Shown here in pieces: positions 1 to 64,000 of a DNA stretch of 64,000 nucleotides (position 1 is its first letter; each line of letters begins with the position of its first letter). The DNA lies in assembly GCA_026874595.1 (NCBI GenBank), contig CM049310.1:42659558-42723557 (forward strand). The letters are read 5' to 3'. Below the pieces are notes generated by a model. It did not search any database, was not told where the DNA came from, and saw nothing but the letters and a program-made list of their open reading frames with translations. The position numbers and the translations under genes were made by a program. This stretch comes from Sipunculus nudus. Lineage: Eukaryota; Annelida; Sipuncula; Golfingiida; Sipunculidae.

Positions 1-2
1 GG

Positions 3-1256
3 ATGACCACGTACAGTTCTGAAGGGACCGTAAAAAATCATTCCGGTGCAACATTCTCTAGAAGTGCTCAACGTAGTCAAGGGCTCATGATCCAACGGAC
101 CAACAACAACAGGGGAGGTATACAGAATCTCCTTCTCTCGGAACTCCAACGGCATGTGTGTGCCCACATTTCCGACCCGGTTGCGCAGCACCACTTGACC
201 CGGAACGTTCCCGGTATTGTCGTCGTGAATGTTAATTTTTGCGTGGACCACCACGGACCAACGAACGTGTCACGCATTCCAGGGAAAATGGTCAGGTACA
301 CACGCGCGGTGAAAGCAAGGAAGTTTCCAGGTGTGGCACTGTCTGTCCTCGTCCCAATTAAGTGCACCACACGTCTACGTATCAAAAATATTCACGTTAC
401 CCCTGTGGGGGGCAACACGGGCAAGACGCCGGAATGCGTGGCGGTCGAGGACGCCGACGTTGATGAAAACAGGTCAGTCACCGCGTCTTTGCCGTGCAAT
501 CTTCACAAATGCTGTTCCGCCACGTACCCGAAAGCCAGCAACCCACACACCCTGCACGCACTTGTGGAGTCCCATCGGCGTGTCATTGAAAGCGTAGGAG
601 AGCTCGACGTTGCAATGCAGAGGGCCATGCAAAACACGGAACGCGCCAATGAGTGCCCATTAAATTTTCTGGCGTCACGTCTGATTTCGTGCGTCTACAA
701 CTTGAGAGACACGCGGGGCGGCGCAGAAAAAAGCACTGCTTCGGACGGAGATTCCGATCAGTCCGAAGACTGCCCGTTGGTATATGCGTGGGGTTCAGTG
801 GCCGTCGGGAGCGGGCCCCATATGCCGCAGCTGGCGCGGACACTCCGCAAACGGTTTTCGCCTGCAGCGTGTAAACCATTGCAGTTGTGCTCGGCCGATT
901 ACGACCCTTGCGCACAACGAGCACGCCACGGACCAACTGACCGTTTTGGCAGGGTAGGGCGGAAGACCGATTCTGTTCTCAGCGGGCAAAGCACAGCTTA
1001 CAGGTCCCGCAATGGCGATTTCGTGTCCGCTTTGTACGACTGCACAGCCGACCCGTCAGTTGGGTCCTTGTCACCTGTAAATGGCGTTTACGCTTATTTC
1101 ACATGGCTTCAACATAAACGCCACGCCTTGTGGGCTGTTGACGGGGACGTGAACGAAAGGCAGCAGCAGGTGCCGTGGGACACATTAGAAATGACGTGTC
1201 AGGCGTGGACCTCCACATCAGGACTCACCCCCGCTGTCGAACCTTACAAACTTTAA
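3..1256 (+). CDS. Uncharacterised viral protein, possibly 5'-truncated by the window edge
   Basis: A frame of 417 codons opens with an ATG only two bases into the window, so the true start may lie upstream and the protein may be a fragment. I do not recognise a family. There is no signal peptide or membrane segment. The protein is rich in Cys and His (for example CNLHKCC near residue 168) and has an acidic Ser/Asp stretch near residues 250-262 (DGDSDQSED). The C-terminal half is basic and polar. Base composition and lack of introns match the following viral-type genes. It converges with the 872-aa gene across a 231-bp gap. A structural or regulatory viral protein is possible, but nothing seen decides it. 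Confidence 0.7.
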   Translation: MTTYSSEGTVKNHSGATFSRSAQRSQGLMIQRTNNNRGGIQNLLLSELQRHVCAHISDPVAQHHLTRNVPGIVVVNVNFCVDHHGPTNVSRIPGKMVRYTRAVKARKFPGVALSVLVPIKCTTRLRIKNIHVTPVGGNTGKTPECVAVEDADVDENRSVTASLPCNLHKCCSATYPKASNPHTLHALVESHRRVIESVGELDVAMQRAMQNTERANECPLNFLASRLISCVYNLRDTRGGAEKSTASDGDSDQSEDCPLVYAWGSVAVGSGPHMPQLARTLRKRFSPAACKPLQLCSADYDPCAQRARHGPTDRFGRVGRKTDSVLSGQSTAYRSRNGDFVSALYDCTADPSVGSLSPVNGVYAYFTWLQHKRHALWAVDGDVNERQQQVPWDTLEMTCQAWTSTSGLTPAVEPYKL

Positions 1257-1487
1257 ATAGCAAAATATAAACTAATGTTTCAACACACACACATATCTAT
1301 GTATGTATAACAAACAATAGATCATGGACATACAACTGTTTTATTGTTGATATATAATATGAAGCAACAGTGTTCCCAAAATATCAGTTTGACATATTAT
1401 ACTTAAGCATTATGCAATATCTCTTGTGAATCTATTCAAATGTGTATAAGTATGCGTGTGTATGGATGCCATTCTCGAATACGACAT
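1257..1487. other. Convergent intergenic region with minus-strand poly(A) signal
   Basis: This is an AT-rich gap between the tail-to-tail genes ending at 1256 (+) and 1488 (-). On the minus strand AATAAA is read at 1345-1340, about 145 bases past the stop codon of the 872-aa gene, and is its likely cleavage signal. I see no canonical AATAAA for the plus-strand gene and no other gene. Confidence 0.5.
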
Positions 1488-4106
1488 TCACATAAAAACA
1501 TTGGGTTCTTCCTTATGCGTAAAACCTTGTGTTATGAATTGCCATACGTAATCATGACCTTTGGGGGTCGAGTACAGATTGTTTGCGAAGGGTTTGAACA
1601 TGTACATGGTGGTGTATATGGCGTTCTTTAGTATGTACCATTTTGTGTGTGCTGCTGTGCCCTCTTGTATGTTTGATGCCGTACAGATTCCCAAAGCGTT
1701 TATATTTTTTTCAACCTCCTGAAATGCTATGTTGCGCAGTAACAGAACAGAGGACCGTATTTTTGCAAGTTTCTGTGACTTTTTATTGTGTCTTTTACCA
1801 TCAAGGCGGAGAGTTGCAGTAGGGTCCAAACATATATCTGCGGAGAGTTTATCAATATCTGTCAGGTTGTATACAAGCTGGCGAAGAACTAACAAAGCGT
1901 AAGGTGCCCCGTCGTATTGCCTGTCCATCCATTCGTGCATCTCCATTCCGGGGATGTATAGTGTGTCCCGTGATTCAGCAGCACTCTCTGTTTCTCTACG
2001 CTTGGCCCATTCTTCCTCGTACGCTTTGACTGCACCCGCCAGGTCTTGCCTGTCGTTCAGCAGACACAAAAGCCATAAACCGGGGAAAGCGCTTGATGTG
2101 GTGACTCGGCGATCCATACCTTTCAAATACATCAAAATAGATGAAGTAAACGCTTCCCATGTTTGTTTAGTCCGGTGCCATCCTATAGCGTACAGCAGCA
2201 GCGTGACGTTAATCCCTAGCACTGCTGCTCGCCGAACGCTACTGTACTTGTACAACGCGTAGAAGACGCCCCTGCAGTCATCTGATGCGTTCTCGTCTGT
2301 CAGAACGGCCTGAATGGGCCTGTCCTCTAACCGGTAGCTCGGGTTCCCTTCCTCGTCCCTGGGCGTGGCACCAAAGACCATAGTGTACAGCATGTCTGCC
2401 GTGTGGCATGAGGACGTCATTAGCTTTTCCGCACTGCCGTACGATGGCTGTGGCCACACGACGTAAGGTGTCCAGTCTGCCTTTTGGTTCAAGGGGTCCG
2501 CGTGCGTCATATGACTTTCACTTGCTTCCCTCTGGGACTCGGACAGGTCATTTCGTATGCCCTCCCAGCATGAATCGTTACCTGTCGTGGCAGCAACAGA
2601 ACCCGATACGGAAGCGGCCGTTGGAAAACCTCCTAAAGGAGGGAGGGCCTCCCATTCCAGTCCAGTTTGCAACAGTGGTCTGTAACCTAAATCCTTCTTT
2701 CCGCATTTGAACCCCGTCAGGAACATGTCGTAGTAACACTCGAGAGCCACTGGCGTGCTCGCCACGACATCCGCCCACCTGCGGGACATCACATATTGTA
2801 TCTGACGGTTATTTTGCGATATCTCATACCAAGCGTACAGGTACCAAAGGCCGGCGTAGAGGTCCGAGAAGTGCCGGTTCGCATCACAGTCCAGTTGGTG
2901 AGTCAACGTTCCGACATCTGCCACGGCGTTGTTGACAGCGAGCACGAATGCTGGTGCGACGGTAACGAAAGAACCCTTACTGTCCTGTGGCACCCTCCAG
3001 GCCCCGCTGCTTCCCTGGCGGCCTGGCGGGACCAGGTTCACGTTAGCCAAGGACGGGTCGGTTGGTCCCATTTCATGCCGGAGCAATGTATCTTGCAAAC
3101 TGGACAAACGTGACCTGGTGAAATCCTTTATTTTTTTCCCCTTTGACGTAATCATATGGAAAAGTAAATGTGTCTCGGGACCGTACACGGGCAATGCTGG
3201 GCGATCACACTGTTGCGTGGAAGCCGCGAGTACTCTTTTCGCATGCTCGGTCGGAAGTTGGAATGCAGGTAAACGTTGGCGGCACGTAAGCAACGCGCGT
3301 TTTGACATGTTCATTGTCTGCAAAGCCCTTTTAGTACGTGTCTGGCCATCTACCGTTTTTACCATCATGGGTACCAGCTGCTCCACGAGCGGGGGAACAG
3401 AAGCGTCTGCTTTGTTTCCATGACTCATCAGTTCATCAGGGCAGGGTCGTGATGTTGGTTGACGCAATGGGCTACGAGACCTGCGCTGGTCCTCTTCCTC
3501 TGGATGGACCATTTCTGGAGGCCGTCGACTGAATGCGTCGTTCAGTGTTGTCAAATGTCCCATGAGTGCATCCGTGAGTTCAGCCGCACGGGCGGTGTCG
3601 CCTGTGGTCCGTCGTAAAAAGTCTTCGGCTAACCCCTTAACCCTTTCCCCGGCGATGCACAGCGCGTCCTGGGTCCCCGGTTCCATTAACAGTATGAGGT
3701 CCAACAACTCTGTCCGGTATCGGTCGTGGACGTCTGTCACAGCTTCATCGTGCAGCCGTTTCGCTTTCAGCCGTAAAAGCGGTAGGTACCCGTCCCTCAT
3801 GGTGCGCATTTTGAGTCTTGCAGTCCTCAGACTCTCCCTGGTACGAGCGGAATGAACCAGTAAAACATGGTACAAGGGAGGCAAACGGTTATTGGCGGTA
3901 GACTGTGACATGACGGCGTTGTCAGGTGTCCACGCAGAAATGTTAGCACCAGAACACGTCCCGCTGTCCAGTATTTCAAGCCTGCGGTGGAACTCTTTGT
4001 CCGACTCCAGTGTGCCATTTTCGAACAAATGATCACTTCTTCTTCGTCCGCTAGTAGTATCATGTGGATCTCCACGCCATTGAGCCATGGCATGAGAAGA
4101 CCGCAT
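1488..4106 (-). CDS. Uncharacterised large viral protein, 872 aa
   Basis: This is an intact 872-codon frame with an ATG start at 4106; a second Met six codons later is an alternative. I do not recognise the family. The first 250 residues are strongly charged, with Arg/Lys-rich helical stretches around residues 80-160 and a polar RRSRSPLRQ segment near 210. The C-terminal two thirds are globular-looking with many aromatic residues. There is no signal peptide or clear transmembrane helix, so a nuclear, tegument-like or capsid-associated protein is plausible. It lies 173 bp downstream of the UL24-like nuclease on the same strand and may share its transcript. Confidence 0.8.
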   Translation of the reverse strand: MRSSHAMAQWRGDPHDTTSGRRRSDHLFENGTLESDKEFHRRLEILDSGTCSGANISAWTPDNAVMSQSTANNRLPPLYHVLLVHSARTRESLRTARLKMRTMRDGYLPLLRLKAKRLHDEAVTDVHDRYRTELLDLILLMEPGTQDALCIAGERVKGLAEDFLRRTTGDTARAAELTDALMGHLTTLNDAFSRRPPEMVHPEEEDQRRSRSPLRQPTSRPCPDELMSHGNKADASVPPLVEQLVPMMVKTVDGQTRTKRALQTMNMSKRALLTCRQRLPAFQLPTEHAKRVLAASTQQCDRPALPVYGPETHLLFHMITSKGKKIKDFTRSRLSSLQDTLLRHEMGPTDPSLANVNLVPPGRQGSSGAWRVPQDSKGSFVTVAPAFVLAVNNAVADVGTLTHQLDCDANRHFSDLYAGLWYLYAWYEISQNNRQIQYVMSRRWADVVASTPVALECYYDMFLTGFKCGKKDLGYRPLLQTGLEWEALPPLGGFPTAASVSGSVAATTGNDSCWEGIRNDLSESQREASESHMTHADPLNQKADWTPYVVWPQPSYGSAEKLMTSSCHTADMLYTMVFGATPRDEEGNPSYRLEDRPIQAVLTDENASDDCRGVFYALYKYSSVRRAAVLGINVTLLLYAIGWHRTKQTWEAFTSSILMYLKGMDRRVTTSSAFPGLWLLCLLNDRQDLAGAVKAYEEEWAKRRETESAAESRDTLYIPGMEMHEWMDRQYDGAPYALLVLRQLVYNLTDIDKLSADICLDPTATLRLDGKRHNKKSQKLAKIRSSVLLLRNIAFQEVEKNINALGICTASNIQEGTAAHTKWYILKNAIYTTMYMFKPFANNLYSTPKGHDYVWQFITQGFTHKEEPNVFM

Positions 4107-4279
4107 TCATAAAGTGATATGTGTCAGGAACTTCCAACTCTAAGCCAATAAAGCCACCGCATGCCATTGACCATGCGAGACAAGCGGGCGCCTACATGTT
4201 CTATCAGTCTAACCTGCTGCCCCATATGCATCCTGATCTTTGAGGTACCCGTGCAGTTGAATATTATTAGCACTCTACG

Positions 4280-5683
4280 CTACTGTGTGTACTTCTCAAT
4301 CGGGCAGACGGTTGTCACCAGTTCATACATCGCTTTTGTGTAGCGGTCGGCGTGTTCGAGCACAGACAGGTCAGTTGGTGCGCGGAACGTACATATGGGC
4401 CCTGCGGGGGCGCCGCCTTCACACTTGCTTCGTCCTTCGCCAATAGGAAGAACATATCCGCATTCTTGAGAGCAGAACACCATTTCTGAAAAGGCCACGT
4501 TCGAGAATTGGCCCCCGTCTCCACAGCCTGTTTGAGGTTGAAATGTTCGCTCGGATGCGCTGTCCCTTTTATCGTGTGTTGCATCTGCTTTTTCCTTAAC
4601 AGTGAAACGTCTCACGCGACAGCACGTCTTTCCAACCCACACGTATGAACTGAAACGAACGCGAAGTGCGTGTATGCGGTGCTGTTGCTGTGCACGCTTT
4701 CTCCAGTGCGCTGCGGATGATCGATGCAAGAACTCGCGCAGGCGCCAGGTAGTGTCGCAAACCTGGTAAAACGCCGATTGACACGCGAACGTAATTCGTT
4801 CTTTTGAAAATACAGGCGACACTATACTGGAGTACTTGAACGTCCTGGCGACTTGTTGATATTGCGAGCGGATGAGATCCTGTTTATGGACACTTGCGTT
4901 GAAGCCGATACTTTTCACTTCGACCACACACACCCATGCGCAACGGCCTTTGGGGTGTGCGGCCAGCAGTACCACATCCGGCCGTCTCGTCCCTTTCAGC
5001 TGTAGGCGCTTCTTCGCATCCATCCGTTTTACTTTCCGACGTGGTGGCCACCTCACAGAGTTGCATGTCGGCAAAGGTCTGTTGCTTTCTGTTGAGGCAG
5101 TACCGACGTTTGATATTGGGATGTGCGGTCCGACGGGTGTTTCACATACAACGGTAACTTTAACATCTTTGGCCCATTGTAATAAAACAGGCGTAGGTAT
5201 GTCTTCGCCTTTTTTAAACGGATAACATTCCAACATGGTCAGCGCCCTGAGTATAAACCCCCTGGCGTTTGATTCGGCGTGTGCGGCCTGCACGGAACTC
5301 GATGCTTGCCAAAATAGGGCATTTCCGAATGCGATTTCTACCACGTCTTTCAAATTGGTAACTTTATAGAGACGATTTTGTAGTCGCGTGTGGAACCGTT
5401 CACCAGCCGTTGTCGAACGGGCGTGGCAGCGGTCGAGGTTTGCCAGGACTGGGGCTATCACGCCCTTGTTGTACGATTCGAACGTCTGGAACACCTTGGG
5501 TGACACATGTCCCGTATGTGCGGTCCAGGATGAAACTGCTCTCCGAAGTAAAGGGTTTTTAGCCGCTGCAGATTTCCATGCAGCAAACTCGCGACATCTC
5601 TGCACTGTGTACAACTTTGTGAGTTCTGACACCAGTTCTTGCTTGTGGAGACGATACCTCTCATGGTGGACACGTTTTTCCAT
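4280..5683 (-). CDS. UL24-like PD-(D/E)xK nuclease-fold protein
   Basis: The 467-aa protein has a recognisable PD-(D/E)xK core: RRPD ends at Asp236, followed after about 18 residues by VVEVKS with Glu255 and Lys257, then a helix with Gln residues near 274-278 (QYQQV). The RRPD...(V/I)xE(L/V)K spacing is the signature I associate with the herpesvirus UL24 family, whose members are nuclear or nucleolar and carry this putative endonuclease fold. Here the protein is longer than typical UL24 proteins, with extra N-terminal helical sequence (1-200) and a Cys-containing C-terminal tail. The start is the ATG at 5683. A TATATATT element lies about 90-100 bp upstream at 5774-5783. The nuclease fold is well supported; orthology to UL24 rather than another PD-(D/E)xK protein is inference. 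Confidence 0.65.
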   Translation of the reverse strand: MEKRVHHERYRLHKQELVSELTKLYTVQRCREFAAWKSAAAKNPLLRRAVSSWTAHTGHVSPKVFQTFESYNKGVIAPVLANLDRCHARSTTAGERFHTRLQNRLYKVTNLKDVVEIAFGNALFWQASSSVQAAHAESNARGFILRALTMLECYPFKKGEDIPTPVLLQWAKDVKVTVVCETPVGPHIPISNVGTASTESNRPLPTCNSVRWPPRRKVKRMDAKKRLQLKGTRRPDVVLLAAHPKGRCAWVCVVEVKSIGFNASVHKQDLIRSQYQQVARTFKYSSIVSPVFSKERITFACQSAFYQVCDTTWRLREFLHRSSAAHWRKRAQQQHRIHALRVRFSSYVWVGKTCCRVRRFTVKEKADATHDKRDSASERTFQPQTGCGDGGQFSNVAFSEMVFCSQECGYVLPIGEGRSKCEGGAPAGPICTFRAPTDLSVLEHADRYTKAMYELVTTVCPIEKYTQ

Positions 5684-5922
5684 GCCGGTAAAGAGGCCAC
5701 GCGGTGATCACTGTCAGTTCACTGCCCCCGCATATACCAAATGACGCACGCGGTTTACCCCGTGTGACGAGTGTAATATATATGACTCGTAGCTATCACG
5801 TGATCACCATTACCAGTTTCGGTATATGCAAATAGGTTCATGGCATATTACGCTGCGTATATGTACGGAAAATGGTTGATTAAACAAATGTATTGGCCAC
5901 GGCCAACAGTTCCATGTAAGCT
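5684..5922. promoter_or_regulatory. Intergenic promoter region of the UL24-like gene
   Basis: On the minus strand TATATATT is read at 5783-5774, at a suitable distance from the ATG at 5683. A palindromic E-box, TCACGTGA, lies just upstream at 5796-5803. The same octamer recurs near other promoters of this segment (7503, 22840, 31565). No gene is seen here. Confidence 0.45.
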
Positions 5923-6354
5923 TTACCCTCCATCTCCCGAAATTTCATCATCTTCTTGGTTACTGGAGGTCTTGTCGTTCTCGTTTGTTCGTACATGATT
6001 CCTGTTTGTGTTGACACCAACAGTACCGGTGTGTTCCGCCCACATCACAGGAGCGGGTTTTGTCCCCCAATACCACAGTTTGCACACAGGATAACCTCTA
6101 ACTGGTGTTTGGTCCACCTCCCTGACCTTCCAAACGCACAAGACTCGAGGGGCTCCACAGCACATGTCCGACGCCGTGCAATTTTCCCCTATACGTTTAC
6201 AATCCTGCACGGGATCTACTTTATGGCGGTCAGTGAGAAGGTGTTTGGCTAAGGCAAACGGAAACGTACCCCTTAACTTGACTCCGGGTAGCACAAACAA
6301 CATCAAAGAAACCACGGTCAGATAGGTCAACGCCATGTACGGGCGGGTACCCAT
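5923..6354 (-). CDS. Secreted knottin-like cysteine-rich protein
   Basis: The 143-aa product starts at the ATG at 6354; the frame is open further upstream but has no ATG there. Residues 1-26 form a classical signal peptide, with the hydrophobic core MALTYLTVVSLMLFVLPG. The rest contains exactly six cysteines at 52, 59, 65, 66, 73 and 91, spaced C-x6-C-x5-CC-x6-C-x17-C. This C-C-CC-C-C order is the inhibitor cystine knot pattern seen in O-type conotoxins, spider peptides, some antimicrobial peptides and the baculovirus ctl genes. One sequon (NCT, Asn58) lies inside the knot. The tail is polar and ends in an acidic stretch (EDDEISGD). The target is unknown: ion channel, receptor or host enzyme are all possible. 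It sits next to the CARD-like gene on the same strand. Confidence 0.7.
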   Translation of the reverse strand: MGTRPYMALTYLTVVSLMLFVLPGVKLRGTFPFALAKHLLTDRHKVDPVQDCKRIGENCTASDMCCGAPRVLCVWKVREVDQTPVRGYPVCKLWYWGTKPAPVMWAEHTGTVGVNTNRNHVRTNENDKTSSNQEDDEISGDGG

Positions 6355-6611
6355 TGCAATCTGAAATCGTCCTCTATCGTGCAAACCAATGGAATTGCGC
6401 TTATGCACGAGACGTGAAATGTTTGCTGGCGACTTTAACCATGGTCTGCGTTTCACAAATACTTTAACATTCGAGGCTAGAGATATACACGATGGGACTG
6501 CACTGTACAGGACGATAAATGGACACCATATGCCGGGAGCAGACGTCGGTGTGTACACTAGTGCAGAGATGTCGTATTTATTTTCCTCACAAGGAATCTG
6601 TCCTCGTCAGA

Positions 6612-7463
6612 TTAGTCATTAAGGTCGAACCTGTATTCCTCAAATGATGGAATGGTCACGACATAATATTGCTTTGCCTGATTCTGTACGGCAGTCATGA
6701 GCATATCGGCTCTCTCATATTCACCCGATACATACAAGGCATACCACACATCAGACCACATGTGCGGACGCTGGTGCAGCCAATCGAAAAAACGGATACC
6801 GATAAAGCAGGAGGACACCCCTGCGGCGATATAAGAGAGTTCCTGATCAGACATGATGTCCATCTCGTAGAGTGTATTTAACAGCCCGTTGCTTTTAAGA
6901 TCCAATCCATCCAATAGGTCACCTGAAATATCCCTCAACGTTTGTTTCGTGTAGTACACGTATCTACATTCTGAAGTGTATGCACATGTAGGTTTAGATA
7001 AAAGAACTGGAACCGTCGTGCCTGCTTTGATGTTCTTAGCAATAGACCGTTGTTTTTCGATCCATGCGTGTATGCCTTCTACTGTATGTATATCTGGCCG
7101 TGTTTTGGCAACGACCTCTCCTGTAAACGCAGCTGCATTATATCTATCCCGCACGTACCGCATCCATACATAAGGAGGTATTTCCTCTGGGTACAGAGTG
7201 AACGTGCAGTATATGCCATCACTAGGGTCAGGTTCGGTCGCGTCCAATGTCGGCAGTGTGTGTATATCTTCCAACCGCAACCCGGTATCTAAGCAATCCG
7301 ATCCGGGCGTGTGCCCCTCCGTGCGACATTTGTAACACGGTAACGGCTTGCGACTCCCCATGTGCGCACGGTTTATCACTTCATGTACATCATATGCACT
7401 TACATTTATGATATATATACCGACACCTGTGGCGCTAGGTATACAATGATACCTTACGTACAT
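6612..7463 (-). CDS. Zinc-knuckle plus CARD-like protein
   Basis: The 283-aa protein starts at the ATG at 7463; the frame extends upstream only through a non-ATG codon. A CCHC-type zinc knuckle is at residues 43-57 (Cys43, Cys46, His51, Cys57; C-x2-C-x4-H-x5-C, one residue longer than the canonical last spacer). Residues about 178-263 fit a CARD: a predicted helical bundle with LLNTLYEMDIMSDQEL, then IRFFDWLHQR and then ALYVSGEYERADML, matching the usual pattern of hydrophobic helices, an acidic turn and a terminal (L/A)-A-x-(L/M)-L helix. CARDs join RIG-I-like receptors, adaptors, caspases and IAPs, so a viral copy could act as a decoy. The middle part is unrecognised. The CARD call rests on pattern, not on an alignment. 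Confidence 0.6.
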   Translation of the reverse strand: MYVRYHCIPSATGVGIYIINVSAYDVHEVINRAHMGSRKPLPCYKCRTEGHTPGSDCLDTGLRLEDIHTLPTLDATEPDPSDGIYCTFTLYPEEIPPYVWMRYVRDRYNAAAFTGEVVAKTRPDIHTVEGIHAWIEKQRSIAKNIKAGTTVPVLLSKPTCAYTSECRYVYYTKQTLRDISGDLLDGLDLKSNGLLNTLYEMDIMSDQELSYIAAGVSSCFIGIRFFDWLHQRPHMWSDVWYALYVSGEYERADMLMTAVQNQAKQYYVVTIPSFEEYRFDLND

Positions 7464-7564
7464 GTTCCCTGTTTTATTTGCCGTAGCGGCACCAGCCACT
7501 CGTCACGTGACTATGTGTGACACTATCGTGCATGATATATGAGACAAAATACCAGTCATACAAA
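7464..7564. promoter_or_regulatory. Bidirectional promoter between the CARD-like and multi-EGF genes
   Basis: Only about 100 bp separate the two divergent start codons (7463 minus, 7565 plus). The gap holds a TCACGTGA palindrome at 7503-7510 and a TATAT-type element near 7534-7538 that could serve the plus-strand gene. Short shared promoters of this kind are usual in compact viral genomes. Confidence 0.4.
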
Positions 7565-10500
7565 ATGGGCACTTTTTACAGACAAGTATTATACCTGCCT
7601 CTTCTGGCATTGATCGCGCGCCAGATACAGGCCAATCGTAAGGCCGCACCCTCGTGGCGTTGGTTAGGAGCGCCGACGGAAAGTGAAATGGCCGGCCCTT
7701 TTAAATCGTGTAAGGTAACTGTCAACAACAAGCGTGTTACATGCGACGGCAGTAAAGAGACATACACGTACCAGAAAGCAAGACGTTGCTGTGAGTGTGC
7801 CGGTTTGGAACTTCCGCGTACAAAGGCATCGCAGGTAGCGTGGATGATGGAACTGGCTCCCACGGTGACCAGTGCACATTTCCGCATGGCAATCGAGGAC
7901 AGAAAAACCGAGGCATGCTCCGTTTTCCGCCGAACTAAGGGTGCTTCCAAAATGAAGGGATGCCATAAAGAGAAGGCCGGTTTTTTGTGTTGGCCAAAGA
8001 CTGGTACCCGTTTTTCAGATCCGGATGATAACATGGAACTCGTAGGGCCTTGGTCAAAGGAGCAAACATTTTGCAAAGACACAGCAAAGAAGAATTGCAG
8101 TGGCTTGACAGAAGTCACTAACAAGGAGGCAAAAAGTTGCTGCCAGTGCGCAGGAGGGCGTTTGCCTGTCATATCAGACCAAGGTTATGACTTCAACAGC
8201 GACTCTGTAAGCAAACTGTTGCGACAAGTGAATATTTCAGAAACGTGGACAATGTTCTCCGAAAACAATCAGGTCATACAAACTCCGGTATGTCACCTCT
8301 TTCGTTATGATAACGATATGAAAGCAGGCCATCACAAACACAAGGATCAGAAGGGAAACGTCGATTGCGACCAGAAACATCGGTACATATGTGTCCGTCC
8401 AGAGTGCTCTGAGGGATACTGGGGACGCAAATGCAAACGGAATTGCTCAACAGGATGTTACAGACGTGTGTGTATGGGATACACGGGAACGTGTTCACAC
8501 GGGTGCAAGGCCGGCCTCAGAGGAAAGCTTTGTAACACAACCTGCAACAGTGGACGCTGGGGTAAAAACTGCGCACATAAATGTTCATCCGGGTGCATGA
8601 GGGAAAGGGGTGCCAAGCCTGTGTGCTACCCCACAAACGGAACTTGCTCTTGTAAAGTGGGTTACGCAGGCTCGAGATGTAACAAGTTGTGCACGAACGG
8701 AACGTTCGGCCTCGGTTGCAACCGCACGTGTTCTGCAGGTTGTCTGCGTGAACCGGACGAACAGACGAAAAACGGAACGATGATTAAAGGGACAGCAGTT
8801 TGTCGTTCAACAGATGGGGCATGCGATTGCCTGCCCGGGTTCAGAGGCAAAAGATGTGCGAACGCATGCTTGTCAGGTCAGTGGGGTCTTCATTGTGCCT
8901 TCAACTGTTCGGAAGGTTGTTCCCGCCGGAAATGCAATGCAGTAAACGGCGGATGTTCATGCATGCCAGGCTTTAAGGGGGCCCGCTGTAACGTGACGTG
9001 CCCTCCAGGGACATTGGATGATATATGTACCAGGACATGTTCTAACAATTGTGTACCAGTAAAAGGTATCCGTTTATGCGACAAGCACAGCGGGTCTTGC
9101 AGTTGCTGTCCAGGTTACTACGGCAAGGATTGCAGCAAGGAGTGTGCCAGGGACAAGTATGGATCTGATTGTACCAAGACGTGTCCAGTAAACTGCATGC
9201 ACGCCCCTGCCTCTCATATATGGATGACCGGGGCCAGTGATCGGAACTCGTCTTCAAGATACATGTGGCGTGTGTGTGCAAAAGAGACAGGAGCGTGTAG
9301 CTGCAAAGCTGGTTACAAAGGTCAGACATGTTCGGAAGCATGCGGCAAGCAAGAATGGGGCGAAAACTGTCACAGTACATGTCCGGTCAATTGCAACGGG
9401 ACCGCCTCGAATTCAAATGTTAAATGCGACCGGTTTAACGGAACGTGCTTATGCAAGGACGGTTATACGGGACACAAATGCGCGGATGTATGCTCTACAG
9501 GCACGTGGGGTACGAAATGTTCCCGAAATTGCTCTAGCCGGTGCATAACCACAGGTAACAGTCATAAGCCGACCTGCAATCATATAAACGGGACGTGCAC
9601 TTGCCAGCCGGGTTACACGGGTAAACACTGTGAGGCACTCTGTGCAAACGGCACGTACGGCCCATCCTGCTCGAAAACGTGCCCAAGCCGTTGTGTGCGT
9701 GCACGGAATACGAATTCTGTTCGGACAACAACGTATCAGTTATGCGACCACATTTCCGGCAGCTGCTTGTGCCAGGCCGGTTACAAAGGGCAGTACTGCA
9801 ATGAAACGTGCTCAGCAGACAAATGGGGTTCAGAATGTGCCTTTTCGTGTACGCCTGAATGCAATGGATCCGTTGTTTACAATGGTATACCTGTCAGGAA
9901 ATGCAACATGGTGAACGGTTCGTGCACGTGCCAGGCCGGGTACGTGGGCGAGCGCTGCACTCAACGTTGCGACGGTGGACTTTGGGGGGAGGGTTGTGTC
10001 AGTGTATGCGGTGCCGGATGCTGGAACCGCTCCAGCTGCCACCACGAAGACGGACATTGTGCACCGTGCACAGAAGGGTACACGGGGCCGAGGTGTGAGA
10101 ACCTGTGCCCGTCCGGTGTTTGGGGAAATAACTGCAGTAGCACCTGTTCGCTGTTTTGTGCGAATTCCAAATGCAGCCCATTCGACGGAAAATGTTACCA
10201 ATGTAAAGCTGGCAAGGACGGCGACTTCTGCAACGCGGATTGCCCGACCGGTGTGTGGGGGACTAACTGCAGTAACACCTGTTCGTTTACTTGTGCAGAT
10301 GGCAAATGCAACCCAGCCGATGGGAAATGCTACCAATGTATAGCTGGCAAAGAAGGCGCCTACTGCAACGCGGATTGCCCGACCGGTCATTGGGGGAATA
10401 ACTGCAGTAGAACCTGTCCGCCATCTTGTGCAAAAAGCACATGCAGCCCATTCGACGGGAAATGTTACCGATGTAAAGCTGGCAGAGAAGGCGTCTTCTG

Positions 10501-10789
10501 CGACTCGGATTGCGGCGAAGGAACGTACGGTCACAACTGCATGATGTTGTGCCCCGTCTGTCCAAACGGCGTATGGTTTAAATGTGATCCCGTCACTGGT
10601 GTGTGTCAGACAGGCGGCACAAACCTCGAGGACACTGGTCGGTGGAGGGAACACTTTCGTGCCTTCTGTTGGAAACCTGACAAAACGGGAAGGCAATGCC
10701 GGGACATTAATACAAGCAAGCCTGCCTGGCGTGATCAACACATAGCGGTTGTCTTGTTAAGCCTCCAGGTTCTGTTCGAGTATGTGTAG
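7565..10789 (+). CDS. Secreted or GPI-anchored multi-EGF (MEGF/SREC-like) protein with two C-type-lectin-like modules
   Basis: From the ATG at 7565 the product is 1074 aa. A signal peptide (residues 1-24, core VLYLPLLALIA) is followed by two related modules of roughly 120 residues each. Both contain a CC(E/Q)CAG.LP core and end in a C-rich (F/Y)(L/I)C motif, suggesting degenerate C-type-lectin-like domains. Then come about 15 EGF modules of the MEGF10/SREC type, recognised by repeated C..G.(W/Y/F)G..C cores, with many N-glycosylation sequons. Near 10132, 10267 and 10402 three modules repeat with a 135-bp period and look recently duplicated. The C-terminus is a short hydrophobic stretch (HIAVVLLSLQVLF) that resembles a GPI signal more than a full membrane helix. 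Metazoan relatives are phagocytic or scavenger receptors, so host capture and a decoy or attachment role are plausible. Confidence 0.8.
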   Translation: MGTFYRQVLYLPLLALIARQIQANRKAAPSWRWLGAPTESEMAGPFKSCKVTVNNKRVTCDGSKETYTYQKARRCCECAGLELPRTKASQVAWMMELAPTVTSAHFRMAIEDRKTEACSVFRRTKGASKMKGCHKEKAGFLCWPKTGTRFSDPDDNMELVGPWSKEQTFCKDTAKKNCSGLTEVTNKEAKSCCQCAGGRLPVISDQGYDFNSDSVSKLLRQVNISETWTMFSENNQVIQTPVCHLFRYDNDMKAGHHKHKDQKGNVDCDQKHRYICVRPECSEGYWGRKCKRNCSTGCYRRVCMGYTGTCSHGCKAGLRGKLCNTTCNSGRWGKNCAHKCSSGCMRERGAKPVCYPTNGTCSCKVGYAGSRCNKLCTNGTFGLGCNRTCSAGCLREPDEQTKNGTMIKGTAVCRSTDGACDCLPGFRGKRCANACLSGQWGLHCAFNCSEGCSRRKCNAVNGGCSCMPGFKGARCNVTCPPGTLDDICTRTCSNNCVPVKGIRLCDKHSGSCSCCPGYYGKDCSKECARDKYGSDCTKTCPVNCMHAPASHIWMTGASDRNSSSRYMWRVCAKETGACSCKAGYKGQTCSEACGKQEWGENCHSTCPVNCNGTASNSNVKCDRFNGTCLCKDGYTGHKCADVCSTGTWGTKCSRNCSSRCITTGNSHKPTCNHINGTCTCQPGYTGKHCEALCANGTYGPSCSKTCPSRCVRARNTNSVRTTTYQLCDHISGSCLCQAGYKGQYCNETCSADKWGSECAFSCTPECNGSVVYNGIPVRKCNMVNGSCTCQAGYVGERCTQRCDGGLWGEGCVSVCGAGCWNRSSCHHEDGHCAPCTEGYTGPRCENLCPSGVWGNNCSSTCSLFCANSKCSPFDGKCYQCKAGKDGDFCNADCPTGVWGTNCSNTCSFTCADGKCNPADGKCYQCIAGKEGAYCNADCPTGHWGNNCSRTCPPSCAKSTCSPFDGKCYRCKAGREGVFCDSDCGEGTYGHNCMMLCPVCPNGVWFKCDPVTGVCQTGGTNLEDTGRWREHFRAFCWKPDKTGRQCRDINTSKPAWRDQHIAVVLLSLQVLFEYV

Positions 10790-10965
10790 TGATGTCATAT
10801 CCTGACAACATATCATGACCACACTGCCCGATAGCGCGTGTGGACTGCATGCTAGGATATGCATAAGTAAATGTCCAAGCTGTTAACCAGATATAGTTTT
10901 ATTTTGACATGAAATAAACAACAGATATATATTTTATTGAAACATGTGTGTTCTTTGCTGATGTC
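10790..10965. terminator. Shared 3' region with poly(A) signals on both strands
   Basis: The multi-EGF gene (+) and the 1083-aa gene (-) converge here. AATAAA for the plus strand is at 10913-10918. On the minus strand AATAAA is read at 10938-10933 and 10903-10898. The two transcripts therefore probably overlap at their 3' ends. Confidence 0.55.
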
Positions 10966-13900
10966 TCATATTTGCACAGACGACCTGTCTATTATGCCGG
11001 AACGGACACCTGCTTCCGTGAAGGGGTCCATATGCACATCTTTCCTTTCACAGCTTTCTCCATCTCGCTGTTCTCGTTTACACGGGACGCTCGCACTCTC
11101 CTTTTCCGCAGCCACTTCTAAATGATTCGAAAACTGGCGCAGCGTCATACCTGCGACAGACAGTTGGAATGCCGCGTGCACCACTGCGAACTGCGTTTCG
11201 TCCAGCGCGTTCACGGTGCGCCCTCTTTCTGCGGCAGGGTCACCGTCTAACGGTAACGGGTCAACGTCAAATTCAGGCGTCACGTTCGGAAACACCATTT
11301 CGAGGTATGGTTTGACGAGGGCTCTGTTGGTTTCCTTGCGTGGTATGTACCGCACGGCGTTGTTTGTGTAGGTCGACACTTGGTTGAAATTGAGCATGTT
11401 CATGGTAACTGAAGCCCATTGTTCACGCTCCATGTCTGCGTACGCCTTCACGTCCGGGACAGCGGTGCTCAGCCGGTGGCCCAACACTTCTCCAAACACA
11501 GGGTCCATCTGGTTTGTGACGTCAACTACTGTCGGCCCCGCAGCGGACCGGCTTTTGGGCGGCCCGATGCCACCCGATTCTACGGGCCGGTTGGGCCCGT
11601 ACACGTCTGACACTCCTCGCCACAGGCCGTGCGCGTCGTCAGCTATTTCCTCCTCAAGTTCCTCTGCTGTCCGCTGTTCCGTTTTACACGAATCGACGGC
11701 TCTTTTCACGTCCCGTTGAAGGTTTTTCAGGTGTTTCAAAAGTGCGCGACTCGGTGGAGCCCTTTCGCCGTCCCACATTGGTTCACCGGCCATTTCTTCT
11801 GTGGGTTCGAGGCGTTCCTCGATAAATTTCTCGTAAAGGTGAACGGCTTCACCCAAGCGACGCTGCTCCTCTTGGTATTCGTTCAGTTGGGCGGTCAGCT
11901 GTACGTACCGTTGGGCGTGTATGGCGGCTTGGTGTTTATGCAGGTCCAGCGCGTGCCCTGACTGTTCCACGAGATCGATCAGGTACTGCATGACCCTTTC
12001 GGCTTCCGCGTTCTTGCGTTCTGCCCTTCTCAGGGCTTCCTTTTCAGCCGACGGCTTACTGAACCAGGACAATGCTTCGGCCACACCCCTCTGCATGTCC
12101 AGCTCGGCCGCGGTTCTTTCCAATTCGCGCACGTTGTACCTGACGCCTGACGTGGCGTCGAGGTCGCTGACTCCAGGGCGTGACAAACTGCCATCGTACA
12201 AGCGGCCGGAGGGCAGTCCGTCGCCAGCGTGATCCGTACTACCACAGACACGCTGTGTGTTACGTTGAGGGGCACGGCTAAACTTCGGGCCCGCACCCGG
12301 AAATGTGGACGATGAAGACAGAGGTGCTCTCGCGTCGTCAAGCGTACCGCCTGCGGTGATCCGTTTCTGCAGATCACGCAGGTTAGCGTACATGCTACCC
12401 CAGTCACCCGCGACTCCGCTCACGATACACGGCACCAGTTTTTTCAAAGCTCCGCGTGTGATAGCGCTATCGGATTCCGCGGCTGTGCCCAACAGTTTCA
12501 TCATATCGTCTGTGGTTTTTTCTTTCGCTTTACATGACATCAACTGCCTGTGAAGTTTAGCTGCGGCCAAAGTGGCCGAATTGACCTTTTCCTCTGCAGC
12601 GTTCAGTGCCCTGCGACAGACCTCTCTTTCGCTAGACGGGTCGTCATCCTGTTCGGCAGGTTTCTTAGGCATGCTCTTTTGCCCTAAAAGCACGCACGGT
12701 TTAGAGTTGAATATGTGCGAGTTTTCTGCTAGGCTTTGTAACAAACCACGTGCCCTGCTGTACATCAGAACTTGCCCACAGGCTGTGGCCATCGGATCGC
12801 ACCGGAAATGTTTGTGCGGGTATACCACCCCAAACTTGGAGCCCGGCGGGAAAAATGATTGGTCCATCACAGACACCCCGAAGCCGGACTGGGGTCCCAG
12901 GTATACCAAAACGCATTCTTCCGGTGAAAGGACTCGGACATGCCCTTGTCTGCAGTCGCAGAGCCTCATGGAGCAGGTACGCAAGGCTGACAAAAGAACG
13001 CTCTCTGAGGCGGAGGTCTCGATTGTGTCACGTTTCCATCCAGAGCACACGCAAGGGCTGAGGTTACCTGATCCAGGGGGTAAACGCACGTAAGGCACTG
13101 CGCCCAAGGAGAGGGTCCATGTACAGTACATCTCGTAGTTTCCCTGGAGTTTTACACGCTGCACCACCCGTTGTACGAGTTCTGCAGAAAGCTCTCTGAT
13201 GTGGTTCTCGAGATAACCTTGGAAATTTTTTACGGACACGCGAATTTGGGCTGCACACTTTGTGATATCGAGGGGATCGCCCACGGCCATATCAACATGG
13301 TGCGCCCATTCCTTCTTGAACTTACCGTAAAGCGCGGTGGTGACGTCAGAGGACAAAGACCGACACAGGGAAGATGCGACGTATTGAAAAACGAGCATAT
13401 CTGTAGGCAGTGACAAGACGGCTCCTGTGCAAGCGGAGGACCCCCCGGTGAAAGTACGCAAGAGTTCCCTGCTGAGGTCCGTCGGATGAACCAACACAGG
13501 ACGTGAACCGGCAGCAGACAAAGGCGCATTCGACAGGCAAGACACCACGGCGTCCGTCACCTTTTCGGCCGGCGGAGGCCCGTACGCCGTGTCACCCACC
13601 GTCGTATCGCATGACGGTACAGCTATGCAACGCACTGAACGGAGTGCACGTGCGCGTTTCAGTTCACGGTGCAGCAGGTTTCTCTGTCTTGCCAGTTCCA
13701 CGTACGTGTCTTTCATCCTTTCCGCGTCCCGCCTCGTGCGGTCCAGTTGTTCGCACAGATTGTGAAATTCCCGACGTGTTTCGCGGTCCCGGACGGTTTG
13801 TATTGCTAGGACGTCTGCGGAAACGCGTTCTTTGTCCAGCAGTTCAAACCGTTCTTTTAACTCGTGGAGCATGTCGGGATGTCCCTCTGGCCAAGGTGTT

Positions 13901-14217
13901 GGCACGCCAAGGGATACCCGTTGGGAATCCATGTTGGGTACATCTGTGAAATGGGCGTACGCCTTTTTAGGGCCGTAGCCGCCTTCGTAGGGAAACGCTT
14001 TGGACCGGACCTGGTCGTAAACTCTTTCATCCTGCCGTAGTGGCGGGAAACTGCCCGGACGTGACGGGTCCTCGTGTCTGTGCACTTGCTCTTTCAGGCT
14101 CCTGTAAGACTGCCTGCACCCGTTCCTGGAGAACGACGCTCGATCCGCCGGGTATGATCTGTGTTTCCGTCGTGATTCATACCTGAAACGCGGTGTCCAC
14201 ATGCGTGTAGTGTGCAT
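10966..14217 (-). CDS. Large coiled-coil protein, 1083 aa, probable virion or scaffold component
   Basis: This is an intact frame from the ATG at 14217. The N-terminus is strongly basic (RRKHRSYPADR). At least three stretches have heptad-like Leu spacing and dense Glu/Arg/Lys: one beginning near residue 115 (LHELKERFELLDKER), one near 540-590 (SEREVCRRALNAAEEK) and a long one around 745-900 that includes QYLIDLVEQ and TAEELEEEI. The region between about 380 and 500 is more globular. There is no signal peptide or membrane helix. I do not recognise the family; long coiled-coil proteins of this size in large DNA viruses are often tegument or capsid-associated, but that is inference. It is the longest gene on this strand. 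Confidence 0.75.
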   Translation of the reverse strand: MHTTRMWTPRFRYESRRKHRSYPADRASFSRNGCRQSYRSLKEQVHRHEDPSRPGSFPPLRQDERVYDQVRSKAFPYEGGYGPKKAYAHFTDVPNMDSQRVSLGVPTPWPEGHPDMLHELKERFELLDKERVSADVLAIQTVRDRETRREFHNLCEQLDRTRRDAERMKDTYVELARQRNLLHRELKRARALRSVRCIAVPSCDTTVGDTAYGPPPAEKVTDAVVSCLSNAPLSAAGSRPVLVHPTDLSRELLRTFTGGSSACTGAVLSLPTDMLVFQYVASSLCRSLSSDVTTALYGKFKKEWAHHVDMAVGDPLDITKCAAQIRVSVKNFQGYLENHIRELSAELVQRVVQRVKLQGNYEMYCTWTLSLGAVPYVRLPPGSGNLSPCVCSGWKRDTIETSASESVLLSALRTCSMRLCDCRQGHVRVLSPEECVLVYLGPQSGFGVSVMDQSFFPPGSKFGVVYPHKHFRCDPMATACGQVLMYSRARGLLQSLAENSHIFNSKPCVLLGQKSMPKKPAEQDDDPSSEREVCRRALNAAEEKVNSATLAAAKLHRQLMSCKAKEKTTDDMMKLLGTAAESDSAITRGALKKLVPCIVSGVAGDWGSMYANLRDLQKRITAGGTLDDARAPLSSSSTFPGAGPKFSRAPQRNTQRVCGSTDHAGDGLPSGRLYDGSLSRPGVSDLDATSGVRYNVRELERTAAELDMQRGVAEALSWFSKPSAEKEALRRAERKNAEAERVMQYLIDLVEQSGHALDLHKHQAAIHAQRYVQLTAQLNEYQEEQRRLGEAVHLYEKFIEERLEPTEEMAGEPMWDGERAPPSRALLKHLKNLQRDVKRAVDSCKTEQRTAEELEEEIADDAHGLWRGVSDVYGPNRPVESGGIGPPKSRSAAGPTVVDVTNQMDPVFGEVLGHRLSTAVPDVKAYADMEREQWASVTMNMLNFNQVSTYTNNAVRYIPRKETNRALVKPYLEMVFPNVTPEFDVDPLPLDGDPAAERGRTVNALDETQFAVVHAAFQLSVAGMTLRQFSNHLEVAAEKESASVPCKREQRDGESCERKDVHMDPFTEAGVRSGIIDRSSVQI

Positions 14218-14766
14218 TTTGTTTTATCATGCCATGGACCGTTTGATGACCGATCAGTTGACGTAAGTCACAGTAACTGTGACAGTGACTTTACCTACCC
14301 CAATACCTGATTCAACCGCTCGGACCAGAAACACAAATACGTACACCAAATAACGACCAATCTGACCCTTCGTCTGTTGCGCTCGTACAACCCGATCGGA
14401 TATAATATGCGGGGTGTGAAAGGAGGGATGGGCATGATGTGATACCATTGTTTACATTATAAAACAAAGCACCATCAGTATAGCTCAGGGGACTTATAGT
14501 CAGCTGAGCTGCAACCGACCCACACCTTAGCTACCACACACGTCATCCATACCATCATACATTGGAACGTCATTTGACAAGTGCACAGAACGAAGGCTGG
14601 CATAAATCACGTTCATTAATGCTGTCTAACATGAAACACGAAACAATAAAAAAAAACAACACCATACACGATACATCACATTTATAACAAGTAACAACGT
14701 ATAAACAAATCAAATTCATGCACGTTCATGTCAAATAAACCAAAATATATCTGTCCATATCACGTT
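14218..14766. other. Intergenic region with dyad, forkhead-type site and host-type hairpin
   Basis: The 549-bp gap upstream of the 1083-aa gene and downstream of the first ankyrin gene has no supported gene. It holds a 17-bp dyad at 14267-14283 (GTCACAGT-A-ACTGTGAC), a TTGTTTAC motif at 14448-14455, and a 32-bp imperfect hairpin at 14479-14510 that matches a repeat end in the host half (52316-52347). The right half is AT-rich. Confidence 0.45.
14479..14510. repeat. 32-bp AGCTCAG hairpin shared with a host repeat
   Basis: The segment begins TATAGCTCAG and ends CAGCTGAGCT. Its arms are self-complementary around a GACTTATAGTC centre. It agrees with 52316-52347 at 29 of 32 positions. The latter copy terminates a GGACGGACG-type repeat in the AT-rich half. 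Presence of the hairpin inside the viral-type segment supports long residence in, or exchange with, host DNA. Confidence 0.6.
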
Positions 14767-15561
14767 TCACTCGATCATCCGTAAGAACATACACATCTCT
14801 GAATTGTCTGTAGCGTATGCCAGTGAACGTGCTGTTTCCCTATCGTAGGATTCGAGCGATATGTCAGCTCCGGCTTCTAATAACATATACTTCACCATGT
14901 CCACATTGCCACGCAGAACAGCTTCATGTAACGGTGTCAGGCCTCGTTTGCCTTCTTTACAGTTGGGATCCGCGTGCAGCGCGAATAAAAGATAGTTCAG
15001 CATGTCCCTGGCATCTGCTTCTGCTGCTATGTGCATGCAAGTGCGACCGTCCGCGTTCATAACACCCGTGAGATTCCTGTAGAAATCCGGCTTGTCCATC
15101 ATCACAAAGCCGGCCCAGCATGTCAGTGATTTCAAGCATTCCGAGCACTTGCGCTGGCAAGCCAAGTGCAGTGGGGTGTTCGCGTGTCTGTCCCTTTTCG
15201 TAACGTCCGCTCCGCGCATCACTAGATGCCGGATGAGTTGGTGCATGCAAAGTCTCACAGCCAGCTCGAGGTAGGTTTCTCCTTGTATGTTTACTATGTC
15301 GAGGACTCCTGGCCCGTCCATTCTGTCGAGCACCGATATCGCCCAGCCTTCCATCCCGGCTAATATGCAATTGTGCAGAAACGTCTCACCGGCACTGTCA
15401 CGGGCGAGAAAGTGACACGGGGTGGACGATACGTCCCGTGGGGCACCAGAAACCGTGACTTCTTTGGCGGTGCTGTTCTCGCGTATGTCTTTGACGGTGC
15501 TGTTTTCGCTTATGTGAAGTCTACGCATCCCAGCCTCGACTGACTCCGTCGAACAAAACAT
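14767..15561 (-). CDS. I-kappa-B-like ankyrin protein A
   Basis: The product is 264 aa from the ATG at 15561; codons further upstream in frame lack an ATG. A minus-strand TATATATATATG at 15643-15632 sits about 70 bp upstream. Ankyrin repeats span roughly residues 56-254. The third repeat has the RDxxxNTPLHLAC...CxxxLT form, followed by an insertion before a DGRTCMHIAA repeat, which is the arrangement of I-kappa-B proteins. The N-terminal region contains a small internal repeat (SENSTVKDI / RENSTAKEV) and no DSGxxS phosphodegron. The likely role is binding a host Rel/NF-kappa-B factor. It is the last of three tandem paralogues on this strand. Confidence 0.75.
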   Translation of the reverse strand: MFCSTESVEAGMRRLHISENSTVKDIRENSTAKEVTVSGAPRDVSSTPCHFLARDSAGETFLHNCILAGMEGWAISVLDRMDGPGVLDIVNIQGETYLELAVRLCMHQLIRHLVMRGADVTKRDRHANTPLHLACQRKCSECLKSLTCWAGFVMMDKPDFYRNLTGVMNADGRTCMHIAAEADARDMLNYLLFALHADPNCKEGKRGLTPLHEAVLRGNVDMVKYMLLEAGADISLESYDRETARSLAYATDNSEMCMFLRMIE

Positions 15562-15948
15562 GTCTCTGTCTCTAAACGTGTAAACGAACAGTGAACTGCA
15601 ACAGTATGTGATCAAATACTACCAGAACAGTCATATATATATACGCTAAAAGGACATCTATTTTTAACCCGTGGAATATCCGAAAGTCACATTTGTGAGG
15701 TAATCTCTAATTTTGGTAACGTCGGATTTCCCCACAAATCACAGCATGATAATGCATCATCCGACATGTGGGATTTTTGTTCACGGTCACACACAGCCAC
15801 GTCATTGGTAGTGTTTGTTTAGGGTTGAACAACGGTGTATCCGGAAAGCGAATCCCCCTCCTCCCCCCAGTTCATCAGCCAGTGCTGTCATTGCGGGATA
15901 ATTAGTAGGCACAGTATACAATCATAGTGTATACACTTTCGTATTAAG
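15562..15948. promoter_or_regulatory. Promoter region of ankyrin gene A
   Basis: A run of alternating TA at 15632-15643 reads as a TATA box on the minus strand. The remainder up to ankyrin gene B is non-coding, with a C-rich run near 15859-15872. No further gene is seen. Confidence 0.45.
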
Positions 15949-17088
15949 CTATCCACTCTCGGTCATGCTGTCGTCTTCGCTGTCGCAATTGTCCGGGCGC
16001 ACAGCACCCAACCCTACAAGAAACATAACACATTCCTCGTGCCCGTTCGACATTGCAGCTTCCAAGGGAGAACTCCTGTTCCACACTCGCGCGTGTGCAT
16101 TCGCCCAACATTCATTTACCAAATATCGTACCATGTCTATTCTGCCAGACTCAGCTGCTTCGTACAGTGCAGTCTTTCCCGTCTTTCCATTAGGCACATC
16201 GACATCCTCCAGCAGTGGTTTGAGGCAACCTAGCAGGTCCTTGTGCCCACCTTCCGCAGCCAAATGTACGCATGTCTGCCCGTCGTAGTTCAAAATGTTC
16301 GGCCTTGGGGGGACTCTGTTAAACGGTCTGTAACGTATATATTTTTTCACTTCTGCATGTGTCAGGTACAATGTCAGAGCCATAGCACACATCGTGTCAC
16401 CTCTGGCTGAAGCCAAATGCAACGGTGTGTTCCCGTGCGCGTCTCTAGCCTCTGTGTCAGCACCGCGAGCCACCAACTGCCTAACCAGTGAATACATACC
16501 CTTCTTAACGGCCAGGTGCAAGCAGGTGTCGCCATTCATATCGGTCTTGTTGATCCCTCGGCTGTGCGTTAGGTCGCGCAGTATCCCCGTGGCAGCACGT
16601 TCCCTGCCCCAATTCTTTATGCAACTGTGTAAAAGTGTTTCGTCCGTGCCCATCCCGACGTCTTCAAATATGTTGTTCACGAACCGCTTGGCGTTTTTCA
16701 GGAAAACAGGCAAAACGTGCAACCCAAGACCACGGCGTTTCGCCATGTGAAAGGCCAACTGCAGAGAGAAAGGGGACCCTTGAGTCCAAAAGGGAGCTCT
16801 CTTCTCGTCCAGCTCGGGGTCAAACCCTTCACAAACCGACATATGAACCGAGGTACACGTCGGATTCGACACAAGTAATAGCCCGCCAGTTCCGTTGTCA
16901 ATGCTCGTCAATGAGGTGTCCATTTCTGAAAGTGTTTCCCCTGTATTTATGTCATCGTCCGTGACATTAACGCTTTCTGTTGAGTACGCAGACTTGTCTA
17001 TGAAGTTATCACCCTGGGTAGAGTACTCAGACACTTCCGCGCACATTCTAGCAAGTTCAATTCTTTCAATTTGCCGCCTGCTGGCCAT
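15949..17088 (-). CDS. I-kappa-B-like ankyrin protein B
   Basis: The start is placed at the ATG at 17088 (379 aa) because a minus-strand TATAAA (17150-17145) overlaps the first in-frame ATG at 17145, which would therefore lie upstream of transcription. Ankyrin repeats cover about residues 149-363. The hallmark RDAHGNTPLHLASARG repeat is followed by a long insertion, then NYDGQTCVHLAAEGG and GKTALYEAAESG. The N-terminal 100 residues are Ser/Thr/Asp-rich without DSGxxS. The C-terminus is acidic and PEST-like (CDSEDDSMTESG). This matches I-kappa-B architecture (degron region, six or so repeats, acidic tail) with the degradation signal missing. It is a tandem paralogue of genes A and C. Confidence 0.8.
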   Translation of the reverse strand: MASRRQIERIELARMCAEVSEYSTQGDNFIDKSAYSTESVNVTDDDINTGETLSEMDTSLTSIDNGTGGLLLVSNPTCTSVHMSVCEGFDPELDEKRAPFWTQGSPFSLQLAFHMAKRRGLGLHVLPVFLKNAKRFVNNIFEDVGMGTDETLLHSCIKNWGRERAATGILRDLTHSRGINKTDMNGDTCLHLAVKKGMYSLVRQLVARGADTEARDAHGNTPLHLASARGDTMCAMALTLYLTHAEVKKYIRYRPFNRVPPRPNILNYDGQTCVHLAAEGGHKDLLGCLKPLLEDVDVPNGKTGKTALYEAAESGRIDMVRYLVNECWANAHARVWNRSSPLEAAMSNGHEECVMFLVGLGAVRPDNCDSEDDSMTESG

Positions 17089-17144
17089 GGTACGGCGATA
17101 AAGACGTTCATCCAAAATGTAGACGGTGACACTGTTCGGGCACA

Positions 17145-17150
17145 TTTATA
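17145..17150 (-). promoter_or_regulatory. TATA box of ankyrin gene B
   Basis: TATAAA on the minus strand lies 57-62 bp upstream of the ATG at 17088. It decides the start choice because it overlaps the upstream in-frame ATG. Confidence 0.6.
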
Positions 17151-17557
17151 CACAATGCTTCCTAGTGACAACCAATAGAAAGTCTCTGATTGGGGGAAAA
17201 TTCTCCTGACTCATACCCTCCTGACTTGTTTACGCAAGCATATGATTTACATGGGGAAAACCGACGATGACTCACTGATTGTGTGAATTCCAAAACGTAA
17301 ACCGACGTAGTACACTTCCGGGAAAATCTACCTGTTAGCGGTTATGTTACCACGACGTCGTACCCACGTTCTGGCAGGTGTGCAGTAAACAACTGACGCT
17401 TGGAAATACCCGGTATGACGCTTAAGTAAAAGTAAAAACCCAATGACGTAAATGTTTAAATGCTCCACTACTAAAAACACTAATCAGGCGACGTATATTC
17501 TGTGTGCGGAGGAAACAGGATTACATCCTGACAGTTCGCTTAATAAACACATACGCC
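17151..17557. other. Intergenic region with forkhead-type and AP-1-like motifs
   Basis: No gene is seen. TTGTTTAC is at 17226-17233 and GTAAACAA at 17385-17392. TGACTCA-type AP-1 sites flank the first of these (near 17208 and 17270). Similar combinations occur upstream of other genes of the viral half. Confidence 0.35.
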
Positions 17558-18694
17558 TCAGCATTCATCTGTATCGCTTTCCTCCGACGTTTCTTTGCCG
17601 CATTTCTTAATGTAATTCAAAAGGATTTCAGCTGTTTCCTGTTGGTTTTCCATCATAGCTGACTGTATGGGTGTCCAGCCGTCGGACGACTTAACGTGTA
17701 CGTCTGCGCCGCATCTCTCGATCAGGCACCGAACCATGGTACTCAAACCGGCTGCAGCTGCTATGTGCAGTGCCGTTCTGCCACTGCGGGTTTCCCGTTG
17801 GTTTACGTCCGCTCCCAACTTGTTCACCAGGTGAACCGTCAGTTCCTCCACCCCGCAAGCTGCTGCGAGGTGCATAAATCCCAGACCTTCCTTGTTTACC
17901 GCGTCCATGTCTTGAGGTAACTTGGTGAACGGCACAAAGTATGGGATGTTCAACATCTCTTCCCCCAGGACTGCTGTCAGGCATTTTACGGTCGACAGGT
18001 CACCTCGTGCGCAGGCTATGTGGAGGGGCGTGTTACCATCTGAGTCCCGAGCCTCTAAAACAGCACCGTGCATGACCAGTTGCCTTGCCAAGCATGCCTG
18101 TCCTTTCATGACAGCCAAGTGGAGGCACGTTCGGCCTTTCTTGTTGGGAATGTTCAACACAGCATAGCATTCCTGTCCTTTCACATAGCAGCTCGGTCCT
18201 TTCAGCCCTGCCAGTATACGGGAAACCACATCATACCTTCCCTCTTCGATTAGCCTGTGCAGCGTAGTCCTCCCAGTTTCGTCTGTGCGACGCAACTGTT
18301 CCTGAGTGTATCTTTCTCCCGCGCCTGTGTTCTTAACATCGGGTACCACGCCTGCGTCTGCTTCTGACAGCACGCAGTCATTCATACTACACGCCATGTC
18401 TTCCATGTCAGAATCGTCATCCATCTCTTCACTGAAACCTACGTCGTCGTCATCAACCGGAACACCGGCGTAGAACGCGGCTAGTGCTGCTGCTGCGCGT
18501 GGGTTTGCGCGTGCCATCTGGAGCGACTCATCCATAAGGCCACGGTGAATATGTCCTGGAAGTTCCTGCTGAAAACTCCATCCTACGGCTCCTAAATCAT
18601 CGTCAGCGTCATCTTCTTCGTCGTCCATGTTATGTATATTGTCTAACATCCGTTGAAAGCGCGGGTTTTCCCTGTTAAACCGCTCTCGTGACAT
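17558..18694 (-). CDS. I-kappa-B-like ankyrin protein C
   Basis: The product is 378 aa from the ATG at 18694. The first 125 residues are acidic, with runs such as DDEEDDADDD and DDDD, and have no DSGxxS motif. Ankyrin repeats span about residues 138-361 and include RDSDGNTPLHIACARGD and SGRTALHIAAAAG, with an I-kappa-B-like insertion between the third and fourth. The C-terminus is again acidic (SEESDTDEC). It is the first of the three tandem paralogues in transcriptional order. A weak TAATAAAA element is read on the minus strand at 18752-18745. The acidic N-terminus may be a protein-interaction or nuclear-export surface; this is speculative. Confidence 0.8.
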   Translation of the reverse strand: MSRERFNRENPRFQRMLDNIHNMDDEEDDADDDLGAVGWSFQQELPGHIHRGLMDESLQMARANPRAAAALAAFYAGVPVDDDDVGFSEEMDDDSDMEDMACSMNDCVLSEADAGVVPDVKNTGAGERYTQEQLRRTDETGRTTLHRLIEEGRYDVVSRILAGLKGPSCYVKGQECYAVLNIPNKKGRTCLHLAVMKGQACLARQLVMHGAVLEARDSDGNTPLHIACARGDLSTVKCLTAVLGEEMLNIPYFVPFTKLPQDMDAVNKEGLGFMHLAAACGVEELTVHLVNKLGADVNQRETRSGRTALHIAAAAGLSTMVRCLIERCGADVHVKSSDGWTPIQSAMMENQQETAEILLNYIKKCGKETSEESDTDEC

Positions 18695-19017
18695 TGCTGA
18701 AACACGCCTGTATTACAGTGTGACCGTGTCGATTGCACTGTGGGTTTTATTAGTATTCGTCGGCTGACGACATGTGGCCCGTCCGTGTTTCAGTGCAAAG
18801 TCTGGTCAAGACGGGGCGTAGCTGTACACGTGCAACGCAAATACATGCGACATTGACTCCGCCCACGGCATGTGACGTCAAACGCCAGTCACCCGCTTGC
18901 TTATAAAGCTAGACTCATTTCGTTCAGTGCGGTCCAGACAGGAGGAGGCGTCGTGATTGACGACACTCACAACCGCTCGGTTGTCTTTATATCATTATAC
19001 AGCAAAGTCGGTGTGTC
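18695..19017. promoter_or_regulatory. Divergent promoter region of ankyrin gene C and the myristoylated-protein gene
   Basis: For the plus strand TATAAA is at 18902-18907, giving a leader of roughly 85 nt before the ATG at 19018. For the minus strand only a weak AT-rich element near 18745-18752 is seen. There is no gene in between. Confidence 0.55.
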
Positions 19018-19485
19018 ATGGGTGCCATGTTCAGCAGGTCTCGGCATTACGTTACCCACGAAGACCCCGAAGATGTTAATGACGTCGTTCATAACGAAAC
19101 TTCCCAAGTACAGTGGTACATCGGAGAAGGCGAACCAACGCATGAGAATACAATCCCTAGCACACTGGACCGTGCTACGTGCAGGGAGGAACGTTCTACG
19201 CTTGAACAGGCGGAGAAGTCTGACACAAGCATGACAGATGGTGGTGAAACGAGTACACGAGCACGCACACTCCGCCGTCGCGGGAGAGGACGTCGAAACC
19301 CATTGTCGGGCCACACGCCGGACCAGACCCAGAGTTCCTGGACACCACGTACAACGGGAGTGATGGTTGGGAGGTTACAAAAAATGACGCAACTGTTGCA
19401 TGAGATGAGGGAAGACCTAACACAGATGGACAGGATCTTGTCCGAAATGACACCGGGAAAGGTCGAGGTCTCCAAAAAAGAGTAA
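19018..19485 (+). CDS. Small protein with N-myristoylation motif
   Basis: The protein is 155 aa. It begins MGAMFSRSR: Gly2 and Ser6 fit the N-myristoyltransferase consensus, with basic residues at 7 and 9 that would strengthen membrane binding. An acidic cluster follows (HEDPEDVNDV). Arg-rich RRRGRGRR lies near residues 85-92. The C-terminus (residues 115-145, RLQKMTQLLHEMREDLTQM) looks like a short coiled coil. Myristoyl group plus acidic cluster recalls small herpesvirus tegument proteins of the UL11 type, but I see no sequence match that would justify the name. A TATA box and AATAAA (19578-19583) bracket the gene. Confidence 0.7.
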   Translation: MGAMFSRSRHYVTHEDPEDVNDVVHNETSQVQWYIGEGEPTHENTIPSTLDRATCREERSTLEQAEKSDTSMTDGGETSTRARTLRRRGRGRRNPLSGHTPDQTQSSWTPRTTGVMVGRLQKMTQLLHEMREDLTQMDRILSEMTPGKVEVSKKE

Positions 19486-20080
19486 CACAGGTCGGACATG
19501 CATGGTTCTCCGTTTCATTGTACCTGACAGTGTTTTGTTACCGAAGTACTGCGTGATGAAGCATGTAATTAAACCAAAATAAACACAACTTTGATATTAT
19601 TGAGTGTATTTTTCGTACTGATACCTGCCATACGTTTCCATACATACATACATATAACCTTCATATGCACGTAACATACACCGGGAGCTCCCCCGCCTTT
19701 TGTTCCTGTTGCGATTCATCAGGTGCGTGATTCATGTTTGTGTGTGTGTGTGATTCATGTTTGTTTGTGTGTGTAAATGTGGCATGCGTAAAGAACGACA
19801 GACACCCGTTAAAGCAGGACAATATTTTTACTGCGTGCAAATCAAGCATACATACAAAACAATACACATGGCGCTGAGATGAAGCACAGTATTTGACGTG
19901 ACGGAAAGGACAGTGTCCTTAAAAACCAATGTTAAGTCGCCTTCAGTCATGTTTTAAGAAGAAATGTTCATTCGTTTAAATTTCTGTCGTTTAAATTTAA
20001 AATCAAATTAGACCATGCTCTTTTTACCAACAAAACATAAAGGCCGTCGACTGGATATAAACTGTTTTTTTTATTATTAT
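19486..20080. other. Intergenic region with poly(A) signals and TG-rich repeat
   Basis: AATAAA at 19578-19583 probably ends the myristoylated-protein transcript. On the minus strand AATAAA at 20075-20070 lies a few bases beyond the stop codon of the next gene. A GATTCATGTTTG/TGTG repeat occupies about 19727-19775. The rest is AT-rich, and I see no gene. Confidence 0.5.
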
Positions 20081-20863
20081 CTATACGTTTTCTCCACTGG
20101 AATGCTCGTTCTGGTGACGTCGTTTCCGTGACTTTGCGTTTTTACGTGTACGCGTTTTATGTTTTCTGTCGCCGTGAGTGTCTCTTGAGCGTTTTCTACG
20201 GGTGAAGTGTGTACTGGTTGATACGAGAGGGATGGGGCGCGTGCATGTGTTGCCTGAGTAATGGGCGTCATCAGGCGTAGTGTTCTCTGTCGCGTATTCA
20301 CTCGAGTATCTCGACGCGTATCCTGTCAGGTATCTCGTTGCGTGCAATAGACGTAGCAGCACACGCCAGTGCGCGCAGTCCTTGAGATAACGCGGGTCTT
20401 CCGGTTTAAAACCACGCCTCTCTCCTGTCCAGGACACGAAGTACAGACACTCACCTTCTAAAAGCTGACAGGAACGTGTAAGCTGCAACCCCTTTGTTCT
20501 CACGAGCAGCGGGAGGTTGCTCATGTACGAACATCCCAACATTCTGCATATGCTTTGCATATACGGCATCATGTAGCATATATACGTGTCCTTGTGCAGC
20601 AGGCAGGAACGTCCTGCGTGGAATCTGTCCTCGTGTTCTTTGCGATGCCAGATGTCGCCGAAATTCCTTCTGCACACAGAACAGGCGGAGATCGGGTCAG
20701 CGAACCAAGGCAGATGAGATACAACAACATGCGAGCGGAGGCATAATACCGAAACCCCGCAGATGCAGCAAACCTCTAGCTCTGGAGCAGTACGTCCTCT
20801 TTCATTCTTCTCAAACATGCTTGTGTAGTCATCGGACAGCTCTAGTATATCATCCATTTTCAT
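20081..20863 (-). CDS. C2H2-type zinc-finger protein with basic C-terminus
   Basis: The product is 260 aa from the ATG at 20863; the open frame upstream lacks an ATG. Two zinc-finger-like units occur near residues 32-87: CCICG...RSHVVVSHLPWF, then CSVCRRNF...HRKEHEDRFH. The HLPW(F) sequence after the first finger is, as I recall, common in uncharacterised marine invertebrate proteins, which would suggest capture from a host; this is from memory and should be checked. The last 55 residues are rich in Arg, Lys and His (RKRRHQNEH), consistent with nuclear location and nucleic-acid binding. AATAAA follows the stop codon immediately. Confidence 0.65.
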   Translation of the reverse strand: MKMDDILELSDDYTSMFEKNERGRTAPELEVCCICGVSVLCLRSHVVVSHLPWFADPISACSVCRRNFGDIWHRKEHEDRFHAGRSCLLHKDTYICYMMPYMQSICRMLGCSYMSNLPLLVRTKGLQLTRSCQLLEGECLYFVSWTGERRGFKPEDPRYLKDCAHWRVLLRLLHATRYLTGYASRYSSEYATENTTPDDAHYSGNTCTRPIPLVSTSTHFTRRKRSRDTHGDRKHKTRTRKNAKSRKRRHQNEHSSGENV

Positions 20864-20989
20864 ATATGTATGCACGGATGAAGGCACACTGCACACGAAG
20901 TGATAACCTTGACAGTCTCACTCTGTATTGACGTCTGAGCTCACTCCAACCACTACATATATTATATATGCACGTACGATACGCTTACG

Positions 20990-21541
20990 TCAGCATGAAG
21001 ACCACGCTCGACATGTACATCCACTCCTGTACCGCGTACGGTTCTGTAGTATAGGTAAACCGATCTCGCGCCTGTACAAAACGGTCACTGCATTTACAGG
21101 CCTGTGCATCCAGTAACGGGACACCTTCTCATGAAATCGTCTAGCGCGTCTTTCACCGCATGCCAGGTCTGTAAGCCAGACCGATTTTCCCAACAGCCGT
21201 TTCCATTCGACATCAGTTACACACGGCACCTGCATCCTATCGCACTGCCATCCGCAAAACACACAAGGAAAACAGGAGTAACCCAAGATTTCACCATAGA
21301 TGTGAGGAGCACGAATATCACCTACCAGATGAAATAAGGAGGCACATCCGTCCAATGGTTCGATGCAGACGCATAACAGGCAATCCAGTGACTCATCTAG
21401 CGTGGTGTGTTCTCCTGGAAAATGATGGCTTCCAGGAGAGCATGGTCGATTAGTGTCATACGTCTTCCTGTATCCGCACAAGACGCACGTGTCATAATTT
21501 TCATGTGTCGCCGCAGGGTACATGTGAACGAAAACAGCCAT
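20990..21541 (-). CDS. Cysteine-rich, probable zinc-binding protein
   Basis: The start is set at the ATG at 21541 (183 aa), since a minus-strand TATAAAAG at 21602-21595 lies between it and an earlier in-frame ATG at 21670. Cys pairs (CVLCG, CLLC, CVFCGWQC) and His residues suggest one or two zinc-binding folds. The C-terminus is Arg- and Cys-rich. I do not recognise the family. It sits between two other minus-strand genes with short gaps. Confidence 0.6.
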   Translation of the reverse strand: MAVFVHMYPAATHENYDTCVLCGYRKTYDTNRPCSPGSHHFPGEHTTLDESLDCLLCVCIEPLDGCASLFHLVGDIRAPHIYGEILGYSCFPCVFCGWQCDRMQVPCVTDVEWKRLLGKSVWLTDLACGERRARRFHEKVSRYWMHRPVNAVTVLYRREIGLPILQNRTRYRSGCTCRAWSSC

Positions 21542-21594
21542 GGTGACGGGTCGAAATGCATGCGAGTCTGAGGGGTTAGTTCTTTGTTTGTACA

Positions 21595-21602
21595 CTTTTA
21601 TA
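21595..21602 (-). promoter_or_regulatory. TATA box of the cysteine-rich gene
   Basis: TATAAAAG is read on the minus strand 54-61 bp upstream of the ATG at 21541. It argues for that start and against the ATG at 21670. Confidence 0.55.
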
Positions 21603-21742
21603 TCATCGTCGGCCGAATAAATTGCGCCCCATAACTGTATATCACAAAGAGAAGCAAAAGCGTGATTCATTTTCTGTGCATCAGGTTACCTCCAAAGCAT
21701 GATTCGTCCTCAGCTCTGTCCAGCTGGACATCCATCTTCTAT

Positions 21743-22693
21743 TCATTCTGTGGATTTTTTTGGACCAGCAGTTCCCTGTGCAACATCCAACGGCCTCTCA
21801 GACGGTTTTTTGATCATTTCCACAGATACCCCCGAATGCGATTCCCCTGCAGGCTTCCCAAGTTTGTCCAGTTTGTCATGATTTTCGGATACCCATTGCT
21901 GGCATTCAGAGCATGCACAAAACAAAGACAATCCGTTGGAGTAATTTGCTAACTTAACAGGTATAGCTCCTGATGGGCCTTCCACTAATGCATCAAATTT
22001 CTCCACAATAGTCGGAGCTGGGTTGCGTGCAGTCGCACCTGTTTTAGTCGCACCTTTTTTTGCCGCACCTTGTTTTGCCGCACCTTGTTTTGCCGCACCT
22101 GTTTTTGCCGCACCTTGTTTAGCCGCACCTTGTTTTCCCTTCTGTTCCTGTTCCAACTTTTTTGTGGGCGGTAAGAACACATGAATGGTGAGGTCTGATG
22201 CTCCATCTCCTACGTCCTTTTCATCAGGTTTGTCGGCCTTTTGTTCACGCGATTCAGCTGTTTGTGCAGGTTTGTCGGTCTTTTTGTCACGTGATTCAGC
22301 TGTTTGTGCAGGGTTGTCGGTCTTTTTGTCACGTGATTCAGCTGTTTGTGCAGCTGCTGCTGCTGCTGCTTTAGGGGCATCGTTACGTTCACATTCGTTT
22401 TTCTTGTCGTGTCCAGAATCACACTGGGACTGTATAGAACGTGACGCTCCCTCTTCTAACTTTTCAACCCGGTCTGTCAAATCGGAAACACGTTTGTTCA
22501 GGCTGTCGATGTGTTTCTTGAGTCTTCCTTCCATTCGGTCGAGTCCGGAGTGGATCATTTGCTCGGTCTGCTTACGATTTAGCTTCTGGTGCATAATGGG
22601 ACGCACAATCTGCTTGTCTGTCCTTTTGTCACGGGCAGCGATTTCCTCTTTCGTCTGAAGTGTAAACATGTCGTTCCCCTCGGCGCGATCCAT
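21743..22693 (-). CDS. Coiled-coil protein with QGAAK and AQTAESRDKKTD repeats
   Basis: The product is 316 aa from the ATG at 22693; the frame continues upstream without an ATG, and a TATTTAAG element (22750-22743, minus) supports this start. Residues about 35-85 form a coiled coil (HIDSLNKRVSDLTDRVEKL). Next come three copies of a roughly 14-residue AQTAESRDKKTD(K/N)P repeat, then about eight copies of a five-residue (Q/K/T)GAAK repeat encoded by a 15-bp DNA repeat (about 22030-22130). The C-terminal part is globular, with one CSEC motif. The function is unknown. The repeats probably vary in number between isolates. Confidence 0.7.
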   Translation of the reverse strand: MDRAEGNDMFTLQTKEEIAARDKRTDKQIVRPIMHQKLNRKQTEQMIHSGLDRMEGRLKKHIDSLNKRVSDLTDRVEKLEEGASRSIQSQCDSGHDKKNECERNDAPKAAAAAAAQTAESRDKKTDNPAQTAESRDKKTDKPAQTAESREQKADKPDEKDVGDGASDLTIHVFLPPTKKLEQEQKGKQGAAKQGAAKTGAAKQGAAKQGAAKKGATKTGATARNPAPTIVEKFDALVEGPSGAIPVKLANYSNGLSLFCACSECQQWVSENHDKLDKLGKPAGESHSGVSVEMIKKPSERPLDVAQGTAGPKKSTE

Positions 22694-22742
22694 CGTGTAG
22701 AGAGACTGTAGCGTGTCTGCCACACTCCCCTCGCGCCAACGC

Positions 22743-22750
22743 TTAAATAC
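22743..22750 (-). promoter_or_regulatory. TATA-like element of the coiled-coil repeat gene
   Basis: TATTTAAG on the minus strand lies 50-57 bp upstream of the ATG at 22693. TTGTTTAC (22806-22813) and TCACGTGA (22840-22847) lie further upstream. Confidence 0.45.
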
Positions 22751-22927
22751 CCTTCAAGGCTGAGTCATGCACCACAAGTCATGCACCGCGGGAGTGTCAA
22801 GCGACTTGTTTACACTTGAGAACACAAGAGCCGAAGCGGTCACGTGAGCTGAACAAACAAAAAAAGCAATTCATGTCACAGTACCGGTTAATCGTCTGCA
22901 GCACGTCAACGTTCCTGTCGAGGCAAG

Positions 22928-23467
22928 TTACAAGCGCATCAGGTCATACCCTAGTTTCTGCACCGTATCAGTGATTGGAGAAGCCAAGTCCTGAGAGCCG
23001 GTGTAATGTAGGATGGCTTCGAGGATGATCCAATCTTCGAGGGGCCGTCGTTCCATGTGCGACATGAACTGCGATCGCTGCTTCCTCAAAACAGGAGTCT
23101 TTTCCGTGATGATGTCTAACGTGGTTTTGCTGATGATTCCCCAGTGGAGGGCGTACTGAACCTCGTCGGGGACGTGCAGGAATACACGTTTCTCTGCCTG
23201 CACAAACGGCAGTCGCACGTCTCGGGACAGTTTCCTAACGAACTTCTCATTCACCTGGTAACGCTTTCTGATCTCGTCCGCATGTGTTGGGCCGTGGGGG
23301 TACTTCTGCAGTAGCGCCCACAAGTCCGCATTCTGTCCTGTGCCGCTCGAGCGGACGGCTTGCTCGTAACTAGGCGGAGGCTCATGTATATAGGCCTGCA
23401 CGTAAGGAGGCAAAGCAATGTTAGGTAGCGGTAGATCTGCGCAGTTCACTGTGCTGTTTGATGCCAT
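22928..23467 (-). CDS. PPxY-motif protein sharing a leader with its divergent neighbour
   Basis: The product is 179 aa from the ATG at 23467. An earlier ATG at 23497 lies only a few bases below a minus-strand TATAAGT (23514-23508) and is probably not transcribed. The N-terminus is proline-rich and contains EPPPSYEQA with a PPxY motif at residues 31-34, plus LPPYV at 19-23. PPxY is a late-domain and NEDD4-family WW-binding motif used for budding and ubiquitin-dependent sorting. The body has a helical segment (DEIRKRYQVNEKFVRKLSRDV) that could be a small DNA- or protein-binding fold. Its first codons and upstream bases match those of the plus-strand gene at 24103. Confidence 0.7.
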   Translation of the reverse strand: MASNSTVNCADLPLPNIALPPYVQAYIHEPPPSYEQAVRSSGTGQNADLWALLQKYPHGPTHADEIRKRYQVNEKFVRKLSRDVRLPFVQAEKRVFLHVPDEVQYALHWGIISKTTLDIITEKTPVLRKQRSQFMSHMERRPLEDWIILEAILHYTGSQDLASPITDTVQKLGYDLMRL

Positions 23468-23507
23468 TATCGACCGAGGAATGACAACCGGGACCATGTG
23501 CCTCGTA

Positions 23508-23514
23508 ACTTATA
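23508..23514 (-). promoter_or_regulatory. TATA box of the PPxY gene
   Basis: TATAAGT on the minus strand lies about 41-47 bp upstream of the ATG at 23467 and supports that start. Confidence 0.5.
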
Positions 23515-23519
23515 CGTTA

Positions 23520-23850
23520 TGAGGAAAGTCGTATCACACTGTGCGGGCAGCAGCCCTAACAAACCACACACGTTCACCAAGTCATACACACGCCTGTCCT
23601 GTGTCCTTTATCCGTCACATACACCCGTAAACAAGTTCATTAATCTTTCCTTGTCTGCCACGTCACGGCCTTGGAAACGTAGCAAGTTGTTTACGTATTG
23701 TTATAACTACCGTTGTTTCATACTGCTCCTTGACCTGCGTTGTTTCCTACTGCTCTGTGACCTGAATCCGTCACATTCACTCGTAAACAAGCCAATCAGT
23801 CATTTCCTTGTCTGACACGTCACGTCCTTGAAAACGTAGTAAACCAGGAC
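23520..23850 (-). repeat. Left minisatellite array, inverted relative to the array at 24.9 kb
   Basis: At least two copies of a unit with TTGTCTGMCACGTCACG, then CCTTGAAAACGTAG and GTAAACAAG, are present here. They are the reverse complement of the units at 24896-25325. The array lies in the intergenic space between the divergent genes at 23467 (-) and 24103 (+). Confidence 0.6.
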
Positions 23851-23986
23851 TGATCATTCATGTTGATAACCGGTGACTGTGATACTTCCCGGACACAGTA
23901 GAGACGTTTGTGTCGTGGCTGTTGTGCTCACGTCTGTTGCGTGTGCAGTATGAATTATTTTTGCCCCCCCCCACTTACACCACACG

Positions 23987-23994
23987 TATAAAAG
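23987..23994 (+). promoter_or_regulatory. TATA box of the 185-aa gene
   Basis: TATAAAAG lies about 110 bp upstream of the ATG at 24103. Confidence 0.6.
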
Positions 23995-24102
23995 TTTCTC
24001 GGTGTCTCATGCAGAACCATACCAGTGCTGCTGCCCCTTCTGGCCACAGGAGTTATCAGTTAAAATACACACGTGGTCCTGGCTGCCATTCCCCAGTCTA
24101 TC

Positions 24103-24660
24103 ATGGCATTGAAGAGCATCGGACAGTGCGGAGATCCCCCGTTACCAACTGCGCCTCTACCACAAACTGTGCCCTCGCCTAGTGATGAAGAGATCGTCGA
24201 CCCCACCGGGCAACAAACCCAAGATGGTTGGCAATGTCTGCACTGTCAAACACTGTTTAGGAGGTGGGACTGGTTACTCGGCCGCATTCCGGCACAGTCC
24301 CGGTTCATCCGGCACGTTTGGGGGGAATGGGACTGTTACAAGGACTATTACGACAACGGCCGATTAACTATGTGCAAGGGCGTAGCCGACTGGTGGAAAG
24401 AACAGTTTGTTCGGCACTGTTTCCCGTCTTACGCCCGGGAGATCAATCTCCGCCACTTCAGATTGGGTGTCAGGTACGACGGGCTTCCCTGTCTCGTATC
24501 CGTGAACGACACACCTGGTCAACAGTACTACATGGCATGGTTTGCGAAAAGGCGGATGAAAAAAGCGAAGGTACCACCGAAGGCTGCTTCTGTCCTGATA
24601 GACCACGACGTAACGGTGGTCGAGACGAAGGATGTTGGTACCAGTGAGGACGCTGCGTAA
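24103..24660 (+). CDS. Uncharacterised protein with CxxC motif and basic patch, leader paralogue of the PPxY gene
   Basis: The product is 185 aa from the ATG at 24103; the frame is open ten codons further up but has a GTG there. The sequence around the start and the first 20 residues (MALKSIGQCGDPPLP) resemble those of the minus-strand gene at 23467 (MASNSTVNCADLPLP), including the ten in-frame codons before each ATG. The bodies then diverge. WQCLHCQTLF near residue 43 could bind zinc. Many Trp residues lie between 43 and 100, and AKRRMKKAKVP near 145 is a likely nuclear localisation signal. I do not recognise the family. Confidence 0.65.
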   Translation: MALKSIGQCGDPPLPTAPLPQTVPSPSDEEIVDPTGQQTQDGWQCLHCQTLFRRWDWLLGRIPAQSRFIRHVWGEWDCYKDYYDNGRLTMCKGVADWWKEQFVRHCFPSYAREINLRHFRLGVRYDGLPCLVSVNDTPGQQYYMAWFAKRRMKKAKVPPKAASVLIDHDVTVVETKDVGTSEDAA

Positions 24661-24895
24661 GATGCGTGTGACGCCAAGTATGGTGAACAAGCGTTTGACA
24701 GATGTATTGTATATGACGTGAGCGTGTAAAACCGAATGTTTATAACACTTGACCAGATTGCCGAGTCATGCATATGTTTTCACGCCACAAGTTAAAACGA
24801 AACGAATGACTCATATTGTGTACAGGAATCAGTGCTGCAGCCCAGTACATGTCATCGTGACAGGTGTAGAGCATTGCATAACTAGAGCGTATACT
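24661..24895. other. Intergenic sequence, nothing recognised
   Basis: A TGACTCA-type site is near 24787. No gene or clear poly(A) signal is seen. Confidence 0.3.
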
Positions 24896-25325
24896 TTCAA
24901 CGTGCTACGTTTTCAAGGACGTGGTGTGGCAGACAAGAGATGATTAATTGTCTTGTTTACGGGTGAATGTGACATATTCAGGCCTCAGAGCAGTATGAAA
25001 CCAGGATAGCTTGATACATACGTAAACAAGATGCTACGTTTTCAAGGACGCAACGTGTCAGACATGAGATGATTGATTGTCTTGTTTACGGGTGAATGTG
25101 ACATATTCAGGTCACAGAGGAGTATGGAACGACGGTAGTTATAACAATATGTAAACAACTTGCTACGTTTCCAAGGCCGTGACGTGGCAGACAGGAGATG
25201 ATTCATTGTCTTGTTTACGGGTTATTGTGACTTATTCAGGTCACAGAACAGTATGAAACCAGGATAGCTTGAGACATACGTAAACAACCTGCTACGTTTC
25301 CAAGGACGAGATGTGTCAGAGAAGA
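24896..25325 (+). repeat. Right minisatellite array, four 129-bp units
   Basis: Four copies at about 129-bp spacing contain GCTACGTTTCCAAGG (near 24903, 25033, 25161 and 25290), and three also have CTTGTTTACGGG (24952, 25081, 25210). GTAAACAA-type sites occur between units as well. The units are inverted copies of those at 23520-23850. Such arrays in viral intergenic DNA often act as enhancers or lytic origins; here that is inference. Confidence 0.65.
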
Positions 25326-25825
25326 CGGGTACAGCAAAAACCATTCGTCACCCAGATGTATATTTTAGGCACATCCAATGCGAATGCACGAACATCGTTT
25401 GAACAGCCAGATGTTATATGGATCTGATCAACTAGATACGACAAACATACTTATAGATGTTGATAACACTTGATACTTCCAAACTCAGAAAACGAAATTT
25501 TAAATAAATGCATATGTGACAATATTCCAAAAATGTGTCCAAAAACTTGTTTTACTCGTTATTTTTAACAATGTTTTGCCTGAATCTACGTCACTATATG
25601 TGTGGAACTTATCACATGGAACTTATATAATGAATAAAATATGAAAGTTTTCACGGTCTTCTTTATGCCATGATCATCCGCATATGTGATTCATGATCAT
25701 TTTCTGATACATTTATAAATACATACAGACACACAAAACATCCAGTTCAATTAAAGTATGTAGTCCGCACAAATGTTGTTTCATGTGTGCAACATGAATC
25801 AGATAAATCCGTTGTCTATCTGATA
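25326..25825. other. AT-rich intergenic sequence
   Basis: I see no gene. AATAAA at 25633-25638 could be a distal poly(A) signal for a plus-strand transcript. The stretch ends where the left arm of the large palindrome begins. Confidence 0.35.
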
Positions 25826-28800
25826 TAGTTCCACTTGTCGTCGGCAGGTGGCGATACTGACGCCAACATATTGGTCAGAAATACAAAATGGCCATTTGCC
25901 GGACAACGGTCTACACAACATTTACGAAATATATGTTAAAATCTTTGGAAAAATATGCTTCAAGCGTTCAACGAGTAACATTTGCGATATCTTTTTCAGT
26001 TTGCGCGTACATCTTGCACAAACGTGAAATCTGCCGCACACCAAAGATTTCAATGTGTCCACAACCCTACTATATAAGCAGGCCGATTATACTATCAGTT
26101 GAGAGCGCTCTATGGGCGCTTTTGGGTCCCAGACGGCTCCCCTGTGGGGGAGGGGGGACTTGAGGGGGGGAGGGGGCGGCCCCTCCCTCTGCCTTATGTC
26201 AAGAAGTAGTAGAGTTGTGGACCAGGGGTCGGTTGTGTGGTTCAAGTCAGAAATGGACCGGTTGTAGGTCGGTTGGATGTGAAAGGTCGGTTGGGGTCGA
26301 CGAGGTCGGAGGTGAAAGGTCAACAGGGGTCGCCGGGGGGGGGACAAGAAGACCTATGTGGGATCGGGTGAAAGGTCAGCAGGGGCCGCCTGGGGGGGGG
26401 GGGGAGAACAGGGGAGTTGTGAGTGGGATCGGGTCGGAGGTGAAAGGTCAACAGGGGTCATAAGGGGGGGGGGAAGGGGAGTCCTAGGTGGGTTCGTATA
26501 CGGATGTGAATGGTTAAAGAGTGATCGTCGGGTATCATCGGTACTGGGACAGCCAACGGTGTGCAACGCATGTCAAAGCACAATGGGATCGTTCCGATCA
26601 CCACAGTCTCCCCTGGGGCCGAGGCCCCTATAGAGGTTTCTCCACAGGGGTCGTGGTGGGGGCCTCGCCCCCAGGGGATAATACTTTATGGGGGATCGAT
26701 CCCTAAAAAGAATAAACACAGGGGGCGAGGCCCCCATAAGGAATAACATGGAGGGCCCATGGTGGGGGCCTCGCCCCCAGGGGTTAATATTTTATGTGGG
26801 ATCGATCCCTAAAAAGAATATACACAGGGGGCGAGGCCCCCATAAGGAATTACATGGAAGGATCGTGGTGGGGGCCTCGCCCCCAGGGGATAATACTTTA
26901 TGTGGGATCGATCCCTAAAAAGAATATACACTGGGGGCGAGGCCCCCATAAGGAATTACATGGAAGGATCGTGGTGGGGGCCTCGCCCCCCGGGAGAATA
27001 CTGTATGGGGATCGGGGCGCCGAAGGCGCCAATACACAGATGTATGTATGGGGGCCGCCTTCGGCGCCTCGATCCGTAAAATGAATATTCCCGGGGGGCG
27101 AGGCCCCCACCACGGGCCCTCCATGTAAATCCTTATGGGGGCCTCGCCCCCTGTGTATATTCTTTGTAGGGATCGATCGGACATAAAGTATTATCCCCGG
27201 GGGGCGAGGCCCCAACAACGGGCCTTCCGTGTAATTCCTTATGGGGGCCTCGCCCCCAGTGTATATTCTTTTTAGGGATCGATCCCCCATAAAATATTAT
27301 TCCCGGGGGCGAGGCCCCCACCACGGACCTACCATATATTTCCTTATGGGGGCTTCGCCCCCGGGGTATATTCTTTGTAGGGATCGATCCCACATAAAGT
27401 ATTATCCCCTGGGGGCGAGGCCCCCACCACGGGCCTTCCATGTAATTCCTTTTGGGGGCCTCGCCCCTGTGTATATTCTTTTTAGGGATCGATCCCACAT
27501 AAAGTATTATCCCCTGGGGGCGAGGCCCCCACCACGGGCCTTCCATATATTTACTTATGGGGGCCTCGCCCCCAGTGTATATTCTTTTTAGGGATCGATC
27601 CCACATAAAGTATTATTCCCGGGGGCGAGGCCCCCACCACGGACCTTCCATATATTTCCTTATGGGGGCTTCGCCCCCGGGGTATATTCTTTGTAGGGAT
27701 CGATCCCACATAAAGTATTATCCCCTGGGGGCGAGGCCCCCACCACGGGCCTTCCATGTAATTCCTGATGGGGGCTTCGCCCCCGGGGTATATTCTTTGT
27801 AGGGATCGATCCCACATAAAGTATTATCCCCTGGGGGCGAGGCCCCCACCACGGGCCTTCCATGTAATTCCTGATGGGGGCTTCGCCCCCGGGGATAATA
27901 CTTTATGGGGGATCGATCCCTACAAAGAATATACCCCGGGGGCGAAGCCCCCACCACGACTTCTGTGGAGAAATTTCTATAGGGGCCTCGGTCCAAGCGG
28001 AGACCCTGAACGATCCCATAGTGCTTTGACATGCGTTGCACACCTGTGGCTTTTCCAGTACCGATGATATCCGATGAACACTCTTTAACCATTCACATGC
28101 GTCTCCGATCCCAACCAGGACTTCCCGGCGATCCCACCCAGAACTCCCCTGTTCCCCCCCCGGCGATCCCACCCAGAACTCCCCTGTTTCCCCCCCCCCC
28201 CGGCGATCCCACCCAGAACTCCCCTGTTTCCCCCCCCCCCGGCGATCCCACCCAGAACTCCCCTGTTTCCCCCCCCTTGGTAAACCCTACTGACCTTTCA
28301 CCTCCGACCTCGACGACCCAGACCGACCTTTCACATCAAACCGACCCTTCTTTCCCTCTGCCGGCGATCCCCAAACCTACAACCGGTCTACTTCTGACTT
28401 GAACCACACAACCTACCCCAGGCCCACAACTCTATCACTTCTTGACATAAGGCAGAGGGAGGGGCTGCCCCCTCCCCCCCCTCAAGTCCCCCCCTCCCCC
28501 ACAGGGGAGCCGTCTGGGACCCAAAAGCGCCCATAGAGCGCTCTCAACTGATAGAATAACAGAGTCGGCCTGCTTATATAGTAGGGTTGTGGACACATTG
28601 AAATCTTTGGTGTGCGGCAGTTTTCACGTTTGTGCAAGATGTACGCGCAAACTGGAAAAGATATCGCAAATGTCACTCGTTGAACGCTTTAAGCATATTT
28701 TTCCAAAGATTTTAGCACATATTTCGTAAATGTTGTGTAGACCGTTGTCCGGCAATGGGCTATTTTGTTATGTTGACCAGTGTGCTGTATAAGGCAGCGC

Positions 28801-28836
28801 CCCCTATCGTATGATACCGGAACTATTTTAACCGTG
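25826..28836. repeat. Approximately 3-kb imperfect palindrome (foldback-like or viral terminal/inverted repeat)
   Basis: The outer arms (25886-26160 and 28484-28766) are near-identical in inverted orientation, and similarity fades outward to an ATAGTTCC motif on each side. Inside lie a G-rich tract (26160-26520) facing a C-rich tract (28105-28480), then arrays of about 105-bp units: four in one orientation (26590-27000) and nine in the other (27080-27990). The centre is a long hairpin at 27011-27073. Each unit contains a GGGGGCGAGGCCCCC hairpin and a GGGATCGATCCC palindrome. The right outer end carries GCAGCGCCCCCT, a motif also seen in host repeats at 62.5-63.8 kb. Long open frames crossing the units are by-products of a period near a multiple of three. 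Confidence 0.85.
27011..27073. repeat. Central hairpin of the palindrome
   Basis: ATCGGGGCGCCGAAGGCG on the left pairs with CGCCTTCGGCGCCTCGAT on the right across a loop of about 27 bases, with one mismatch. This is the point where the flanking 105-bp units switch orientation. Confidence 0.75.
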
Positions 28837-29482
28837 TCCAGAGAGGAGATATATATAACAGATTTAATATCTGAGTCAGACTTAGAATGACTAAATGCTG
28901 GCATCGGGGTGGATCGTGAAATATATTTCGATAGCATGGAGTCTGTCATGTATACACACCTATATATTGACATTTCATGATGGCATGTAAAATGGGCGTA
29001 CCGAAAATATAAAGCCATATTTATTTAAGAGAGGGCTGGTTCGAAATTGACCATTGTGGAACATCTACGATTTATTAATTCATCAACCCGGTCTCGTTCT
29101 TACGTGGGATAAATGGTGAGTCTGTAAACTGTGATCAATAGTGTTTTTTACGTTATATCACATACCATACAGACGCTGTCGTACAATGTCCTTTTCAGAA
29201 AACAACAAGCCGTACGTTTGAGACTATTATCTATTGTTAAGCCGTATAATAATATATATATCATCATCCTTTAAACGTACCAAGTGGGTTTTTTTTGTAT
29301 GTTGTTATACTCCACTTGCCTGGTTTGTTTTTACCTTTTAACATAATCTTTGTCACGATCACTGGTAAACAACATGATTAATCAGTCTAAACACAACTAT
29401 TTTGCGTGACTCACAGTGTAACACGACACGTTGTTGTGGGTTAGTCTAAATGTTAAGCATACTGTCAACAGGACAAGGCACT
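28837..29482. other. Intergenic, AT-rich, with forkhead-type site
   Basis: No supported gene. GTAAACAA lies at 29365-29372 with a TGACTCA site near 29408, upstream of the promoter of the 91-aa gene. Confidence 0.35.
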
Positions 29483-29490
29483 TATATAAA
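29483..29490 (+). promoter_or_regulatory. TATA box of the 91-aa gene
   Basis: TATATAAA lies 139-146 bp upstream of the ATG at 29629. An upstream ATG (29575) begins a 13-codon frame that ends before the gene, a possible translational brake. Confidence 0.6.
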
Positions 29491-29628
29491 GCCCCAGATC
29501 GGCCGCGTTTACTGTCACACTGTCTCTTGTGGAAGAAACGTGAGGGATAGGCTGCACCACGCACATAGTGGTCACATGTTTTATTTCATTCAACGTCTTG
29601 TAAACTGCGATTGGTAGTCGTACCAATA

Positions 29629-29904
29629 ATGAACGTGGTGGTTGTCGATACAGACACTGGGCTCACGACAACACACCTGGTGAACAGGAACAACTGCGAT
29701 AGGCGGTATCTTGCCAAAGAAAACGTGTTCGGAAAGGGAGGGTGTAGAAAACTGATCGTCGGGTCCGTCGAATGGGATAACTTGTTTTTCTCTTCCGGAC
29801 AGCCATATCCAACACATCACTGCCATTTCCATTTCATGGGTGTGGACTTTTGTGGTTTGGAAAAGAGACACGTTATCTCCAAATCTGACATCAAAGACAA
29901 GTGA
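29629..29904 (+). CDS. Small uncharacterised viral protein, 91 aa
   Basis: The frame runs from the ATG at 29629 to a TGA that overlaps an AATAAA signal at 29904-29909, and a strong TATA box lies upstream. This tight arrangement argues for a real gene despite the small size. The protein has a hydrophobic start (MNVVVVD), Cys at three or more places and a THHCHFHF cluster near residues 62-69 that could bind metal. I do not recognise it. Confidence 0.6.
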   Translation: MNVVVVDTDTGLTTTHLVNRNNCDRRYLAKENVFGKGGCRKLIVGSVEWDNLFFSSGQPYPTHHCHFHFMGVDFCGLEKRHVISKSDIKDK

Positions 29905-30324
29905 ATAAACGACACGCACCTCAAAGGGGGATCAACATCGAATGTGTTATATAACATACGGGACTACAATGGCGTGTAGTGCTTGGCACAACCACACTGT
30001 CATAATATATACAATTTACACTGCTGGTGGCTTTACAAACCAGGCGGCAGAAAATGAGGAGGTAATATTTGAGTTAGAGTTCCTTGGAGCGAGCTGAGAA
30101 ACACGTAGATATAACAGCATACAGACTCATCAGCCGCACATACCCGCTTACTTCAGAAACATTATAACCGCGCAAACATAATTCAATTTAGCGAAACTGC
30201 GTCATATGACTATATTTGTTTTGGAGGGACAGTTATATCACGTGGCTGCCGCACTACGAGTCAGGGCGTGCAATGCGGGACGCTTGTGAGCAGCAAACGT
30301 ACGAATAACGCGCTTTCGGCAAAG
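29905..30324. promoter_or_regulatory. Poly(A) signal and promoter region before the first Ig/FN3 gene
   Basis: AATAAA is at 29904-29909. A weak TATA (TTATATCA, 30233-30240) is fused to a CACGTG E-box. The last 70 bases resemble the leader of the paralogue at 31717. Confidence 0.45.
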
Positions 30325-31149
30325 ATGACACCGCTGCTGCCGATGTTGCATCTGTTCACACTGTTGGCAGGCTGCCTTTATGTGATTGAAGGCAGTCGCA
30401 CAGTCACTTTCCATAACTACGCGTCTTACACATCGGATACAAAGATGTGCTCCGACCCTTACCAGTATCGAATCGAGGCGTACGACAACAAGACACTGGA
30501 GTTCGGCGATGGTGACACGATCACTGTGCGGTGCCGTTTGGGATGCAATGTTCACATGAAAGACCCGTGCCCTTCGGTTACGACCATGGGGTTCGGACTG
30601 TCTACAGGAGTACTCGAGCTGTTCAATATGTCGTCGCCGAGAGTGTTCGTAGAAAATTCCACCTCTGGACGGTCTAATGCCTTGTTCAACATATCCGCCG
30701 ACGAACTGCCCAACGGATTCTCTGCCGTGTATTGCGGTTGTGGCTGTTTTGTTTGCTCTGCCCTGAGAAGCAGCGCCCTCTATTTGAAGGTGGTGGACAC
30801 GGCCGCCCCAAAGAAACCCTCGCAGCCGAAGCAGGTCACGAAAACTCTCAAAACTAATTCTGTGACATGGAACCGCCCTGCCGCTCCTGGAACATACCGG
30901 TACAAAGTGATCTACCAAAAGGTCCCTGACACAGTAAATCCACCGGGCACCTCGGTTTACGATCCAACCTACAGGTGGGTTCCTCAGGTAGAGACCCACG
31001 TCCACACCGTTGCCACCACTTCTGCGAAGCTCGTCCATGCCAAACCGTCCACCAAGTATCTCGTGTACGTGTCCGCAGAAGTGAACGGCACGAACCGTTG
31101 GTCCACGATATCGCGAGGTGGTTTCATAACTCCCGAACCATGCCCTTAA
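30325..31149 (+). CDS. Secreted Ig-like / fibronectin type III protein 1
   Basis: The product is 274 aa from the ATG at 30325. A signal peptide covers residues 1-23 (LHLFTLLAGCLYVIEG). Residues about 24-155 form an Ig-like, Cys-rich domain (TVRCRLGC early, AVYCGCGCF late) with several sequons (NMSS, NSTS, NISA). Residues about 160-270 form a fibronectin type III domain (SVTWNRPAAPG, YRYKVIY, STKYLVYVSAEVNG). There is no membrane segment or anchor signal, so it is probably secreted. Similar Ig plus FN3 layouts occur in cytokine-receptor and adhesion proteins, so a soluble decoy is a reasonable guess. It is intronless and a tandem paralogue of the gene at 31717. Confidence 0.75.
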   Translation: MTPLLPMLHLFTLLAGCLYVIEGSRTVTFHNYASYTSDTKMCSDPYQYRIEAYDNKTLEFGDGDTITVRCRLGCNVHMKDPCPSVTTMGFGLSTGVLELFNMSSPRVFVENSTSGRSNALFNISADELPNGFSAVYCGCGCFVCSALRSSALYLKVVDTAAPKKPSQPKQVTKTLKTNSVTWNRPAAPGTYRYKVIYQKVPDTVNPPGTSVYDPTYRWVPQVETHVHTVATTSAKLVHAKPSTKYLVYVSAEVNGTNRWSTISRGGFITPEPCP

Positions 31150-31716
31150 CACTATCTGAATGTCAAACGCGATTTCATAGTCTTTTGAGGGAGGATCTTC
31201 CAATATGGACCTTACGCTGTTTACGTTTTGAATAGTTTCACAAGACAATCTTTGTTTTTAATGTACATAGACGTTTGCATATAAGAGTCAATTAATATTT
31301 TATTGTATGATGGCCGATAACATGTTTCTGTTCTTTTGTATGTACCGTGTTTCATCTATGCCGATCACATTTGTTTGTTTCTCGTAATTGTATCTGTTGT
31401 GTTTTTTTTTGTCGTTTGTATTTATACTGGAATATAATGGAATATGATGCCGATATTGTTACGTCGCTTGCACCAGGAACATCGCCAGATGATATGAATC
31501 AGCAAGAACACGTCGGGTGATTATTTGTTTTGTTCTATGGGGGGGGGGGTTCATGTTTCCGATGTCACGTGACGGTACTCGCATGTTATATATGTGGTCG
31601 CAGCACGTCGACTCAGATCATTTTAAACGGGACGCTGGTGAGAAGCAAGCGTGCAGCAAACGGCCTCCAGCCCTTACCGTTGACTGTACGTAAGACAAAC
31701 CAGGAACGGAGACAAT
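31150..31716. promoter_or_regulatory. Spacer and promoter of the second Ig/FN3 gene
   Basis: AT-rich after the first gene. TCACGTGA (31565-31572) and TATATAT (31587-31593) precede a leader that resembles that of the first paralogue. A run of G lies at about 31540-31548. Confidence 0.5.
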
Positions 31717-32553
31717 ATGAGACCGCTACTGCCGTTGTTGCAACTGTTCACACTGTTTTTCTGCTTATATCTGGTTGAGGGCCGCCGCACCGTCACGTTT
31801 TATGATTACGGCTTTTATGGCTCGGAGGACAGAATATGCTCCGACCGTTACCAGTATTTGATAGAGCCGTACGACAACGCAAATCAGGTGTTCGGCGATG
31901 GTGACACGATCACTGTGCGGTGCCGTTTGGGATGCAAGGAAAACGCTGTTCACAAGGAAGACCCTTGCCCTTCGGTTACGACCATGGGGTTCGGACTGTC
32001 AACAGGAGTACTCGACCTGTACAATATGTCGTCGCCCAGAGTGTTCGTTGAAAATTCCACCTCTGGGCGGGTGAATGCCTTGTTCAACATATCCGCCGAC
32101 GAATTGCCCAACGGGATATCGGCCGTTTATTGCGGCTGTGGCTGTTTTGCATGTTCGAAGTTGAGAAGCCGCGCCCTCTATTTAAAAGTGAAAGACTCGG
32201 CAGCTCCAACCAAACCCTCGCGCCCGGTGCAAGGTACGAAAACCGTCAAAACAAATTATGTGACATGGAAACGTCCCGCCACCCCTGGAAGATACCGGTA
32301 CAAAGTGATCTACACAAGAGTCCCTGTCAGTGCCAATTCACGAGGCAGCAGCTCTGTTTACGATCCAACTTATAGGTGGGTGCCTCAGATCAAGAGACAT
32401 GTCCACATCGTTTACACCAATTCTGCGGCCCTCGTCCATGCCGTGCCGGCTACAATGTACGTGGTGTCCGTGTATGCAGAGGTTAACGGCACCAATCGCT
32501 GGTCCCGTATATCGCGACCCGGTTTCTTCAAAACACCAGACCCTCGCCAATAA
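31717..32553 (+). CDS. Secreted Ig-like / fibronectin type III protein 2
   Basis: The product is 278 aa from the ATG at 31717. It has the same layout as the neighbour at 30325: signal peptide (LLQLFTLFFCLYLVEG), Ig-like Cys-rich domain with conserved sequons, and one FN3 domain. Long stretches are identical (for example VTTMGFGLSTGVL and NALFNISADELPNG), while the FN3 loops differ most. The stop codon overlaps AATAAA at 32549-32554. It arose by tandem duplication, and the diverging loops may reflect selection on a binding face. Confidence 0.75.
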   Translation: MRPLLPLLQLFTLFFCLYLVEGRRTVTFYDYGFYGSEDRICSDRYQYLIEPYDNANQVFGDGDTITVRCRLGCKENAVHKEDPCPSVTTMGFGLSTGVLDLYNMSSPRVFVENSTSGRVNALFNISADELPNGISAVYCGCGCFACSKLRSRALYLKVKDSAAPTKPSRPVQGTKTVKTNYVTWKRPATPGRYRYKVIYTRVPVSANSRGSSSVYDPTYRWVPQIKRHVHIVYTNSAALVHAVPATMYVVSVYAEVNGTNRWSRISRPGFFKTPDPRQ

Positions 32554-33498
32554 ATCTGGTTGAATGTCGGAGTCGTTTTCATAATATTCCGTGCAAGGAT
32601 GTTCTTCATGGACATTACGTGGTTTTGCTTTTGATTACCTTTCACTACATGTGCTTTTGTTCTTGTTGCAGTTAGTTTTTTTTCATATCAGACCATACAA
32701 TAATGTGTTTGTCCAGTGGCGTTTTAAAGTATGCGCCTACATCAATCAATATATTTGTTTTCCACATTAAAAGATGTGCTGATTATATCTACTTGTCTTC
32801 GTGGTTTTTCTTTCGGTTATGGTAAGCGTTTGTATATGTGTGCGTGTGTGTGTATGTGGACTTGTATGTCGTCCGCTTAATATGATACTGGAATATCACC
32901 ATCGCCTGTATGGTTACTGTACGTAGGACAACGCCCCACACGCCTCAAAACCTTTTTGCCCTAACCTCCCACCAGCGTACATATGCAGTTATTTAATGAC
33001 GGTAAGCGAAGCCGATATATGAGCTTTGGACGACATAACAAAAGTAGTGCCGTAGAGCTACCAGTATTTTAGATATACATGTGATCGTAAAAAAAAACTA
33101 TCATATTGCCGGGAAATGATAATAACTGGCATGATATATATCAGTGTTGCGCGTGGACGATATGTCCCTGTGGACGAAAAGGCACCACAGACGTTGATCA
33201 CAACCGCATCACATTTCACAATGCTGCGGATGAACCTTTAGACAAAGATCACCATGATGCATTAAAACAGCCAGCACATTAACTTGTTTAGCACATCCGA
33301 CTGCCTGGTCAGTCGTGCAATATTTTATACTTGACACAGAGCGCGTGAATCTGCGGTGGACGAAAAGAACTGTGGACGAAACGTCCGTTACAATATTCCT
33401 GTGGGCGAACCGGACCTGTGGAGAAACAGGTGGTTGGACAAAGAGGCGAGCACAAAAAGATCTGGGGACGAAACATCTATAACCCAAATTTCTTATAT
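32554..33498. other. Probable boundary zone between viral-type and host-type DNA
   Basis: No gene is seen. From about 33150 to 33480 short GTGGACGAAA-type units recur, a loose minisatellite unlike anything in the viral half. The exact junction cannot be fixed by eye; it lies between the last viral-type gene and the 616-bp array. Confidence 0.4.
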
Positions 33499-36400
33499 AC
33501 CAGGAGAACCTGGTAAATGAAAAAGTAGTATTTGCTGCTTATTTGGTCAATCCAATGTGTTTGTTTGTTTAGTTTGGCCTATCAGGATGGAGAACACTAC
33601 TATCCTTATATCCATTGTTTGTCTGTTTGGCAAAAAAAGATGGAGAATAGTACTGTCCTGGTACCCATACGCAATTGGCCAAATAAGCAGAAGTGGAATT
33701 GTTTGAAATTTGTTTATATAAAGGGGGCTTTGGTTTCCCAAATAAATCCTTCTGAATTTGGGTTTTGAACTTGGGAGCTGGATTAACGGAATCAAACACG
33801 AAACCGAGGTTAAGTTTCCTAATTTACGAAATGAGCATTACGTAAACTATTAACCAATATACCTTCAGCACGATTAAAGTAAAATTTGTGAATAATTTGG
33901 TCTATATCATGATTTGAATTTTTAAAGATAAAACTTTTACTTAAATAAGATTTATATGGGAAAGAATACATGAATTTGGGAGTGCTTTTAATTAAAAGCG
34001 CTATATCTTCAATACAAATGAGTATCAGATCTAGCAGAACTTGTCGATCCTGCTGAATTTTCCGGATTTTGGAGGAAAAAGAAAGAATTTTTTTTAGTGG
34101 TAAATTTCTGATATATACCAGGAGTACCTGGTAAATGAAAAAGTAGTATTTGCTGCTTATTTAGTCAATCCAATGTGTTTGTTTGTTTAGTTTAGCCTAT
34201 CAGGATGGAGAACACTACTATCCTTATATCCATTGTTTGTCTGTTTGGCAAAAAAAGATGGAGAATAGTACTGTCCTGGTACCCATACGCAATTGGCCAA
34301 ATAAGCAGAAGTGGAATTGTTTGAAATTTTTTTTTATATAAAGGGGGCTTTGGTTTCCCAAATAAATCCTTCTGAATTTGGGTTTTGAAATTGGGAGCTG
34401 GATTAACGGAATCAAACACGAAACCGAGGTTAAGTTTCCTAATTTACGAAATAAGCATTACGTAAACTATTAACCAATATCCTTTCAGCACGATTAAAGT
34501 AAAATTTGTGAATAATTTGGTCTATATCATGATTTGAATTTTTAAAGATAAAACTTTTACTTAAATAAGATTTATATGGGAAAGAATACATGAATATGGG
34601 AGTGCTTTTAATTAAAAGCGCTATATCTTCAATACAAATGAGTATCAGATCTAGCAGAACTTGTCGATCCTGCTGAATTTTCCGGATTTCGGAGGAAAAA
34701 GAAAGAATTTTTTTAGTGGTAAATTTCTTATATACCAGGAGAACCTGGTAAATGAAAAAGTAGTATTTGCTGCTTATTTGGTCAATCCAATGTGTTTGTT
34801 TGTTTAGTTTGGCCTATCAGGATGGAGAACACTACTATCCTTATATCCATTGTTTGTCTGTTTGGCAAAAAAAGATGGAGAATAGTACTGTCCTGGTACC
34901 CATACGCAATTGGCCAAATAAGCAGAAGTGGAATTGTTTGAAATTTGTTTATATAAAGGGGGCTTTGGTTTCCCAAATAAATCCTTCTGAATTTGGGTTT
35001 TGAACTTGGGAGCTGGATTAACGGAATCAAACACGAAACCGAGGTTAAGTTTCCTAATTTACGAAATGAGCATTACGTAAACTATTAACCAATATACCTT
35101 CAGCACGATTAAAGTAAAATTTGTGAATAATTTGGTCCATATCATGATTTGAATTTTTAAAGGTAAAACTTTTACTTAAATAAGATTTATATGGGAAAGA
35201 ATACATGAATTTGGGAGTGCTTTTTATTAAAAGCGCTATATCTTCAATACAAATGAGTATCAGATCTAGCAGAACTTGTCGATCCTGCTGAATTTTCCGG
35301 ATTTTGAAGGAAAAAGAAAGAATTTTTTTAGTGGTAAATTTCTGATATACCAGGAGAACCTGATAAATGAAAGAAGTAGTATTTGCTGCTTATTTGGTCA
35401 ATCCAATGTGTTTGTTTGTTTAGTTTGGCCTATCAGGATGGAGAACACTACTATCCTTATATCCATTGTTTGTCTGTTTGGCAAAAAAAGATGGAGAATA
35501 GTACTGTCCTGGTACCCATACGCAATTGGCCAAATAAGCAGAAGTGGAATTGTTTGAAATTTGTTTATATAAAGGGGGCTTTGGTTTCCCAAATAAATCC
35601 TTCTGAATTTGGGTTTTGAACTTGGGAGCTGGATTAACGGAATCAAACACGAAACCGAGGTTAAGTTTCCTAATTTACGAAATGAGCATTACGTAAACTA
35701 TTAACCAATATCCTTTCAGCACGATTAAAGTAAAATTTGTGAATAATTTGGTCTATATCATGATTTGAATTTTTAAAGATAAAACTTTTACTTAAATAAG
35801 ATTTATATGGGAAAGAATACATGAATTTGGGAGTGCTTTTAATTAAAAGCGCTATATCTTCAATACAAATGAGTATCAGATCTAGCAGAACTTGTCGATC
35901 CTGCTGAATTTTCCGGATTTTGGAGGAAAAAGAAAGAATTTTTTTAGTGGTAAATTTCTGATATACCAGGAGAACCTGGTAAATGAAAAAGTAGTATTTG
36001 CTGCTTATTTAGTCAATCCAATGTGTTTGTTTGTTTAGTTTGGCCTATCAGGATGGAGAACACTACTATCCTTATATCCATTGTTTGTCTGTTTGGCAAA
36101 AAAAGATGGAGAATAGTACTGTCCTGGTACCCATACGCTATTGGCCAAATAAGCAGAAGTGGAATTGTTTGAAATTTGTTTATATAAAGGGGGCTTTTGT
36201 TTCTTAAAAAAAATTAAATCCTTCTGAATTTGGGTTTTGAAATTGGGAGCTGGATTAACGGAATCAAACACGAAACCGAGGTTAAGTTTCCTAATTTACG
36301 AAATAAGCATTACGTAAACTATTAACCAATATCCTTTCAGCACGATTAAAGTAAAATTTGTGAATAATTTGGTCTATATCATGATTTGAATTTTTAAAGA

Positions 36401-37650
36401 TAAAACTTTTACTTAAATAAGATTTATATGGGAAAGAATACATGAATATGGGAGTGCTTTTAATTAAAAGCGCTATATCTTCAATACAAATGAGTATCAG
36501 ATCTAGCAGAACTTGTCGATCCTGCTGAATTTTCCGGATTTCGGAGGAAAAAGAAAGAATTTATTTAGTGGTAAATTTCTTATATACCAGGAGAACCTGG
36601 TAAATGAAAAAGTAGTATTTGCTACTTATTTGGTCAATCCAATGTGTTTGTTTGTTTAGTTTGGCCTATCAGGATGGAGAACACTACTATCCTTATATCC
36701 ATTGTTTGTCTGTTTGGCAAAAAAAGATGGAGAATAGTACTGTCCTGGTACCCATACGCAATTGGCCAAATAAGCAGAAGTGGAATTGTTTGAAATTTGT
36801 TTATATAAAGGGGGCTTTGGTTTCCCAAATAAATCCTTCTGAATTCGGGTGTTGAACTTGGGAGCAGGATTAACGGAATCAAACATGAAACCGAGGTTAA
36901 TTTCCTTATTTACTGAATGAGCATTAAACTATTAACCAATATCCTTTTAGCACAATCAAAGTAAAATTTGCGAATAATTTGGTCCATATCATTTTAATTT
37001 TTTAAGAAAAACTTTTACTTTAATTAGATTTATATGGGAAAGAATACATGGATTGGGGAGTGCTATATCTTCTGAATTCGGGTGTTGAACTTGGGAGCAG
37101 GATTAACGGAATCAAACATGACACCGAGGTTAATTTCCTTATTTACTGAATGAGCATTAAACTATTAACCATTATCCTTTTAGCACGATCAAAGTAAAAT
37201 TTGCAAATAATTTGGTCCATATCATTTTAATTTTTTAAGAAAAACTTTTACTTTAATTAGATTTATATGGGAAAGAATACATGGATTGGGGAGTGCTTTT
37301 AATTAAAGGCGCTATATCTTCAATACAAATGAGTATCAGATCTAGCAGACCTTGTCTATCCTGCTGAATTTTCCGATATACCAGGAAAATCTAGTAAATG
37401 GAAAAGTAGTATTTGCTGCTTATTTGGTCAATCCAATGTGTTTGTTTGTTTGGTTTGGACTATCAGGGTGGAGAACACTACTCTCCTTATATCCATTGTT
37501 TGTCTGTTTTGGCAAACGAGGATGGAGAATAGTACTGTCCTGGTACCCATACGCAATTGGCCAAATAAGCAGAAGTGGAATTGTTTGAAATTTGTTTATA
37601 TAAAGGGGGCTTTTGTTTCTTAAAAAAAATTAAATCTGAATTTGGGCATT
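33499..37650 (+). repeat. Tandem array of about 616-bp units
   Basis: A marker sequence (CCAGGAGAACCTGG and close variants) recurs at about 33500, 34118, 34735, 35350, 35966 and 36587, with spacing of 615-621 bp, and a more diverged copy lies at 37381 after an extra partial duplication. Neighbouring copies differ at few positions. Every copy carries the same short open frames on both strands; these are repeat by-products. Diverged copies recur inside the 1799-bp units and at about 46215-46760. Confidence 0.9.
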
Positions 37651-37779
37651 GAAATTGGGAGCAGATTTAACGAAATCATCCACGAGACCGAGGTAAAGTT
37701 TCCTAATTTACGAAACGAGCATTACGTAAACTATTAACATATCTCCTGGAAATATTCTTTCTCAAACTGATAATCATTT

Positions 37780-38480
37780 AATAAAAATGTAGCAAATTTC
37801 TTCATTTGCAAATCTTGTAGGATTTTTTATGCAATGACGGGGTAATTTTATGTCGTTTACAAAGGATGCTTAACAGAATGACATTTCAAATAAGAATGAC
37901 AACTGTTCACGGAGTTGTGGGGTAGTTGAATATTAGTATAATATCTTAACACTGCAGAAATATCAGTCTTTTCAGATTACCTTTGCACACAAAAGAGGGG
38001 GATCATTGAAAATATGAACGAGGAGGAGAAAGCCTGGTATGGTATAAATATAATTTTAAAACCTTACAAATCGAAATTGAAAATGATAGAACAAACAGGA
38101 ATACACATATTGAGCCTTTGTGATTAAACCTGTTCCCCTCTGACGAACTGAAAATGAGCTTTGATTTTAACAGGGCATAGGCTTCGTTCTGATCCGGATG
38201 CATATATAAAAAGAGATTATCATTAAAAGGCCCTTGCTGGTTTACAAGTGTACCATAACCTATAACGAAGACGCTTATTATACAAAATACAGTATTTCCT
38301 GCTGGTTTGATTAGTACTATATGTTTGTGATGTCTCAACATTTTTGTGATTATCTCAATATTTTGGTTTGCCAGATAAAATTCAATCTGAAATTGAACAA
38401 TTAACTGAGAAGTAGAATAAATGATATCGGACCTGAAAAGGTTCATCTTCTGATTTTAAAAAATCAGCGTTAGGTATTCT
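37780..38480 (+). repeat. Partial copy of the 1799-bp unit
   Basis: Sequence around AACACTGCAGAAATATCAG (about 37950) matches the later units at about 40125, 41925 and 43725. This makes it a truncated leading copy of the downstream higher-order array. Confidence 0.75.
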
Positions 38481-38560
38481 ATAATTACCTCAAGTTATAT
38501 ATAAAGTTGATCAGTTTATCACAAATTAAAATTGATTATTAAAATATTTTTTATCTGCAG

Positions 38561-38652
38561 GTAGTTACACATTCCGGTCATCACGTGCTGACTGAAGAGT
38601 TCAGATTGAATGAGAATCCATGGATTTCTTTGATTGCTAGACAGCAGACAGG
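38561..38652 (+). other. Candidate exon-like segment
   Basis: A 92-bp stretch open in one frame follows a TTATCTGCAG acceptor-like site and is followed by a GTAAGT donor-like site. A second acceptor-like site (CTTTTCAG, near 39122) recurs in each 1799-bp unit. No protein family is recognised, so this is a weak candidate for a host exon or a relic. Confidence 0.2.
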
Positions 38653-38924
38653 GTAAGTTTGGGCAAGTTTATAGCTAACTGATATTTCTCCCACATAGGT
38701 TGGTTTCGAATGGCATGTCCGATAAATCAGGTGTAGGTAAGGACATCCAATACCAGGTTTGTAAATATGGAAGAGTTTCTTGTGATAAGGTACACTATGT
38801 TATCATTCCCACTTTGGACACTGAGGGTTAAATTTCGTGTCAATGGGATGAGTGATTTGATATTACTTGTTTTACAGATAAAAGACATAGTTATTTAATA
38901 TCATTATATATGGGAGAAATGGAA

Positions 38925-41900
38925 CGCGTTTTGTCCTTAAGCAAAAAGCAAGCAAGGCGTCCGCCATTATACATAAAATGTTTGATAATGTACAACTCGT
39001 ATACACCATTATTGTTAGTGTACCATGGATTAATTTATTCAAATTAATGGATATATGGATATATCAATTTATATTTGTATGAATATGCTTTGTTATCCTT
39101 ATGAATCTTGATGTCTTTTCAGGTTGAAGATTTCGGTCACCACCTGCGACCCCGACTGTGCATAATGATGGACTCAGAATCCTGTGTTCACATGACACAC
39201 ATTAGGGAAGGTTGAAACAAAATTCAAAATATAATACACATCCACTGAACTAATTGTGGCCTCCTGTTTTTGGAGCTGTCGGTGATTTATTAAAAATTAT
39301 AGCCTCGCCTTTCAGCACGATTAAAGTAAAATTTGTGAATACTTTGGTCCATATCATAATTTGAATTTTTTAAAGACAAAACCTTTACTTTAAAAATATT
39401 TATAAGGGAAAGAAGACATGGGTTGGGGAGTGCTTTTATATAAAGGCGCTATATCTTCAATATAAATGAGTATCAGATCTAGCAGACCTTGTCTATCCTG
39501 CTGAATTTCCGAATCTTTGAGTCGGAAAGATTTTTTTTAAGTGGCAAGTTTCCGATATACCAGGAGAATCTAGTAAATGAAAAAGAAGTATTTGCTGCTT
39601 ATTTGGTCAATCCAATGTGTTTGTTTGTTTGGGTTTGCCTATCAGGTTAGAGAACTCACTCTCCTTATATCCACTGTTTGTCTATTTTGGCAAACAAGGA
39701 TGGAGAATAGTACTGTCCTGGTATCCATACGGAATTGAACATATTAGCAGAAGTGGAATTGTTTGAAATTTGTTTATAAAGGGGGCTTTGGTCTCCCTAA
39801 AAATATCCATCTGAAATCGGGCGTTGAACTTGGAAGCAGGATTAACGGAATCAAACACGAGACCGAGGTAAAGTTTCCTAATTTACGAAATGAGTATAAC
39901 GAAAACTATTACCCAATCTCTTGGAAATATGCTTTCTCAAACTGATAATCATGTAATGAAATGTAGCAAATTTCTTCATTTGCAAATCTTGTAGGATTTC
40001 TGATGTAATAACGGGGTAATTTTATGTCGTTTTCCAAGGATGCTTAACAGAATGATATTTCAAATAAGAATAACAAATGTTCACTTAGTTGTGGGGTAGT
40101 TGAATATTCGTATAATATCTTAACACTGCAGAAATATCAGTCTTTTCAGATTACCTTTGCACACAAAAGAGGGGGATCATTGAAAATATGAACGAGGAGG
40201 AGAAAGCCTGGTATGGTATAAATATAATTTTAAAACCTTACAAATCGAAATTGAAAATAATAGAAAAAACAGGAATACACATATTTGAGCCTTCGTGATT
40301 AAACCTGTTCCCCTCTGACGAACTGAAAATGAGCTTTGATTTAAACAGGGCATAGGCTTCGTTCTGATCCTGATGCATATATAAAAAGAGATTATCATTG
40401 AAAAACCTTGCTGGTTCACAAGTGTACCATAACCTATTACGAAGACGCTTATTATACAAAATACAGTATTTCCTGCTGGTTTGATTAGTACTATGTGTTT
40501 GTGATGTCTCAACATATTTGTGATTATCTCAATATTTTAGTTTGCCAGATAAAATTCAATCTGAAATTGAACAATTAACTGAGAAGCAGAATAAATGAAA
40601 CCGGATCTAAAAAGTTCAACTTCTGATTTAAAAAATCAGCGTTAGGTATTCTATAATAACCTCAAGACATATATAAAGTTGATCAGTTTATCAGAAATTA
40701 AAATTGATTATTAATTATTAATAATAACGCGTTTTGTCCTTGAGCAAAAAGCAAGGCGTCCGCCATTATACATAAAATGTTTGATAATGTACAACTCGTA
40801 TACACCATTATTGTTAGTGTACCATGGATTAATTTATTCAAATTAATGGATATATGGATATATCAATTTATATTTGTATGAATATGCTTTGTTAACCTTA
40901 TGAATCTTGATGTCTTTTCAGGTTGAAGATTTCGGTCACCACCTGCGACCCCGACTGTGCATAATGATGGACTCAGAATCCTGTGTTCACATGACACACA
41001 TTAGGGAAGGTTGAAACAAAATTCAAAATATAATACACATCCACTGAACTAATTGTGGCCTCCTGTTTTTGGAGCTGTCGGTGATTTATTAAAAATTATA
41101 GCCTCGCCTTTCAGCACGATTAAAGTAAAATTTGTGAATACTTTGGTCCATATCATAATTTGAATTTTTTAAAGACAAAACCTTTACTTTAAAAATATTT
41201 ATAAGGGAAAGAAGACATGGGTTGGGGAGTGCTTTTATATAAAGGCGCTATATCTTCAATATAAATGAGTATCAGATCTAGCAGACCTTGTCTATCCTGC
41301 TGAATTTCCGAATCTTTGAGTCGGAAAGATTTTTTTTAAGTGGCAAGTTTCCGATATACCAGGAGAATCTAGTAAATGAAAAAGAAGTATTTGCTGCTTA
41401 TTTGGTCAATCCAATGTGTTTGTTTGTTTGGGTTTGCCTATCAGGTTAGAGAACTCACTCTCCTTATATCCACTGTTTGTCTATTTTGGCAAACAAGGAT
41501 GGAGAATAGTACTGTCCTGGTATCCATACGGAATTGAACATATTAGCAGAAGTGGAATTGTTTGAAATTTGTTTATAAAGGGGGCTTTGGTCTCCCTAAA
41601 AATATCCATCTGAAATCGGGCGTTGAACTTGGAAGCAGGATTAACGGAATCAAACACGAGACCGAGGTAAAGTTTCCTAATTTACGAAATGAGTATAACG
41701 AAAACTATTACCCAATCTCTTGGAAATATGCTTTCTCAAACTGATAATCATGTAATGAAATGTAGCAAATTTCTTCATTTGCAAATCTTGTAGGATTTCT
41801 GATGTAATAACGGGGTAATTTTATGTCGTTTTCCAAGGATGCTTAACAGAATGATATTTCAAATAAGAATAACAAATGTTCACTTAGTTGTGGGGTAGTT

Positions 41901-43890
41901 GAATATTCGTATAATATCTTAACACTGCAGAAATATCAGTCTTTTCAGATTACCTTTGCACACAAAAGAGGGGGATCATTGAAAATATGAACGAGGAGGA
42001 GAAAGCCTGGTATGGTATAAATATAATTTTAAAACCTTACAAATCGAAATTGAAAATAATAGAAAAAACAGGAATACACATATTTGAGCCTTCGTGATTA
42101 AACCTGTTCCCCTCTGACGAACTGAAAATGAGCTTTGATTTAAACAGGGCATAGGCTTCGTTCTGATCCTGATGCATATATAAAAAGAGATTATCATTGA
42201 AAAACCTTGCTGGTTCACAAGTGTACCATAACCTATTACGAAGACGCTTATTATACAAAATACAGTATTTCCTGCTGGTTTGATTAGTACTATGTGTTTG
42301 TGATGTCTCAACATATTTGTGATTATCTCAATATTTTAGTTTGCCAGATAAAATTCAATCTGAAATTGAACAATTAACTGAGAAGCAGAATAAATGAAAC
42401 CGGATCTAAAAAGTTCAACTTCTGATTTAAAAAATCAGCGTTAGGTATTCTATAATAACCTCAAGACATATATAAAGTTGATCAGTTTATCAGAAATTAA
42501 AATTGATTATTAATTATTAATAATAACGCGTTTTGTCCTTGAGCAAAAAGCAAGGCGTCCGCCATTATACATAAAATGTTTGATAATGTACAACTCGTAT
42601 ACACCATTATTGTTAGTGTTCCATGAATTAATTTATTCAAATTAATGGATATATGGGTATATCAATTTATATTTGTATGAATATGCTTTGTTAACCTTAT
42701 GAATCTTGATGTCTTTTCAGGTTGAAGATTTCGGTCACCACCTGCGACCCCGACTGTGTATAATGATGGACTCAGAATCCTGTGTTCACATGACACACAT
42801 TAGGGAAGGTTGAAACAAAATTCAAAATATAATACACATCCACTGAACTGATTGTGGCCTCCTGTTTTTGGAGCTGTCGGTGATTTATTAAAAATTATAG
42901 CCTCGCCTTTCAGCACGATTAAAGTAAAATTTGTGAATACTTTGGTCCATATCATAATTTGAATTTTTTAAAGACAAAACCTTTACTTTAAAAATATTTA
43001 TAAGGGAAAGAAGACATGGGTTGGGGAGTGCTTTTAAATAAAGGCGCTATATCTTCAATATAAATGAGTATCAGATCTAGCAGACCTTGTCTATCCTGCT
43101 GAATTTCCGAATCTTTGAGTCGGAAAGATTTTTTTTAAGTGGCAAGTTTCCGATATACCAGGAGAATCTAGTAAATGAAAAAGAAGTATTTGCTGCTTAT
43201 TTGGTCAATCCAATGTGTTTGTTTGTTTGGGTTGGCCTATCAGGATAGAGAACTCACTCTCCTTATATCCACTGTTTGTCTATTTTGGCAAACAAGGATG
43301 GAGAATAGTACTGTCCTGGTATCCATACGGAATTGAACATATAAGCAGAAGTGGAATTGTTTGAAATTTGTTTATAAAGGGGGCTTTGGTCTCCCTAAAA
43401 ATATCCATCTGAAATCGGGCGTTGAACTTGGAAGCAGGATTAACGGAATCAAACACGAAACCGAGGTAAAGTTTCCTAATTTACGAAATGAGTATAACGA
43501 AAACTATTACCCAATCTCTTGGAAATATGCTTTCTCAAACTGATAATCATGTAATGAAATGTAGCAAATTTCTTCATTTGCAAATCTTGTAGGATTTCTG
43601 ATGTAATAACGGGGTAATTTTATGTCGTTTTCCAAGGATGCTTAACAGAATGATATTTCAAATAAGAATAACAAATGTTCACTTAGTTGTGGGGTAGTTG
43701 AATATTCGTATAATATCTTAACACTGCAGAAATATCAGTCTTTTCAGATTACCTTTGCACACAGAAGAGGGGGATCATTGAAAATATGAACGAGGAGGAG
43801 AAAGCCTGGTATGGTATAAATATAATTTTAAAACCTTACAAATCGAAATTGAAAATAATAGAACAAACAGGAATACACATATTTGAGCAC
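38925..43890 (+). repeat. Three 1799-bp higher-order tandem units
   Basis: The start marker AACGCGTTTTGTCC occurs at about 38926, 40727 and 42526, and other markers repeat with a spacing of exactly 1799 bp (for example 39763, 41562 and 43361). The copies are almost identical over long stretches, so duplication is recent. Each unit contains one diverged 616-bp-type unit (for example 39312-39905). Confidence 0.9.
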
Positions 43891-44099
43891 ATGACATACA
43901 TTAGGGAAGGTTTAAACAAGGCATCAAAATATAATACACATCCACTTAACTGACTGTGGCCTCCTGATTTCCTGATGTAATGATGGGGTAATTTTATGTC
44001 GTTTACCAAGGATGCTTAACAGAATGACATTTCAAATAAGAATGGCAAGTATTAACTTAGTTGTGGTGCAGTTGAATATTCGTGAAATACCTTAACACT

Positions 44100-46142
44100 G
44101 CAGGAATCACAGTCTTAACGATTACTATTAATTACAGATTCTTACGGGCTACCAAGAATTTTTTCCTAGGCTATGGAGCGTGACTTGTCCACTGGCAACT
44201 CCTGCCGTTATGAATGACCCGAGCGCTAATTTAAATGACATTGAGAATGAGTGCCATGCGTTCTCGCTTGAAAGTTCCGTCAGCTCGTTTTTACAGTTGC
44301 CGAAAGAATCCTTTACTTCATCCATTGTTCGTGCAGCCAATGACGCTGACATAGAAATATCGTTCATCAGGGAGGCCCTTTTCGATGTTGCTGCATCACA
44401 ACCGTGTTTTCCTGGCGGTATGCTCATAAACGACAAAAATCAAGGAAAAAACATTCCTCGGATTTCGAGATTAAACTCGCAGTAGACCGCTTTGTCTCGG
44501 TGGAATATATATATGGTAAACACAGAACATAAAAAGTGTGTTGAGTGGTTACAGTCACCCCAGGTTAAAAAGTGTTAGTGCGGTTTCTAGTGTCACAGAT
44601 GGCAATATGGTTTAGTCAGAACTCGTATCTTTTTTGTGCGACTCCACGGCTGCCATTAGTAACAAACTTGACGTGGTATCAGATGATAAACTAGAAAACA
44701 GGAAAACCTGTGATCCGAGGCAGAACTGCTTAAAGCTGACGTTAAGCTAATCCATTCAACATTTGACTCCTTCAAAGAAGAAATTAATCAAATGATTTGT
44801 GAACAGCAGAGAGATACTAGAGTTCAGACTAAGACAATGGGGAACATGCAGTTAACTATAGATAGTTTGTGTGGTCAAATGAGAGCAGAACTGAGTGTAG
44901 ACTATGTTCCGCTCAGTTACAGTCTCACCAGAAAGAACTGAAGCAATTAAAGAAAACCTATAACCAGACAAGGTCGGATTAAGAACAACAAAACGTAAAG
45001 GTAAATTCGCTCAGTTACTCAATAACTTTTCTACGGCAGCAAGTACATTCGTTAGAGGGCCTTTTGGCCACATCGTCACCTGACTCCAAGCTACATAGTG
45101 ATGTTTGCAGAAAGCAACTATTTCACGAAGAATCGTGTGTCTGTTTTGATTCAACTTTAGGCTTACCGGATTTGTTTCACGAAGGTAATTCATTCCGTCG
45201 TAATTCTCCGTCCCAGACGAGAGGAGCACACCCTTCGTATTCAGAGGTTACACTAGACCCAAGCAGGGATTCGGGGAACCCACGGATTGACTGTAGGGTC
45301 TCGACTGCAAACCGCAATGAAGACATGGTTCCTTCTTCTGCATCGCCTGAAACACCTGTGAACATCGGTGTAAATATAACCCGCGGGCAGGAGAGTGTAT
45401 GGAACTCGAGAGAGAGGCTCTTCTATGTTGGTAAAATCCCGCGTTATGTCACGAGAGACTCATGTGATAGACTATATTGAAGCACATGATGTTTAGGTGC
45501 ATCAATTTAGATTGCTGAGGGGTAATAATAAAAGGTTTAACGGTGGTTCCCTATGTGTATCTGGAATGAATGCATATAAGCTTATTGTTCAATATATTGT
45601 TAGGCCTACATGATAGTTTGTCAAATTTCACCGATCGGCAGTATTTTTTATGAGCATTAAGCGTATTATTTTTGATTTGTGGCCTAAGGACTTGAGCTTC
45701 CTGTCACCTCAAGTAAATAGTGCTGTCTGCTGTTTCTACTGTTTAATTGATTTTTAACGATCTAGATTTGTTTCTTCTTTGATTCTGTACTATAATCATA
45801 TATCATATATCATGCATATCAATAGTCCATTTAGCACGGAACAGAGTTATCAAATTATGGTCTCTGCTGATCATGCACATTTTGCGGTGTTCTATCTCAT
45901 TTAAGTGAATAATTATGTAATTCTCAGACCTATAGATCTGTAATGCATCTTACCCTCTCACTCTCTATTTATTGTGTGCAAATTACAATAATGATCACTG
46001 TTGATTGAACGTGTATACTTGTTTATATTGTAACAGGATAGTTTTCTGTTTACATGAATTTTGTTTATTTATATATTACTCTCCTACAAATACTGATTGT
46101 AATCATCAGTTTCTGGAGCAAATAAAGAATATCAATCAATCA
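44100..46142 (+). pseudogene. Degenerate LINE-like remnant
   Basis: The segment interrupts the 1799-bp-type repeat: GACTGTGGCCTCCTG flanks it at about 43950 and 46155. It contains broken open pieces (44180-44485, 44630-45000, 45064-45480), the last ending with a YVGKIPRYVTRDS segment that resembles the fold-like region of some LINE ORF1 products. It finishes with AATAAA (46121-46126) and a short ATCAATCAATCA tail, typical of LINE 3' ends. No reverse transcriptase is seen, so the copy is deleted or truncated. Confidence 0.35.
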
Positions 46143-46214
46143 TTCACTGAACAGACTGTGGCCTCCTGTTTCCGGAGCTGTCGATGAATTATTACAAAAT
46201 ATAGCCTCGCCCTT

Positions 46215-46760
46215 CAGCACGATTAAAGTAAAATTTATGAATTATTTGGTCCATATCATAATTTGAATTTTTTGAAGATAAAAACTTTATTGAACAAATA
46301 AACTTTTACTTTAAAAATATTTATTTCTGAGGGAATACATGGATTGGGGAGTGGTTTTAATTAAAGGCGCTATACCTTCAATACAAATGTGTATCAGATC
46401 TAGCAGACCTTGTCTATCCTGCTGAATTTTCCGAATTTTTCAGGAAACAGAAAACATTTTCTTTATTGGCAAGTTTCTGAATAACCTGGTAAATGAAAAA
46501 GTAGTATTTGCTGCTTATTTTGTCGATCAAATGTTTGTTTGGTTTGGCCTATTAGGATGGAGAACGCTACTCTCCTTATATCCATTGTAACAGTACTCTC
46601 CTGATATCCATACGGAATTAACCAAATAAGCAGAAGTGGAATTGTTTGAAATTTGTTTATATATAGGTCCTTTGGTTTCCCTGAAAAAAATACCATCTGA
46701 ATTCGGGCGTTTAACTTGGCAGCAGGATAAACGGAGGATAAACGGAATGAACCGTTTACT
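46215..46760 (+). repeat. Diverged copy of the 616-bp unit
   Basis: It begins at the CAGCACGATTAAAG marker shared with the upstream arrays and contains the AGTATCAGATCTAGCAG-like and TGCTGCTTATTT segments in order, with deletions. Confidence 0.7.
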
Positions 46761-48110
46761 TAAAGTAAATTTTTAAATGAAGAAATAAGCACTGCGTAAT
46801 CTTTGATTTTTTCCTTTTGGGATATAGTCTTTTAATTCAATTGTTAAAAGTTTAAATTATGGTAAATATCTTCATCTGCAGACGTTCAAAGATGCCCGAT
46901 GGAATTACGTATGAAGTTCGATGGCGTCTCCCTGAGCAGGCGTAACAGAATAACATTTAATATTACATTTTATATGACAAATTATATAAAATGTAATATT
47001 GTCTGCTAGTTTTATTACGTAAACCTTAAAGTTCCCCATTCACTGACCTTTTGAAAAAGAATTTGTGATTTCTTGCTTCATCTGTGTATGTTGACCATGA
47101 TCAAAGGTTAATTTTGGTTGTGAAGAGTTCTTATAAGGCCTTCGTGATGGATGTATAAATTTGTTTATCAACATCATGTTTGTAAACACAGCAATGTTGA
47201 CAAATGGGTAAAACATGTAACCTAAGGTGGTAGGTTGCATATATACGGAGGTAGAAAAGTCACTTGTTGCAAAACGCCATTTGCAAAGCTTTGGCTTATC
47301 CGACTTGCTGCCAGATGCCCTTGTTGAATTTGCTTTTTTTTGCGGGCCCCCACAAATTATAAAGATGTTGATATAAATTTAACAAGCAGCCTGTGTGCAG
47401 TGGTATGCACGTTTTCTGGCCTATTTTTTTAATAAAAAATTCAAGGGATTTCCTTTAGTTTATGAAGGTCAGATAGGTGATTGGGCCCCTTTAATATGAG
47501 CGTTTTCTGTATTTGTAAGAAGTTTTCCGTTAATAGTTTATACGCCAGAGTAAGCCAACTAAAAAGTTTCCCTTTTTAAGTTTCGCGGATGTCTATCATT
47601 CAAAATTGTTCTGCCACCAATGATCCTTTTATGAAAGAACATCACTCTCTTCGAACAATTTTCTGTCGTTTTCGTGCTATAGTGCACTAGCGCAACCACA
47701 GGATAGCACTCTGTGACAATATGACTGTTGTTCATATCATCTCAAAGCCATTCACATTATCTTCTGTCTTTCTTACAGGTGGAGACGTCAAGCCGTCCTG
47801 CATCAGCTTCTAAATTCTTTTGCGGATGAGGTCACTCCTTATCTGGTAAAGTTTTGCTCCAAGCACCCGGAAAGCTTACAAACAAGCCCTGTTACCGTCC
47901 TGCTCAAATCATCGTTTATTACTCTGCTCTCAAGAGACTTTCATTTGATTTATCCTGTTTTAACATACCATACCTCTACATATTGGGGCTTCAACCGTCA
48001 TTTCCTGTGCAAAAAAATATTCCTTCATCATAAGAAAATAGGACCGAGCACCATCTGTGGATGATACTTCCTCTTGGCTTGATTAGTATTTTCTATTTGT
48101 TACAAATATA
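46761..48110. other. AT-rich host-type sequence
   Basis: No gene supported. An acceptor-like TTTCTTACAG lies near 47778, but the sequence after it is not long in any frame. Confidence 0.3.
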
Positions 48111-48119
48111 GCTCGTTCA

Positions 48120-48620
48120 GAGTCATTCTCGTGTCATTATCAGGCAATTCTTATATTCTACATTTATCGTGTCATTATCAGATAATTATTATATTCTACA
48201 GTTATCGTGTCATCATCAGATAATTCCTATATTCTACAATTATCGTTTAATTATGAGATAATTCTTATATTCTACAATTATCGTGTCATTAATCAGATAA
48301 TTCTTATATTCTACAATTATTGTGTCATTATCAAATAATTCTTATATTCTACAATTATTGTGTCATTATCAGATAATTATTATATTCTACAGGTATCGTG
48401 TCATCATCAGATAATTCCTATATTCTACAATTATCGTTTAATTGTGAGATAATTCTTATATTCTACAATTTTCGTGTCATTATCAGATAATTCTTATATT
48501 CTACAATTATCGTGTCATTATCAGATATTCTTATATTCTACAATTATTGTGTCATTATCAGATAATTCTTATATTCTACAATTATCGTGTCATTATCAGA
48601 TAATTCTTATCTTCTACATT
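48120..48620 (+). repeat. 38-bp minisatellite, about 13 copies
   Basis: Units of the form CGTGTCATTATCAGATAATT followed by CTTATATTCTACAATTAT recur head to tail with small changes. Confidence 0.9.
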
Positions 48621-50150
48621 AAGAGTGCTGAAGTTCACGATCTATATCAAATAAAATGATGGAAGCCAATATCTGTATGATAAACACAGCCATAATCTGT
48701 AATAGTCTGAGGCCTTGTCTAAATTTACTCTTTCCTAGCGTCGAAATGTCGAGATACATGAAATTTGTGGTGGCCGCAAATGTTCACAGTGCACTCAATT
48801 GACACTTTTTCTGCCAAAATATCGGAAAATTGAGAAAATCTTAGCATTTCGTTATTTTATGATATGTTGTTTAAGGCTATCAGTGGTGGATAATTCAATT
48901 CTATTTGAAAGGGAATCTCACAAATCTCATAACAATTTTGGTAGTTATTGATTTCAAAGTAAGAATAAGCCCAGAAATTTAAAGTTTTTTGGCAAAAGAG
49001 ATAATTTGTCATTTATGTCTTTATCGAAGAGTATGGACGTTAGAAAGTGATGCAACGTTTATAAAGTGATTTCATAATTTCTGTAATATAAAAGTTCATC
49101 TGATCGCAGTGAAGAGGGTGTACAGCTTGGCCTCTATAAAATCTCTTATCGTGAAGACGCAAAATTTCACAAACATCGGAATGTCAGCTCTCTTGGAATT
49201 ACATTGCCAGCTTTAATCGATGATAATTATTACACTTTATATGATGCTCCTGAAGCATTGGATGTAAACCTGAATCATATAAGACTTGGTGTCCATGTGC
49301 CAGGTCCCTCTGCTGTTTTATGGACTTTCGTACAATACAAAGTATATTTCAACCTTAATTTTAAGAATATAAAAAGGATCACGAGGCACAAATAGTCCCC
49401 CTCCCCGCGCATAGCTTAAATGTGTGGGATTTTCTGCGAAATGCGTTCCCTTTGGTTTGGCTTAAATAGGATAATTCAGTATTAAAATATGTTCTGTGTA
49501 ATGGATCCAACTGAACAAAAGCAGCAACACAAAATTTCAGAGCGCATTGGCAATATGTCATCAACTTGGGCATTAATAACTGCAGCAATATCTCAAACAG
49601 TATTTAGAAGCGTAAAAAGGGATTCAAAGATCAGTGATGGCAGCCAGATTTTTTTCTTGAGAGTATGAAATTGAATCGTGCACATACTATGAGTGGAACC
49701 AGAGTTTGGTAAAACGTTGTGACAAAAGTTCTTCGGTTAACATGCAAAGAGTGTTACAGCTAAATGGCCTATTCATGGAATGCAAAATAGAACTATCGGG
49801 TGCTAGCAGAAGATGCACCTCTAATAAACCATTCATTGCATATACTTTATTTCTATGGGAAGAATGGAATAGTTAATATAATACTGATTCCGGAAGATGG
49901 CGCATCGCGGGTAATTCGGTTTTACTATTTATTGGATTCTAAGATGTATTCAATTATGAACTAATCATTCAACTGGGTTAGATCAGTGTAAAAACTAAAG
50001 GCACGACGATTATTAACAAGTGGTCCATAGGCCATGACGCTCAGCTAATTTAGACTGGGTGCTCATTTTTTATTAATGTTATATATTGTCTGTGAGAATA
50101 GCCTATGGCTAAAGTTACAGTGTTGAAAAATGGACAGAAATAAAAATTTC
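48621..50150. other. Host-type sequence, nothing recognised
   Basis: The stretch is AT-rich with only short open frames. I see no conserved motif or RNA gene. Confidence 0.3.
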
Positions 50151-50154
50151 AGGA

Positions 50155-52260
50155 TTCATAGGAGACCTGCCCAGGACCCCCCTGGATTTCACAATAGAGG
50201 GTTTAAAGGAAAATGGATACAATTTGTACCCTGTCTGGGTGCTCAGAATCATGCTTCTGGTCCGTAGCTGGCAGAATATAGGTCACCATGATCTAATTTC
50301 AGGTTTCAAAGGATAATTGCCGAGGATTTCCCTGAATGTCATGTTAGAAGATTCTAGGGCTAATGAATACAATTTGTGCCTTGTCTGTCTGGGTGCTCAA
50401 AACCATTTTTCAGCCCATAGGTCACACAATATAGGTCACCATGACCTAATTTCAGGTTTCCAAGGACACTTGACTAAGACCTCCCAGAATATTATATTAA
50501 AAGATTCCAGGCCTAGTGGATACAATTTGTGCCCTGTCTGACTGTCTGGGTACTTATTTGACATCTTTTCTGGTAGGTTGCAAAATACAGGTCATGGTGA
50601 CCTTATTTAAGTTTTCCAAGGACATTGGCCTAGGACGTCTCAGAATGTTATATTGAAGATTCTAGGCCTAACAGATACAATGTGTGTCCTGACTGACTGT
50701 CTGGGTGCTTTATGACTTCTTTTCCTAAAGGTTGCAAAATATAGGTCACGGTGACCAAATGTCAGTTTTTCACAGACATTTGCCAAGGACGTCTCAGAAA
50801 GTTACATTAGAATATTCTAGGCCTAACAAATACAATGTGTTCCCTGTCTGACTTTCTGGATGCTCAAAATCCTGTTTTCAGCCTGTAAGTCACAAAATGT
50901 AGATCACCATGACCTAATTTCAGGTTTCCAAGGAGATTTGCCTAGGACCTCCCAGGATGTTGCATTAGAAGATTCTAGGCCTAAAAGATACGATTAGTGT
51001 CCATCTGACATCCAGGGCGCTCAAAATCAGGTTTTTGTCTCGTAGGTCGCAAAATGTAGGTCACCATGACCTAATTTCAGGTTTGAAAGGAGACTTGCCT
51101 AGAGCCTCCCAGGAAATTGTGTAAGAAGATTCTAGGCCTTACAGATACGATTGCCACCATCTAACATTCAGGGTGTTCTTACGACATCTTTTTCCTATAG
51201 GTCGCAGAATATAGGCCACAGTGACCTAATTTCAGGTTTCAAAGGACGTTTGCCTAGGACCTCCCTAAATGTCATGTTGTAGGATTCTGGGCCTAATGGA
51301 TAGTATTTAGCCCTTCTGACTGTATGGGTGCTCAAAATCATGTTTTCGGCCCATAGGTCACAAAATATAGGTTACTATGACCTAATTTTAGGTTCCTAAG
51401 GAGATTTGCCGAGAAACTCCCAGGATTTTGAGTTAAAAGGTTCTAGGTCTCTCAGATACGATCTGTCCCCATCTGACATTTAGGGTGCTCGAAATCATGT
51501 TTTCGGCCTGTAGATCACAAAATATAGATCACCATGACCTAATTTCAGGTTGCCAAGGAGATTTGCCCAGGACCTCCAGAGGATTCTAGGCCTTATCGAT
51601 TCAAGTTGTGCTCCGTCTTGAAGTAATACTTGGCCATTGATAATCAAGTCACTGATGTAGATTGAGCTTCTCTATTACCATGATGCTGTAGCCAAAAGGA
51701 TAGCTTGTACTGAACTACGTTATCTGACTGTATTACTACACATGCTATATATAGACTGTATGAATGCGATACATGATATAGTGCTGTATGTGTATCATAT
51801 CACTACACGTCTGACTGTCTGGATGCTAAAAAATCATGTTTTCGGCCCGTAGGTAATAAAATATAGGTCACAATGACCTAATTTCAGGTTACCAAGGAGA
51901 CTTGCCTAGAAACCCCACGATATTGTGTTAGAAGATTCTAGGCACCACAGATACGATTTGTCACCATCTGACATTCAGGGTGCTCATATGACATCTTTTC
52001 CCTATAGGTCGCAGAATATAGGTCACAGTGACCTAGTTTCAGGTTTTCAAGGACATTTGTCTAGGATACCCCAAAATGTCAGGTTAGAGGTTTCTGGGCC
52101 TAATGGATACAATTTGTGCCCCTTCTGACTGTCTGGATGCTCAAAATCATGTTTTCGGCCCGTAAGTCACAAAATATAGGTCACCATGACCTAATTTCGG
52201 GTTTCAACGGCGATTTACCCAGGTGTACAGTTAGAAGTTTCTAGGTCTAACGGTTACGAT
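50155..52260 (+). repeat. About 155-bp satellite carrying estrogen-response-element palindromes
   Basis: About 12 diverged units repeat, interrupted once at about 51610-51810. Each has a segment centred on AGGTCAnnnTGACCT. The 15-mer is perfect at 50433, 50589, 51058, 51865, 52020 and 52178, and has one mismatch at about 50280, 50743, 50901, 51213, 51369 and 51526. A second AGGTCA-like half-site often lies a few bases upstream. Confidence 0.9.
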
Positions 52261-52350
52261 TTGTGCCCTGTTAACGGACGGACGGCCGGACGGACGCCGG
52301 ACAAAGGGTGATCGCTATAGCTCAGATGACTTACAGTCAGCTGAGCTAAA
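52261..52350 (+). repeat. GGACGGACG terminus with AGCTCAG hairpin
   Basis: The satellite ends in a GGACGGACGGCCGG tract followed by GTGATCGCTATAGCTCAG and a hairpin (52316-52347). The hairpin recurs at 14479-14510. A related GGACGGACGG...GTGATCACTATAG end is found near 57945-58010. Confidence 0.65.
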
Positions 52351-52764
52351 AATACGGTCATATAAAGCCACGAACACAAATTGTTTCATTCCCACTGAAG
52401 TCTCCAACTGAGCGGACCTCAAATCGCCATGACACCAACATTACGGTTAACACGGTGTATTTACTTGATTGTATGGAGCCCCAATACGGACAGGAAACAA
52501 AAAGGGGACAACTCCACTCATTTGCCCTCAACCAAGCCTATAGGCACACAAAGTGAATCGCGTAATAACACAAAAGACAATGGTAAACGATTCAATAGTG
52601 ATTCGTCGCCTACTCAGATACAAATACAAAGAAACAGTACATGAGTATACAAAGTAATAGTACACGAGTTAAAGCAAGACCAACAACTTTCACAGCTACA
52701 GACCAATGAAGCCTGTGCACGTGACAAAAAAAAAATTGTTACTGAGGGCGTTTTACAATTCACC
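52351..52764. other. Host-type sequence, nothing recognised
   Basis: No gene is supported. The right end belongs to the repeat that is interrupted by the hAT element. Confidence 0.3.
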
Positions 52765-52772
52765 CAATATTT

Positions 52773-55700
52773 CAGTGGCGTATAAATTTTTTTTTCATTG
52801 GGGGGTATGCGGTACAGGGGGGTGTCTGAGGCCCCCCTCAGAAGCTGGAAGTTTTTTGTTTTTTTTTAAAGTGAATTGGTGCAATTTGATGAATACTTTA
52901 AGTGAAATTTTAATTAAAATGAACGTACGAGTTACCATTGAATATGACATCTTTGTAGGATAATGAAATAATATTTTACAGCATTTATTTACTCACCTTA
53001 TTTTCATACTTTTAAATACACCTGCTCAAATACGAACGATTAATAATCCTCTTAGTGCCTTTTTTGCTTTGTTCTTATTCCTATTGGCATAAAAATGGCT
53101 TCATAGAGTTAGAAACATTAAAAAGCAGCAATGAATAAAGACAAGACAGTTATAGCAGTTCCGTTTATTTATTTTGACATGTTGAAGCTAAACAGACACA
53201 AACAAAATGATATAATAGACTGTAAAATATGTTCCACAAAAAACTGAAGATAGACACTATATAATAGAACTAGATGTTGTTTGTTGATGAGGTGATGTTA
53301 ACTTAAGTGAAATTGCCAAACTTGTTTTTGCGATTCTCTGATCTGGAAGCAAACACCTTGGCAAGTTTCATAATGTCAATGTCATCCAGCATTGACTTGT
53401 GGATGTTAGCACCTGCACAAGAGTTCAGCCTGGTTTGCGTCATGTTGTTTCTCAACCAGGTCTTGAGTCTCCTTAATGTTGAGAAACTGCGTTCACATTC
53501 ACAAGAAGTTACTGGACAAACCAGCATTAACTTAAGCAGTGATCGCACATCCGGAAAGAGGCCCTTACATCTGTGGACATATTCTTGTATCCTGTTGTCG
53601 CAGCAGCGAGTGTTTTAGCCTTGGTTGTATGTCGATAAAGAAGTCAGTGGTTTTTTGTTAACAAATAACTATAATTTATTCCTAAAACAACCCTAACAAT
53701 ACAATACACTAAATCAATACAATTATACAGTAAAACAGCGTTATAGCAACAAGTTAATACAATCACTCAGAAAGATAATGGTACAGTACCTGGATACCAA
53801 CACCATCACAACGATAAGTAAATGTAAACTCTCGGAGAATGACAGTCCTATGGAAAGTTCTTGAAACATCCACAAAGCAAACTGAAGTCCAAATGCATAA
53901 AATCCAGGAGAAAGTCTTTGAAAATGTTTAATTGCCGCATTCGTCGGATAAGGTCTTAGAATCTCACATACGCTTCTGCGTCTGCTGGAATCTGCTCTGG
54001 TGTCTGCCTCCTGGTTCTAAACAACAGCCCCTTTCTATTACTTTACTCCCCAAACCGGGAATCTTCCACTTCTCGAACTGTCTATATGTTCTTGCCAAAT
54101 AACAGTAAACACGCGCTTCGGGAATTCTCTAGAAAGACATCGCTGTGTATCTCCTCACATCAGGCTCATCACGTGACCCACGACCAGGCGCGAAAACCCA
54201 AGGCTCACATGACGAGAGTTCAACTAGTACGGATTAAACTACACGAGTTACGCCCGTGTCACACAATAAAAGGAGCATCTATAACACAATGAACAACAGA
54301 TTATAACTTTCGCACATAGGCCTACATCTTATGAAACCTTTCCTATGGTGTAATAAAATATCCCATGCATTAGATTTTCTCTCGGGTTAAGGGCTACACG
54401 ACTTATTGTGACCCAAGAATTTGTCCATATTTACCATGCATATAATAGGCCTTTATGCCTGTTAGGCCTGCCTCCAACTCCCTGAAATAATTCCTTTCCC
54501 GAGCTATTCTGTATGGTGATTGATAGCAGTCGCCACAGCCACTGGTTCAGAATAGTTTTGGCCAAACCAAATTATCTAGCTAGGCCTAGGAGGCAAGCCT
54601 AATTTTTCCCCTAGTAGAAATTTAAGCCTACCGTTTGCGTGCCTGCACAAACCTGCACGCTGCGAAACTTGATGGAATGCGATATAATGCGCATGTGAAG
54701 CCCATGTTAACCTACCAAGTCGCTTGACGCTAAGCGACTTTTTCTGACCTTCTCACTAACATCACTAAAAGTGAGTACAAATTTTCCATCTTTTTCTGGA
54801 TTTGATATTATTAACTTCAACCTAAATTTTAACTTTACTTAGATAAAGAAAACTTTCTTTTACCTATCTTGGCACTGGTGTCGTGATGTTCCGTTTCACA
54901 AAACTCAACCTATTGTCCTCTACGGATGTGTCACTCTGGATTTTTTTTTTTTTTTTCAAATTTACAGAACGATACAAAGTTGAAAAAGTTCCTTGCTATC
55001 TCGTGAGTTTTTCGCGACCAATTAGTTCCTCATTAAAATAAGTCGACATATATATATATACCTATCAAACTTAAAAATGCTTCGATTTTACATAAAATAA
55101 CTGATGTCAGTGTACACAACCCTTCAGTGTGAAAATGTGACTTGTTGTAGGTACAAGATCTGAGGACAGAAGTGCATACCTTAGCCTATTGGTACCAGAT
55201 AATTCCTATGCTATCCAAAAAATTCTGTCACCAAAATTATGCTCATTTTTTGTAAACCCATTAGACATTGCAAAATATTTCTAGTATCAAGATTTTTCAC
55301 ATCACTTCCATATTATCTAAGAAATCTCATTAGGAAACCTATTTGAATTATGGCCAATTTATGTTAACTTTTCAGTTTGTTAAATTCATTCTTCCAGTTC
55401 AAGCAGATGAATATTAACAAAGGGAGGATGTTTTGTGAAGTTGTATACATTGAGTCATTTTTTAAATTTGTTGTATACATATCTTAGGAAGAAATATGCT
55501 ACAATAATTAAGTAAGCAGATTTTCTCTACTTATGATCTTGTAAAGCATGTGATCTTTTATGTTTGCTTAATAGATGATGGGTTTAAAATTTGTCTATGA
55601 TAATGATCCCCGGCATCCAAAGGGTTAAAAGATTTACAAAATAATTGGTTTCGTTCTTTGATTTAGTTTAGGCAAAGGCGCTGATAAGCCAAAGGTGACT

Positions 55701-55983
55701 AATGTGGTAACTTATTGATTTATGTTTCTTCAGCATATTTGTGGGTTTTCCTCTTCCACTGATTAAAATCCAAGCATTTTGATAGTAAAAACTGAAGACA
55801 TCCCATTTTAATTATGAATTCTGTGGCAGGGTTTTAAAGTGTGAAAAAATACTGAAAATCCCCATTTTATCCTACACACAGTCAAAACATTGGGGGGGGG
55901 GGTATAATACAATGGGCCATAGCCCCCTTGTCAAAAATTAGGGGGGTATATATACCCCATCCCCCCCTGGATCTACGCCTATG
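52773..55983. mobile_element. hAT-type DNA transposon, 3.2 kb, decayed
   Basis: The element begins CAGTGGCGTA and ends TACGCCTATG, giving short imperfect terminal inverted repeats, each followed inward by a G-rich (or C-rich) stretch. It is bounded by identical 8-bp target-site duplications, CAATATTT, at 52765-52772 and 55984-55991, as hAT elements make. A hAT dimerisation-domain fragment is encoded on the minus strand. The uninterrupted paralogous target occurs near 57119-57165, confirming the insertion. Confidence 0.8.
53303..53548 (-). pseudogene. hAT transposase C-terminal dimerisation domain (fragment)
   Basis: The 81-codon open piece encodes CECERSFSTLRRLKTWLR followed by a MTQTRLN segment, the conserved C-terminal signature of hAT transposases of the ZBED/ZMYM-related kind. 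The frame runs a little further upstream (VHRCKGLFPDVRSLL) before a stop codon. The catalytic part was not recognised elsewhere in the element, so this is a remnant. Confidence 0.75.
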
Positions 55984-55991
55984 CAATATTT

Positions 55992-57420
55992 ACAGTAGCT
56001 TTAATATCTGCAGTTGTTAAAAACAACCCTGAAAAGATATCATATCAGGACAGTATAGAAACTTGGGGAAAATAAATTATTTGAGATTCCAAATTCAATC
56101 ATCTCACACATGAAGGAATGTCCAAGGTCAATCAGCACAACGTGTTCCTCCGTGTGATAAATAAATGGACTCAATCAACCAGAGAGGACAACACTGACAA
56201 TTCTATAGATATGGTCGGACAACGGTCCTCAGAGATCCCCGCATTTCTGATAGTGCTGGACTAGTTTACATGTGGGTAAAAAATTTAATAGTTAATAGTT
56301 TAAAATATGACAGTTTTTTTTCAATATGCATGAAGGAACAAAAATCCTACTTTTTCAAAACACATTAAAATATGTCTGAAATAATGTGCAATAAAAAGAC
56401 CGTTTATAATCTGGTGGTCATATTTGATTTTGAGCAATTCTATATGACCTTAATCGCATATTCATTCAATGAATAATCATAAGCGTTGGACTAACGAGCA
56501 ACCAATCAGGTGACTTTAAACATTGTAAAGCGTCAATCATCTGACAAAAACAAAATTTTGCATAATTTGATAGAGCTCTGTCAAACAAAACACATGTAGT
56601 TTGTACCAGAACCCATGTAAGCATGTTTTCCGGGATGATTTTATTATACAAAGGAGACAGTATAAAAAGTTCTAGGCTATAGCCAGTATAGGTTGCAGGA
56701 GCCATTCCTCCGACTAGCAAGTGAATAATGTCTTACCTGACACGTAAATCGTATGAGACAAATAATCCAAATTATTGCAAGTAAATTTACAAATCACAAT
56801 GACTGCGATATATTCAACAATATTGAGAACGGCGATACCAGTTGATAACGTCAGTCAATGCAACGTCATACGTCATCGACCTTTGTGACGTCATTATTAT
56901 TTTATAAACAGCTCTCGCTACCATGGGCATGGAAGACCTTCTGTGTAGGGGCGTTTTGGGGGCTCATTATAAAAATTAGGTTAAAAGGGCGGAGAATTTG
57001 GGCTGTGGTGGATAGGTCAATTCAAGTCCTCATAGCACAATCATCCCATTGAACTTGAAAAAGACCAAGAGTATTCTGTTTGTGAAAACATTTGCGAAAG
57101 AAAATCGTGTAACTTGGGGCGTTTCACAATTCATCCAATATTTGCAGAAGCTTTAAAATCTGCAGTGCAATTAAAGATATCACAGACAGGACGATACATA
57201 AAAAAAGGAACTTGGAGAAAAATTAATCATTTGAGACTCAGAAATAATCTCGATATTCAATCATCTCACGCATGAAGGAATGTCCAGGACCAATAATCAC
57301 GACGTAATCCTCCGTGTGAAAATTAATGGACAGACTCCAACAGAGAGGAAAACGCTGACAAAACTAGATGTGGTCGGAAAACGGTCCTCAGAGGGCTCCG
57401 CATTTCTTATAGTGCTTGAC
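55992..57420 (+). repeat. Two diverged copies of a roughly 1-kb host repeat
   Basis: Sequence after the hAT element (about 55984-56270, with AATCATCTCACACATGAAGG and GGTCGGACAACGGTCC) reappears at about 57140-57420 (AATCATCTCACGCATGAAGG, GGTCGGAAAACGGTCC). The second copy is intact across the hAT insertion site of the first. Confidence 0.7.
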
Positions 57421-58424
57421 AAGATTACATTTAGGTAAAAACATTAGTTTATGGTTTAAAATATGACAAACAGAAAGAGTTTTTTATTATAAATATGCAT
57501 GAACGAAAAAAAATCATACAAAATCACTGTTTATTTTCTGGCGGCCATATTTGATTTTAAGCAATTCTGTAATTCAATTCCTCAAAGGCACAATCATCCT
57601 TGTGAACTTTAAAAAGATCAAGGGTATTCTCTTTGTGGAAATGTTTGCGACAGAATATCTTCGACAGATATCTCCGGTCTGGACTGCCATATTAGACTTT
57701 TGACGGGTATGCAGCTCTTATAGGCAGCAACGATCCCTGTGAACATGAGAAAGATCAAGCATGTTCTTACTGAGATATAACGCGTGAAAGAAAATCACCG
57801 ATTGTGCTCTGACGGCCATATTTGAATTTCCTACAGGCCTGTAATTCAACAGGTTTTGGGCCCTAATAGGTACATCCCTTTAAATCTGAGAAAAATCAAG
57901 CATGTTCTTGTTGAAATATCGGGCGCGAAAGATAGCGTCACTGCAGGACGGACGGAAATACGAAGTACGGAAGGACAGACGGAAGGACTGACACGGTGAT
58001 CACTATAGGGCAACGCCTTACAAGCAGGGCCCCAATGACGGACCGACAGACAGACGTACAAACCCAAATCAATGTCCCCCCCCTATCCGCGGAGCGGGCA
58101 CAAAAAAATGTGAATGATTATGATATGGCCTTTGTTGTTGTCTAGCCATACTTTTACATCACACGTTTAACCATTGTCACTCCGTAAAGGCCTGAAAGGG
58201 GATGCTGACCATCATATTATCACTAACATCGTGTAAATATTCTTTGATGTATGAACTAACAAATGAACCTACAAATTGATTGGTGCATATAATTACTTGT
58301 ATATGTATGAAGAGACACTGGTAACAGAGCACAAAGGATGACCTACATATCATTGGACGGTTTTTGCGTACACACCTCTGATCAGGTCAGCGGCAGCCTG
58401 GATGTAAACAACCCCCTATAGAGG
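57421..58424. other. Host repeat remainder
   Basis: It contains a GGACGGACGGAAATACG tract and a GTGATCACTATAG motif near 57945-58010, similar to the terminus at 52261-52350. No gene is seen. Confidence 0.35.
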
Positions 58425-58432
58425 GTTGCTAC

Positions 58433-60224
58433 TAGGGCCCTGCGCGAGCCGAAAAACTGAACCCGCACTTGCCCCCATCATGCCCGCCCCGCAATCAAAG
58501 AAAAAAATTCAGCCCGCCCAGTCCCGCAGTTACTATGATTCTTTCAGCCCGCACCCGTCACGCCCCGCATGTTTCAAGTTTCCAGCCTCGCAGTCCAGCT
58601 TGAAAAAAAAACCAAGCAAATTCGTGGAATAAATGTCCCCCGCTTTGGAATCTTGTTATTTTTCATGCTTGATAAAGGACGGACAGACAGAATGACAGAC
58701 AGACAGACAGACAGAAGCCAGACACTCCAAAACAAATCCCAACCAGGGTATGCATGAGAGCAATCACTGACCAAAATTTGAATGAAATCGAATAATATTT
58801 AGGAAAGTTATAACAGGGAAACGAAAACCTGACAAACTAGAGAGAGTGACAGACAGACGGACATAAGCCAGACACTTCAAAACAAATCCAAACCAAGGTA
58901 AGTATGAGAGCAATCACTGACCAACATTTGAATGACATCGGATAACATTTAGGAAAGTTATAGCAGGGAAACGAAAACCTGACAGACGGACAGACAAAGT
59001 AACAGACAGACAGACAAAAGCCAGACACTCCAAAACTAATCCCAACCAAGGTATGCATGAGAGCAATATTTGACTTAAATCTGAATGAAATCGGATAATA
59101 TTTAGGAAAGTTATCGCACGGAAATGAAAATCTGACGGACTGACAGTGACAGACAGACAGATACCAGACACTCCAAAACCAATCCCAACCGAAGTAAGCA
59201 TGATAGCAATCACTGACCAAAATTTGAATGAAATCAGATAATAATTAGGAAAGTAATGGCACAGACACGAAAACCTGACAGACAGACAGACAGACAGACA
59301 GACAGAAGCCAGACACTCAAAATCCAATCCCAACCAAGGTAAGCATAAGAGCAATCACTGACCAAAATTTAAATAAAATCGGATAATATGTAGGAAAGTT
59401 ATCGCATGGAAATGAAAACAGACAGACAGACAAAGTGACAGACATACAGACAGATAGAAGTGAACCAGACACTCCAAAACAAATCGCAACCAAGGTATGC
59501 ATGAGAGCAATCACTGACCCAAATTTGAATGACATCGGATAATATTTAGGAAAGTTATAGCAGGTAAACGAACACCTGACAGGCGGACAATCAAAGTGAC
59601 AGACAGACAGACAGACAATGCCAGACACTCCAAAACTAATCCCAACCAAGGTATGCATGAACGCAATGTCTGACCAAAATTTAAATGAAATAAGATAATA
59701 TTTAGGAAATTTATCGCATGAAAACGAAACATGTACATTGTTACTGTACATATTCATACATGATCAGGCCAGGTTACTTTGTATAAAGTTATGACCAGCT
59801 CCCACTGCAAGGACAGTTGTTTTAAATCTAGATTTCAGATTAATTATGCATCATCTATTTTGTGTAAAAAATTGATCTTGTACATAGAAAAGAAAAAATT
59901 GCATAGTGTTGTTACAACTGCCAGTCAATGTAAGGGGTTAAAAGGAATAAATTAAAATATATTAACATTTATCTTTTCATATTTCTATTTTTACAACACC
60001 TGAACACATTTTATACAAAAATATCTTCATGTCTTTAAATGATAGTTTTTTAAGTATAGTTTTATATTAATGTTCTTCTGAAATGCCAGATCTTGTACCC
60101 GGAACCCGCCCCGCACTTTCTAGAATGAAAGTTGCCATGCGCCCCGCACAGAATCCTGAGCGGGGGCCCCGAGGTTGAGGGCCCTCGCGGGCTGCAGGGC
60201 AAAACCCACCCGCGCAGGGCCCTA
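58433..60224. mobile_element. Non-autonomous hAT-type element with internal minisatellite
   Basis: Perfect 14-bp terminal inverted repeats, TAGGGCCCTGCGCG, bound the element. The flanking 8-mers are GTTGCTAC (58425-58432) and GTTTCTAC (60225-60232), a target-site duplication with one change. No transposase is seen. The middle is filled by a minisatellite of about 150-bp units. Confidence 0.75.
58680..59640 (+). repeat. Minisatellite of about 150-bp units with GACA tracts
   Basis: Seven or so copies of CCAGACACTCCAAAAC-containing units (near 58728, 58869, 59021, 59166, 59310, 59468 and 59622) are separated by GACAGACAGACAG runs. Long open frames on the minus strand here come from the repeat. 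Confidence 0.85.
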
Positions 60225-60232
60225 GTTTCTAC

Positions 60233-60810
60233 CTGGAAGTCATTAGTTGCCCCAGCACTGACCACGCTGAGCCATACGAGGAAGAACTCCTGGGCTGCCT
60301 GTACCCGCTGGTCATTGCATGGTTATCAGTTTTGTCTGCAGCTGACCACATGTTAACATGGCACAGAGAAAGCTTTCAAGTTCCTGTGAACAGCCTGACA
60401 AAGCAGCTAAATTAATCTAGTTATCTGGAGAAAATCAAGATGATCAACAATTTTTATTATTATACCATACCAAAATCACTGTGGAGTGAAGATGTAAAAT
60501 TGTGGCCAAATTCACCTTTCCTGACACCGTAACATACTACGCTTGATATTTAGCCACAGTGCCACAGTAAACAGTATATGAACAGTATATATGAACAGTA
60601 TATGTGAGCATTATATTTCCTTACATGAATAACATGGTCAATCAAATGGAACCACTGAATCAGACAGGTTAGTTTAGGCACAACAAACAGTTGTTGGTTT
60701 ATAAATTGTGGAACATATTTCACTCACTGAGCATTGCAAATAATCAATTGGAAGTATAGATGCAACAACAGTGTATCCTAACATAAGCTATCTTTCTGGT
60801 TTACTCAACA
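60233..60810. other. Host sequence, nothing recognised
   Basis: A GC-richer 110-bp piece follows the hAT element (60240-60350), but no frame shows a known domain. Confidence 0.3.
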
Positions 60811-60993
60811 TCAATAGCAGTGTTTTTCCCCTTTTGTAAATGCTTGAATGACAACCTGGGCACACTGGTGTCCAACATAGTCGGAAATAATGAAACCTCT
60901 ACCTGCCATAACTAAATCTCCAGTTAATAATTTATTCAGAAACCGCAAGTTCTCGGTAAAATATTTGTCACGGACACGGCCGCCCCATCCTTG
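60811..60993 (-). pseudogene. DDE_Tnp_4 (Harbinger-like) transposase remnant
   Basis: About 60 codons encode GGRVRDKYFTEN, then LLTGDLVMAGRGF, then QAFTKGEKH, in the order and spacing of the DDE_Tnp_4 superfamily. The position that is normally the second catalytic Asp in the (A)DRGF motif is Gly here, so the piece is inactive as well as truncated. The sequence 5' of it belongs to the AT-rich duplication at 61050-61370. Confidence 0.65.
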
Positions 60994-61049
60994 AGATAAA
61001 AATGATATACGAGTAAAATGACTTCTTGAGATGTGATATAAATCAGAAA

Positions 61050-61370
61050 TTTCACTGTATTTTGATGGGGGTATACGGACAAAAGCCCCCCCCCCCAACC
61101 CAAATGTTCAAGAGAGCAAAAGCCCCTTCCATATATATAATTTATAAATATAAATTATATATAATTAATAATATATTTCTCAATAATGAAGTGATCTGAT
61201 ATAAATTAGAAATTTCACTGTATTTTGATGGGGGTATACGGACAAAAGCCCCCCCCCCCCCGCCCCAACCCAAATGTTCAAGAGAGCAAAAGCCCCTTCC
61301 ATATATATAATTTATAAATATAAATTATATATAATTAATAATATATTTCTCAATAATGAAGTGATCTGAG
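61050..61370 (+). repeat. Tandem duplication of about 160 bp with C-run and AT-rich tail
   Basis: Two copies of TTTCACTGTATTTTGATGGG, a run of 11 or more C, CCCAAATGTTCAAGAGAGC, and an AT-only segment ending CTCAATAATGAAGTGATC follow each other. Confidence 0.85.
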
Positions 61371-61864
61371 TATACACGTAACTTATTGAGTGTAGATGCG
61401 TGTATCATGGTCTGCTCTCCTTGACATGGGATTACAACATGGATCCTATTATGACTTTTTGTCACTTTTGATCTATTAGAACAGCAAGCTTCACAGCAGA
61501 CATGGCCCATGTAGCTGACTTACTGTGAAGTATAACAAACCAACTGCATACACATCCAAGTATCATTGCTGAACAAATACTGTGGCAAGTGCAGCCTCGC
61601 AGCCCCCAGTAACTGACAGCCTGCCTCCCGGCGTGGTTGATGACCCTGACCCGAGATGCTGTGACGTCACGTAGGAACCCTCTATAGAATTCTCCAGGAA
61701 TAATCCGGTAAGTACTTGTCAAATGTGTTATATGATATATTCGTATTATTGGTAACCCTAAACCTTCCGGTATGGATCACAAGTGCCTGTGACAGGTTGT
61801 AAGATTTGGCATGATAAGCTGTATATTCTTTTTAACTCGTATCACACTAAATATCCGTTCTCTC
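61371..61864. other. Host sequence, nothing recognised
   Basis: No gene is supported. Confidence 0.3.

Positions 61865-61922
<58 letters not shown>
61865..61922 (+). repeat. C-run followed by (CT)n microsatellite
   Basis: Twelve or so C residues are followed by more than 20 CT dinucleotides. Confidence 0.95.
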
Positions 61923-61927
<5 letters not shown>

Positions 61928-62149
61928 ACAGCTTTCTCAGTAGTATAAAAATTTTAACTATTATTTTAATTTGACTGATTTGGTGAATTTGGACATTCGA
62001 GGCCTGTCGCACAAGTGGTTACTGAATCGTTTTACATTGTATGACATCACCCTCTTACTTTATTATTTCCAACTTGTAAATTAATCACCATCTGTGTCTA
62101 AAACTGGTATTTTGGGAGCGACGGGCAACTCCGTTCACACATATCAAAC

Positions 62150-64000
62150 CGTTGTTCTCATGGTGCCCGGTGAAAAAAGAGGAAGAAAATGAGCCTTAGT
62201 TTGTGAAGGTATGACAATTATTTACAAAGTAATGATCGAAATAAGATTCTGACGAGATTTGATGACCTTGAGCACCGACCTATTAAATATAAAAATACAG
62301 CTTTTAGAAATCTTCCTGATATACGATATGTGTAATTTACAAAAATATATATATAAGACAAGACCAAGCAAATTGGCGAAGTTGAGGACAACTGACAAAC
62401 ATACAGACATGTTGACAAGGTGACATATTAAGGATAAGCTTATGGAGAAGGTGAATTGAAACAAAATGAGCTATAGTTTATGTAGGTAAGGTTTATAGTT
62501 TTGGAGAGATATCCAAAAATGACATGTTGTAGTATCTCTGGTACAGCGCCCCCAGCGGCCATTTTCGGAAAATGAAAATTCACTTTCGAGGTTTAAGTAT
62601 AAGACATACGATGTACTGGATTATAAAGAAAGCCCGCAAGACTGTGGCCTGTAGAATGCTTAATGGAAATACGCACTCAAGTGAAATTGAGGCCTACTGA
62701 CAAACAGACAGACATACGGACATAGTAACACACCTGAGATATCAAATGACTAGATAAGCTTATGGACTGGTTAAAGAGGAACAAAATGAGCTATGGTTTA
62801 TGTATATAGAATTTGTAATTTTGAATATATGCCCAAAAATGATATGTTGAAGTTTTTTATTGCAGCGCCCCCAAGCGACTATTTTCGCAAAAGAAATCGC
62901 TTTCGTGATATTAGTATAACACAAAAGATGTGCCAGTTTCAAAAGAATTCCTGGCAAACTTTGGCCTGTAGATTGCTAATTGTTAGGTACAAGAACAAGC
63001 AAACAGTCGAAACGAGGACAACAGACAAAAAGATAGACATATTAACAAAGTGACATGGGATTGAGACTAATCGACTAGACCAGAGAAAGATATTAAGCCT
63101 AATATTGTGAAGGTAGGACCAACATTGACGAAGTTATAATAATAATTTTTTTTACTTGTTTGATGACCTCGACCGTGACCCTGACCATGACCGAAGTAAT
63201 TCCTGCAAAACTTTGGCATGTAGAATGCTTTATGTCATGCGCAAGAACAAGCAAGCAAGCGGAATTGAGGACTGAGGAACTGACAGAGGGACATACTGAC
63301 AAAAGTTACACAAGATTGAGACGAGTCGACTAAACGAAGTTATGATAATAATAATATTTTGGGTTTTTTTCAGACCTTGCCCTTTGACTTATATTGACCG
63401 AAAACTATAGGCTCCTGTAACTTTTGATTGTGTAACAACTGTGTAAGTTTGTAGATAACAGACACAGACAAACAAATAGACAAAAAAGACTGGACGACCA
63501 TAGGTCGAACACTTGCCGGAAATTGAAATGATAGACAGACGTAGAGAAAGAACCAACAGACGGTTTTTTTAATCAATTGAGTGACTGTCAGAGCGATTGC
63601 AGAGAAGTTGTTGCCTATTGAACGACATATATCACAAATAAGAAAGCACAAATAGTTGACAACAACAGACAAACGGACAGATATACTGACACACTGACAC
63701 ATCTGAGCTAACAGGTGACTAGATTTCAATATGGAGAAGGTATTTCGAAATAAAATGAGTTATAATTTATGCAGATGAGGTTCACAGGTTTAGAGATATG
63801 GCCATAAAATTATACGTTGTAGTGGCCCTAGTACAGCGCCCTCCAGTAGCCATATCCCGTAAAAAAATAACTGTCGAGATATTAGTGTATGGCATAAGAT
63901 GCACTAGTTTCAAAAGGGTTCCTGCAAAACTGTGGCCTGTAGAATGCTATATGTGAGACGAAAGAACAAGCAAGTATGCGAAATTAAGGACAACTGACAA
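62150..64000 (+). repeat. Diverged repeats of about 310 bp
   Basis: Shared markers recur: CAGCGCCCCCAGCGGCC-like (about 62546, 62864, 63834), GCCTGTAGAATGCT-like (about 62648, 62964, 63206, 63930) and GAGCTATAGTTTATGTAGG-like (about 62468, 62788, 63756). Open frames within them are not genes. The array runs off the window. Confidence 0.7.

What the first reader, a model, noticed from the sequence alone, without database searches (positions are those of the whole stretch)
6612..7463. Viral zinc-knuckle plus CARD-like protein
A C-terminal region of about 85 residues has the helix pattern and end motif of a CARD, combined with an N-terminal CCHC knuckle. The combination could sense nucleic acid and poison CARD signalling platforms. 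I know of no described protein with this pairing in an animal DNA virus of this kind.
Basis: inference. Interest (0 to 1): 0.85.

Follow-up and report, generated by a model that had tools for sequence, protein, structure and literature searches.

The report
Endogenous herpesvirus knuckle-plus-CARD-like protein
A multi-copy herpesvirus lodged in an animal genome carries a conserved gene for a protein that joins a small zinc-binding-type motif to a very diverged version of a domain that animal cells use to assemble cell-death and antiviral alarm complexes, so it may jam those alarms; that action is inferred, not shown.

Summary
The ORF is real and its C-terminus is probably a diverged CARD. The window lies in an integrated Herpesvirales element: a herpes terminase (PF02499, 104.8 bits) lies about 11 kb from the gene, which occurs in 56 copies. 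The start should move from 7463 to the ATG at 7361 (249 aa), because a TA tract upstream shifts the frame between copies. The gene shows purifying selection (18 silent, 18 changing codons, 78% changing expected, p 2e-4), clearest in the CARD-like part (8 vs 4), which is identical in 50 of 56 copies. A single-sequence AlphaFold2 model has six helices, and its best PDB matches are CARDs. A host-CARD profile scores the domain above 2000 of 2000 shuffles, but Pfam, PDB phmmer and the element's own CARDs do not recognise it. The N-terminal motif is CX2CX4HX5C, one residue off a canonical zinc knuckle. The element also carries CARD, CARD-RING and BIR genes. Most likely it is a viral CARD decoy or adaptor; nucleic-acid sensing is untested.

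The parts
6612..7361 (-). Gene of the finding with the start revised: 249 aa, ATG at 7361, stop at 6612-6614
   Evidence: Frame upstream not conserved between copies; 47 of 56 copies gapless and open over this span, excess of synonymous variation
7362..7463 (-).
   Evidence: Length changes in the TA tract shift the frame between copies; no in-frame ATG between the tract and 7361
7411..7419 (-). TATATATAT tract about 50 nt before the ATG, a candidate TATA box
   Evidence: sequence; function not tested
7293..7337 (-). Zinc-knuckle-like motif CX2CX4HX5C (residues 43-57)
   Evidence: ligands invariant in 10 copies; Pfam zf-CCHC 14.3 bits, under its cut-off of 20.8
6672..6947 (-). CARD-like domain, residues 173-264: six predicted helices (173/181-186, 193-200, 206-213, 218-231, 233/235-245, 249-263/264)
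6969..7283 (-). Middle region, residues 61-165: no fold or family found
   Evidence: pLDDT under 40 in every block of 10; no Pfam match over a cut-off in the ORF
6577..6582 (-). AATAAA, about 30 nt after the stop codon, a candidate polyadenylation signal
   Evidence: sequence; function not tested
22928..23497 (-). Second diverged CARD-like ORF in the window (189 aa); weaker case
   Evidence: host+element CARD profile 8.9 bits, 0 of 2000 own shuffles reach it; host-only profile 39 of 2000 reach it, element-only 2 of 2000; no Pfam CARD match, no PDB CARD match
10966..14217 (-). Herpes UL6 (portal)-like gene of the same element
   Evidence: Pfam Herpes_UL6 E 0.0037, 16.3 bits, under the cut-off of 27
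4280..5683 (-). Herpes UL24-like gene of the same element
   Evidence: Pfam Herpes_UL24 E 0.0013, 19.1 bits, under the cut-off of 27
1..33400 (.). Part of the integrated herpesvirus element inside the window; the right edge is approximate
   Evidence: GC falls from about 0.49 to about 0.33 near 33 kb; a satellite of about 617 nt period starts near 33.5 kb; terminase lies just left of the window

Best explanation
The gene is an accessory gene, kept under selection, of a herpesvirus that sits in about 56 places in this animal's genome. Its 249-residue product has a zinc-knuckle-like motif near the N-terminus, an unassigned middle, and a C-terminal domain with the CARD (death) fold. Shown: the open frame, its linkage to a herpes terminase, purifying selection clearest on the C-terminal domain, and a predicted six-helix fold nearest to CARDs. 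Inferred: the protein acts through CARD-CARD contact. It joins a host CARD assembly (caspase, apoptosome, or RIG-I/MAVS type) and, having no recognised effector domain of its own, blocks growth or signalling of that assembly, as small viral and cellular CARD-only proteins do. Its CARD-like part is acidic (net -6), which would suit capping the basic face of a partner CARD, though one of the 15 host CARDs is as acidic. The knuckle-like motif would hold zinc and either bind nucleic acid, placing the decoy where sensors gather, or help the protein dimerise. It is one member of a wider death-pathway set in the same element (CARD, CARD-RING and BIR genes).
Confidence: 0.5

Rival explanations
1. The C-terminal domain has a CARD or death fold, but the protein is a virion or replication protein in which the fold serves as a scaffold; immune signalling is not its target.
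For: Purifying selection between copies shows the gene mattered for the element but not for what. Neighbours in the window include a weak UL24-like and a weak UL6-like gene.
Against: The element invests in other CARD, CARD-RING and BIR genes. No relative of the protein was found, but the UL6-like protein has none in those collections either, so that is no argument.
Confidence: 0.2
2. The C-terminal domain is another small helical bundle; AlphaFold2 fell back on a CARD-like arrangement for a single sequence, and the profile score is a coincidence.
For: No Pfam or PDB sequence match; the element-only CARD profile fails; single-sequence model of low absolute confidence.
Against: Two models, of the fragment and of the full protein, give nearly the same helices. 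Of the 50 entries listed by VIA-align, 48 are by title and my knowledge of the molecules CARD, death or pyrin domain entries or designs on the Apaf-1 CARD (a re-ranking of Foldseek's own picks). Host CARD profile beats 2000 of 2000 shuffles and 132 frames.
Confidence: 0.22
3. The protein is an activator: its CARD-like domain nucleates a host CARD filament, as BCL10 and viral E10 drive NF-kB, to keep the infected cell alive.
For: EHV-2 E10 is reported to activate NF-kB and JNK (title of Thome et al. 1999 in the reference list of PMC6039553). BFVD lists E10 as rank 3, probability 0.69.
Against: BFVD E-values are all 0.62 or more. The domain is acidic overall, a weak argument against self-assembly.
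Confidence: 0.12
4. The ORF is not a gene but a chance open frame or decayed relic.
For: 9 of 56 copies are not gapless over the gene; five carry 1-2 nt deletions.
Against: 47 of 56 copies open without gaps; synonymous excess p 2e-4; invariant motif residues in 10 copies.
Confidence: 0.03

Closest known systems
Equine herpesvirus 2 E10 (vCLAP, BCL10 relative)
   Same: A herpesvirus protein with a CARD; rank 3 in the viral structure library, probability 0.69
   Different: Structural match weak (E 1.2, 18% identity). E10 has its CARD N-terminal and no knuckle (recalled). The virus here is an integrated element of untested family.
Ranavirus/iridovirus CARD proteins (GIV-CARD; FV3 64R recalled)
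   Same: DNA-virus CARD of a cold-blooded host; GIV-CARD inhibits apoptosis (PMC4457926, abstract)
   Different: GIV-CARD is 91 aa (abstract); here 249 aa with a knuckle-like motif and an unassigned middle
CARD and CARD-RING genes of the same element (L054, L055)
   Same: Same herpesvirus element, about 138 kb away; Pfam CARD matches of 18-48 bits
   Different: A profile of these alone does not pick out the finding's domain, so it is not a close paralogue
ZCCHC3 (cellular zinc-knuckle co-sensor)
   Different: No CARD of its own (recalled); three C2HC fingers (passage); cellular
Teratorn (medaka piggyBac-herpesvirus element)
   Same: Integrated, multi-copy herpesvirus of about 180 kb, key genes intact in most copies, with apoptosis and immune genes (PMC5601938, passages)
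   Different: Alloherpesvirus of fish (PMC10175614, passages); its main text holds no 'CARD'. Whether the present element has a transposase was not tested.
BelcheriHV-1, integrated malacoherpesvirus of a lancelet
   Same: Integrated herpesvirus of 149,856 bp in an animal genome (PMC12373286, passages)
   Different: The paper's CARD mentions concern host GIMAP proteins, not the virus; relation of the two viruses not tested

Membership tests
CARD (Pfam PF00619 / death-fold superfamily) | Six-helix Greek-key bundle | tested here: met
CARD (Pfam PF00619 / death-fold superfamily) | Sequence recognised over the curated Pfam cut-off (23.9 bits) | tested here: not met
   No CARD match reported at E up to 10 for residues 160-283 or at E up to 1 for the full ORF. 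So it is called CARD-like, not filed as PF00619.
CARD (Pfam PF00619 / death-fold superfamily) | Sequence similarity to CARD profiles above chance | tested here: met
   Host profile 8.8 bits, host+element 10.5 bits, 0 of 2000 shuffles each; the element-only profile fails, 9 of 2000
CARD (Pfam PF00619 / death-fold superfamily) | Homotypic CARD-CARD binding or filament formation | not testable with these tools
   needs an experiment
CARD rather than DD, DED or PYD | Nearest death-fold subfamily is CARD | tested here: inconclusive
Zinc knuckle (zf-CCHC, PF00098) | CX2CX4HX4C spacing | tested here: not met
   CX2CX4HX5C
Zinc knuckle (zf-CCHC, PF00098) | Score over the curated cut-off (20.8 bits) | tested here: not met
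   14.3 bits, 10 of 18 profile positions
Zinc knuckle (zf-CCHC, PF00098) | Binds zinc and nucleic acid | not testable with these tools
   needs an experiment
Herpesvirales (the element) | Herpes-type terminase large subunit | tested here: met
   PF02499: 60 matches, best 106.9 bits; 104.8 bits in the window's own copy, C5:42654019-42655089; cut-off 22.8
Herpesvirales (the element) | Further core genes | tested here: inconclusive
   UL24 and UL6 matches below cut-off; others not searched
Malacoherpesviridae (the element) | Groups with OsHV-1/HaHV-1 in core-gene trees | not tested
   no such sequences came up in the collections searched
IAP proteins (BIR-CARD-RING) | BIR domain in the same chain | tested here: not met
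   no BIR match in this ORF; BIR genes are separate in the element

The most novel reading that the evidence does not exclude
A herpesvirus has built a single-chain 'knuckle-CARD' inhibitor: a nucleic-acid-holding zinc knuckle that brings an acidic, one-sided CARD cap to the place where host RNA or DNA sensors assemble. It would be part of a dismantled IAP-type kit (separate BIR, CARD, CARD-CARD-RING and knuckle-CARD genes) kept under selection across dozens of chromosomal copies.
Probability: 0.2. Interest if true: 0.82.

Novelty: new variant of a known kind. Interest (0 to 1): 0.6.

Why it matters
Viral CARDs are few and teach which host platforms matter. A knuckle-CARD pairing would be a new architecture, and it lies in a herpesvirus of about 170 kb that has multiplied in an animal genome with death-pathway genes kept intact. 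That makes two open questions testable: what CARD signalling does against DNA viruses in this host, and why an endogenous herpesvirus keeps so many CARD and BIR genes.

Tried and rejected
Rejected: start at 7463 (frame not kept between copies). Rejected: canonical retroviral-type knuckle (spacing and Pfam score). Rejected: close paralogue of the element's own CARD cluster. Rejected as chance: LysC, TetR_C_45 and hyaluronan synthase hits.

In the VIA table families that do not appear are not excluded. Papers: searches (20 of 396 listed; 2 of 3; 3 of 3; 15 of 26) show no title or opening of an abstract that reports a CARD-knuckle fusion or a malacoherpesvirus CARD; passages were read only in PMC12373286, PMC5946053, PMC11092209 and PMC10351740. 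Rosani et al. 2023 (Front Mar Sci) is not held, so a prior description of this element cannot be excluded.

Full report
WHAT IS THERE. The finding's ORF lies on the minus strand, 7463..6612, 283 residues from its first ATG. The window is a 64-kb stretch of contig C5 (93 Mb) of a 1.43-Gb genome. The same protein is encoded at 58 listed places, which merge to 56 copies. GC content falls from about 0.49 to 0.33 near 33 kb, where a satellite with a period of about 617 nt begins, so roughly window 1-33,400 belongs to an inserted element and the rest to the host.

WHAT THE ELEMENT IS. A herpes-type terminase (DNA_pack_C, PF02499) is found at 60 places, best 106.9 bits. In the window's own copy it is at C5:42654019-42655089 with 104.8 bits, about 11 kb from the finding's gene and on the other strand. 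Weak UL24 (E 0.0013) and UL6 (E 0.0037) matches, both under their cut-offs, lie in the window. In 46 of 56 copies a place of the 230-aa CARD family lies on the same strand downstream, median distance 138,177 nt, range 61,942-155,036; 46 of the 51 such places taken from the capped list have a copy of the finding's gene. From the CARD cluster to the right edge the window's copy spans about 170 kb; its left edge was not reached. I call it an integrated Herpesvirales element. Its family was not tested. Whether it is the same as any published endogenous herpesvirus cannot be said: one likely paper is not held.

THE GENE'S TRUE START. Aligning 24 rows (23 loci plus the window, of which L007 is the window itself; 20 distinct) shows a TA tract upstream that differs from the window by -2, +2, +4, +8, +15 or +19 nt in other copies. 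The first ATG in frame after the tract is at 7361, giving 249 residues. A TATATATAT run lies about 50 nt before it and AATAAA about 30 nt after the stop. An upstream spliced exon is not excluded.

IT IS UNDER SELECTION. Of 56 copies, 47 align without gaps from ATG to stop, none with an internal stop. Of the other 9, dropped from the count, L018 was intact in the MAFFT alignment, so its gap is an alignment artefact; L087 and L088 show the same pattern but were not checked further. L010, L011, L015, L016 and L019 carry deletions and L009 has lost the stop. Among the 47 rows (31 distinct) 36 codons vary, 18 silently and 18 with an amino-acid change; 78% changing is expected without selection (binomial p 2e-4). 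In residues 166-272 the count is 8 silent to 4 changing (p 8e-4), in 61-165 6 to 11 (p 0.21), in 35-60 2 to 2 (p 0.21), in 273-283 2 to 1 (p 0.07). The test ignores mutation bias and treats variable codons as events. Against the older copy L009 the whole gene gives 0.067 silent and 0.027 changing differences per site, but the middle region alone shows no constraint (pair-summed ratio 1.12). Residues 166-272 are identical in 50 of 56 copies.

Against: Pfam is silent, PDB phmmer finds no CARD, and the element's own CARDs alone do not recognise it (2.1 bits; 9 of 2000 shuffles reach it; 0.11% against 5.5% for the best shuffle). The 22 accepted CARDs left out one at a time score 29 to 69 bits. The viral structure library shows E10 at rank 3 among mostly unrelated rows, all with E 0.62 or more. 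The domain is thus a far outlier, and I call it CARD-like with about 75% belief in the fold.

THE KNUCKLE. Residues 43-57 read CX2CX4HX5C with all ligands invariant in 10 aligned copies. The general pattern CX2CX4HX4-6C occurs in 52 of 200,000 shuffles and in 2 of 132 frames; with the glycine before the histidine it occurs in none of either. Pfam zf-CCHC scores 14.3 bits, below 20.8, and the nearest PDB sequences are nucleocapsid p7 and HIV-1 nucleocapsid at E 3.1 and 8.2. It may bind zinc; it is not a canonical knuckle.

THE COMPANY IT KEEPS. A Pfam CARD search of the genome, capped at 150 scored of 650 candidates, lists 149 places, all over the cut-off: a mix of single places and gene families repeated with the element; the finding's gene is not among them. 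At about C5:42.523-42.532 Mb the element holds six ORFs with Pfam CARD matches: 274 aa (30.2 bits), 226 aa with a RING finger (33.5), 177 aa (23.2, just under the cut-off of 23.9), 122 aa (18.2, under), 202 aa (26.2), and 398 aa with two CARDs and a RING (48.2). Three BIR-bearing frames lie at C5:42642069, 42643523 and 42644528 (capped at 150 scored of 532). A second diverged CARD-like ORF, a weaker case, lies in the window at 22928..23497. A virus with this set makes a CARD reading of the finding more plausible than the sequence score alone.

HOW IT MOST LIKELY WORKS. Inference: the CARD-like domain binds a host CARD and blocks assembly, as GIV-CARD lowers caspase-8 and -9 activity (PMC4457926, abstract), or drives it, as EHV-2 E10 is reported to do for NF-kB (title only, in the reference list of PMC6039553). 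The domain is acidic, net -6, but one of 15 host CARDs is equally acidic, so this is a weak hint. The knuckle could add nucleic-acid binding; ZCCHC3 shows that a knuckle protein can work with RIG-I-type CARDs (PMC10351740, passages). No step of this is shown here.

NOVELTY. Viral CARDs are known, so this is a new variant of a known kind. My paper searches listed no knuckle-CARD protein and no malacoherpesvirus CARD, but they cover open papers only, list only part of the hits, and I read passages in few of them.

Noticed in passing
window 1-33400; C5:42523000-42693000 and 55 other places: An integrated herpesvirus of about 170 kb in about 56 dispersed copies, the finding's gene intact in at least 47: by itself perhaps more remarkable than the finding. 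How it spreads (transposase, integrase, reinfection) was not tested.
   Followed up: partly
L054 3019-7668 and L055 235-3053 (C5:42.523-42.532 Mb): Cluster of six ORFs with Pfam CARD matches in the element, two with RING fingers, one of them CARD-CARD-RING.
   Followed up: partly
L054 728-2457: A 169-aa BIR ORF (85 bits) beside a low-GC stretch (0.35-0.41), shared with a second copy: perhaps a captured host IAP gene with introns, or the element's edge.
   Followed up: partly
window 22928-23497 (-): Second diverged CARD-like ORF, whose N-terminal half holds a PPSY (PPxY-type) motif (motif meaning recalled).
   Followed up: partly
window 14767-15615, 15949-17145, 17558-18694 (-): Three ankyrin-repeat genes in a row (Pfam Ank_2).
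   Followed up: no
window 7517-10789 (+): Long protein with many laminin-type EGF repeats, divergent from the finding's gene.
   Followed up: no
window 30268-31149 and 31717-32553 (+): Tandem pair of related genes with fibronectin type III matches below the cut-off, near the right edge.
   Followed up: no
window 25864-28787: Large imperfect palindrome around GC-rich 106-nt tandem repeats; a candidate replication origin or junction.
   Followed up: no
C14:42127200-42131200 (L009), C6:2661300-2665200 (L010): Two more diverged copies (about 93% identical to the window over 1.2 kb), older or from a sister lineage, useful for dating.
   Followed up: no
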